Assembly (NCBI RefSeq): GCF_013294065.1
Contig: NZ_JABSNM010000028.1
Coordinates: 1-44,144, forward strand
Direction: 5' to 3'
Length of the DNA: 44,144 nucleotides
Source: Sphaerotilus uruguayifluvii
GTDB taxonomy: Bacteria > Pseudomonadota > Gammaproteobacteria > Burkholderiales > Burkholderiaceae_C
The translations under genes and the position numbers were made by a program. How positions within the stretch are numbered: position 1 is the stretch's first letter; each line of letters opens with the position of its first letter. A model generated the notes under the pieces. That model was not told the DNA's origin. It did not search any database and saw only the letters and a program-made list of their open reading frames with translations. Positions 1 to 44,144 of this stretch are shown in pieces.

Positions 1-51
1 CTGGCCAATCTGTGGATCGCCAAGCGGCGAATCCAGGGAGCGTGGGCATGA
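1..51 (+). CDS. possible 3' end of an unidentified gene cut by the window edge
   Basis: Frame 1 is open from the first base and reads 16 residues (LANLWIAKRRIQGAWA) before TGA at 49-51. It is too short to assign a family. No gene was recognised between 52 and the sensor-kinase start at 299, so this may be the tail of an upstream gene or a chance open stretch. Confidence 0.2.
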   Translation: MANLWIAKRRIQGAWA

Positions 52-298
52 GTGCGTCCGGAAACGGGCAAAGCGGCCTCGAAGGCTGCTGGCGATGCTC
101 GTTTCTGGCGCGTTGGGCATCAGAGGGCCTCGATTTCAGCGTTCATGCACGCCGTGCGGCGACTTTTGCAGAGCATCCCTAGCCCGATTCGTTATAATCA
201 CGCCCTCCAGGGATCGCTCAAGCCGGACGTCGTGCATTTATTTTTCGGGTTGGTATTCCACTTCAAAAACGCGCATATTTAGAATATGCAAGGAGCCA

Positions 299-1686
299 AT
301 GATGGAAAGGGATCGCCTAGATTTGCCAGCGGATTACAACCTCCGGCATGGGCGGCCGCGTCTCAGTCTCGATGGCATTCTTAATTGGGTGCTGACCGAG
401 GAAGTGGTGGATTCGGTTGTTCGTGATCCTGCCCGGATACGGCTGGCGCACGGCCTGGCGTTGTTGAGCCATGGTCGGGACGAGCCCCTCAATGAACTGG
501 TGAGTCTGGCCCGGACGCTTTTGCAGGCCCCGGTGGCCTTTTTGGGCGCGATTGGCGAGGACTTTGACTTCTATAAGGGTTTGGAGGGCGCTGGAGAGCC
601 TTTCGCAAGCGAGCGAAAACTCACTGGCCGGACCTTTTGCCACTACACCCACGCTGCCGGTAGCACGCTGGCACTGTCGGACGTACGTGGCATGGGAGCG
701 CCTTGGTGTGACGTGCCGACTGTGCACAGCATGGGTATCGCGGCCTACTTGGGCACGCCAGTCCGCATCCAGGGCCATGTGGTGGCATCGCTGTGCTGCG
801 TCGACTTTCAGCCGCGGACATGGACGGATCGCGATCAAACAACCATAGAGGCATTGGCCATATCTTTCCAGCGCGAACTGGAATACCGAGTCAGCCTGGA
901 ATCTTGGCGCCGGGCCGCAGAGGATAGGGAGGAACTTATTCGCCACGCAGAGCGACTTGTGGCAGGCGTGGCGCACGACCTGAGAAACCCCATGATGGTG
1001 ACCCAGTTGTGCGCGGTCACCCTGACGTCCAAACCAGCTGAGCATACCGCTAGGGCCGTGGCGCCGCGCCTGCGCAGAGCGAATGAGCAGATGCGCTCGC
1101 TTATCGAATCCTTGCAGACCGACTGGATTACACCGAGCAGCCCGCGGGATCTGGCCGCGCAACAGGTATCGGAGCTGCTACGTCAATCGCAAAAAATGTA
1201 CCAGATCAAGGGGGCGCAGGGTGGAGTGGTAGTCTCCATCGGGCAAACCTGCGAGGCCCAAGTTCTGGCGGACTCGGGACAAATCCTGCGGGCGCTGTCC
1301 AATCTCGTGAGCAATGCTGTCAAGTTCAGCCCGGATCAAGGCAACGTGGTGTTGTCGGCGCACTGGCTGAGTCGGGACAATGTGCTCGAGGCCGCAAAGC
1401 ACGACGGCAAGGTCGCACAGGCTTTGGCTCGAGCGGGTGAGGGCACGCGAGCTGGGTGGAAATCGCGGTGACTGACCAAGGACCCGGCATGAGCGCCAAC
1501 GATTTGAAGCATTGCCATCGCCGTGGCTATCAAGGAGAACAGGCACTGGAGCGCGGCGACGGCAGCGGCTTGGGCCTGGCCATCGCTGCCGAAATCGCCG
1601 AGCGGCATGGCGCCTGCCTGCGAATGCAGAGCGCCCTAGGGCAGGGTACCCGTGCGGCGTTATGGTGGCCTGCGGTGTGTCAATGA
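299..1686 (+). pseudogene. GAF-domain sensor histidine kinase, frameshifted in the ATPase domain
   Basis: The product would be a GAF-containing sensor histidine kinase that autophosphorylates on His for a two-component pathway. No membrane segment is visible, so it was probably cytoplasmic. The start at 299 (ATGATGGAAAGG) follows an AAGGAG ribosome site; the frame is open further upstream but without a site. A GAF domain spans about residues 70-190. The H-box (HDLRNP) is near residue 225 and the N-box (NLVSNAVKFSP) near 334. The frame ends at 1471, but the rest of the HATPase domain (VTDQGPGM, then GDGSGLGLAIA) continues in another frame to 1686. A frameshift therefore lies between about 1438 and 1471. 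Without it the domain order would be complete. It could be real inactivation or a sequence error. No response regulator gene is adjacent. Confidence 0.75.
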
Positions 1687-1707
1687 CCGGTGTGGCGGCA
1701 CGGGACG

Positions 1708-1743
1708 AAAAAAACCCCTGGTCACGATGAAGCGATCAGGGGT
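1708..1743 (-). terminator. rho-independent terminator, minus strand
   Basis: On the minus strand ACCCCTG (1737-1743) pairs with CAGGGGT (1714-1720) across a 16-nt loop, and seven T residues follow (A-run at 1708-1714 on the plus strand). No protein gene ends just upstream on that strand. The small gene at 1923-2117 has its own hairpin, so this may end a non-coding transcript. Confidence 0.7.
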
Positions 1744-1814
1744 CAACCGCGCCAAGATCTGCAGGCTCGCTGCCAAGAGAACCTGCAGCCGCTCAAGCCG
1801 TCGGACAAACCGAC
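1708..1814 (-). ncRNA. candidate small RNA with three hairpins
   Basis: About 107 nt of minus strand holds three successive perfect stems: GTCGG/CCGAC (1800-1814), CTGCAGG/CCTGCAG (1759-1788) and the terminator stem (1714-1743) followed by seven T. No convincing open frame covers it. The 5' end is a guess, as no clear promoter is visible. It could instead be a decayed 3' untranslated region. No known RNA family was recognised. Confidence 0.35.
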
Positions 1815-1870
1815 GCCGAGCTCGGGCGCGGAGCCGCTAATGAAAGGTGCCGGCTGCGAGCAGCCCCGAA

Positions 1871-1895
1871 AAAACAAAAGGCCCCAGGGGGGCCC
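1871..1895 (-). terminator. terminator of the small exported-protein gene
   Basis: On the minus strand GGCCCC (1889-1894) pairs with GGGGCC (1880-1885) with a 3-nt loop, and TTTTGTTTTTT follows. It lies about 28 bases beyond the stop codon at 1923, as expected for an intrinsic terminator of that gene. Confidence 0.7.
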
Positions 1896-1922
1896 TCGAG
1901 CATGCAGTCGGCAGGTTGCTGC

Positions 1923-2117
1923 TTACTTGCTGGCCGCCGGAGCAGCAGCTTCAGCCTTGGCAGCGGCCTTCTTGGTGTGGTGATGCTTCTTGTGGACCTT
2001 CTTGGCCGGTGCAGCAGCAGCGGCAGCCGGAGCCGCATCAGCGGTCGGCGCAGCGTCAGCGGCGAAGGCGCCGACAGCAAACAGGGAGGCGATCAGGGCA
2101 GCAAGCAGCTTCTTCAT
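1923..2117 (-). CDS. small exported Ala/Lys/His-rich protein
   Basis: This 64-residue protein begins MKKLLAALIASLFAVGAFAA, a clear Sec signal peptide with likely cleavage after the AFA-A region. The mature part of about 44 residues is almost only Ala, Pro, Lys and His, with the central basic run KKVHKKHHHTKK and Ala-rich flanks. This resembles small periplasmic low-complexity proteins common in Burkholderiales (acid-shock-protein-like composition), but the function is unknown and the His cluster only hints at metal binding. The frame runs further upstream, but the signal peptide fixes the start at 2117. No strong ribosome site is seen in front of it. An intrinsic terminator follows, so it is probably transcribed alone. 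Confidence 0.7.
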   Translation of the reverse strand: MKKLLAALIASLFAVGAFAADAAPTADAAPAAAAAAPAKKVHKKHHHTKKAAAKAEAAAPAASK

Positions 2118-2486
2118 GGTCAGTGACTGAGCTTCAGTCCGTGGGTTGGTGTACCTCCTCAACGTGGCGCACCACAGGCTGTTGACCGTCATGATGCAAA
2201 GAAATGTGTCTATTTCGCCTCCCGCTGCATTCAGGCAAAGAGCCATGAAGGGTACGTGCAGTTCCGCCTCCCCGACACCCCCTGACCCGCGCATCCCCTC
2301 AAACTTTGAACCGCCCCGGATTTCGTAGAGGCCCGTTGGGTTAAGTCAAGCCGCCTCCTTGACGGTTTGACGGGAGAGTTGTCGATAGTAGTTGGCTTCG
2401 GCCTCGGCAGTGGGATGTAGCCGATAGGTTCGAGCAGCCGCTGATGGTTGAACCAGGCGACCCATTCGAGGGTGGCCAGTTCGACT

Positions 2487-2502
2487 GCTTTGACCTGCCC
2501 CC
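2487..2502 (+). repeat. target duplication GCTT and left inverted repeat of the IS407-like element
   Basis: GCTT at 2487-2490 is directly followed by the left terminal repeat TGACCTGCCCCC at 2491-2502. The same four bases follow the right end. Confidence 0.85.
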
Positions 2503-2549
2503 CGCCAGCCGTACCAAGCTGAAGTAGCAGGAGTCCGCCAACCAGGAGA

Positions 2550-2825
2550 ATGGCGGACATGAGGAAGAGCAAGTTCACCGAGGAACAGATCATCGGGTTC
2601 CTCAAGCAGGCAGAGGCCGGAGTGGCCGTGGCGGAGATCTGCCGCAAGGGCGGGTTCTCGGATGCGACGTTCTACAAGTGGCGAGCCAAGTTCGGCGGCA
2701 TGGAGGCGTCGGATGCGAGGCGGCTGCGCGAGCTGGAGGCGGAGAACGCCAAGCTCAAGCACCTGCTGGCCGAGGCGCACCTGGACATGCACGCGCTCAA
2801 GAGCGTCCTCGGGGTAAAAAGATAG
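2550..2825 (+). CDS. IS407-like transposase OrfA
   Basis: This 91-residue protein has an HTH domain (FTEEQIIGFLKQAEAGVAVA, then EICRKGGFSDATFYKWRAKFGG) followed by a leucine-zipper region (LRELEAENAKLKHLLAE). It binds the IS ends and can regulate transposition. An internal ATG at 2559 (MRKSKF) is an alternative start. The gene ends GTA AAA AGA TAG, and the A-run is the frameshift site leading into orfB. Confidence 0.85.
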   Translation: MADMRKSKFTEEQIIGFLKQAEAGVAVAEICRKGGFSDATFYKWRAKFGGMEASDARRLRELEAENAKLKHLLAEAHLDMHALKSVLGVKR

Positions 2826-3697
2826 CCCCACAGGCCAAGCGGGAGGCCATCGGGCGGCTGATTGCGCAGCATCAGTTGTCCGAGCGGCGGGCCTGCAGGC
2901 TTGTGGGGCTGAGCCGAGACAGCTACCGACACCCGCCGGTGGCCAGCGCCCAGACCGAGGCGCTCAAGACCAGGATCGTCGAGATCGCCCATGTGCGCCG
3001 GCGCTTCGGGTATCGACGCGTGCACGACCTGCTGCGTGCGGAGTTTCCGGGCGTCAATCACAAGCGGGTGTACCGGCTGTACAGCGCAGCCAACCTGGCC
3101 GTGCGCAAGCACAAGAAGGCGCGCAGGCCACCAGCCGAGCGCACGCCGCTGAACATCGCCACCAAAGTCAACGAGGTGTGGAGCATGGATTTCGTCAGCG
3201 ACAGCCTGGCCAACGGCAGGCGACTGAAGTGCCTGACGGTAGCCGACGACTTCAGCCACGAGGCGGTAGAGATTGCAGTCGACTACGGCATCAGCGGCCA
3301 GTACGTGACGCGCCTGCTCGACCAGGCGGCGCTGTGGCGGGGCTACCCATCAGCGGTAAGAACCGACAACGGCCCGGAGTTCACCAGCCGGGCCTTCATG
3401 GCTTGGGCGCAGAGCCATGGCATCAGGCATATCCTGATCGAGCCGGGGCGGCCGATGCAGAACGGCTACATCGAGAGCTTCAACGGGCGTTTCAGGGACG
3501 AGTGCCTGAACGAGCACTGGTTCGAGACGCTGCATCAGGCCCGTACCGAGATCGCCAGGTGGCGGCAGGACTACAACGAGGTGAGGCCGCACGGCAGCAT
3601 CGGACGCATACCCCCGGCGCAATTCGCCGAGCAGCATCGCCGGCATGCTGGCGATGCTGCTCGACACCTGGTTCCCGCAAACAACGAGATCCAGTAA
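2550..3697 (+). CDS. IS407-like OrfAB transposase by -1 frameshifting
   Basis: OrfB lies in the -1 frame relative to OrfA and overlaps its end. Slippage on the AAAAA run at 2816-2820 gives ...LGVK-KIAPQAKREAIGRL..., a natural fusion of OrfA with the HTH_21 region and rve catalytic core. The DDE triad is visible as MDFVSD, RTDNGPEF and YIESFNGRFRDE, and the C-terminal signature NEVRPHGSIG is present. The OrfB stop is at 3697, 55 bases before the right end. The fused protein would cut and join the IS ends. OrfB alone is open from 2678 but probably has no independent start. Confidence 0.85.
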
Positions 3698-3740
3698 CCT
3701 TCAAACCCAGGACTCCTGATGAATCGCTGGTACGGTAAAT

Positions 3741-3756
3741 GGGGGCAGGTCAGCTT
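3741..3756 (-). repeat. right inverted repeat and target duplication GCTT of the IS407-like element
   Basis: Bases 3741-3752 are the reverse complement of the left end, followed by GCTT at 3753-3756, the second copy of the target duplication. Confidence 0.85.
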
Positions 3757-4526
3757 CGCCACTCTTCCACGATGGACGCCGATGGATGACCTCGGCCTTG
3801 TACAGGCCGTTGATGGTCTCGGCCAAGGCGTTGTCATAGCTGTCGCCGGTGCTGCCCACCGAGGGCTCGATGCCGGCCTCGGTCAGGCGCTCGGTGTAGC
3901 GGATGCTGACGTATTGCGAGCCACGGTCCGAATAGCAGATCAGCCCGTCGTTGGCTGCCGGCTGACGGGCGTAGAGGGCCTGCTCCAGCGCGTCGAGCAC
4001 GAAGTCGGTGCGCATCGAGTGGCTCACGCGCCAGCCGACGATGCAGCGAGCAAAGACATCGACGACGAAGGCCACGTAGGCAAAGCCCTGCCAGGTCGAG
4101 ACATACGTGAAATCGCAGACCCACAGCTGATTGAGCCGCTCGGCCTGGAAGACCCGGTTGACCTTGTCGAGCGGGCACGCCGCCTTGGCGTCGGGCACCG
4201 TGGTGCGAACCGCCTTGCCCCGGATGACCCCGCGCAGACCCAGTCGTCGCATCAGCCGCTCGACGCTGCAGCGCGCCATGACGATCCCTTCGCGCTGGAG
4301 CTGGCGCCAGACCTTGTCTGCGCCGTAGACCCGCCGGTGGGCGTGCCAGACCCGTTCGATCTCGGGCATGAACAGCTCGTCGCGGCGGGCTCGCGCGCAG
4401 CGCCGCTCGGGCTCTCGACTTCGGGCCGCGTGGCGCCGGTAGCCCGACGGGGCGATCTGCAGCACTCGGCAGATCGGCTCGACCCCGTGGACATCCCGAT
4501 GCTCGTCCACCAGTCGGTACATCACT

Positions 4527-4842
4527 TCAATCGGCGGTCGATCCGGCAAGGGCGAAAAACGCACTGGCCAGCTTCAGGATCTCGTTGGCTCGGCGCAACT
4601 CTCTGACCTCGCGTTCCAGCTCCTTGATGCGCTGCGCCTCGGCTGTAGCCACCCCCCGGCCCCGCACCTGCGTCACTCTCGGCTTGCTTGACCCAGTCCA
4701 GCAGCGTTTGCGGCACGCAGCCGATCTTCGGCGCGATCGATTCGATCGCCGCCCACAGCGAGGCGTACTCCCCGCGATGCTCCTGCACCAGCCGCACCGC
4801 ACGCTCTCGGACCTCCGGCGAGAACTTGTTCGTCTTCTTCAT
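4527..4842 (-). pseudogene. IS3-like orfA, frameshifted
   Basis: The start [20 protein letters not shown] is a typical IS3-family OrfA helix-turn-helix protein that binds the IS ends. After VKQAESDAG the frame is lost and the expected leucine-zipper part ([20 protein letters not shown], then [10 protein letters not shown]) continues in the next frame. The cause is most simply one extra base in the six-G run at 4652-4657. The product would not make a working transposase. Confidence 0.8.
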
Positions 4843-4892
4843 GGCTCCATCTTCTCAAGTGTTGGAGCCTCCTCAATTCCCGGGGCGGTTCA

Positions 4893-5095
4893 CCGCGTGG
4901 CCGGTTTCTCGGCGTAGAAGCGCTTGAGCCGGGCGTTCTCCGCTTGCAGCTCGCGCATGCGTGTCAGGTCCGAGACCGTCGCGCCTGCGTATTTGCTTTT
5001 CCACGCGTGGTACGTCGATGCGCTGATGCAGTGCTTGCGGCACACTTCGGCCATCGGCATGCCTGCTGCGTATTCCAGTGCAAAACCACCAGCGA
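4893..5095 (-). pseudogene. remnant of another IS3-family orfA
   Basis: Read on the minus strand, FALEYAAGMPMAEVCRKHC followed by ISASTYHAWKSKYAG and RMRELQAENARLKRFYAE is the middle of an IS3-family OrfA (HTH plus zipper). It is cut at 4892, exactly at the end of the IS3-like element, and loses its frame on the other side. It is not the same subtype as the neighbouring elements. This suggests that the IS3-like element inserted into or next to an older IS copy. Confidence 0.65.
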
Positions 5096-5221
5096 TTCCG
5101 CTTCAACAGCGTCAACCGTTCCAGTTCAAACCCGTCACTGATTCCGATTGAAGTCCGCCACCCTGCCTGACGGTGCCTCCTGTCATATGTCATATGGGCA
5201 GAAATGCAAGGCGTGCCTCAT

Positions 5222-6145
5222 TCATGCTTCGTGCCTAGCGTTACGCGCCGCGAACCATTCCTTGAGCATCGAAACTAGCGCCTGAACTTGCTCATCTGAG
5301 TTGGTCGCCTGATAAGCCACACCGACGCGGATGCATAGCTGGTCCCCTTCCACAATCTTCTTGAACGTCACGCCCTTACGCGTCACGTTGTGCAACGAGT
5401 TGGGCACCAGCGCGAACCCCTGGCCTTCGGCGATCAGTCCAAGCAGAACGTGATGATCGGCCGGCTCCCGAATCCGCTGCGGCGAGAAGCCGACCCGCTC
5501 GAAGATCCGCTCGCAGTAGTCGTAATAGACTGGGTTCAGCTTGCGCTCGAACCAAAACAGTTTGTCGTCTCCCAAGTCGAGGATCGAGACCCGTTGGCGC
5601 TTGGCCAGCCGATGGCTGGATGAGATGCAGGCGACCATCGGATCGTCGAACAGCGGCTCGACGGTCAATCCGTCCGCTCTCGACGGCAGCCCGATCACCG
5701 CAATGTCGATCCTGTCTTGATTGAGGTCGCGGATCGAATGCGCGGAGATCTGGCGTTTGGTGCTAATGCGCATACCGGGGAACCGCTGCTCGAACGCCGG
5801 CTCGATTCCGGCGAACAGCCCGACGTCGACCACAGTCGTGATGCCCACCCGCAGCAGTGGAAGCTTGTCCGCAACACCCGACGGCTTGAAGCGCCTCACT
5901 ACCTGCTCCGATTCGCGCAGCAGGGCTCTTGCGTCTGCCAGGAAGCGTTCCCCCGCCTCGGTCAGGCGCACGCCACCGCGATCGCGATCAAGCAGGCGGG
6001 CGCCTACCGCCTCCTCAAGCATCTGGATCTGCCGGCTCAGCGGCGGCTGCGTGATGAACAGCCGCTCGGCCGCGCGCCGGAAGTTGAGTTCTTCAGCCAC
6101 GGCGACGAAGTACTTGAGCTGTCTGAGATTCAGTTGCTGAGTCAC
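5222..6145 (-). CDS. LysR-family transcriptional regulator
   Basis: This 307-residue regulator has the usual LysR length. The winged HTH at residues 8-67 reads LRQLKYFVAVAEELNFRRAA, then ITQPPLSRQIQMLE and RLTEAGERFL. The effector-binding domain (about 95-300) begins LLRVGITTVVDVGL. N-terminal details resemble the BenM/CatM branch that senses aromatic-pathway intermediates, but the ligand cannot be named. The start is GTG at 6145, preceded by AAGGGAGAT. It is divergent from the CMD-to-propeller cluster, and a perfect T-N11-A palindrome lies in the 83-bp gap. It is therefore the likely regulator of both that cluster and itself. Confidence 0.88.
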   Translation of the reverse strand: MTQQLNLRQLKYFVAVAEELNFRRAAERLFITQPPLSRQIQMLEEAVGARLLDRDRGGVRLTEAGERFLADARALLRESEQVVRRFKPSGVADKLPLLRVGITTVVDVGLFAGIEPAFEQRFPGMRISTKRQISAHSIRDLNQDRIDIAVIGLPSRADGLTVEPLFDDPMVACISSSHRLAKRQRVSILDLGDDKLFWFERKLNPVYYDYCERIFERVGFSPQRIREPADHHVLLGLIAEGQGFALVPNSLHNVTRKGVTFKKIVEGDQLCIRVGVAYQATNSDEQVQALVSMLKEWFAARNARHEA

Positions 6146-6161
6146 GAGATCTCCCTTCGCA

Positions 6162-6182
6162 CTGATACTTCAAAGGTATCAG
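6162..6182. promoter_or_regulatory. LysR-type operator palindrome
   Basis: CTGATAC (6162-6168), a 7-bp spacer, then GTATCAG (6176-6182) form a perfect inverted repeat containing the LysR T-N11-A core. It lies between the divergent lysR and CMD genes, 17 bp from the lysR start and 46 bp from the CMD start. Confidence 0.7.
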
Positions 6183-6228
6183 AAAAAAAGCAATGGCCTG
6201 ACCGCGTCAGCGGACCTACTGTTGGGCC

Positions 6229-7080
6229 ATGGAAAACCCTCATCAAGTCTCCCAAGACGCGAACTACGGCATAGGTCTCGACTGCCTGTGCCGGCTGGAA
6301 GCCACTGATCGGCCGTCGATCATCGAAGCCCTCGCGGACGTCGCACCAGACTTGGCCAGCCTGGCCATCAGCTTCGTCTACGGCCAGATCTACCCTCGCC
6401 CCCACTTGACGCTGAAGGAGCGCCAGCTCGTCACCGTCGCAGCGCTCGCCGCGCTGGGCAATGCCCGCCCTCAGTTGAAGTTCCACCTTGCCGGCGCGCT
6501 GAATGCTGGTGCAACCAGCACCGAGCTCGTGGAGTTGATGTTGCACCTAGTCGTCTACGCCGGCTTTCCCGCTGGGCTCAACGGCGTCTTCGCCGCGCGC
6601 GAAGTGTTCGCCGAACGGGGCATCGCCCACACCCCTGCGCAGCAGGATGCGCGGGCAGCGGCAGGCAGCGACGCGCGCTACCAAAGTGGCTGGGATGCAC
6701 TGCGCCGCATCGACGGGCACGTCGGCGAACAGATCGTTGCGTCGCTGGCGGACTTGGCGCCCGACCTTGGGCGCTTCATCGTCGAGTTTGGCTTCGGCGA
6801 CATCTACACCCGGCCCGGTCTCGGGTTGCTCGATCGCGAGCTGGCGACTGTCGCACTGCTCGCGGCTCTGGGCACGGCGGCGCCGCAACTCAGGGTCCAC
6901 ATCCACGGACTGCTCAACGTCGGTGGCACGCGCGAGCAGTTGGTCGAGGCGTTGATCCACACCGCCGCCTACGCGGGGTTCCCGGCGGCGATCAACGCGA
7001 TGCTCGTGGCCAAGGAAGTTCTCGCCGAGCGCGGAACCGCTCCGACCGGCAGCGCGCCGACTTCCGCTTCCCCTCCGTGA
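6229..7080 (+). CDS. carboxymuconolactone decarboxylase-family protein with two CMD domains
   Basis: The 283-residue protein contains two similar halves, each an AhpD-like/CMD fold of helices. Repeat 1 (about residues 40-120) has PHLTLKERQLVTVAALAALG, then HLAGALNAGATSTELVELML and YAGFPAG. Repeat 2 (about 170-260) has RPGLGLLDRELATVALLAALG, then HIHGLLNVGGTREQLVEALI and YAGFPAA. No CxxC peroxidase motif is seen, so an AhpD-type peroxidase role is unlikely. Family members decarboxylate gamma-carboxymuconolactone or have unknown roles. It is the first gene of a rightward cluster under the divergent LysR regulator. The start at 6229 is the first ATG beyond the operator, and its ribosome site is weak. 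Confidence 0.85.
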   Translation: MENPHQVSQDANYGIGLDCLCRLEATDRPSIIEALADVAPDLASLAISFVYGQIYPRPHLTLKERQLVTVAALAALGNARPQLKFHLAGALNAGATSTELVELMLHLVVYAGFPAGLNGVFAAREVFAERGIAHTPAQQDARAAAGSDARYQSGWDALRRIDGHVGEQIVASLADLAPDLGRFIVEFGFGDIYTRPGLGLLDRELATVALLAALGTAAPQLRVHIHGLLNVGGTREQLVEALIHTAAYAGFPAAINAMLVAKEVLAERGTAPTGSAPTSASPP

Positions 7081-7130
7081 GCCCGCCATCGGGCCGAATC
7101 GCCTCCCTCTCCACTCCAGAAAGGCACGTC

Positions 7131-7754
7131 ATGTCCACTCCCGTCCTGCTCATCACCGAAGTTACGCCGAAGCCCGGCGCAGCGCTGCGCGTCGCCCGTG
7201 CGTGGAATGCCCTGCCCAGCGCGGCAACCGTGCGCGAGCGCAGGATCTATACGGCGCTGGACGACAGCGCCGTGCTTGAGCTCGCTGCGCTGGAGACCCT
7301 GAATGCTGCAGCGACGCTCGCGATGTCGTGGCAGGTGGCATGGGACCGCTTGGGGCAGGACCTGGCGAGCGACTTCCGCCGCCAGTCGCTGACCTTTGTC
7401 GAAGCCCCCAAAGACACGGCCGCGGCGCTGCCGCCCACGCCCTACGTGCAACTGCGGCATGTCGAAGTGCCGCCGGGCAACTTCGCGGACTACCGCGCTT
7501 GGCGTGAACGGACGATCTTCGACGTGGTGCGCGGCGCGCCGGAGGTCGAGGTTTTCCTCGCCTACCACTCAGCCATCAGCACCGAGCCCGGCGTCATGTT
7601 CGTCTCCGGCTTCTCGGGCGACGTCGACCGCTACGGCGCCGTGTTCAGCTCGACGCGCTACCAGCAGATCGTGCGCGAAGCCGGGGACCAGTTCATCACC
7701 GGCGGCCACAACGGCCTGTACACGCGGATTTACCGTCACGTGGCCAGCGAATGA
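7131..7754 (+). CDS. uncharacterised protein, probable double alpha/beta-barrel (ferredoxin-like) domains
   Basis: This 207-residue protein is of no family I recognise with certainty. The start at 7131 follows AGAAAGG; the frame is open further upstream without a site. Two halves look alike: LLITEVTPKPGAALRVARAWN near the N-terminus, and VQLRHVEVPPGNFADYRAW followed by GVMFVSGFSGDVDRYGAVF in the second half. That pattern suits dimeric alpha/beta-barrel (NIPSNAP/ABM-like) domains, which often hold small hydrophobic ligands. Its stop overlaps the next start (ATGA), so it is translated together with the SDR gene. No signal peptide or membrane segment is visible. Confidence 0.65.
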   Translation: MSTPVLLITEVTPKPGAALRVARAWNALPSAATVRERRIYTALDDSAVLELAALETLNAAATLAMSWQVAWDRLGQDLASDFRRQSLTFVEAPKDTAAALPPTPYVQLRHVEVPPGNFADYRAWRERTIFDVVRGAPEVEVFLAYHSAISTEPGVMFVSGFSGDVDRYGAVFSSTRYQQIVREAGDQFITGGHNGLYTRIYRHVASE

Positions 7755-8569
7755 GCGCGCGAACCATGAACGAGCCCCCGCACCAGAACAGCCTCGACCG
7801 GCTGGCCCTCGTCAGCGGCGCGACCGGCGGCATGGGCCGGGCGATCTGCGCCGCGCTGCTCGCCGATGGCTTGCGCGTGGTTATGCTGGGCCGGGACGCC
7901 GCCCGGCTGGAGGCCGCACGGGCCGAACTCGCCGAGGGCGCTGCTGCCGAGCGCCTTGCCGCCCAGGTCATCGACATCGGCGATGCCGCCAGCGTCGACG
8001 GCGCTTTGGCACGGATTGCCGCGCGATTCGGCGCGGTGACGGACCTCGTGCATGCGGCCGGCGACGGTCCGGTAGCGCCGCTGCTCGAAAGCTCGGAGCG
8101 CCAGTGGGTTGACACGGTCAACGGCAAGCTGCTCGGCACGGTCCGCCTGACGCGTAGCACCGCCGCTGAGATGGTCAAACGCCGCAGCGGCCGCATCGTG
8201 ATCGTCAACGGCGTGTTCAGCCAGGAGCCGGATCCGTTGTTCCCGATCAATAGCACCGTCAACTGCGGCCTCGCGGGCTTTGCCAAGGCGATTTCGCGCG
8301 ACCTTGGCGCGCATGGCGTACGTGTCAACGTGGTTAACCCCGGCGCGACGCGCACACCGCTATGGGGCGAGATCTGCCGCGCGCTCGCGCCGCGCTTCGG
8401 CGTCACGGCCGAAGAAGTCGACCGGACGGTTCAGGCCAAAGTGCCGTTGGGCCGTCTCGCCGAATCCGAGGACGTGGCCAGCGCGGTCGCGTTCCTGCTT
8501 TCACCGCGCGCGGCCCACATCAGCGGCGCCGTGCTCAACGTCGACGGCGGCGCCACCGCGGCCGTTTAG
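7751..8569 (+). CDS. SDR-fold protein lacking the catalytic Tyr and Lys
   Basis: This 272-residue short-chain dehydrogenase/reductase fold has the nucleotide-binding motif SGATGGMG (residues 22-29), the HAAGDG equivalent of NAG, and the late motif VNVVNPGATRTPL. The classical YxxxK pair is replaced by Asn at residues 167 and 171 (INSTVNCGLAGF), and the catalytic Ser is also missing from IVNG. It may therefore be a non-classical reductase or an isomerase/scaffold. The ATG at 7751 overlaps the previous stop, and an internal ATG at 7766 is possible. In this cluster it could act on a ketone or lactone intermediate. Confidence 0.8.
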   Translation: MSARTMNEPPHQNSLDRLALVSGATGGMGRAICAALLADGLRVVMLGRDAARLEAARAELAEGAAAERLAAQVIDIGDAASVDGALARIAARFGAVTDLVHAAGDGPVAPLLESSERQWVDTVNGKLLGTVRLTRSTAAEMVKRRSGRIVIVNGVFSQEPDPLFPINSTVNCGLAGFAKAISRDLGAHGVRVNVVNPGATRTPLWGEICRALAPRFGVTAEEVDRTVQAKVPLGRLAESEDVASAVAFLLSPRAAHISGAVLNVDGGATAAV

Positions 8570-8580
8570 GAGAGAGAACC

Positions 8581-9777
8581 ATGCGCACGTCCGCCTCCTT
8601 CCGCACAGGCCTGGCCGTGTCGATCGCCTGCGCGGCAACCTGCTGCGCGGTCGCGATCGTCTACTCCACGCAAGCCGTCTTCAGCGACATTGCGACCAAG
8701 TACGGCATCCCGCTCAGCGACGCTCGGTTGTCCTTCAGCGTGTGCAGCATCGCCTATGCCTTGGCCTTCTTCGTGCTTGGCCCGCTGTCAGACGTCGTCA
8801 GCGCTCGTTGGCTGGCCGCGGCGGGGCTGTCGATCGCGGCAGCGGCCACGGCGATCACGGCGATCACGAGTAGCGCACCGGCCTTCCTCGCCGCTTCGGC
8901 GATCCAAGGCGCTTCGACGGCGGCGGTACCGGTCGCGATGTTCGCGCTGTTGCCGCGACTAGCCCGCAAGGAGCAGCTCGGCACCTTCTTCGGCTTGATC
9001 ATCGCTGCCTCGGTCCTTGGCATCACACTGGGACGGGCGGGTATGGGACTGTTGACGGCCGCTGCCGGACTGAGTGGCGCACAGATAGCCGGCACGCTGA
9101 TGCTGCTGGTCATGGCAGCGCTGCTGACCTTGCTGCCGCCAGAGACGCTGGCAAACACGGGCGGTGCCGGCGTGCAGACCTATGGACGCGCGCTGCGCAT
9201 GCTGGCCTCGAGCGAGCTGCTACGGCTGTTCGCGACCGGCTTCCTGCTGTTCTTTGGCTACTTGGGCACCGTCACGTTCCTGACCCTTCGGCTGCATGAA
9301 GCGCCCTTTGCGCTCGACAGCGCCACGATCGGCGCCATCAGCCTGCTGGGACTGGGCGCGATCGTCGGCGCGCCAGTCTCGGGACGCTTGACGGCGCGCT
9401 ATGGCTCGCTCGCGGTCGGCACCGCTGGCCTGTGCATCGTGGCTTTAGCCATCTCTTGTCTTGCGCTAGCCGACACGACGCCGCTTGCCGGTCTCGGCCT
9501 GTTCCTGATCTTCCTGGGCACCTTCGTTTGCCAGCCGGCGGTATTCGTGCGCATCGCCGAGCGCGTGCCAGCCGACCGACGCGGATCGGCCTCCTCGCTG
9601 TACCTGCTGACCTGCCTGGGCGCGGGTAGCTTGGCCAGCGCCGTACTTGGACCGCTTTGGCAGCACGCCGGCTGGCACGGCGTCACTACAGCATGCTTGG
9701 CCGCCACCGCCGGGAGTCTGGCGCTCCTGGCGAGCGATGGCGCCTCCCGACGCACTGCCCCATTGCCGAGCGCCTGA
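8581..9777 (+). CDS. MFS transporter
   Basis: This 398-residue integral membrane protein has about 12 hydrophobic segments and a typical MFS length. The loop between segments 2 and 3 has GPLSDVVSARWL, matching the MFS motif GxLaDrxGrr. A second half begins near residue 200 (ELLRLFATGFLLFFGYLGTV). The start at 8581 is preceded by AGGAGAGAGA and lies 11 bases after the SDR stop. The first segment carries a CAATCCAV stretch. It probably exports or imports the compound handled by the neighbouring enzymes; the substrate is unknown. Confidence 0.85.
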   Translation: MRTSASFRTGLAVSIACAATCCAVAIVYSTQAVFSDIATKYGIPLSDARLSFSVCSIAYALAFFVLGPLSDVVSARWLAAAGLSIAAAATAITAITSSAPAFLAASAIQGASTAAVPVAMFALLPRLARKEQLGTFFGLIIAASVLGITLGRAGMGLLTAAAGLSGAQIAGTLMLLVMAALLTLLPPETLANTGGAGVQTYGRALRMLASSELLRLFATGFLLFFGYLGTVTFLTLRLHEAPFALDSATIGAISLLGLGAIVGAPVSGRLTARYGSLAVGTAGLCIVALAISCLALADTTPLAGLGLFLIFLGTFVCQPAVFVRIAERVPADRRGSASSLYLLTCLGAGSLASAVLGPLWQHAGWHGVTTACLAATAGSLALLASDGASRRTAPLPSA

Positions 9778-9936
9778 ACACGCAACCCACGAATTGCCCC
9801 CTGCGGCTGTTGCACAACGTAGCGCGGGTGGATTGATACACAACGAGACCATCCGGACCGATGGCATTGCAGGAGACAGAACGACCGTGCCGTGATGCGG
9901 ACACGGATAGCTCCACCTTCCAAGCGGAGGAATCAG

Positions 9937-10755
9937 ATGAAAACCATCTTTGTCGTCGGCAACAAGTTCCGCGATTTCGCGCGCAACGAGGGCGTGGTCA
10001 CGATCGGCGAACTCGCCGAGATGGTGCGCACCAGCAACTTCGAGCGGCTTGCGCCGGGCAGCCGCCTGGTCGCCGGCCAAGGCGTACGCGAGGCCGATCT
10101 GCAGACCATCCACGACCAAGCCCGCCACGCGCTGAAGGCGCAGGGCATCGACGTGCAGCCGATCTTGCGCCGCGGCGTGCGCGCGAGCCGTTTGCAGACG
10201 CACAAGCACCGCATCGAGAACGCCATCATCTCGCATCCGGCACAGGTGACCGAGGACTGCTTCGAGGCGGCCTTGCTGCTCGACGAGCGCAGCGAACTGA
10301 TGGCGGATCACCAGACCGGCCAGCACATCCAGGGGATGATCCTGATCGAGGCGGCGCGCCAGATGTTCCTCGCCGTGACCGAGGAGTACTTCATTGGCCA
10401 GGCCGTGCACGATCGCTACTACTTCGTGATCCATGGCGCGAACGTCAAATACACCGGGTTCGTCTTCCCGCTGGCCGCGACGCTGCGCTATGAGGTCGTC
10501 TCGAAGGAGACGGGGAACCCGGCCCGTATGCGCTTCGAGACCCTTGTCTCCGTGCTGCAGGGCGGCGCCTGCGTCACCCAGGTGGAGTTCACCTTCACGG
10601 CCTTCCACGCCAGCAAGATCGAAGCGAAAGAGCAGCAACAGGCGCTGGCTCTGCTGCAGTTCGAGCGGCAGCCCCAGGAATCGGAGGCGCCGCAGCCGGT
10701 TGAAGCGGTGTCCTCGGCCACTCCCCACGCCGTGCTGCAGTTGGTCACGGTTTGA
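9937..10755 (+). CDS. AfsA-type hotdog-domain protein (A-factor biosynthesis family)
   Basis: The 272-residue protein has an AfsA-repeat hotdog domain at about residues 90-225. Its signature DHQTGQHIQGMILIEAARQ (124-142) matches the family pattern DHxxDHxxGMxxxEAxRQ. In Streptomyces AfsA/ScbA this fold joins a beta-ketoacyl chain to dihydroxyacetone phosphate on the way to gamma-butyrolactone signals. Here only one clear hotdog unit is seen; AfsA has two. The first 90 residues (IFVVGNKFRDFARNEG...) are different. The start at 9937 follows a strong GGAGG site. It comes 159 bp after the MFS gene, the widest gap in the cluster, so an internal promoter is possible. The enzymatic role is inferred from family only. 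Confidence 0.8.
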   Translation: MKTIFVVGNKFRDFARNEGVVTIGELAEMVRTSNFERLAPGSRLVAGQGVREADLQTIHDQARHALKAQGIDVQPILRRGVRASRLQTHKHRIENAIISHPAQVTEDCFEAALLLDERSELMADHQTGQHIQGMILIEAARQMFLAVTEEYFIGQAVHDRYYFVIHGANVKYTGFVFPLAATLRYEVVSKETGNPARMRFETLVSVLQGGACVTQVEFTFTAFHASKIEAKEQQQALALLQFERQPQESEAPQPVEAVSSATPHAVLQLVTV

Positions 10756-10781
10756 GCCGTGCAGACGTCCGGGAGAAAGAC

Positions 10782-11627
10782 ATGGACAACGAGAAGCTCT
10801 TCGAGCTGAGTGTCACCACGCAGGGGCCGACCTACCCGCCGAGCGAGGTAATGGACGCCCAAGGCAATTTTATTGTGATCGGCCGAGTAAACCGGCGCGC
10901 AAGCGACGGCGCGCTGCGCTCGGACTGGTCGAGCGCCGTCGTCTCGGCTTCCAGCGCGGTGCCTGCATTCGGCGAGAACCTGCCCTACGACATTGTGCGC
11001 GAACTGGACGAGACGCTGACGCCCGCCGACGAGGCGATCGTCCTACACACGCTGCCGCTTCCATTACCGTGCAACAACTACCCAATGGTTTTCGCGCCGC
11101 AGCAGTGCCCGGATGCCGGCTCGCTGACGCGACCGAGCTACCCGCTCCACGAAGTGCCCATTCCTGACCTTCGCCCCGAGGATGGCCCGAAACGGAAAGG
11201 GCCTATCACGCTCGGCGCGTGGTGCCGCGCGCGCGGCGAGCTCGCGGTAAGCATCGCCCAGGATCGGCGGTCCGCGGCCTTCGACTTCGCGTTCTCCGGG
11301 CTGATTCCCGACAGCCTCTACACCGTCATGTCGCTGCGCCAGCGCGACCTCGATCCATCGGGGCCAACCCGGCCGGGACCGCTGGGCGTGCCGAACGTCT
11401 TCGTCACCGACGGGTACGGCGACGGGCGCTACCAAGCCGTGCTGCCGAACCCGTTCCCGGCAGCCGGCACGCCCGGTGCGAACCGGATCGTCAATGTCGT
11501 CGTGCTGTGGATGAGCTACCAGATGAACCGCGGGGGTGCCATCGGCTGGTTCGGCCTTGGGGGCGACATTCATGCGCAGCTCAAGCTGCGAGCCGGCTCG
11601 TTCGGCGAGTTCGTAACCCTTCCCTGA
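10782..11627 (+). CDS. uncharacterised cluster protein
   Basis: This 281-residue protein was not recognised. The start at 10782 follows GGGAGAAAG; the gap to the AfsA-like gene is 26 bp. No signal peptide or membrane segment is visible. The C-terminal half (from about residue 145: ITLGAWCRARGELAV, GLIPDSLYTVMSLRQRD, GPLGVPNVFVTDGYGDGRY) looks like an all-beta domain with a GPLG.PN.F..D.YG pattern. The N-terminal half is rich in Pro and Ser. Its place between AfsA-like and tautomerase genes suggests a part in the same pathway, but no function can be stated. Confidence 0.6.
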   Translation: MDNEKLFELSVTTQGPTYPPSEVMDAQGNFIVIGRVNRRASDGALRSDWSSAVVSASSAVPAFGENLPYDIVRELDETLTPADEAIVLHTLPLPLPCNNYPMVFAPQQCPDAGSLTRPSYPLHEVPIPDLRPEDGPKRKGPITLGAWCRARGELAVSIAQDRRSAAFDFAFSGLIPDSLYTVMSLRQRDLDPSGPTRPGPLGVPNVFVTDGYGDGRYQAVLPNPFPAAGTPGANRIVNVVVLWMSYQMNRGGAIGWFGLGGDIHAQLKLRAGSFGEFVTLP

Positions 11628-11641
11628 TCGAAAGGACCACC

Positions 11642-11863
11642 ATGCCCTTCATCTCCATCACTACTTGGCCGACGCTCGGCGACGAGAAGAGCCAGGCCCT
11701 GATCGAGGCCGTGACGCAGACCGTACATGAGGTCTCCGGCGCTCCCCTCGACAAGATCGTTGTGGTCATTCACGAAATCGCGCAGAACCGCTGGGGCGAG
11801 GCCGGCGTGTTGGGTTCGAACCCCGCCTTCCCCGAACTCAGCCGACGCCGAACCGCGTCCTGA
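11642..11863 (+). CDS. 4-oxalocrotonate tautomerase-family protein
   Basis: The 73-residue protein begins MPFISITTWP; removal of Met exposes Pro-1, the catalytic base of 4-OT-type tautomerases. The pattern EKSQALIEAVTQTVHEVSGA, then DKIVVVIHEIAQNRWGEAG fits the beta-alpha-beta tautomerase fold and its length. It would interconvert keto and enol forms of a small substrate. It lies 14 bp after the preceding gene with GAAAGGACC as ribosome site. The tail (ELSRRRTAS) is variable in the family. Confidence 0.8.
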   Translation: MPFISITTWPTLGDEKSQALIEAVTQTVHEVSGAPLDKIVVVIHEIAQNRWGEAGVLGSNPAFPELSRRRTAS

Positions 11864-11895
11864 TCCCGTCCACCAACTTCTCAGGGACTATTGCC

Positions 11896-12633
11896 ATGCC
11901 CCATGCCTACGCCTTCTTCGACGTCGACGGCACGCTGCTGAACATGAAGAGCATGTTCAGCTTCCACGACTACTGGTATCGCCGGTGGCTGCCGTCGCAC
12001 AGCGGCGCCGTCGGCGACGAGTTCGAGGATGTCTCCGCCATCCTGCGAGCGCTCACCGAGAACGGGTCTCCGCGCGAGTTGGTCAACCGCCGCTACTACG
12101 CGTTCTTCGCCGGCCGTTCGGTCGAAGCCGTCGCCGCCTGCGCGGAGGCGTGGGCTCGCAGCGTACTGGCTGACCCCGGCCTTTTCATTCCCGAAGTGCT
12201 CGATGAACTGAGCAACCTGCGCGCCAGGAGCGTCGAGCCGGTGTTCGTGTCAGGCTCCTTCCTTGAGATCCTGCAACCTATCGCCGAGCACCTAGGCGTG
12301 CGCCAAGTGCTGGCAACGCGGCTGTTGCAGGCCGGCGGCAAGTACACGGGCCGCTTCGAGGCGCCGCAGACGATCGGCACCGGCAAAGCCGTCGCGATCA
12401 CAGCGTTCCTCGCGCGGGGAACGGCGCAGGCCGCAGAGTGCTGGGCCTTCGGCGACGACGCATCGGACCTTCCCATGCTGGAGGCCGTAGGTCGTCCGGT
12501 GGCGGTGATCGGAGACCCAGAGCTCGGCGCGATTGCGCAAGCGCGCAGCTGGCGCCGCCTGTATGTGGGAGCCGACCCGGACCAGTCGCTGCTGCTCGCG
12601 GGGTCGTCCGTTCTGGCCGAGGATGCTGTATGA
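11896..12633 (+). CDS. HAD-superfamily phosphatase (SerB-like, subfamily IB)
   Basis: This 245-residue cytosolic protein has all HAD motifs: FDVDGTLL with nucleophile Asp9 and acid/base Asp11, VSGS (Ser119), the motif III Lys164 (GTGKAVAI) and GDDASDLPML (Asp187/188, Asp191). The helical cap after motif I (FHDYWYRRW...) is typical of the IB class, which includes phosphoserine phosphatase and polar-lipid phosphatases. In gamma-butyrolactone pathways a phosphate from dihydroxyacetone phosphate must be removed, so a phosphatase next to an AfsA-like gene is suggestive. Its stop overlaps the next start (ATGA). Confidence 0.85.
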   Translation: MPHAYAFFDVDGTLLNMKSMFSFHDYWYRRWLPSHSGAVGDEFEDVSAILRALTENGSPRELVNRRYYAFFAGRSVEAVAACAEAWARSVLADPGLFIPEVLDELSNLRARSVEPVFVSGSFLEILQPIAEHLGVRQVLATRLLQAGGKYTGRFEAPQTIGTGKAVAITAFLARGTAQAAECWAFGDDASDLPMLEAVGRPVAVIGDPELGAIAQARSWRRLYVGADPDQSLLLAGSSVLAEDAV

Positions 12634-13451
12634 ATGCGCGCCGTAGGCTCCTGTACACCATGGCCTCGATGCTGCCCCTGCTGTGCACCCACGCCCACTC
12701 GGCCCCCAACCGCTGGAGCAGCGACCGGGTGGTGGCCACGGGGTTGTCCTCGCCCGTAGGCATGGCGCTCGACCGCGACGGTCGCCTGCTGGTGGCCAAC
12801 TGGAGCGCCGGCACGGTGCTCGCCATCAATGCCGACGGTAAAGCATCGGTCGTCGCCGAAGGCCTGACCGGCCCGTCTGGCCTAGCCCTCGGCCCGCGAG
12901 GCGAGATCTACGTTGCCTCGTATAGCGGCGACTTGGTGTGGAGGTTCGGCCGTTCCGGGCAGAAGGAGGTCTTCGTGCGAGGACTCGCGACGCCAGCCGG
13001 GCTGTCCTTCGATTTGAAGGGGCGCTTGCTGATAGCCAACCGCAGGACCAATCAGGTGCTGGCAGCCGATGCCGCGGGGCGGCTCTCCATTGCCGTTGAG
13101 GGCGAGCTTCAAACCCCCGTCGGCGCCGTCCAACTGCCCGACGGCAGCTACTTCGTTTCGAACATCAACGGCGGCGTGTCCTTCGCGGGACCGGACGGTC
13201 GGGCGCGCACCGTGTCCACGGAGTTCTTGCAGCCTGGTCCGGGTATCGCGATCGCCGACAGCGATTCGGTGTACGTGGTCGACTATGGCGGGACCGAGGT
13301 GAAGCAGGTATCCAAGGATGGCAGCACGCGGGTAGTTGCAGGCGACCTTCGCAGCCCGGTCGGCCTCGTGGTAGCCGCCGATCAGGGCACTGCGATCGTG
13401 GCCGACTGGGGCACAAACACCGCCTACGGCTTCCGCATCGGTGTGGCGTGA
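12630..13451 (+). CDS. exported NHL/SMP-30-like six-bladed beta-propeller protein
   Basis: This 273-residue protein starts at 12630, overlapping the HAD stop. The N-terminus MNARRRLLYTMASMLPLLC followed by THAHSAP is a signal peptide, so the protein is periplasmic. The rest is a string of repeats of the type LxxPxGLAxDxxGxLxVAN: VGMALDRDGRLLVANW, SGLALGPRGEIYVASY, AGLSFDLKGRLLIANR, and later GIAIADSDSVYVVDYG and GLVVAADQGTAIVADWG. This is the NHL/SMP-30/gluconolactonase propeller superfamily, which includes metal-dependent lactonases. Whether the metal ligands are complete cannot be decided by eye. It is the last gene of the cluster. Confidence 0.8.
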   Translation: MNARRRLLYTMASMLPLLCTHAHSAPNRWSSDRVVATGLSSPVGMALDRDGRLLVANWSAGTVLAINADGKASVVAEGLTGPSGLALGPRGEIYVASYSGDLVWRFGRSGQKEVFVRGLATPAGLSFDLKGRLLIANRRTNQVLAADAAGRLSIAVEGELQTPVGAVQLPDGSYFVSNINGGVSFAGPDGRARTVSTEFLQPGPGIAIADSDSVYVVDYGGTEVKQVSKDGSTRVVAGDLRSPVGLVVAADQGTAIVADWGTNTAYGFRIGVA

Positions 13452-13461
13452 AAACGCCTGC

Positions 13462-13479
13462 CCGACACAACTGTGTCGG
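13462..13479. repeat. perfect 8-bp inverted repeat after the propeller gene
   Basis: CCGACACA (13462-13469), AC, TGTGTCGG (13472-13479) begin 10 bases after the stop codon of the propeller gene. No T-run follows on the plus strand, so it may be a protein-binding palindrome or a weak terminator hairpin. Bases 13480-13638 show nothing else recognisable. Confidence 0.4.
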
Positions 13480-13638
13480 TATCGTAGTGGCATCTGTGCG
13501 GCTACTCAGGTCCGCAGGCTGTGCATCCACCGCCAAGGCATCCAGCAGAATAGTCTGTTGACGATCCACATTGCCCCAAGCCACAGTGCCAGCGTGATGG
13601 CCGACCCCAAAGACTGCTTCCATGATGGTGCACTCGAC

Positions 13639-13979
13639 TGAACCGCCCCGGGTTTCGCGGAGGCCGGTTGGTTTAAGTGCTCATGCCGCCGCGGCTGACT
13701 GTTCGGCGAGTTGGCGCCAGTAGTTTGCCTCGACCCCGGCTGGCGGGATGTAGCCCAGCGGCCCCATCAGTCGGTGGTTGTTGAACCAGGAGACCCAGGT
13801 CAGCGTGGCGAGCTCGACGGCCTCGCGGGTCTTCCAAGTGCGGTGGTGGATGACCTCGGCCTTGTACAGGCCGTTGATCGTCTCGGCCAGAGCGTTGTCG
13901 TAGCTGTCGCCCTTGCTGCCCACGGAAGGCTCGACACCGGCCTCGGCTAGGCGTTTGGTATGGTGAAAACTGATGTAGT
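13639..13979 (-). mobile_element. right-end remnant of an IS3-like element
   Basis: The end TGAACCGCCCCGGGTTTCGCGG at 13639 (first 13 bases as in the IS3-like element at 2307) is followed by a minus-strand orfB tail: YISFHHTKRLAEAGVEPSVG, then DSYDNALAETINGLYKAEVI and LATLTWVSWFNNHRLMGPLG, to the stop at 13681. It retains the segment with the catalytic Glu but has lost everything upstream of about residue 200. The cut at about 13979 is within 10 bases of the parB stop. It has the same orientation as the element at 2307-4892, so the two flank the lysR-to-propeller cluster as direct repeats. Confidence 0.85.
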
Positions 13980-13986
13980 GTCAGTA

Positions 13987-15075
13987 TCAGACGGAATCAA
14001 GCAGCCGGGCCACGGCTGCCGCCAGGGCTTCCGGCGTCATCGCGCCGCCCAGAGCGCTGGCATCGATCTGGATGTACATGCGACCGTCACGGTCCTGGCT
14101 CCAGCGCCCCGTCGATCGCCCGTCACCTCGGAGCAGCTGACCGGCCGATCGCACTTCATCCGCCGCCGCGCCGACCAGCTCGGCCACCACCGCCGCAGCC
14201 CCAAGCACGCGCTCTTGCAGACGCAGGCGCTCGGCCCGGCGCAGCACGCCCTTGGGGTCGGCATCCAGGGCCGCCGTCAGCGTCTTGGCATGCCGGTGCG
14301 TGATCGTCGTCGGCGAGGCAAAGCAATCGATCACGGCCGCCGGCAGATCGGCCACCAGCAGCACGTTCGCCACCCAGGTGTGCGACACCCCCAGCGCATC
14401 GGCCAAGCGGCGGTTTGACAGGTACAGCCCCTGATCCAGCGCACGCCGGTACATCATCCCCTGCTCGTAGGGCGACAGGTCCGCACGCTCGCGGTTCTCG
14501 CGGTCCATCATCGCGAACAGGTCCGCATCCGACAGCGCTTGCGTTTCCACGGTCGCCAGCACCGGCAGGCCCAGCTCGGCGCAGGCGCGGTGACGCCGAT
14601 GCCCGAAGACCAGCTCATAGCGGTCCGGCTGATCCACGAGCGGCCGGACCAGGATGGGCTGGACATTGCCGCCGGCCTGCTGGATGTCGCGCTTCAGGCT
14701 CTGGAAGGCCGGATTGGCAAAGGCGTCCGCGTGTCGGTTGGCCCAGCGGCTGGGCACGATCTGCGCCGTGTCCAGCCGACGCGTGACCGCAGCACCGTCG
14801 TAAGCGCTCAGCTGTTCCTTGAGGCGGCTGATCTCGCTCTCGGTCGCCAGCATCTGGCCACGGAACTGCAGCATCTGGCCCGGACCGGTGCGCGGCACGC
14901 TGCGGGGCACCACGGGCGGAAACTGAGTCCCCGCCGGGGCCGGCTGCGCAGCCGGAACGGCCGGTGCATCGTCCTGCCGCGGCCCGATGGGCGCAGCAGC
15001 AGGGAGGAGGGGAGAGTTGCCCGTGAGTGCCCGCAGGCTGTCGGTGACGGACTGCAGCTTCGACTTCGTGCTCAT
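13987..15075 (-). CDS. parB: ParB-family partition protein
   Basis: This 362-residue ParB/RepB/Spo0J-type centromere-binding protein has an N-terminal Pro/Ala-rich linker (residues 1-60) and a ParB/sulfiredoxin CTPase domain containing GGNVQPILVRPL and the box GHRRHRACAELGL. An HTH region follows (LSNRRLADALGVSHTWVANV). The C-terminal part (about 270-362) probably dimerises. The start at 15075 follows AAGAGAAC. It lies 56 bp downstream of parA in the same direction, with a TGGCAACC palindrome in the gap. Its 3' end is immediately bordered by an IS remnant, so the downstream region was probably replaced. Confidence 0.92.
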   Translation of the reverse strand: MSTKSKLQSVTDSLRALTGNSPLLPAAAPIGPRQDDAPAVPAAQPAPAGTQFPPVVPRSVPRTGPGQMLQFRGQMLATESEISRLKEQLSAYDGAAVTRRLDTAQIVPSRWANRHADAFANPAFQSLKRDIQQAGGNVQPILVRPLVDQPDRYELVFGHRRHRACAELGLPVLATVETQALSDADLFAMMDRENRERADLSPYEQGMMYRRALDQGLYLSNRRLADALGVSHTWVANVLLVADLPAAVIDCFASPTTITHRHAKTLTAALDADPKGVLRRAERLRLQERVLGAAAVVAELVGAAADEVRSAGQLLRGDGRSTGRWSQDRDGRMYIQIDASALGGAMTPEALAAAVARLLDSV

Positions 15076-15107
15076 GTCGTTGTTCTCTTGCTAACTGACT
15101 GGCTGAC

Positions 15108-15124
15108 TGGCAACCGGGTTGCCA
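15108..15124. promoter_or_regulatory. palindrome TGGCAACC-G-GGTTGCCA, candidate parS or Par operator
   Basis: The perfect 8-bp inverted repeat with a 1-bp centre lies in the 56-bp gap between parA and parB. The same 8-bp arms recur at the 5' end of parA (16327-16345). Placement next to par genes and recurrence suggest a ParB- or ParA-binding site. Confidence 0.55.
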
Positions 15125-15131
15125 CAGTGAC

Positions 15132-16385
15132 TCAGACCGCCGCGCGGCGTGCGCGCCAGGCCTCGACCAGCGACTCCTCGACCAGATCGACGAAGCGGTC
15201 ATAGGCATCGAGCGCACGCTTGTAGGTCTTGACCGCACCTTCGTACTTCTGGATGTCGTAGACCGTCGCGAACTCAGCCGCCTTGTTGCTTGTGACCGAG
15301 GTCTTCGGGATCTCGACCGGCAGCACATACTCGCCATAGGTCGCCTGGATCCACTGACGCACCGCAGGCGAGGCAGTGTCGGTGTGATCCACCCGACTCA
15401 GCAGGATGTGCAGGAAATCGAAGGCCTTGCGGGCGTCTTCCGGCTCCTGCTCGTCCAGGCTGGCGCCCAGGTCCGACAACAGTGCCCAGAACTGCGCCGA
15501 GCTGGCGAAGTCGAGCCCGGACGGCGGCACCGGCACCACCACGCCGTCCGCCGCCCACAGCCCGTTGATCGTCACGTAGGACAGCGAGGGCGGGGTGTCG
15601 ATGATGATGACGTCATACAGATCGCGGACCGACTCCAACCCCTGGTTCAGCACATCCCAGAAACGCACGGACGAGTCGCTCATCTGGCGAGCCGGCAGCG
15701 CGAACTCGGCCGAGAAGAGAAACGGCGCAGCCGCCACCAGATCGATGCCATCCCAGTAGGTCGATCGGATCGCCGGGGTGATGTCATCGCTGGCGCCGTG
15801 GCACAGCGGCGCGATGGTCATGTCCTCGCTGACCTCGGTCTCGGGCAGGATGCCATGCAGGGTGGTCAGCGAGCCTTGCGGATCGATGTCGATGGCAAGC
15901 ACTCGGTGGCCCCGCATGCTCAGGCCCTGGGCCAGGATCATCGCGCTGGTGGTCTTCGAAACGCCGCCCTTGAAGTTGGCCACCGCAATGCACAGCGCCG
16001 GCTGACCACGCGGCCGCATCTTGTCCTTGCGGTAGGTGCGGGCCCAGATCCGGGCCTCGGTCAGAGAGAACTCCCGCTTGCCTCCGTTGGGCGTGAGCTT
16101 GCCTGACGGCAGGTCACCCTTGGTGACACGGTAGTTCACATGCGGCTTGTCCACACCGCACAGCGCCGCGACCTGAGCCGTCGAGAACACCGGCGCCACC
16201 TTGCGCGACTCCGGCGCAAGCAGCCGTCCGCGGATCTGCTCGACCATGCTTGAGGCACGCGCAGAGATCGCATGAATGCGCTGCATGTCGATCAGATGAC
16301 GAGGAGACACAGAGAGGAGAGGGTCGCTGGCAACCTGGTTGCCAGCCTCTGCGGACAGGGTTCGAGCGACTTTTGGGGAGGTCAT
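15132..16385 (-). CDS. parA: ParA-family partition ATPase with N-terminal DNA-binding region
   Basis: This 417-residue ParA of the long (type Ia) class has a MerR/HTH-like N-terminus (FSTAQVAALCGVDKPHVNY, KREFSLTEARIW) and the deviant Walker A FKGGVSKTTS. It also has AIDIDPQGSL (A') and VIIIDTPPSLSY (Walker B). It would segregate the replicon with ParB and repress its own operon. The ATG at 16385 was chosen although no ribosome site is clear; an upstream TTG at 16439 would add 18 residues. It is divergent from rep, and the 477-bp gap between them is the likely origin region. Confidence 0.9.
   Translation of the reverse strand: MTSPKVARTLSAEAGNQVASDPLLSVSPRHLIDMQRIHAISARASSMVEQIRGRLLAPESRKVAPVFSTAQVAALCGVDKPHVNYRVTKGDLPSGKLTPNGGKREFSLTEARIWARTYRKDKMRPRGQPALCIAVANFKGGVSKTTSAMILAQGLSMRGHRVLAIDIDPQGSLTTLHGILPETEVSEDMTIAPLCHGASDDITPAIRSTYWDGIDLVAAAPFLFSAEFALPARQMSDSSVRFWDVLNQGLESVRDLYDVIIIDTPPSLSYVTINGLWAADGVVVPVPPSGLDFASSAQFWALLSDLGASLDEQEPEDARKAFDFLHILLSRVDHTDTASPAVRQWIQATYGEYVLPVEIPKTSVTSNKAAEFATVYDIQKYEGAVKTYKRALDAYDRFVDLVEESLVEAWRARRAAV
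16327..16345. promoter_or_regulatory. palindrome CTGGCAACC-T-GGTTGCCAG inside the parA 5' end
   Basis: The perfect 9-bp inverted repeat with a 1-bp centre encodes the GNQVAS stretch of parA. It shares its 8-bp arms with the site at 15108-15124 and is the second member of the candidate Par binding-site pair. Confidence 0.5.
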
Positions 16386-16862
16386 GAGGGCAGTCTTGTT
16401 GCTTCCCGGACAGTCTACTTTTTTCCACCCTCGTTTCAACGCATCAGCGCAACAAGATTTGGAAAACGGTGAGACAATTTGGGGACCGCACTTTTTCAGG
16501 AGACTTTATGGGGATCCCGGATGAGCCAGGACGGCCGCCGGATTGGTTCCAAACGGAGGCAAGTGACCAGCCTCACGGACCTCCGCTTCGGACACCCCAG
16601 ATCCCCATATCCACTCCGGAACTACCCCAGAAGCTCTCCGCAAAAGCCACCAAGATCCCCAGAAGCTCTCAGCGAGTCTCCCACAGACTCTCCGCGACAA
16701 TCCCATATCCACTCCACAAAAGACACGTAAGTCTTTGATCTAAAACGTTTTTTTGGCTCTTCAAATCTTCAAGTATTCAAGTCTTGTATTTCAATCTATC
16801 AAGAGGAGTCCCCATGGGGATCCTCGCGTTGTTGATGTGAACAAAAGACTCCGTCCTGTGAC
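16386..16862. other. putative replication origin region between parA and rep
   Basis: No gene is seen in this 477-bp gap. It holds repeats: CCCCAGAAGCTCTC at 16625-16638 and 16657-16670 (32-bp spacing), and CCATATCCACTCC with its leading ATC at 16601-16617 and 16700-16715. An inverted repeat AAAGAC-N6-GTCTTT lies at 16719-16736. Next to rep is an AT-rich stretch (about 16738-16800) with TTCAAATC, TTCAAGTA, TTCAAGTC in tandem-like order. A TTTTCCACC at 16420-16428 is a poor DnaA-box match. Iteron-like repeats plus an AT-rich zone beside an initiator gene fit a plasmid origin; the rep and parA promoters must also lie here. Confidence 0.55.
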
Positions 16863-18398
16863 ATGGCCTTTGGACCACACCTCCGCCACCAGGCAATGGC
16901 GAAAGAGAGATGTGAATTGACAAGCTCACAGTTCGCCGACAAGCTAGCGCGCTTACCTTTGCAACGCTCCTTTGATCTCGTGCATCAGACCGACTGTGGC
17001 AACCCAAGCTTGGCTGATGGGACTGTGCATGACGCGACCGATCCGAAAGAGAAGGAGCAGGCTGTTGCCAAGGCCAACGAAGCCATCGCCATCCGTCCAA
17101 AGCGCGGGAAACTGACGCTGCTGTCGCGTCGCATTTACAACGTCTTCCTGTTTCACGCACAAAGGCAGGGTGTCGACAAGCCGACCTACTGCCTGCCACT
17201 GGCTGAACTCATCAAGGACGCACGCTTCAACTCGAACAACACCGAGATCCTGAAGTCGCACATTCGTGACATGCAAGCCACCACCATCGAGTGGCACACC
17301 AGTGTGGGTGGCACACGCAGATGGACCTCGACGCAGCTGCTTGGAACGGTCTCAATCGACGATCCAGGCCGCGGGCGGCCGTGTCATATTTCGTGGACCT
17401 ATCCCGATCCGATACGTGAACACCTGATCAGGCCTGCGCACTACACACGCATCCTCCTCGAGATCAGCTCGCAGATGCGCAGCTACGCAGCCTCCGTGCT
17501 GTACGAGCTGGGGGCACGCTATCTCTCATCGCCAACGCGGCTGACCATGCGCGAGGACGTGCTGTGGTGGGCCTCCGTCCTGACGGGGCGCAGCGACATC
17601 GTCAAGGTCGACTACCGCATCCTTCACCGCGACACGATCAAGAAAGCGCTGGCTGAGCTGGACACCCTCAGCGAGGACTTCCGGATGGAAGTCGTTGAAC
17701 ACAAGCGGGGGCGCAAGGTCGAGGAGCTGCAGTTCAAGATTCTTCCCAAGGGAGAACAGCCTGCTGACAGCCGATCCTCCCCAGTGCCTCTGGCCTGCGT
17801 GCTGGACTTGGCACTTATCGAACAGCTCGTGAGCCTGGGTTTCAAGCCCAGGGATGCGCAAGATTTCTACGCTGCGACGGATGAAACGCTGCTTCGTGCC
17901 GCACTCGATCACGTCACTGAACGGATGCAGAACGCGGCTCTTCCACCACTGAAGTCGCCTGCAGCCTATCTGCGCACGGCCGTGAAGAAAAAGTATCCTG
18001 GCTTGCCAGCACGCGAGCGCACAAGCGAGGGCACGGCAAGCGCCGTATCCGCTCCGGCCGTGCCTGAAACCCGTCTGGCAATCCATCCCGGGCCTGAGCT
18101 CAGCATGGAAGAACGGTTGAGACAGCTCAGGGAGGACTGGAACCAGCACCAAGCCACGATGGCACGCACCCGATTTCTGGCGATGGGTGTCTCCGAGCAA
18201 GATGCCTACGTCTCCCGCTTCGAGATCGAGCGACTGCCACACGTGGTCATTCCGGTGGCCAAGGCCTGGCGAAAGGACGGCATCGACAGCCGCATTGCGG
18301 GCAGCACCTTCAACCGGTGGCTGGCAAGCGTGCTGTGGCCGGGTGACGCAACGGATGCGGAGCTGCTGAGGTTCGCGGTGTCGCTCAAGCGGGGCTGA
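16863..18398 (+). CDS. replication initiation protein, Rep_3/RepB-like
   Basis: This 511-residue protein resembles initiators of betaproteobacterial megaplasmids and chromids. A winged-helix initiator region begins near residue 78 with KRGKLTLLSRRIYNVFLF and continues LPLAELIKDARFNSNNTEIL, followed by SSQMRSYAASVLYELGARYL, a typical Rep_3 segment. The C-terminal third (after about 300) is variable and Pro/Ala-rich. The protein would bind the iteron-like repeats just upstream and recruit the replisome. The start at 16863 has no clear ribosome site; ATG at 16896 (MAKERCEL) is an alternative. It is divergent from parA and convergent with the defence operon, 73 bp away. Confidence 0.82.
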   Translation: MAFGPHLRHQAMAKERCELTSSQFADKLARLPLQRSFDLVHQTDCGNPSLADGTVHDATDPKEKEQAVAKANEAIAIRPKRGKLTLLSRRIYNVFLFHAQRQGVDKPTYCLPLAELIKDARFNSNNTEILKSHIRDMQATTIEWHTSVGGTRRWTSTQLLGTVSIDDPGRGRPCHISWTYPDPIREHLIRPAHYTRILLEISSQMRSYAASVLYELGARYLSSPTRLTMREDVLWWASVLTGRSDIVKVDYRILHRDTIKKALAELDTLSEDFRMEVVEHKRGRKVEELQFKILPKGEQPADSRSSPVPLACVLDLALIEQLVSLGFKPRDAQDFYAATDETLLRAALDHVTERMQNAALPPLKSPAAYLRTAVKKKYPGLPARERTSEGTASAVSAPAVPETRLAIHPGPELSMEERLRQLREDWNQHQATMARTRFLAMGVSEQDAYVSRFEIERLPHVVIPVAKAWRKDGIDSRIAGSTFNRWLASVLWPGDATDAELLRFAVSLKRG

Positions 18399-18471
18399 TT
18401 TTTCCTACCGCTCGTAAGCTCCCCCTGCAAGACCAGCGCCTTGGGCACCGCGGGGATGGCGGCAGGCCCCG

Positions 18472-21333
18472 TCACTGATCGGACTCGAACTCGGCAGAGT
18501 TGAAGCGCAGCACCTTGCAGTTCTCGTTCACCGCGCGTTGCACACCATCGTCAAACCCGACGGGCGCCTCTGCCTCGAGCTCGATCGAGATGCGCACCTT
18601 CACGCCGTGCTTGGCGGTGAACTGCTGAACCACCTCGTCAACGATGTCGGCGAACTGCTTCTTGGCCAGGGTGGGGTCGAGGTCAATGCTGCCGTAGAAG
18701 CGGCGCTTGGGTGCTGCGGGTTGGGGCGTCGGGGCGCCCGTGGAGCCGCCGGTGGCTCCATACCCTGACGTGCCTTCTTTGACGGCAGGGGATGGCGTAC
18801 CGGTGTTCGTTCCGCTGGGGGCCGGTGCAGGCGGATGCGTCGGAGTGGTCTTGCGGGCAGCCTCTTCTTCAGCGCGCAGCTTCTCGGCATAGGCCTGGGC
18901 AGCCGGCGGCGCGATCAGCAGCAGGCTGGCATCCAGGATGATGGTGCTGCGCTTGCCGTAGACGAAGCCCAGGTAGCGCCCCTCGGACTTGCCTTGAGCC
19001 ACGGCGAAGAAGTCCTGGCTCTCGACGCCCGCGCCCACGGTCAGTTGGAAGATCTGGTCGTCCTTCAGCCGCGGCAGGTACAGGTACTGGCAGGTCTTCT
19101 GCCAGACCTCCAGGGCGTTGGCCTCGGGCTGCCCATCCTTCCAGAACCACTGGCGCAGCATGGCGGCCATGTGGATCGGGGACCATTCGGTGATCAGGAG
19201 TTCGTTCTCCTTCATCACGCGCTCGATTTCCTGCGACGCGTTGGCCGCGCCCGGGTTCAGCGGGAAGTGCTCCCACTGCACCTCGCTCAGGCCCTTGCCG
19301 GGGCGGGCTTCTTGCACCGGCGCCAGCAGCCACTTGTAGGTCTCGCGCATCATGCGACGCAGCGCGTCGTTGGCGTCATCAAGTCCTTTCTGCGCCTGCT
19401 TGGTCTGGATGCCGTCCAGGTTCAGCTTCCCATCCTTGCCGTCGCTGACGATCGACTGCCACGCCAGCATGGAGCGCACCTGGTCGCGCAGGCGGGACAC
19501 GTTGTCGTAGTCCGCCGCTATGAAGATCAGGCGGTTCTGCTTCTGGCGGGGTGACTCGCCGCGGTTCTTCAGGATCTCGTTGGCGCGATCAACGGCGAGG
19601 TTGGTGCCGCTGCGGCTGAAGCCCGCGTCAGGTGCCAGCACCACGAGGCGCAGCGCCCAGTCGTCGGGCACATCGCCACTGCCGGTGAACACGTGGGTGC
19701 CGGTGAACATGCCCGTGGCCAGGCTCTTGCGCACGCGGTCCTGGATGGCCGGGAACACGTCCTCCTTGTCCTGGAAGCGGCGCTTGCGGTCCTCCATCTC
19801 CCGGCGCAGATTGGGCCGGGTGTCGAACCAGAAGCGGTTGCCGCCGCTGTTCAGGTAGTGCAAGCGGTCACCCAGGCGGCGCAGCGCGTCCTTGTAGACG
19901 CCCAGCTGCTGGCCGGGGATGGCCACACCCAGCACCACACGCTCCAGCTCCAGCCCGCGCACCACCTGGTTGGCCGTGCTTGGCGCGCTGCCCAGGAAGA
20001 TGGCCCGCGCCGTGCGGCGGCAGGCCTGCACCGCGCCCAGGCGGGTGTCCTGGTTCTCGATGCCGGTGGTCTCGGCGCGCTCGCCGTCCACGTCGCGTTC
20101 CAGCACCGGGTCCCAGCCCTGGGGCAGGTAGTAGATGATGTCGTTGCGGGTGTCGGCATCGTAGACGGGCAGGCTGCCCGGCATGATCAGCGGGTCCTTG
20201 TTGTCGTCCTTCCACAGCCGGTGGATGACCTTGGCCATCAGCTTCAGCACGCCACGGGTGCGCTGGAAGTTGTCCAGCGACGACCAGTCCTCGTACAGCC
20301 GGTCGAACACCTCGGGGTGGATTGGGTAGGCGTGCAGCAGGCGCTCGTAGTAGCGGCCTTCCTGCGTCTCACGCGGCAGGTCGTCCTTGTGGGCGACGTA
20401 GTAGTCGGCGAAGGCGCGGCACACGCTCTCAGCGGCCAGCCGGTCGCCGATCTGGCTGAACAGGCGACGGCGCACGATCTCGAAAGCCTCTTCGGTGGCC
20501 ACCGGCTTCCACAGCGCCTGCACCCGGCCGAAGTAGTGCGCCAGGGCGGCCAGCGCTTTCACGCCGCGTTGGCTACCGGCTTCCTTGTCCGACTCCGGCA
20601 GCGAGGCCAGCAGCACGGCCGTGGGCACGGCCTTCAGCGCTTCGGTCAGGGCCTGGATGAAGCTGAGGTTGGAATCGAAGGTGCCGCCCGTCAGTGCCTT
20701 GCCTTCCTCGAACTGGCGCACGTAGGCCACCAGCTCGTCGATAAGGATCACGCAGGGCGCATAACGCGCCAACAGCGTCTCCAGCACAGCCTTGCCCGGC
20801 GAGGTGCCCGAGGCGTCTGCATCGGCCACCAGGGCGTAGCCATCCGCACCGCCCAGCTGCCAGGCCAGGTCGCCCCACAGCGTGCGCACGGTCACGCCGC
20901 CGTGGCTCACGGGCTGGTTGGGCGAGGACTTGATGCCGTCCAGCACCGCGATGCGCGCGTGTGGCAGCTCGGCCACGCCGGCAACGTCCAGGATGGCCGA
21001 GACGCCGGGCATGTCGCTGGCGGGCGCCTTGGCGCTGGCCAGGTGGTAGACCGCCAGCATCGTGTGCGTCTTGCCGCCGCCAAAGGCCGTCTGCAGCTGG
21101 ATGACCGGGTCACCGCCCCGACCCGACAGGCGCTTGACCACCGAGTCCAGCAGCAGACGCATGCCCTCGGTGATGAAGGTGCGCTGGAAGAACAGCGCCG
21201 GGTTCTGGTACTCGGCCGTGGCGGTGCCGGCATGCACGCGCGAGATGTCGGCGGCGAACTCGGCTTGGGCGAAGGTGCCCTTGAGCACGTCTTCGTGGGG
21301 GACGGCGATCTCGCGCCAGGGTTTCAGAGTCAT
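18472..21333 (-). CDS. DUF499-family ATPase of a defence operon
   Basis: The 953-residue protein begins [19 protein letters not shown], typical of DUF499 proteins. Walker A FGGGKTH lies at residues 84-90 and Walker [12 protein letters not shown] at about 194-204, with a long helical body. Residues 820-880 form a Pro/Gly/Thr-rich linker, and a small C-terminal domain follows ([20 protein letters not shown]). DUF499 ATPases repeatedly occur with DUF1156 methyltransferases and helicases in defence islands; the mechanism is not known. The start at 21333 follows GAGGAAA, 76 bp after the DUF4276 stop. It is the last gene of the operon. Confidence 0.85.
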
Positions 21334-21409
21334 GACAACGTTTCCTCGGCGTCGTTTTGAAGTCCCATCGTGGAACTGCGCCGTATCCTGAGAGCAAACA
21401 GAACTTTGA

Positions 21410-21967
21410 TCAGATAGACAGGCGTTTCAAGCCGTCGATGAGTGCGCAAAAACTGGCAGAAGTGTTGCGGCCGTCGATTCGAAGGTGGGGCCCGATCGCA
21501 CGTGAACCTGCCAGTTTCTGGTAGCGGGACTTGGTCAGCTTGTCGAGCTCTTCGGCTGGATTGGCCAGACGGTCCGGGGTCTTGAACTTGCTGGACGCCT
21601 GCTGTTTCGCCAGTCCGCGCAACTCGAGCCCTTGCTCGACCGCCGCCAGATCACCCAGATAGAACGTCTCCAGCTCGTGACAGGCGATGCGAACCAGCGC
21701 CTGAGACCGACCGGCGGCCTCGCACAGCAAGCGCAGTTCCTGCTTGAGCAGACGGCAATCCGAGCTGTCTTGATCGCGCAGCACCACGAAGCACGAGTCA
21801 GGTGCCAGCCAATGCTTCAAGCGATGTGTCAGCCGCTTGTGCATGTCCTGCTTGCCCTCGAAGACGATGTACTGGACCTGCACCCCGGGCGGCAGCAGAC
21901 GGGGCAACAGGCCCTGCAGCATCGCCCGGGCCGAGGGCTCTTCCAGACAGAAGACCAGCGTGCTCAT
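21410..21967 (-). CDS. DUF4276-family (Toprim-like) protein
   Basis: This 185-residue protein has a DUF4276-like layout: N-terminal [13 protein letters not shown], acidic centre [11 protein letters not shown], then [14 protein letters not shown] and a C-terminal [11 protein letters not shown]...[11 protein letters not shown]. The acidic residues (E, DxD, E...D) resemble Toprim/OLD-type nuclease sites. Its ATG at 21967 overlaps the stop of the ATPase gene (ATGA), as in ATPase-nuclease pairs whose products work together. It is probably an effector nuclease released or activated by the ATPase; that role is inference. Confidence 0.75.
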
Positions 21968-23154
21968 GCCGGATCGACTCCCGTGAAGAAGCCCTGCTTC
22001 CACAGATAGCCGAGCTGATCGCCTTCGGCCATGTAGGCGGCCAGCTGGGCGTCGTCGCGCGCGCGCTTGACCTGGGTGTAGCCGGCCTGCTTGGTCAGCC
22101 AGAACACCTCGTCAAGTCGCAGGGCGTTGAGGAAGTCCGGCGAGTGGGTCGAGACGATCACCTGGCCACCGCGCTGCGCGTAGGCCCGGAACTCCTCGGC
22201 CAGCTCCCACAGCAGGGTCGGGTAGAGCTGGTTCTCGGGCTCCTCGATGCACAGCAGCGGATGCGGCGTCGGGTCGTGCAGCAGCAGCAGATAGGCGAAC
22301 ATCTTGAGCGTGCCGTCCGAGACGAACCGGTCGATGAACGGATCGACGAACGCCCCATCGCGAAACTGCAGCAGCAACCTGCCGTCTTCGGTCAGCTTCG
22401 GCGTGACCTCGCTGACACCCGGCACGCGGTGCTTCATGCGGTCGAGCACCTGCGCGAAGAGATCCGGGTGGTTCTCGTAGAGGTTGCGCGCCACCAGCTG
22501 CAGGTTGTCGCCCGTGACCGAGAGGTGGTCGTCGATGCCGATCGCGTCCTTGCTGCCGCGCGCCAGATTGATGTGGAAGTCGGAGACGTGCCAGCTCTCG
22601 ATCATCTGCCGGAAGGCATTGGCGGCCTTGAAGCGCTGGAACTGCCCCAGCCCGCTGATGGCCAGCGTGTCGGGGGAGACCTTCTGCTCCTCGCGCTCCA
22701 GTTCCTCGTCCGGGCGATTGAAGTCTTCCTCGTTGGTGATGGCGTAGCCTTCGCCGAGCCGGAAGTCGATGAAGTGGAACGGCTTGCCACTGGCGCCGCG
22801 CTTGTAGCGCAGCACCTCGCGCAGCACCACCGGTCGGCCCTTCTGCTCGCCGATCACCAGCCAGTAGGTCACGAGCCGGTTCACGCCGGCGATGTCCACG
22901 CGGAACTTGATCTCGATCTCGATCGGCTCGGTGCGTGCCACGCCGCGCGACAGCACTTCGGCAAACCCGCCCCGGCTCTGCAAGGCCGGGCGCACGCCGT
23001 GCAGCATGCTGTCCTTGAGCAGGCCGAACACGCTGAACAGCGTCGTCTTGCCGGTGCCGTTGGCGCCTACCACCACGCACAGCCGCGGCAGCTCGGTGAT
23101 GCGCACATCCCGCAGGCTCTTGAAGTTCTTCAGCGACAGGCTCTCGATCTGCAT
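21964..23154 (-). CDS. OLD/AAA_21-type ATPase of a defence pair
   Basis: This 396-residue ABC-like ATPase starts MQIESLSLKNFKSLRDVRI at 23154, preceded by GAGAGGAAG. Walker A is GANGTGKTT (30-38), the signature is SDGTLK, Walker B is LLCIEEPENQLYP and the H-loop is IVSTHSPDFLNAL. It is similar to OLD, RecF-like and AriA-type ATPases that sense phage components. It is paired by a 4-bp overlap with the DUF4276 gene and comes 16 bp after the methyltransferase stop. No Toprim domain is fused to it; the DUF4276 neighbour may supply the nuclease. Confidence 0.82.
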   Translation of the reverse strand: MQIESLSLKNFKSLRDVRITELPRLCVVVGANGTGKTTLFSVFGLLKDSMLHGVRPALQSRGGFAEVLSRGVARTEPIEIEIKFRVDIAGVNRLVTYWLVIGEQKGRPVVLREVLRYKRGASGKPFHFIDFRLGEGYAITNEEDFNRPDEELEREEQKVSPDTLAISGLGQFQRFKAANAFRQMIESWHVSDFHINLARGSKDAIGIDDHLSVTGDNLQLVARNLYENHPDLFAQVLDRMKHRVPGVSEVTPKLTEDGRLLLQFRDGAFVDPFIDRFVSDGTLKMFAYLLLLHDPTPHPLLCIEEPENQLYPTLLWELAEEFRAYAQRGGQVIVSTHSPDFLNALRLDEVFWLTKQAGYTQVKRARDDAQLAAYMAEGDQLGYLWKQGFFTGVDPA

Positions 23155-23170
23155 TGCGGCTTCCTCTCGC

Positions 23171-26068
<2,898 letters not shown>

Positions 26069-26079
26069 ACTTATTTTTA

Positions 26080-26724
26080 TTAAGCCGATTGATTCGATAA
26101 AACGTGTTTGATGGCCGTTGCAAATGGCAGGTGTGATGTTCGGATTATTTCATTCTCAAGTTCAGGCAGCCATTCGTTCTCTGGGTATTCCTGCGCCATT
26201 TCCGCAAACGCTTCTGCGGTCTTGATGTAGTGGCGAACCGCCTCACGGCGGATTTGATTCAGTGCGCCATCGAGTTTGAGGATCCTTATGGTTTCCTCTG
26301 CCCGATGTCGCTCCTCGTCTGATAGACCATTTCTTGGGCACACCGTACCATTCGGCAAAAACAAGAGAAAATTCTCAGGGTCTTCCACATCGGGTTTAAT
26401 CAGCACTTCATGCGGATAGTTGCCGCACTTGTCTTTGTGATCCCCACAGGTTCCAGCGCGATTGCAAGAGCCAAACAGGTTGTGCCAATCAAAAGTTCCC
26501 TGAGGATGGCGTGATCGCTGGCGGAAATGCTCAATGTGTCGTTTGGTGGTGTCACTGACATCTGTCTCGCAATAAGCGCACCGCCACCCTTGCATCTGAC
26601 CAAAACTGTTCCAAATATCGCCCCTCTCGTCAGCGTTTGGGCAGGTGTCGCTCCATTGGTCTTGACCATGTCGGTAATTTTGCAGTCCGCCAGGGATGGC
26701 TGGGTCTCGATTAAGCTTGTGCAT
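26080..26724 (-). CDS. ptuB: PtuB-like HNH endonuclease (Septu-type)
   Basis: This 214-residue protein fits the HNH family found in Septu and retron-linked systems. It has the zinc pair CAYC (49-52) and catalytic HIEH (63-66), followed by FRQR and a second Cys group [14 protein letters not shown]. The start at 26724 follows GGGAAGAG and overlaps the preceding ATPase gene by 14 bases. In Septu, PtuB is the nuclease kept in check by PtuA and unleashed on infection. This DNA looks lower in GC than its neighbours, suggesting separate acquisition. It is placed between the ATPase and the DUF1156 gene. Confidence 0.82.
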
Positions 26725-28144
26725 CTTGCTCTTCCCCTGCGACCCGGCGTGGCAGCCTTTGTTTGAAGGTTTGTAAACGGATCATGCGCTCGCACTCCCG
26801 CATGACGGGATGGTTAGCGCCAAAGTGGTTTTCAAGCTGGGCACGCAAAGCCAAACCAGCATTTGTTGGATGAAGGTTTTGCTGAATCAGTGCGTGGTAA
26901 TCTGAAACCCAGCGTGCTTCATGGATGTTCGGAATGGGATCGACTCCCATGATCTCAGCCAGCAAATCCGAACTGGCAACCCCCCGGGTTTGCTGATTAA
27001 CTTTACTGACTGTGATGTTGCGTTGCCCAGTTTCTGGATCAAGTTCTTCATGCAAACGACGGATGCACGCTGCGTCAATGCTGGAGAGAACTTGCGGGCT
27101 GTGGGTGGTGACGATGAATTGAATTTGTTGGAAAGCTTCCATCAGTGAACCCAAAATGGTTTGCTGCCATGAAGGGTGCAAAAACATATCCACTTCATCA
27201 ATCAGCACCACACCTGGGGTTTGCCGTGCAGCTTCTACCCCTAAATGGGGGTTGAGTTTGCACGCCCGGAATGCCAAATCGGCCACCAGGGAAATGGCAT
27301 TGCGCAAACCATCACTCAAATCTTCAACCGGCATCAATCCGAGTTGATCATGCTGCATCACCAGTTGCTGTCCCAGGCTGGCTCTATACTCCAGATCACG
27401 CCACCCCGTTGGTTCTTGAACCAATGCATTGATGGCCGACTTAATGACGCCAATGATGGTTTCAAAACGCCCATCGTTGGGCGATAGCGTCCGCCCTTCT
27501 TGCATGAAGCTCTGAATTTCACGGTAGCTTCTAAAAACCCACCCATACCAAGCCGCAAACGCCTTGAAACTGGAAGAATAAGACAAGCAGTTCAAATAAC
27601 CTGATGTGCGTGAAAACTCGGAAACATCCAGCACCACATCCCGAGCCTCCGAGCTAAAGCGCCCCTCAAACCACAGCCGCGATGTGCCCAAATAAGAAAC
27701 CAGCGGCAGCGTAACATCGGCCCCCGCACGAACTTGGCGTTCTAACTGCTTGCCATAGGCCGTGAAAGCTCGTGTGGTCGCATCCCCGCGCGTATTGGTG
27801 CCTGGGCGCAAGCTCTCGCGGAATTGCTCCCATGGGGGTTCATCCGTGCTTTCCCGCTCCCACTCTCCAGTGGCACGGATCACGGCGGGAACCTGCCCCT
27901 CCATCGTGCCGCCCTCCATCCATTGGCGCCGCACATCCGTCACTTGAATGGTGGCGCTCTTGCCGGTTTGGCTGCCCAGGTCAAAGCCCTTGACGAAGGG
28001 CCACAACGCAATGCGCGCCGCATCCAACACCGAGGTTTTGCCTCCACCGTTGGGCGCCACCAACACCGTCAACTGCTTATGCAGATCAATGCTCAGCGAC
28101 GAAAAGCAGCGGAAGTTTTGGAGTTCGATTTTGTTCAAGCGCAT
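26711..28144 (-). CDS. ptuA: PtuA-like AAA/ABC ATPase (Septu-type)
   Basis: This 477-residue ATPase begins [20 protein letters not shown]. Walker [10 protein letters not shown] lies at 30-38, the signature is LSDGLRN, Walker B is [14 protein letters not shown] and the switch is [11 protein letters not shown], giving the ABC-ATPase arrangement of PtuA. It overlaps the helicase stop by 10 bases and the ptuB-like start by 14, so the three are probably translated together. In Septu, PtuA senses infection (for example via nucleotide changes) and controls PtuB; here it may also answer to the methyltransferase/helicase core. An alternative name is a generic AAA_21 defence ATPase. Confidence 0.8.
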
Positions 28145-31100
28145 GGGCTGCTTCTCTTGAGGAGTTCATTCAAATCCAGATTCACGCTCGTCACCGCCCA
28201 GTCCGGCTCCCGCGTGAAGGGCCGCCGAATGTAATGCGGCCCGTCCACGCTGTCACCCTCGCCGACCAGCACGATGGCCAGCCAGAACTTGTCCTGCTGG
28301 TTCAGCGCGTAGAGCACTTCGTTCCTGGTCACGGTGATGGTGCTGCTGCCCTTGGCACGGCCCTTCACTTCGATGTGGCGCACCTCGGGAAGGCGGCCGT
28401 TCACGGCCGGCGGGATGGCCGTGATGTCCCAGCCGCACTTCTCGGTCGAAACGTCGATCACCTCGTGGCCCAGGGCACGCTCGGCCGCCATGACGGCCTG
28501 CATCGCCAACTGCTCCACCCGTGAGCGAGCGGCCGCATCAGGACTCCAGCCGGGCTCCCCCCGGCGCTGCATCAGCAGACCGGCCGGAATCACCAGCGCG
28601 CCGCCCACCACCACCGGAGTGGCCGAGACCACATGGCGCTGGGCCAGCAGTTCCTGCTCCCGCGCACGCCTGCGGGCGGAGAGCTCATCGAGGGTGCGCT
28701 GCACGTTCTCCAGTGGCAGGCGCACGTCCTTGCCGGCGGCCTTGTCTTCCCTGAGCTTGATGTAGCGATCCGACCAGTGGTTGATCTCCTTGACCAGCCG
28801 TTCATGCACGGCTGCCAGGGTCTTGTCGATCTGGGCCTCGCGGTGCTGGCGCACCTCGTTGAAATGCTCGGGTGCCAGACGGGCCGAGGCATGAGCCAGA
28901 GCGAGCTGCTCCAGATCACGGGCGATCCACGGTGCGGCCAGCACATCCGGGACGAGCGCCAAGTCTGCCGCGTCAGCAGCCTGCAGATCCAGATGCGGCG
29001 CCCAGCCGGCGTGGATGGCGTGGCCCTGTGGATCGATCTCGACGAACTGCAGCCGGCGCGAAGCGATGCGATCCGGGTCTGCTCCCTCTCGTACCGCGTG
29101 GTCGATGATGAACAGCACCCGGGGTGTCAGCCCGAAGTCGGCCGGATCGATCAGAACGGCCCCCTGCTTGAGCAGGGGGCGGTGACGCTCCAGCATCAGG
29201 TCGGTCACCGCCTGCATCAGCGGATGGGCCGGGTGGATCAGGCTGGCCGTGGCGGCGTTGGGGCGGCCGACCATGCGCACATGGCCCTTCTCGAAGCACA
29301 CACGCTCGTAGCGGCGCAGCACGGGGGCCAGATGGCGGCGGTCGCGGCCGCTGATCTGTCGGTCGCGCTCGCGGATCTCGGCGGGCACGTTGGTGATTTC
29401 CCAGCGGCCGGTCTCGCGGGCGCGCAGGTCGCCACCGAGCTGCTGGAAGGCCTGGCTGAAGAACGCACGGATGAAGTAGGGCTGCAGCTTGCGCGCCTCG
29501 GCCTTTTCCATCTCCTCCTTCAACGCGAACAGACGCCGCGCGTCCATCACCTCATCGCACAGGGCGTTGCGCTGGATGATGGCTTCCAGGTGGGCGGTAT
29601 CCAGGGCTCCATCGACCTGGCGGTGCAGCCGGGCACGCACCTCAGGGTCATCGCCGTAGCGAATGGCGTCGATCAGCAGATCCTTGAGGCTGCGGTCCTC
29701 GAACACCTCGCCCAGGATGTCGAACACGCGCCCCTTGAGCGCCACGCGCTCGATCTCCAGCTTCTCGAACAGGCGTTGGAAAACGGCACCTTCACGCGTC
29801 TCCTTGGCCACCAGGTTCCAGAGATGGCAGACCTCGGTCTGACCGATGCGGTGGATGCGGCCGAAGCGCTGCTCCAGCCGGTTCGGGTTCCACGGCAGGT
29901 CGTAGTTGACCATCAGATTGGCGTTCTGCAGATTCACGCCTTCGCCTGCCGCATCGGTGGCCAGCAGCACACGCACGACTGGATCGTTGCGAAACAGCTC
30001 CTGCACCTGGCGGCGATCCTCGCGCTTGACGCCGCCATGGATCATCACCACCGACTCATCCGTGCCGATCAGGCCGCGGATCTTCACGGCCAGGTAGTTC
30101 AGCGTGTCCTTGTGCTCGGTGAAGATGATGAGCTTGCGCTGGCGGCCGTCGGCGTCTCGCATCTCGGGCGTGTCCTGCAGCAGGCGCGACAGCTCATCCC
30201 ACTTGCGGTCCTGGCTCGAATGCACCACCTGGCGGGCCTGTTCCTCCAGGGACTGCAGGCTGACGATCTCGGCTTGCAATTCGACGAGGGTGCGGGCGGC
30301 AGTCGCCTGATCGACCACGGATTCCTCAAAGGCCTCGTAGTCCTCGGGCGTGAGCGCGTCGGCCGATTCCCAGATGTCCTCGGGTGAGCTGGCCCGCAGA
30401 CTGTCCTCGACAGGCAGCGTTTCCGCCAGGGATCGGCGGGACGAGGCACCACGGGCGCGCAGCGTCTCTTCTTCGACCCGCTGCATCAGACGTGCGCGCC
30501 GCCGCTTGAGCGACTGGTAGATGGCCTCTGGGCTGGAGGCCAGTCGCCGCTGCAGGGAAGTCAGTGCGAAGCCTACCGTGCCTTTGCGACCGCCATCCTG
30601 CAGCTGGTCGGCGCGGTTCATCTCTTCCTTGACGTAGGCCGTGACGCCTTCGTAGAGCGCGCTCTCCAGGCCGGATAGGGTGTAGTTGACCGTGAGTGCC
30701 CGCCGCTCGGGGAACAGCGGCGTGCCGTCAAACTTCAGCAGGTCTTCCTTGACCATGCGCCGCATCAGGTCGGTGACATCGACCTTGTGAGCCTTGTCGC
30801 GGAACTTGCCGTAGAAGCGGTCGGCATCCAGCAGGCTCATGAAAAGCTGGAAGTCCTCTTCCTTGCCGTTGTGCGGCGTGGCGGTCATCAGCAGGAAATG
30901 GCGCGTCGTCGCGCCGAGCAATTCGCCGAGCTGGAAGCGCCGGGTCTTGTTGATCTTGTTGCCGAAATAGTTGGCCGAGAGCTTGTGCGCTTCATCGACC
31001 ACCACCAGGTCCCAGCGTGTCAGGCGCAGCTTGTCCTGCAGTTCAGTGCTGCGCGCCAGCTGATCGACGCGGGCCACCATCAGGTCCGCATCATCGAACG

Positions 31101-31680
31101 CGTTCCCCCGGCTCTGTTCGACCATCTCGCGGCTGAACAGGGTGAAGTCCAGACCGAACTTCTCGGCCATTTCATCCTGCCACTGCTCAACCAGACTGCC
31201 GGGCGCCACGATCAGGACCCGGCGTGCATCAGCCCGCATCAGCAGCTCGCGGATCAGCAGCCCCGCCATGATGGTCTTTCCAGCGCCCGGGTCGTCCGCT
31301 AGAACGTAGCGCAGAGGCTGCCGCGACAGCATCGACTCGTAGACCGCCGTGATCTGGTGCGGCAACGGCTCGACGTTGGAGGTGTGGACCGCCATCATCG
31401 GATCGAACAGGTGCGCCAGATTGATGCGCCAGGCCTCGGTGGCCAGCTTGAACGATTCCCCCGGAGCATCGAAAGCCCAGGGGCGTCCGGATGTGGCGAC
31501 GGACAAGTTCGGCTCATCTGCGCGGAAGAGCAGTTGCTCCACCAGCTTTCCCCCCGGCTCGCTGAAATAGACCGTGATCGAGTCAGGTCCCGCAGGCCGT
31601 GTGAACAGCACGGAGATGACTCGATCAGGAACGATTCCGTTGATCGCCAGATCCGTCTTGATGTCTTCCAGCTTCAGCAT
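28135..31680 (-). CDS. Snf2-like helicase with C-terminal DUF3883-like domain
   Basis: This 1,181-residue SF2 helicase has Walker [13 protein letters not shown] (129-140), a DEAH box VVVDEAHKL (227-234) and SAT-like [13 protein letters not shown]. Its second RecA domain has [23 protein letters not shown] and [12 protein letters not shown]. The last part of about 100 residues contains RHIEVKGR and ...TRNEVLYAL, a DUF3883-like region that resembles a restriction-endonuclease (PD-(D/E)xK) fold by its ExK. Large helicases of this type accompany DUF1156/DUF499 genes in defence islands. It is the first gene of the leftward operon, so its 5' region carries the promoter. The ATG at 31680 lacks a strong ribosome site. 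Confidence 0.87.
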
Positions 31681-32049
31681 GTCGTCGTTTGCATGTCCAG
31701 GCGGCCAAGGTCTTCCTCTGATTCCTGGGCTCAGGCTTCATCTTGCCCTGCCAAGCCAACAAGCCCGTCCGCCTCGATGTGACTTTTTGCCCAAGGACAG
31801 CTGAGCTGATTGAGCACGCTCACCCGGTAAGCCGGCAGATCCCTGCTGCGGAAGACGGCACCTTCACCAGGAATTCCCCTCCAGAAATTTCCAGTCCCAT
31901 ATCACCGTGGGGAGAGGGCCCAGCCATGCTGGCCCGCTCGAATTGCTGCGGCTCGCTCCATCGGCGCCGGCTCAGGTCCTTGAGATCAGAGCCGGCGCTG
32001 TGCTTTGGAGTGCCGTGTCCTTGAGCCTTTTCCCTGAGGAGATCCTGTC
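31681..32049. other. 369-bp divergent intergenic region with two hairpins
   Basis: This stretch separates the leftward defence operon from the rightward plasmid block and must carry both promoters. No clear -35/-10 pair was found. It contains an imperfect GGGCCC-AGC/GCT-GGCCC hairpin near 31916-31936 and the strong hairpin listed at 31964-31998. No convincing gene is seen. Confidence 0.5.
31964..31998. repeat. 10-bp inverted repeat hairpin in the divergent region
   Basis: GCGCCGGCTC (31964-31973) and GAGCCGGCGC (31989-31998) pair perfectly around a 15-nt loop. No T-run follows. It lies 51 bp before the start at 32050 and could act in the 5' leader of that gene. Confidence 0.5.
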
Positions 32050-32349
32050 ATGCAACGGGCTTGTCCTGTCTGTCATTCGATCCACCTGCTGCCCCGCGAC
32101 ACCGCCGAGCGCGTGGGCGGCTCCATCGGCCTGCTCGCGGGCCTGGCCGGCGGCCTGAGCGGCGCCTTGCGCGGCATCGTGGTCGGCCTGCCCGAGGGGC
32201 CTGCCGGCATGGTGCTGGGCGCCCTGGTGGGCGCAGCCATGGGCTGCGGCCTGGGTGCCAGCGCCGGCGAGACCGTCGACGAGCGGCTGCTGGGCAACTG
32301 GGAGTGTGGCTTCTGCGGCCATGTCTTCCGGAGCTCGAGCGCTGCCTGA
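32050..32349 (+). CDS. small zinc-ribbon/glycine-zipper protein
   Basis: This 99-residue protein starts at 32050 after GAGGAGAT. Two Cys pairs, CPVC near the N-terminus (residues 5-8) and CGFC near the C-terminus (about 86-89), could bind one zinc ion. Between them lies a long Gly/Ala/Leu stretch (GGSIGLLAGLAGGLSGALRG, then VLGALVGAAMGCGLGASAG) that looks like one or two glycine-zipper membrane helices. The function is unknown. Related small proteins can sit beside DUF932 genes on plasmids and integrative elements. Strong hairpins separate it from the next gene. Confidence 0.7.
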   Translation: MQRACPVCHSIHLLPRDTAERVGGSIGLLAGLAGGLSGALRGIVVGLPEGPAGMVLGALVGAAMGCGLGASAGETVDERLLGNWECGFCGHVFRSSSAA

Positions 32350-32378
32350 GGCCCTCGGCCTCCCGCCAGTTCTCCCTC

Positions 32379-32398
32379 TGCCCCCCGCGCGGGGGGCA
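32379..32398 (+). repeat. perfect 20-bp GC palindrome after the small protein gene
   Basis: TGCCCCCCGC directly followed by its complement GCGGGGGGCA (32379-32398), 30 bp after the stop at 32349. Pyrimidine-rich sequence but no clean T-run follows. It may stall transcription or protect an mRNA end. Confidence 0.5.
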
Positions 32399-32432
32399 TC
32401 GTCCCTTCCTTTCGTTCCCTGTCTTGCCTTTC

Positions 32433-32487
32433 GGGCCGCCTTCGTCTTCGTGAGCTCCTGCGCTCGCGAAGGCGAGGCGGCCCTTTT
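32433..32487 (+). terminator. long hairpin with T-run before the DUF932 gene
   Basis: GGGCCGCC (32433-32440) pairs with GGCGGCCC (32476-32483), extended by inner CTTCG/CGAAG pairing, and TTTT follows at 32484-32487. It lies between the small protein gene and DUF932, so it would separate their transcripts or act as an attenuator. Confidence 0.6.
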
Positions 32488-32519
32488 GCTGTGACCTCAC
32501 CCCCTTCGGAGATTTCCCC

Positions 32520-33488
32520 ATGGCACACCTCATCGAACAGATGGCCTACGTCGGCGACACCCCCTGGCACGGCCTGGGCAACGAACTGCCCGCCCGCCAG
32601 CCCATCGAAGTCTGGGCCGAGCGGGCGGGCATGAACTGGACCATCGAGCAGGCCCCGGTGCAGTACGTCGTCAGGCAGTCCGGCTCCTTGAGCGAGATCT
32701 GCGCCTTCGACGACCAGAAGGTGCTCTTTCGCAGCGACACCAAGGCGCCGCTGTCGGTGGTGGGCAACCGCTACCACGTCGTGCAGCCGCGCGAGGTGCT
32801 GGAGTTCTACCGCGACCTCACCGAGGTCTCCGGCTTCGAGCTGGAGACGGCCGGCGTGCTGAAGTCGGGCAAGAAGTTCTGGGCGCTGGCGCGCACTGGC
32901 CAGGAAAGCGCCCTCAAGGGCACCGACCTGGTCAAGGGCTACCTGCTGCTGGCCACCTCCTGCGACGGCACCCTGGCCACCACCGCCACGCCCACCACCG
33001 TGCGGGTGGTCTGCCACAACACCCTGTCGATCGCGATCCAGGGCGCCACCGGCGCCATCAAGGTGCCGCACAACACCAGCTTCGACGCCCAGGCGGTCAA
33101 GCGTCAGCTCGGCATCGCCGTCACCCAGTGGGACGGATTCATGTACCGCATGCGCACCCTGGCCGAGCGCAAGGTCAGGAGCCATGAGGCGATGAACTAC
33201 TTCCTCAAGGTGCTGTGCCAGACCGACGTCACCAGCGACAGCGCGCAGGGCCTCAGCAACGAGCGTGCGCTCAAGAAGGTCCAGGCCCTCTACGACGGTC
33301 AGGGCCGGGGCGCCGAGCTCACCGCGGCCAAGGGCACGGCCTGGGGCCTGCTCAACGCCGTCACCGAGTTCGTCGACCACGAGCGCCGGGCGCGCAGCAC
33401 CGAGTACCGGCTTGACTCGGCCTGGTTCGGCCAGGGCGCGGCGCTCAAGCAGCGCGCGCTCGACCAGGCCCTGCAGCTGGTGGCCTGA
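32520..33488 (+). CDS. DUF932-family protein
   Basis: This 322-residue protein begins MAHLIEQMAYVGDTPWHGLG, the conserved start of DUF932 (phage/plasmid-like TIGR03299) proteins. Later blocks KAPLSVVGNRYHVVQPREVL, TPTTVRVVCHNTLSIA and AKGTAWGLLNAVTEFVDHER also fit. Family members are common on plasmids, phages and integrative elements next to recombination genes; the biochemical function is not settled. The start at 32520 has GGAG eight bases upstream. It leads a three-gene rightward block with the YqaJ nuclease and the Cys-cluster protein. Confidence 0.88.
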   Translation: MAHLIEQMAYVGDTPWHGLGNELPARQPIEVWAERAGMNWTIEQAPVQYVVRQSGSLSEICAFDDQKVLFRSDTKAPLSVVGNRYHVVQPREVLEFYRDLTEVSGFELETAGVLKSGKKFWALARTGQESALKGTDLVKGYLLLATSCDGTLATTATPTTVRVVCHNTLSIAIQGATGAIKVPHNTSFDAQAVKRQLGIAVTQWDGFMYRMRTLAERKVRSHEAMNYFLKVLCQTDVTSDSAQGLSNERALKKVQALYDGQGRGAELTAAKGTAWGLLNAVTEFVDHERRARSTEYRLDSAWFGQGAALKQRALDQALQLVA

Positions 33489-33529
33489 AAACGCGCCACG
33501 CCTCTCTCCCCCTTCCACGAAAGCCTTCC

Positions 33530-34558
33530 ATGACCCTTTGCGACACCTCGATCCCGAGCGGCGCGCTGCGCCGCGTTCCCCGCGCGGGCACGGCCGTGCG
33601 GCTGGCGCGCACCACCGGCATGAGCCGGGCCGAATGGCTGCAGGTGCGCCGCAGCGGCATCGGCAGCTCGGACGCGGCGGCGGCCGTCGGCCTGAGCCCG
33701 TACTGCTCGCCCCTGGCGCTCTGGCTGGAGAAGACCGGCCAGGGCGAGGCCTTGCCCCGGCCCGACCCGGACGACATGGACAGCCCCGCCTACTGGGGCA
33801 CCGTACTGGAAAGCCTGGTGGCACGCCAGTACACCCGCCGCACCGGTCGGCAGGTGCGGCGCGTCAACGCCGTGCTGCAGCATGCCCGGCACCCCTGGAT
33901 GCTCGCCAACCTCGACCGCGAGGTCATCGGCTCGCCCGAGGTCCAGATCCTCGAGTGCAAGACCGCCGGGCTGCATGGCGCGCGGCTCTGGAAGGACGGC
34001 GTGCCCGAGCATGTGCAGCTGCAGGTCATGCACCAGCTCGCCGTCACCGGCCACCGGGCGGCCGACGTGGCGGTGCTCCTGTGCGGGCAGGAGCTCCAGA
34101 TCCACCGCATCGAGCGCGACGAGCCGCTCATCGAGCGCCTCATCGCCCTGGAGGCGGCCTTCTGGGCCCAGGTGCAGCAGCGTCGGCCCCCGCCCACCGA
34201 TGGCTCCGACTCCTGTGCGCAGGCCCTCAAGGCGCTGTACCCGCGCAGCACCGAGCAGACCCTGGACCTGCGCCAGGACTTTGAGGGCAGCCAGGCCTTT
34301 CGGGAACTGCTGCAGGTGCGCCGCACCCTCGAGTCCATCCAGCAGCGCGAGGCCGAGCTCAAGCACCTGCTGCAGTCGCGGCTGGCCCAGGCCACCCGGG
34401 CCGTCTTCGACGACGGCGCCATCAGCTGGAAAAGCAGCCAGGACCGCCTCGAGCTCGATGTGGCCGCGCTGCTCAAGGACCAGCCCGAGCTCCTGCAGCG
34501 CTATGGCGCGACGCGCAGCGGCACGCGCCGCTTTCTGGTCCAGCCCCGGCGCGAATGA
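33530..34558 (+). CDS. YqaJ-like (lambda-exonuclease family) recombination nuclease
   Basis: This 342-residue protein has a YqaJ domain at about residues 30-200: EWLQVRRSGIGSSDAAAAVG, the middle ANLDREVIGSPEVQILECK (Asp...ExK nuclease residues near 130-142) and the helix VQLQVMHQLAVTGHRAADVA. Such nucleases resect DNA ends for single-strand annealing recombination. The C-terminal region (about 230-342) has a coiled stretch with VRRTLESIQQREAELKHLLQ, absent in minimal phage exonucleases. It starts 41 bp after DUF932; no strong ribosome site is seen. No Beta/RecT-type annealing protein was recognised next to it. Confidence 0.87.
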   Translation: MTLCDTSIPSGALRRVPRAGTAVRLARTTGMSRAEWLQVRRSGIGSSDAAAAVGLSPYCSPLALWLEKTGQGEALPRPDPDDMDSPAYWGTVLESLVARQYTRRTGRQVRRVNAVLQHARHPWMLANLDREVIGSPEVQILECKTAGLHGARLWKDGVPEHVQLQVMHQLAVTGHRAADVAVLLCGQELQIHRIERDEPLIERLIALEAAFWAQVQQRRPPPTDGSDSCAQALKALYPRSTEQTLDLRQDFEGSQAFRELLQVRRTLESIQQREAELKHLLQSRLAQATRAVFDDGAISWKSSQDRLELDVAALLKDQPELLQRYGATRSGTRRFLVQPRRE

Positions 34559-34636
34559 GCCCGCCGGAGCTGGGCATGCCTGTCCGGGCGCGTGGGCCTC
34601 ACCGCCCGGGCGCCTTTCACCTTCTGGAGACCGACC

Positions 34637-35557
34637 ATGATCAAGGGCCTGGCCCTGACCCCGCCCGTCATCGGGCGCCTCTCGATCGGCCGGGTGGTCG
34701 AGAAGAACGGCAAGCGCCTGCCGGAGAAGGATGACGAGTTCACCCTCACCAGCCAGATCCAGGGCCGCGACGGCTGGGTGCCGCACCCGCTCGATGAGGT
34801 CCTGCGCCAGGCCAGCCCCGGCCAGGCCAAGCTGCGCAGCCTGCCGGTGCAGCTGCTCTTCAACGACCCCGCCCTGAACCTGCGCGTGCACTACACCCAG
34901 TTCGACCGCAGCAGCGGCCGGCCCGTGTGCGTGGGCAACGGCGAGAGCTGCCGGCGCCTGGGCAGCGAAGGCGTGCAGCAGCTGCCCTGCCCGGGGCCGC
35001 TCGCCTGCGAACGCGCCCAGGGCGGAGCCTGCAAGCCCTACGGGCGGCTGCATGTGCACATCGGCGAGGACGACGAACTGGGCACCTTCGTGCTGCGCAC
35101 CACCGGCTTCAACAGCATCCGCACCCTGGCCACCCGCCAGCAGTACCTGCAGGCCCTCTCGGGCGACCGCCTGGCCTGCCTGCCGCTGGAGCTGCGCCTG
35201 CGCGGCAAGTCCACCCAGCAGTCGCACCGCACGCCGATCTACTACGTCGACCTGGTGGTGCGCCAGGGCCTGAGCCTCACCCAGGCCCTCGCACAGGCCC
35301 GTGAGCTGCAGCAGGCCCGCCAGGCCGCCGGATTCGACCAGCAGGCCCTGGACGAGGCCGCGCGGCTCGGCTACGCCCAGAGCGCCTTCGAGGAGTCCGA
35401 GGAAGAGGGCGCCGCGGTCGTGGAGGAGTTCTATCCGGATGCGAGCGAGCCGCCCCTGGCGCCCGCGCCGAGCCCACCGGCTCGCCGGTCGCTGACAGAG
35501 CGGCTGGGCGAGCGCATCGAGGCGCGAACACGGCCCGGCGCACCGGCCGCCATGTGA
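34637..35557 (+). CDS. Cys-cluster plasmid/ICE protein, possibly gp3-like
   Basis: This 306-residue protein starts at 34637 after TCTGGAGA. A conserved N-terminal block (IKGLALTPPVIGRLSIGRVV) is followed by a probable metal site with five cysteines between residues 99 and 134 (RPVCVGNGESCRR, LPCPGPLACERAQGGACKPYG). Then comes LRTTGFNSIRTLATRQQYLQ. Similar proteins are annotated as hydrolase or metal-binding, or as recombination-directionality-factor-like; neither activity is proven. The C-terminus is acidic and Pro-rich. It is the last gene of the DUF932 block, directly before an intrinsic terminator. Confidence 0.7.
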   Translation: MIKGLALTPPVIGRLSIGRVVEKNGKRLPEKDDEFTLTSQIQGRDGWVPHPLDEVLRQASPGQAKLRSLPVQLLFNDPALNLRVHYTQFDRSSGRPVCVGNGESCRRLGSEGVQQLPCPGPLACERAQGGACKPYGRLHVHIGEDDELGTFVLRTTGFNSIRTLATRQQYLQALSGDRLACLPLELRLRGKSTQQSHRTPIYYVDLVVRQGLSLTQALAQARELQQARQAAGFDQQALDEAARLGYAQSAFEESEEEGAAVVEEFYPDASEPPLAPAPSPPARRSLTERLGERIEARTRPGAPAAM

Positions 35558-35576
35558 CCCAAGCCGGTTCATCCAC

Positions 35577-35646
35577 CCCCGCCGGTCTGGCGTCCGCGCC
35601 GCCTGCTGCGGGCGGTGGGGACGCCAGGCGGGGCCCTTCTTTTTTG
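35577..35646 (+). terminator. rho-independent terminator of the DUF932 block
   Basis: CCCCGCC and TGGCGTCC in the left arm (from 35577) pair with GGACGCCA and GGCGGGG in the right arm (to 35633), and a T-rich run (TTCTTTTTT, to 35645) follows. It begins about 20 bp after the stop at 35557. Confidence 0.85.
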
Positions 35647-35730
35647 TCGTCTTGCCGCCGAGCTTGTGACCATCCGATCTCACCGATCTGCACGCCGCAG
35701 CCGCAATCGTCGACAATTGCGCCTTGATCA

Positions 35731-35749
35731 GTACGGCAATCTGCCGTAC
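35731..35749. promoter_or_regulatory. operator palindrome of the toxin-antitoxin operon
   Basis: GTACGGCA (35731-35738), ATC, TGCCGTAC (35742-35749) form a perfect inverted repeat 23 bp before the antitoxin start. A possible promoter, TTGATC (35724) with TACTTT (35746), overlaps it. This fits autorepression by the ribbon-helix-helix antitoxin. Confidence 0.65.
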
Positions 35750-35772
35750 TTTCGAGCCAGGAGGACACAAGC

Positions 35773-36054
35773 ATGCCCGCAGCCAGCACCACGGCGCGTC
35801 TCGAAGCCCGCATCAGCACCGATCTGCATGCGATGCTCAAGCGTGCCGCCGAACTTCAGGGCCGCACCATGACCGACTTCGTGGTGTCCGCCGTGCAAGA
35901 CGCGGCACAACGCGCCATCGAGCAAGCCGAAGTCATGCGCTTGTCGCTGGCCGATCAGGACTGTTTCGCGCAAGCCCTGCTGTCGCCGCCGACACCCGCG
36001 CCGGCGCTGGAACGTGCCTTCGCCCGCCGTCGCAAGCTCCTGCGCGCTGAATGA
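35773..36054 (+). CDS. DUF1778 (TacA-like) antitoxin
   Basis: The 93-residue protein begins with the ribbon-helix-helix pattern TARLEARISTDLHAMLKRAA then GRTMTDFVVSAV, typical of DUF1778 antitoxins. The C-terminal tail (LSLADQDCFAQALLSPPTPA) is the usual toxin-wrapping segment. It binds its own operator and neutralises the acetyltransferase toxin encoded next, with which it overlaps by 4 bp (ATGA). AGGAGG precedes the start. Confidence 0.9.
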   Translation: MPAASTTARLEARISTDLHAMLKRAAELQGRTMTDFVVSAVQDAAQRAIEQAEVMRLSLADQDCFAQALLSPPTPAPALERAFARRRKLLRAE

Positions 36055-36548
36055 GTGGCGCCCCGTTCCGGCTTGCGCTGCTCGATGGGGCCCATGATCG
36101 CGCCGGCTTCTGCAGCGATTCGGAGCCGCTGAATCGCTACCTGCGCGAGCAAGCCACCCAGGCCATGCGCCGCCGCGTGGCGGCCTGCTTCGTGGCCTTG
36201 GCCGAGGGGCCGCGCATCGCGGGCTACTACACCCTGGCATCGGCCAGCCTCCTGCTGGCCGATCTTCCCGTCAGCACCAGCAAGAAGCTGCCGCGCTATC
36301 CGACCGTGCCCGCCGTGCGCATGGGCCGCTTGGCCGTCGATCAGGCCTTCAAAGGGCAGGGGCTGGGCTGCGCGCTGCTGGCCGATGCGCTCGACCGTGC
36401 CGCCCGTTCGGAGATCGCCGCTTTTGCCCTGATGGTGGACGCCAAGGACGAGACGGCCGTGGCGTTCTACCGGCATCACGGCTTCATCGCCTTGCCAGAC
36501 TCGCCGCTGACCTTGTTCCTGCCGCTGGCAACGGTCCAGCGTTCTTGA
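36051..36548 (+). CDS. GNAT-family (TacT-like) acetyltransferase toxin
   Basis: This 165-residue GNAT protein has FCSDSEPLNRYLREQA (the LNxYL pattern of this toxin class), then AGYYTLASAS and the acetyl-CoA loop RLAVDQAFKGQGLGCALLAD. The closing block FYRHHGFIALPDSPLTLFLPL is also typical. TacT-type toxins acetylate charged tRNAs and halt translation. It forms an operon with the DUF1778 antitoxin, a frequent plasmid stability pair. The length is as usual. Confidence 0.88.
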   Translation: MSGAPFRLALLDGAHDRAGFCSDSEPLNRYLREQATQAMRRRVAACFVALAEGPRIAGYYTLASASLLLADLPVSTSKKLPRYPTVPAVRMGRLAVDQAFKGQGLGCALLADALDRAARSEIAAFALMVDAKDETAVAFYRHHGFIALPDSPLTLFLPLATVQRS

Positions 36549-36683
36549 ACGCTCGCCGCGCCTGACCGTTTGATCCGAGAACGGCTCTCGTGCCAGGCGG
36601 CTCTGGGAGCGATCCCTGCGCCACCCGACTCCAGACGAGGCCCATCCCGTTCTCCTGCATCAGGCGTCCCGTCTGCGTCCCTG

Positions 36684-37151
36684 TCAGAGCCCCAGCTCGC
36701 TCAGGCCCGGATGCTCATCGGGCCGGCGGCCCAGGGGCCAGAAGAACCGACGATCGGCCTGGGCGATGGGCAGGTCGTTGATGCTGGCGAAGCGCCGCGC
36801 CATCAGCCCCTGCGCAGTGAACTCCCAGTTCTCGTTGCCGTAGGAGCGAAACCACTGGCCCGAGTCGTCATGCCACTCGTAGGCGAAGCGCACCGCGATG
36901 CGCTCGGCCGACCAGGCCCACAGCTCCTTGATCAGCCGGTAGTCCAGCTCGCGCGCCCACTTGCGCTCCAGAAAGCCCTGCACCTGCGCCCGGCCCACCG
37001 GGAACTCCGCCCGGTTGCGCCAGCGCGTGTCCTCGGTATAGACCTGCACCACCCGGGCAGGATCGCGCGAGTTCCAGGCGTCTTCAGCCAGCCGCACCTT
37101 CTGGCGGGCCGAGTCTTCGGTGAAGGGGGGCAGGGGGGGCTTGAGGTCCAT
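36684..37151 (-). CDS. DUF1348 / nuclear-transport-factor-2-like protein
   Basis: This 155-residue protein of the NTF2-like fold has [57 protein letters not shown] and [12 protein letters not shown], all conserved in DUF1348. The biochemical role is unknown; small-molecule binding is likely. The start at 37151 follows AGGAGCT. It is divergent from the TetR gene, with two palindromic operators between, so it is probably repressed by that regulator and induced by a ligand. Confidence 0.85.
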
Positions 37152-37181
37152 CGGAGCTCCTGGGGGTTGGGCAACAGCAGG

Positions 37182-37238
37182 GTAGACAGATCTGTCTACA
37201 TGGACCCAGTGTAAGGCCGAGTAGACAGCTCTGTCTAC
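37182..37238. promoter_or_regulatory. twin 18-bp TetR operators
   Basis: GTAGACAGATCTGTCTAC (37182-37199, perfect palindrome) and GTAGACAGCTCTGTCTAC (37221-37238, one centre pair off) lie 39 bp apart, centre to centre, in the 96-bp gap between the divergent DUF1348 and tetR genes. Each lies close to one start, so both promoters could be repressed. Confidence 0.85.
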
Positions 37239-37247
37239 AATCCGGCC

Positions 37248-37835
37248 ATGACCCCTGCCCCACCGACGCCCACCGCCCGCGAGCGCATCCTCCACACGGC
37301 CCACGACCTGTTCTACCGCGAGGGCATCCGCGCCACCGGCGTGGACCGGGTGATCGCCGAGTCCGGCGTGGCCAAGCTCACCTTCTACCGGCACTTCCCC
37401 AGCAAGAACGACCTGGTGCTCGCCTATCTGGCCCACCGGCACCAGACCTGGCTGGCCTGGTTCGAGGCGGCCCTGGCGCGGCATGGTCAGAACGCCCACG
37501 CCATCGCGCCGGCCGTGGGCGAGTGGCTGCGGGAGCCCACCTACCGGGGCTGCGCCTTCCTCAACACGGTGAGTGAACTCGCCGGCGCCCTGCCCGAGGT
37601 CACCGAGATCACCCGTCGCCACAAGGCGGACATGAGCGCGGCCATTGCGGCCGTGCTGCCGCCTGCACAGGCCCACCTGGCCACGGCCATGGCCCTGGCG
37701 GTGGATGGCGCCATCGTCCGGGCGCAGTTCGATCGCTCGGCCCACGAGGCCTTGCAAGGCCTTGATCTGATCGTGCGCAGCCTGCTGGGTGGGACCGGCG
37801 AATCGCCGCAGACACAAGCATGCCGCATGTCGTGA
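37248..37835 (+). CDS. TetR-family transcriptional regulator
   Basis: This 195-residue regulator has an N-terminal HTH at about residues 10-58 ([40 protein letters not shown]). The C-terminal ligand domain includes [20 protein letters not shown], a pattern seen in TetR_C domains of the YcdC/AcuR-like type. It is expected to bind the two GTAGACAG palindromes directly upstream of its own start and control both itself and the DUF1348 gene. The ligand is unknown. Confidence 0.9.
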
Positions 37836-37972
37836 TGAGCGTCAGGGGCTCGACACCGCGGCCGAGAACCCCCCTCAAGGAGAGTGAACTCATGGCGCCC
37901 TCTTGTGCGCCCTCAGGACGCTTTCTGAGGCTCCTGGGCAGGTGTGGCCCCCAGCGCCGTCTTCAGCGCCTT

Positions 37973-39220
37973 CTAGCGTGCTTCTGACGCTTCCTTGGCC
38001 GCTTGCCGGGGACTGACGGTGGAGAGCTTTTCCCGAGGTCGCCCGCGCTTGGGCTGTGTTGTCTTGGGCACGCCTCCCTTGCCAAAAGTGCGGCGATTGC
38101 CAGGCAACTGCAGCCGGATCCAGAAGTCGGGCTTGGTCAGGTATTCGATGAGCCTGTGCATGCCATCCCACAAATCGGGATCGCTGTGGCTGCGCATGCC
38201 CACTGCACAGCTCTTGTAACGGATCTCCTTGTGAGCGTTGCAGTTGAAGTAAAGGCCCTTGTTGTCGGTGATTGTTTCCTTCCATTGCTCACCCAGAATC
38301 TGTGCAATGGTCTCATCTTCCCTGTACACCGATCCGTCCAGGAAAATGATCGTGTGGTAGTGGTACCCTTTCAGCGAGCCATGCTCCAGCTTCCAGACGT
38401 AGCCCCTCAAATCCTTGCCGAAATTTTCTCTCAGGTAATCGATGAACTGTTCTCGGTGAGAGATCACGTCATCAACCGTGACTTCATCGTGGCCCACGTC
38501 GGTCACATCAAGCCGTTCCATCATCGCTTCGGTCTTGTAGCTCAGATCCAGTCGAATCACCAGCAAGCGTGAATAGCTTTCGAACAGTTGGTGGATGTAG
38601 TCAAGCAGGCTCTGTCGGTTCTTGTTGTAGACACGCCTGTAACTGTTCAACTGTTTTTTGAATTGTGGTCCTTGGGACGCTTCGATCAGCTTCTTTGTCA
38701 ACTCATCGAAGCGTGAGTTCAGATCGCGAACCCATTCATCAGCATCGACATTCTTTCCGCAGACAAGATCTTTGCAGACATTGATTCGACTCAGCTTTTC
38801 CCTGAAATCTGCATCAAGAAATACTGAAAAGAAGAGTTCGGCAAGCGGATTGACCTGTTGCTTTTGTAGGCCATCCCAGTCGACGCCATCGTCGATGGCC
38901 TTGATGACTTCCTTGACTTTACCTGCCCAATGGCTGATCCGGTACACGCCCTTGTCTCTTACAACCAGCGCTGGTTTATTTCCGGTCGAATTGTTTTCAA
39001 TCAGTGCTGCCGCAAGATAAACTGCTTGCTTGATTGGGAAAGAACGAAATCTTTCTTCTTTCAGAAAGGCAACTTCTCTCTTCTTGTCCTCGCCATCGCC
39101 CTCGTTTTTTTCCTCGAGTGAGATGAAGGCCGAATCATGCCAGCGGTCTAACTCGGACAGTTCCTTTGAACTGAGAGGGGGGAGAGTTCGTTTGTTTTTT
39201 CTGCCTGGCATGATGGTCAT
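37973..39220 (-). CDS. inovirus Gp2 / YagK-YfjJ-like protein
   Basis: This 415-residue protein's C-terminal half fits the YagK/YfjJ (inovirus Gp2) family. It shows LLVIRLDLSY, REQFIDYLRENFGKDLRGYV and the His pair GYHYHTIIFLDGS, reminiscent of the HUH motif of rolling-circle initiators. The N-terminal 170 residues are charged and less conserved. ATG at 39211 is an alternative start. The gene ends at TAG followed by 19 more in-frame codons of similar Lys/Ala character, as if a longer protein had been shortened by an amber mutation. It is AT-richer than most of the window. It lies downstream of a DUF3987 gene, as yfjJ follows yfjI in E. coli CP4-57. Confidence 0.8.
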   Translation of the reverse strand: MTIMPGRKNKRTLPPLSSKELSELDRWHDSAFISLEEKNEGDGEDKKREVAFLKEERFRSFPIKQAVYLAAALIENNSTGNKPALVVRDKGVYRISHWAGKVKEVIKAIDDGVDWDGLQKQQVNPLAELFFSVFLDADFREKLSRINVCKDLVCGKNVDADEWVRDLNSRFDELTKKLIEASQGPQFKKQLNSYRRVYNKNRQSLLDYIHQLFESYSRLLVIRLDLSYKTEAMMERLDVTDVGHDEVTVDDVISHREQFIDYLRENFGKDLRGYVWKLEHGSLKGYHYHTIIFLDGSVYREDETIAQILGEQWKETITDNKGLYFNCNAHKEIRYKSCAVGMRSHSDPDLWDGMHRLIEYLTKPDFWIRLQLPGNRRTFGKGGVPKTTQPKRGRPREKLSTVSPRQAAKEASEAR

Positions 39221-39811
39221 CCGATCACTGCAGCCTTTGAGGCTGCTGTGTTGAAGAGAGGCAGATGCTCTGCCTGATGTGTTGATGGTTCGGGTAGATC
39301 TTGGGATCTACCCTCTCATCAGGTAGGAGTGGGATGAATAGATTCATTTTTGATGGGTCTTCAGTGTCGGATACAGCTGGCGTACTTTGGAGTACACCAG
39401 CTGATCCCATTGAGGTTACCTTTTTCTTTTAATAACATAAAAACCATAATTGCGTCTGCCACTCGGGCGGTTCATGATTCGGTTTTCCATGCAAAAACAT
39501 CGATTAAAACCATGTTTTTGCCTTAAAAACTCGATCGCAAAGCGCAAAAAATCATGGCCTCACTGACAAAGATACTAAAAAGTTAGTACGAAAATCAAGA
39601 TAAAGCCGAGCGTGATCATCTGAGACGACATGGCCTGTCGAATAGCCGCCGAGAGCGGGCGCGTGTGGTTCCATCGCCGCGTCAACTGCTGCGGCATCCA
39701 CGCGGCTGCTCTGCTGCGGCGCAGTGCTTGGGAGGTCTCTGGCGTCGCCACATCCCACACTGCGCACTGTCTTCACCCATGCACACGCACATGAGTGACA
39801 CTACACTAAAA

Positions 39812-39841
39812 TTAGTTCTCTCCATAGGGGAGAAGAACTAA
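39812..39841. repeat. near-perfect 12-bp inverted repeat
   Basis: TTAGTTCTCTCC and GGAGAAGAACTAA (one extra A) pair around a short loop, in the gap upstream of the Gp2-like gene. The role is unknown: it may be a replication hairpin, operator or terminator. Confidence 0.5.
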
Positions 39842-40269
39842 CTTTCTTGACTTGAAGAACCAATTTCCAGGACTGCATGCATGGCGGCAATGCACAAAGT
39901 GGCGCCGACTGGGACCGCGACGGTCTCCGTTCGACGCATCCTTCTCGTTCGCTGGGCAGGTCGACTCCTGAGGCAGGCATCACGCCTGACCGACTCTTCC
40001 TCAAGGAAGACCCCAACAGCGAGACGACTTCTGCCAAGCCAAAGACTGCCGGCCCTGAAAATATGAGGCAGTTATTTTGCCCCCAGTCTGAGTGCGGGCA
40101 TGCAGGGTGAACTGCCGCGTCAACTGCAGTCCGAGTCGCCACTCGATCTGCTGAAAAGACGAGCCGGTTCGGCAGGGTGTCTCTGAGCCAACCTGCCATG
40201 ACTCGGCCCATTTCAATCCGCTATCGCGCATGTCTTGAAGGCGTGAGCGTGCCGCGACATGAGTTATCC

Positions 40270-40309
40270 TTGTGACCCATGACAAAAGTCTGTTTTGTGT
40301 GGGTCACAA
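40270..40309. repeat. two-step inverted repeat beside the DUF3987 stop
   Basis: TTGTGACCCA (40270-40279) pairs with TGGGTCACAA (40300-40309), and inside ACAAAA (40282-40287) pairs with TTTTGT (40293-40298). It lies 6 bp past the stop of the DUF3987 gene. It could be a terminator, though no T-run follows on the minus strand, or a protein-binding site. Confidence 0.55.
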
Positions 40310-40315
40310 CTGCGG

Positions 40316-42055
40316 TCATAAATTTTTCAGAGACTTCAAGAGGTGCGCCCTGATTCTTTCACTTGGGCTTAAGGCCGGCTTGCGTCGTGGACTTGCGCGA
40401 ACAGATCGAGTTTGACTCGGCTGAGCCGCTTGTGGCGCACCGATGAACCCACGTGAATTTGGGTCTAAAAACAGACAAGCGATTGTTTTTTGTCCATTCT
40501 GGGTGTTCGGTCCGATCAGAATAGTTCCGTTTGTTTCCAGCAAATTCAAGACTGTCTTGACTTTGGACTTGCTGCCGAATTGTGGGTGTGCATACTCGAC
40601 GACAAATTCGTATGTTAAAAGAGGCGAGTGAAATTGACGGCAGGCCTGATCAATGAAGCCAAGCATCCGCTGCACGTCTTGCGCAGCTTGAAAAGCCGGA
40701 GAAGTAGGGCCGAGCAGCGCCAAATATTGCTCGATATACCAATTGACGAAGCAAGTGGCTCGATAAATCGAATCCTCTGTGATAACGGAGTTATCCTCCT
40801 GGAACTGACTGAACAGGGCTGCCATTCGCAAAGCGTGTGAGCCGGCTTTCGAGGCGAACGCCGTGATCTGGCTGTAACGCCCACCGGGTCGCACTTGGTT
40901 GTTAATCGTGTCCGTAAATTCTTTCAGTGTCCTTGCGGCGTCTGGTGTGCAACTGACGACTCGTCGCGGCTCTGCGCGCACAAAAGCCAGCCAAGACTGC
41001 TCGAGCCAGCTTCCAAGACGCTGTTGCAGCGGTTTGATTCCCTGTTCCAGATGAGAACGATCTTCTCCACCTCGATGACCCTGTGTCGATGTGGGATAGC
41101 TCACCAGGCTGCGAGGCAACAGCCCGCTTCTTTCAGCCAGATTGTTCTGTTTTTCATTGAACTTCGCAAAAACCTCAGGCTGCAGCATGAGCGACATGGT
41201 AAAGCGCGGCGATTTTATTTTAATCGGCCCAGTGCTTTTGCGATTTATCTCAATCTGGTGGCCATCCCACAGCTCGTTGAAAAGATAAGGTGTGGGGGTC
41301 GCGGGGCCGTCAAGGACCGTGCCTGCCTCGTCGGACATCAGGCTTCCGAAAGGGCTGAATTCATGCAGACTATTCAGAATGGCCGCTGGCGTGGCGTTGG
41401 AGGAGATCATGTCGATCACCTTTGGTTTTTGAGGCTCAGGTTCCAGCGCTGCTTCACTGCGCTGTCTTTTCCTCGCTTTCATCACGCGCTGATATTCCTC
41501 ATATTCCAGAAAACTTTTCTCGTGCAGCCGATCATGAACTGCCCGCAGCTCTCGCGTGAACATCTGGTCGCAGGTGGTCTTGCGTTCGCCAGATTTCCCC
41601 AAAGTGATCAGATAGAGCGCACAAGGCTCAATCGATCCGTGGGGAGTCTGAACATCGAGATGAGCTTGCTGCGACAAGGACAAGGCGCCCAGCGCTGAGG
41701 CACCGACCAGGGCCAGTGGCGCCTCGGTTCGGTACGCCACATCCATGACGGCGCGTCCGAGCTCAGGCGGAAACCACCACCAGGGATAGTTGTCCGGGTT
41801 CGGAAGGTGGCCGTAGGTGTCGGTGAGCTTCTGGATGTCTGGATCGACTGGGCATGCTCTTTGCCATGTGGTGTTGGGTGGGTAGGGCAGCACATGTGGT
41901 AGTGCCAGTGCAGGGTGAGTCGGTTGAAGATGCTGGTACATGGGGAGGGTTGCGGTGATGGGGACTTGGCCCGCCGCGCGGCGCGCGTGCTCAGGCTGGT
42001 GGTGCACTTCGTGGGTGGCGCCGGGTCGGCGCGCATCGCCGCCTGCCGTGCTCAT
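40316..42055 (-). CDS. DUF3987 (YfjI-like) protein with P-loop
   Basis: This 579-residue protein contains WWWFPPELGRAVMDVAYRTE, a P-loop-like LITLGKSGERKTTC and then ISSNATPAAILNSLHEFSPF followed by SDEAGTVL. These are typical of DUF3987/YfjI proteins, thought to be primase/helicase-related ATPases of cryptic mobile elements. The ATG at 42055 was chosen over an upstream GTG (42064); an internal ATG at 41941 (MYQHLQPT) is also possible because the first 40 residues are low in conservation. The C-terminus is basic. It is located between the recombinase and the Gp2-like gene, all leftward. Confidence 0.8.
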   Translation of the reverse strand: MSTAGGDARRPGATHEVHHQPEHARRAAGQVPITATLPMYQHLQPTHPALALPHVLPYPPNTTWQRACPVDPDIQKLTDTYGHLPNPDNYPWWWFPPELGRAVMDVAYRTEAPLALVGASALGALSLSQQAHLDVQTPHGSIEPCALYLITLGKSGERKTTCDQMFTRELRAVHDRLHEKSFLEYEEYQRVMKARKRQRSEAALEPEPQKPKVIDMISSNATPAAILNSLHEFSPFGSLMSDEAGTVLDGPATPTPYLFNELWDGHQIEINRKSTGPIKIKSPRFTMSLMLQPEVFAKFNEKQNNLAERSGLLPRSLVSYPTSTQGHRGGEDRSHLEQGIKPLQQRLGSWLEQSWLAFVRAEPRRVVSCTPDAARTLKEFTDTINNQVRPGGRYSQITAFASKAGSHALRMAALFSQFQEDNSVITEDSIYRATCFVNWYIEQYLALLGPTSPAFQAAQDVQRMLGFIDQACRQFHSPLLTYEFVVEYAHPQFGSKSKVKTVLNLLETNGTILIGPNTQNGQKTIACLFLDPNSRGFIGAPQAAQPSQTRSVRASPRRKPALSPSERIRAHLLKSLKNL

Positions 42056-42780
42056 GTCGAGCACGCAGCAGCGTGTGAGCCGATCAAGGGCTCACGTGCG
42101 CCGCACAGGGGCGCGTCGAGGCAGGCGCTTGCCCGGTGGGCAGTGGCGCTTGCAGTGCGCTGGCGAGGTCAGGCGACCGCCAGGCAGGCGTCTATGGCGG
42201 GCATAAAGAGCCGCCATGCCGTGTCAGTACACGGTCCACACATTCAACCGCGCAAGACCGGCATAGGCCACCGGTCTGGGGTTGTCATCGCAGCAACGAG
42301 GCTGCTTGAGCTGTCACGCGGCAGCTCATCATGATGTCGGCCAAGTAGCAATGCGCCTTGACGCACGCATCTGCTGTGACTTGCCGTTGAGCAAGCGCTT
42401 GCACGCCCTTGCTTCAGCACCTCCACCGAAGGAGGCCAATCCACCGGCACCCCAAGTCCGGCATGCGTTCCAATCGCCCAATGGCACTGGTTGTACGAAC
42501 AAGCCAGCACGACCACGAGGGACCGTGCTTGTCGGAGTGCCGCCGACGAATCGGCAGCTAGGTCATTGTGAGACGATCATGCGCCAAACCTATCCGATCA
42601 CGCAAGAGGTTAGGTGCCGAGTTCTGCCTGCTCGTTAACCCGCGTGCGCAACAGTTCCGGCCGCTGGGCTTGCCACGGCTTGAGCGCCTGGACGGGCGAG
42701 CGGTGATCGAGCGCCTTCCGGGGGGGCCGTTCAGTTTCGAGGAGACTCCGTCGCTTGAGAAGGCACCCTGCCTGCCCCCT
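42056..42780. other. 725-bp intergenic region with clustered hairpins
   Basis: No gene is supported between the DUF3987 start and the recombinase stop. Three inverted repeats crowd 42194-42277 (listed separately). The remainder (42280-42780) shows only short frames without ribosome sites or recognisable protein features. Confidence 0.5.
42194..42277. repeat. three consecutive inverted repeats
   Basis: ATGGCGG/CCGCCAT (42194-42200 and 42211-42217), CCGTGT/ACACGG (42219-42224 and 42229-42234) and AGACCGG/CCGGTCT (42255-42261 and 42271-42277) are all perfect. They fill 84 bp between the recombinase and the DUF3987 gene and could be a regulatory leader, recombination accessory sites or a replication region. 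Confidence 0.5.
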
Positions 42781-43755
42781 TCAATACGTCACCTTGAACG
42801 TCGGCGAATCTTCGGGCCGAGAGCGGCGCCGGTCATAGATGCGGGTGGTGGAGATGTTGGCGTGGCCGAGCCACTCCTGGACCTTGGCGATGTCGGCCTG
42901 GTGATCCAGTGCATTCGTCGCTGCGGTGGCCCGCAGCGCATGCGCCCCCACCTCGAAGCCCAGCTGGGCGGTGTAGCCTCGCACGATCTTGTAGACCGCA
43001 TCGGGCGACATGCCTGCGGCGCTGCCGGCGCCGCGTCCCTGCAGCGAGCGAAACAGGGCGCCCTGGCTGTCGTTTGCATGCCCTGCGGCGTCCAGGTACT
43101 CCGCGATCAGACCGCCGGCGGCCGGATGCAGGGGCACGAAGCGCACCTTGCCGCCCTTGCCCTGCACCCGCAGGTGCACCACCCCGCGGCGCTGCTGCTG
43201 CGCATCCTTCACCGACAGACGACATAGCTCCTCGCGACGCAGCCCGTGATAGAGCAGCGTCGCCAGCAGCGCTTGGTCTCTCTTGCCTTTGAGGCAGTCG
43301 TCGCGGGGGGCGTCGAGCAGCTGCCGCGCCTGGTGGTCGCCGAGCGCGGGCGTCTTGCCCTCGTAGGAGTCCACGGCGGGGCGCTTGATGCCTTTGACCG
43401 GGTTGTGGGTGACGGCGTTGCGTTCGCACAGGTACTCGAACAAGGACGAGAGGGCGGCGAGTCGGTGGCGCACCGTTGCGCTGCCGAGGCCGCGCTGCAC
43501 CAGGTCATCGCGCCAGGCGATCACATGGGCGCGTGCCACGGTGCGGAACGCCTCGACCTGGGCGAGCCCGACGAAGCGCATGAAGTCCTGCAGCGCGGTC
43601 TGGTAGGCGCGGCGGGTGGCGGGGTTGCCGAGGTTGGCGAACCACTCCACTTCGGGGGGCACCTCGGCCAGGCGCTGGAAGGCCACATCGCTGAGCAGCG
43701 AGCCGGCGCGCGTCGGCAGCACCGCGCGCACCTCATCGTCTGGCTTGCTGCCCAT
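42781..43755 (-). CDS. XerC/D-like tyrosine recombinase
   Basis: This 324-residue integrase has a SAM-like core-binding domain (about 30-115) and a complete catalytic set: Arg173 (YHGLRREEL), Lys203 (GKGGKVRFV), His272 and Arg275 (HALR), His298 (WLGHAN) and Tyr307 (TRIYDRR). The start at 43755 follows a strong GGAGG. A dif-like 28-bp site lies 19 bp upstream of the start. It could resolve replicon multimers or move the DUF3987/Gp2 module. The gene order integrase, DUF3987, Gp2 recalls intA-yfjI-yfjJ of CP4-57, although this enzyme is closer to Xer recombinases than to P4-type integrases. Confidence 0.92.
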   Translation of the reverse strand: MGSKPDDEVRAVLPTRAGSLLSDVAFQRLAEVPPEVEWFANLGNPATRRAYQTALQDFMRFVGLAQVEAFRTVARAHVIAWRDDLVQRGLGSATVRHRLAALSSLFEYLCERNAVTHNPVKGIKRPAVDSYEGKTPALGDHQARQLLDAPRDDCLKGKRDQALLATLLYHGLRREELCRLSVKDAQQQRRGVVHLRVQGKGGKVRFVPLHPAAGGLIAEYLDAAGHANDSQGALFRSLQGRGAGSAAGMSPDAVYKIVRGYTAQLGFEVGAHALRATAATNALDHQADIAKVQEWLGHANISTTRIYDRRRSRPEDSPTFKVTY

Positions 43756-43774
43756 GACCTGCCTCCGGCTATCA

Positions 43775-43802
43775 ATTATTGATAATCTATTTTATCGATA
43801 AA
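43775..43802. other. dif-like recombination site upstream of the recombinase
   Basis: The left arm ATTATTGATAA (43775-43785), a 6-bp centre TCTATT and the right arm TTATCGATAAA (43792-43802) show the 11-6-11 layout and the ATAA-N6-TTAT core of XerC/XerD dif sites. The arms match each other at 9 of 11 positions as inverted repeats. Two perfect palindromes overlap it: 43770-43784 and TTTTATCGATAAAA at 43790-43803. The latter could also serve as operators of the recombinase promoter. Confidence 0.6.
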
Positions 43803-43839
43803 ACAAGATCAATCCCAGTGTCAGAACCATGAATTAAGG

Positions 43840-44144
43840 ATGCTCTGCACAAGTCCACCCCACCCGTGCTTGGCGCCCAGATGAAGAGTTGAGACGATCG
43901 CAGCCATGAAGCAACAAAGCCTGGGTCTGGGTCAGTCGAGCAAGCGCACGCGACGTCGGGAGTTCCTCGGCGAGATGGAGCGCGTGGTGCTGTAGACGGA
44001 GTTGGTGTCGTTGGTGGCGCCGTACCTGCCCGAAGGCCGGCGTGGGCGCCCGCCGTTTCCGGTGGAGGCGATGCTGCGCATCCACTTCATGCAGCAGTGG
44101 TTCAACCTGTCGGATCCGGCGATGGAGGATGCGCTGCACGACGT
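43840..44144 (+). mobile_element. left part of an IS5-family element, cut by the window edge
   Basis: The left end is placed at about 43840 (ATGCTCTGCACAAGTCC, a usual type of IS5-group end); the right end lies outside the window. It carries the start of a transposase gene on the plus strand. It sits about 40 bp from the dif-like site. Confidence 0.6.
43906..44144 (+). pseudogene. IS5-family transposase, in-frame stop and truncated by window
   Basis: Translation from ATG at 43906 gives MKQQSLGLGQSSKRTRRREF, then LGEMERVVL and TAG at 43993-43995. It continues in the same frame TELVSLVAPYLPEGRRGRPP, FPVEAMLRIHFMQQWFNLSD to the edge, the N-terminal domain of IS5-type transposases. The stop replaces a position where Trp (TGG) would be expected, so one base change has inactivated it unless the read is wrong. 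Confidence 0.8.

What the first reader, a model, noticed from the sequence alone, without database searches (positions are those of the whole stretch)
18472..31680. Seven-gene defence operon combining a DUF1156/DUF499/helicase core with two ATPase-effector pairs
Helicase, PtuA, PtuB, DUF1156 methyltransferase, AAA ATPase, DUF4276 and DUF499 ATPase are in one leftward operon with overlaps or short gaps. The core types are known from defence islands, but this full set in one transcription unit looks like a composite or undescribed system in which methylation, helicase scanning and nuclease release could be linked.
Basis: partly seen in the sequence, partly recalled or inferred. Interest (0 to 1): 0.78.

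Follow-up and report, generated by a model that had tools for sequence, protein, structure and literature searches.

The report
Hma defence operon carrying two modules
A contig that looks like a plasmid of a Sphaerotilus-like bacterium carries a known three-gene anti-phage operon (Hma) with two further known anti-phage gene pairs lodged between its genes; the set looks like two interchangeable cartridges in two slots rather than a new seven-part machine.

Summary
They are hmaA (helicase-nuclease), ptuA-ptuB (type I Septu), hmaB (DUF1156 methyltransferase), a HEC-01 ATPase + DUF4276 pair, and hmaC (DUF499 ATPase). Hma, Septu inside Hma, and HEC-01 ("Hma-embedded candidate") are all described: a new member of a known kind, not an undescribed seven-gene system. 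In 95 Hma loci two intervals (A/B, B/C) act as cargo slots, cleanly empty or filled. Slot contents assort independently; Septu + HEC-01 together occurs only in the window (1 of 73; 1.2 expected). The nearest relative (Sphaerotilus hippei, core 82-93% identical) has different cargo in both slots. Embedded HEC-01 and embedded Septu are each polyphyletic among stand-alone relatives. DUF4276 is predicted to be a Toprim nuclease, making HEC-01 a split OLD-type pair. One regularity goes further: cargo families keep to one slot (23 of 23; 6 of 6 recognisable modules in a hold-out), with exceptions at looser thresholds and one in the hold-out. None of the passages I opened states this; the primary preprint could not be read.

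The parts
28135..31680 (-). hmaA: SNF2-type helicase with C-terminal PD-(D/E)XK-like (NOV_C) nuclease domain, 1181 aa
   Evidence: PADLOC HmaA 2075.7 bits; Pfam Helicase_C, SNF2-rel_dom, NOV_C; residues D1085, E1104, K1106 kept in 78 of 78 loci (window included) where all three align
26711..28144 (-). ptuA: OLD/ABC-type ATPase of type I Septu, 477 aa, in slot 1 (hmaA/hmaB); overlaps hmaA by 10 nt
   Evidence: PADLOC PtuA 555.3 bits; phmmer to solved PtuA 8ee4 E 8.6e-113 over residues 1-459; NGGGKT, LIDEVD, TTHS; NCBIfam retron-type PtuA model 281.5 bits, under its cut-off of 500
26080..26724 (-). ptuB: HNH nuclease of Septu, 214 aa
   Evidence: PADLOC PtuB 291.5 bits; NCBIfam NF041761 184.2 bits (cut-off 150) and TIGR02646 116.1 (cut-off 52.15); no Pfam match at 0.001; GC3 0.521
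23171..26068 (-). hmaB: DUF1156 DNA methyltransferase, 965 aa
   Evidence: PADLOC HmaB 1774.8 bits; Pfam DUF1156 102 bits; DPFAGGG at 142 and DPPYY at 573
24359..24628 (-). hypervariable stretch of HmaB, residues 481-570, immediately before DPPY: probable target-recognition segment (inference)
   Evidence: 23-40% identity to the S. hippei HmaB in this stretch, against 63-100% in the other 30-residue windows (last 5 residues 40%); the DNA match breaks over the same stretch
21964..23154 (-). HEC-01 ATPase (OLD/ABC type), 396 aa, in slot 2 (hmaB/hmaC)
   Evidence: PADLOC PDLC04144 704.9 bits, profile begins at residue 40 of the longest ORF; NGTGKT, CIEEPEN, STHS
21410..21967 (-). HEC-01 DUF4276 protein, predicted Toprim nuclease, 185 aa; overlaps the ATPase by 4 nt
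18472..21333 (-). hmaC: DUF499 AAA+ ATPase, 953 aa, no sign of an N-terminal HEPN fusion
   Evidence: PADLOC HmaC 1592.2 bits over residues 1-950 of 953; Pfam DUF499
26069..28134 (.). cargo slot 1 (between hmaA and hmaB)
   Evidence: same interval is empty (-15 to 33 nt) in 14 and filled (251 nt or more) in 66 of 80 measurable loci
21334..23170 (.). cargo slot 2 (between hmaB and hmaC)
   Evidence: same interval is empty (6 to 77 nt) in 30 and filled (496 nt or more) in 56 of 86 measurable loci; one of the 56 (L063) looks like an N-terminal extension of hmaC
13987..18398 (.). plasmid maintenance genes next to the operon: ParB (13987-15075 -), ParA (15132-16439 -), Rep3 initiator (16863-18398 +)
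   Evidence: Pfam; 73.5% DNA identity over 78% to a Sphaerotilus sulfidivorans plasmid NZ_CP035709.1

Best explanation
This is a probably plasmid-borne Hma (BREX-related, type-1 BR-like) restriction-like system whose two intergenic slots hold two separately acquired, self-contained back-up modules: a type I Septu (PtuAB) between hmaA and hmaB, and HEC-01, a split OLD-type ATPase + Toprim nuclease, between hmaB and hmaC. Most likely working (inferred): HmaB methylates adenines at a site set by its variable 481-570 segment to mark self; HmaC assembles on unmarked DNA; HmaA translocates and cuts it. Septu and HEC-01 are expressed from the same transcript and act as independent second lines that sense infection, or inhibition of the first line, and cleave nucleic acid (tRNA for Septu by analogy; RNA or DNA for HEC-01), stopping growth of the infected cell. 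Shown here: gene identities, intact motifs, operon layout, different cargo around a conserved core, independent assortment of the two slots, polyphyly of the embedded modules. Inferred: all activities, the self-marking role, the back-up role, the single transcript.
For: Families. Slots and different cargo. Independence of the two slots. HEC-01 outside Hma. Polyphyly: HEC-01 ATPase tree (23 rows), 5 embedded rows not one clade (AU p 1.8e-111; 3 changes, 2 forced by starred branches); PtuA tree (42 rows), 22 embedded rows not one clade (AU p 4.8e-49; 6 changes). Toprim identity of DUF4276. Published: Septu in Hma (PMC12255303, PMC8565338, passages seen); HEC definition (PMC12111858, passage seen); OLD-ATPase + nuclease back-ups in BREX and BR systems (PMC12839542, section 35 part 1 of 2 seen); Septu cleaves tRNA-Tyr (PMC13096335, passages seen).
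Against: No activity was measured. HEC-01's status as a defence rests on PADLOC naming; the paper that tested HECs is not held, so whether HEC-01 itself was active is unknown to me. Cargo keeping to its own slot (23 of 23 families) could mean that cargo is not wholly indifferent to its neighbours, which sits awkwardly with pure independence. HmaB is called an m5C enzyme in PMC8565338 and an N6-adenine enzyme in PMC12839542; DPPY favours the latter (recalled) but the modification was not tested. The trees cannot tell entry into Hma from escape out of it.
Confidence: 0.85

Rival explanations
1. The seven genes form one integrated machine: Hma detects unmodified DNA and hands activation to PtuAB and HEC-01, which serve as its effectors.
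For: One co-directional operon with overlaps or short gaps; cargo families keep to one slot; ATPase-nuclease pairs are common in both slots.
Against: Slot contents are independent (MI p 0.25 and 0.475); Septu+HEC-01 no more often than chance; 0 of 20 HEC-01-like regions from other genomes show hmaB or hmaC; 14 of 80 slot-1 and 30 of 86 slot-2 intervals are empty, so the core exists without cargo; HmaA keeps its own nuclease triad in 78 of 78 aligned loci.
Confidence: 0.08
2. About position only (compatible with the best explanation): cargo is held in Hma because conserved flanking core genes let homologous recombination swap the intervening segment; there is no functional reason for the position.
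For: DNA homology to the S. hippei locus is nearly confined to core blocks and resumes at the hmaB start codon and 6 nt inside hmaC; cargo families change often on the HmaB tree (for example HEC-09 16 changes for 19 loci, HEC-01 5 for 5); slot fidelity follows directly from homologous exchange.
Against: Embedded HEC-01 falls in two or three separate places among stand-alone copies, each in slot 2, and embedded PtuA in several, each in slot 1; if these are separate entries, they need not have respected slots. 188 of 200 cargo ORFs lie on the operon strand, which suggests selection for co-expression.
Confidence: 0.4
3. Chance neighbours in a defence island, without shared expression.
For: The promoter and terminator scan gives no evidence either way.
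Against: Overlapping reading frames, 188 of 200 cargo ORFs on the operon strand, clean empty/filled states.
Confidence: 0.02

Closest known systems
Hma system (helicase-methylase-ATPase; PADLOC 2021, PMC8565338)
   Same: Same three genes; near full-length profile matches to all three; [quoted passage not shown]
   Different: Nothing in the core; this locus carries cargo in both slots, as do 40 of 73 loci with both slots measurable, window included.
Type-1 BREX-related (BR) system (PMC12839542; outline, sections 28, 29, 30, 33 and part 1 of 35 read)
   Same: DUF499 ATPase, DUF1156 methyltransferase, SNF2 helicase with C-terminal PD-(D/E)XK nuclease; OLD-ATPase + nuclease back-ups reported in BREX and BR loci.
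   Different: No sign of the N-terminal HEPN that many DUF499 proteins have; two back-up pairs at once.
Septu type I (PtuA + PtuB; solved PtuA 8ee4)
   Same: PtuA near full-length match (381 bits), PtuB over NCBIfam cut-off, no reverse transcriptase in the operon.
   Different: Lodged between hmaA and hmaB instead of standing alone.
HEC-01 (Hma-embedded candidate 1; PADLOC-DB 2.0.0)
   Same: Both proteins match HEC-01 models and lie between Hma genes.
   Different: On the tree the window's ATPase lies among stand-alone copies (highest identity 70%) rather than with the other embedded ones, though its exact place is on unstarred branches.
OLD family nucleases and PARIS (AriA/AriB)
   Different: Two separate genes, unlike OLD; DUF4276 is another sequence family than AriB (recalled); no tRNA target shown.

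Membership tests
Hma system | hmaA-hmaB-hmaC: helicase, methyltransferase and ATPase genes in one operon | tested here: met
   PADLOC HmaA/B/C, near full-length; same strand and order
Hma system | anti-phage activity | not testable with these tools
   no phage assay; PMC12839542 (section 28 read) says a later study confirmed a phage defence role for the helicase; that study was not seen
Type-1 BR system | C-terminal active PD-(D/E)XK nuclease on the helicase | tested here: met
   NOV_C domain 1055-1141; D1085/E1104/K1106 in 78 of 78 aligned loci; that this is the active triad is recalled, activity not tested
Type-1 BR system | N-terminal TUDOR domain on the helicase | not tested
   no Pfam match reported there; structure not predicted
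Type-1 BR system | absence of type-2 marks (HKD nuclease, DUF3780) and type-3 marks (PglZ) | tested here: met
   none among the Pfam matches of the seven proteins or of 30 other window ORFs; not every window ORF was scanned
Septu type I | PtuA ATPase + PtuB HNH nuclease as a pair, without a reverse transcriptase | tested here: met
   no reverse transcriptase among the seven proteins or the 30 other window ORFs scanned
HEC-01 | ATPase and DUF4276 proteins matching the HEC-01 models, lying between Hma genes | tested here: met
   704.9 and 276.6 bits; position between hmaB and hmaC
OLD-type Toprim nuclease (for DUF4276) | Toprim fold with E ... DxD ... E metal-binding pattern | tested here: met
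OLD nuclease | ATPase and Toprim in one polypeptide | tested here: not met
   two genes overlapping by 4 nt; so it works like OLD but is not an OLD protein
PARIS | AriB-type Toprim partner and response to an anti-restriction protein | tested here: inconclusive
   ATPase matches AriA among 111 families; all 9 families matched by the partner are HEC-01 models; trigger not testable

The most novel reading that the evidence does not exclude
Hma operons are two-cartridge carriers with slot-specific repertoires: one set of defence modules (Septu, HEC-08, HEC-09) sits only between hmaA and hmaB, another (HEC-01, HEC-02, HEC-05, PDC-M61, PDC-S02) only between hmaB and hmaC, and this holds across repeated moves between Hma and stand-alone contexts because position sets dosage, timing or contact with a core protein that the cargo guards. 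In 95 loci 23 of 23 families on the operon strand kept to one slot (shuffles: mean 4.1, maximum 9), and in 21 hold-out loci 6 of 6 modules of these families (found in 4 loci) fell in the expected slot. Exceptions exist: modules I label by eye as Schlafen-like and PHP-ATPase, in slot 1 of L080 but slot 2 of L021 and L042 at looser thresholds, and a slot-1 pair of L277 that resembles a slot-2 pair of L175.
Probability: 0.25. Interest if true: 0.6.

Novelty: new member of a known kind. Interest (0 to 1): 0.35.

Why it matters
It shows that what reads like one seven-gene machine is a modular carrier: a conserved restriction-like core with different back-up modules in fixed places. The slot regularity, if it holds and has a functional cause, would make the old question of why defence systems sit inside one another testable by moving a module from one slot to the other. 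As a single finding the locus is an ordinary though tidy example.

Tried and rejected
Considered and rejected: (1) an undescribed seven-gene system: PADLOC models exist for every gene, and co-occurrence is at the level of independent assortment. (2) A retron: no reverse transcriptase among the proteins scanned; PtuA matches Septu 8ee4 best in the PDB and is under the NCBIfam cut-off for the retron type. (3) HEC-01 as an Hma-only invention: related ATPases are found in 27 of 369 genomes of the class at E 1e-20 or better, window's own included. (4) Slot 2 'filled' by N-terminal fusions of hmaC: 1 of 56 (L063). (5) Association of filled slots: Fisher p 0.069, not significant. (6) Circularity of the 44,144-base contig: no terminal overlap at the six lengths tried, 20 to 127 bases, so a closed plasmid is not shown.

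Led nowhere: the search for 'HEC-01' gave 1 relevant paper of 16; the primary preprint (Payne 2024) is not held, so I cannot say whether slot preference is described there; the DUF4276 profile found no relative in the PDB by sequence (one hit, E 0.36); HmaB, HmaC and the HEC-01 ATPase have no PDB match at the cut-offs used; viral contigs gave one Hma locus.

Weak points and rows left out: the 80 loci are the best 80 of 162 relatives by similarity to HmaB, so distant Hma systems are under-sampled. My slot measure looked only for hmaA upstream and hmaC downstream on the same strand within 9 kb; in L069 neither was found, only short fragments, with a Septu-like pair about 7 kb upstream. Cargo families are connected components at 0.35 bits per residue; at 0.25-0.15 one family and at 0.1 three appear in both slots, one of these a 48-member group, presumably the ATPases. 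The 152 occurrences count both genes of a pair. 'Septu' in 22 loci means a PtuA-family protein; 21 of them have a recognised PtuB, L175 not. Of 20 cargo proteins sent to PADLOC, 14 matched at 1e-10 and 6 did not; the labels PIN, PHP-SMC and Schlafen are mine, by eye. The HmaB tree is a fast tree of 94 of 95 loci; the missing one is, by the counts, L175, whose HmaB is split; change counts do not tell gain from loss. The HEC-01 tree uses 23 rows chosen from the 37, leaving out more distant ones. The PtuA tree uses 20 stand-alone rows of 34 candidates scanned (13 not used, among them two Hma loci, and L209 dropped as short); 50 further viral hits were not scanned. It carries warnings on three long rows and on composition. 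Of the 20 HEC-01-like regions, 8 are 50% or more identical and have DUF4276 beside them; the rest are more distant. The hold-out set is small; L269 and L270 had no measurable slot, and most cargo there matched no known family. Permutation treats occurrences as independent.
Full report
What is there. The window is one 44,144-base contig (C28 of 48) of a 4.9 Mb genome. On the minus strand from 31680 down to 18472 lie seven intact genes in one direction: hmaA, ptuA, ptuB, hmaB, the HEC-01 ATPase, the HEC-01 DUF4276 protein and hmaC. PADLOC scores are 2076, 555, 292, 1775, 705, 277 and 1592 bits. Pfam is consistent except that PtuB has no match; NCBIfam supports PtuB above its cut-offs and the others only below equivalog cut-offs or not at all. 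Junctions after correcting two start codons are -10, -14, +11, +16, -4 and +76 nt.

Where it sits. Beside hmaC are a Rep3 initiator, ParA and ParB; on the other side DUF932, a YqaJ recombinase and a Gp3-like protein on the opposite strand, then, among others, a DUF3987 protein and an integrase. The rep-par stretch matches a Sphaerotilus sulfidivorans plasmid at 73.5% over 78%.

Comparison with relatives. I assembled 95 Hma loci: the best 80 of 162 relatives from genome contigs, 14 more from genomes of the same family or order, two plasmid-collection records and one viral contig, and the window. In the table full-length hmaA hits lie upstream and hmaC hits downstream of hmaB wherever seen. The A/B interval is measurable in 80 loci and is either empty (-15 to 33 nt, 14 loci) or filled (251 nt or more, 66 loci); the B/C interval in 86 loci, empty (6 to 77 nt, 30) or filled (496 nt or more, 56); one of the 56 looks like an extension of hmaC. 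Both are filled in 40 of 73. Of 200 cargo ORFs of 100 aa or more, 188 lie on the operon strand (the ORF choice favoured that strand by a factor of 1.4 in length).

What fills the slots. Of 20 cargo proteins sent to PADLOC 14 matched at 1e-10 and 6 did not. By these and the window's own matches slot 1 holds Septu, HEC-08 and HEC-09; slot 2 holds HEC-01, HEC-02, HEC-05, PDC-M61 and PDC-S02, and PsyrT in L031. Modules can be stacked, for example HEC-09 + HEC-08 or PDC-S02 + HEC-02.

Different cargo around a near-identical core. The S. hippei locus has HmaA, HmaB and HmaC 84%, 82% and 93% identical to the window's, but in slot 1 a distant Septu (PtuA 29%, PtuB of another family) and in slot 2 HEC-02-family genes instead of HEC-01. 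DNA homology between the two contigs (46,800 of 46,897 bases compared) is limited to four blocks covering the core genes; one runs on about 100 bp into ptuA and one about 40 bp past hmaC; it resumes at the hmaB start codon and 6 nt inside hmaC. Within HmaB residues 481-570, just before the DPPY motif, are only 23-40% identical, while the other 30-residue windows are 63-100%, as expected for an exchanged target-recognition segment. The low GC3 of ptuA and ptuB (0.59, 0.52) against 0.79-0.90 for the core and 0.77-0.92 for HEC-01 suggests a more recent, foreign Septu.

Are the two pairs linked to each other? Among 73 loci with both slots measurable, Septu is in 22, HEC-01 in 4, both in 1, the window itself, with 1.2 expected (Fisher p 1.0); mutual information between slot contents is at the level of shuffles (p 0.25; 0.475 for the 40 loci with both filled). 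The window was the query, so its own count is not independent: the other 72 loci hold no case. HEC-01-like ATPases lie without hmaB or hmaC in 20 of 20 regions from 19 other genomes (taken from 35 listed places, one of them the window's); 8 of the 20 are 50% or more identical with DUF4276 beside them; two regions hold weak hits to the hmaA helicase. The pair also stands alone on two cyanobacterial plasmids and in two viral contigs.

Did the modules move? In a tree of 23 HEC-01 ATPases the 5 embedded ones are not one clade (3 changes, 2 forced by starred branches; AU p 1.8e-111): Aeromonas groups with a stand-alone copy, three others form their own clade, and the window lies among stand-alone copies on unstarred branches. 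In a tree of 42 PtuA proteins (22 embedded, 20 stand-alone) embedded ones are not one clade either (6 changes, AU p 4.8e-49), and related PtuA proteins carry different PtuB families (the window's PtuA is nearest to L031's at 57%, with a PtuB of another family). Both modules have therefore passed between Hma and stand-alone settings more than once; repeated entry is the likelier direction but the trees do not prove it.

Slot fidelity. All 23 cargo families on the operon strand with two or more loci (152 gene occurrences) are confined to one slot; shuffled slots give a mean of 4.1 and a maximum of 9. Changes on a fast HmaB tree are nearly as many as occurrences for most of the ten families counted (Septu PtuA 14 for 21, HEC-09 16 for 19, HEC-02 10 for 11, HEC-08 10 for 11, PDC-M61 8 for 9, PtuB family a 6 for 9, PtuB family b 6 for 6, HEC-05 5 for 5, PDC-S02 4 for 5, HEC-01 5 for 5), so simple inheritance of the whole operon does not explain it. 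In 21 further loci (13 genome regions; 6 plasmid regions; 2 plasmid regions fetched earlier) 6 of 6 modules of these families, found in 4 loci, fell in the expected slot. Against a strict rule: at looser thresholds one to three families appear in both slots, and L277 has in slot 1 a pair resembling one in slot 2 of L175. Homologous exchange through the flanking core genes would explain much of the fidelity without any function.

What is known. [quoted passage not shown] PMC12255303 gives 'Septu in Hma systems' as an example of embedding (passage seen). PMC12111858 defines HEC as Hma-embedded candidates confirmed to confer phage resistance, with HEC-04 as its case, and PMC12988326 says several HECs were active (passages seen). 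PMC12839542 (outline, sections 28, 29, 30, 33 and part 1 of section 35 read) reclassifies Hma as BREX-related and reports OLD-ATPase + nuclease pairs in such loci. The primary HEC paper (bioRxiv 2024.01.29.577857) was seen only as a reference. My searches (partial listings in 8 and 96) and the passages opened from them showed no statement of a slot rule, which says little since that preprint is missing.

Verdict. What goes beyond the passages I could read is the slot regularity.

Noticed in passing
95 Hma loci: Cargo families keep to one of the two slots of Hma; see the section on the most novel reading, with its exceptions (L080, L277).
   Followed up: partly
window 24359-24628: HmaB residues 481-570 are hypervariable even between two loci of one genus, directly before DPPY: a likely exchangeable target-recognition segment.
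   Followed up: partly
window 26080-28144: ptuA and ptuB have much lower GC3 (0.59, 0.52) than the surrounding genes, suggesting recent arrival from a lower-GC source.
   Followed up: no
window 32520-35557: DUF932, YqaJ-like recombinase and Gp3-like (recombination directionality factor-like) genes on the plus strand: a phage-like set on a plasmid-type contig.
   Followed up: no
window 9892-10755: An AfsA (A-factor biosynthesis hotdog domain) protein near MFS, SDR and HAD genes; from memory such proteins are better known from actinobacteria.
   Followed up: no
L031:8016-9985 and window 26080-28144: PtuA proteins 57% identical with PtuB partners of different families: the nuclease seems to be exchanged under a related ATPase.
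   Followed up: partly
L069:911-2883: A Septu-like pair (PtuA 38%, PtuB 28%) about 7 kb upstream of an hmaB whose hmaA and hmaC were not found intact nearby.
   Followed up: no
L029, L175: Hma loci with broken core genes (hmaA and hmaC in pieces in L029; hmaB in two frames in L175) but cargo still present.
   Followed up: no
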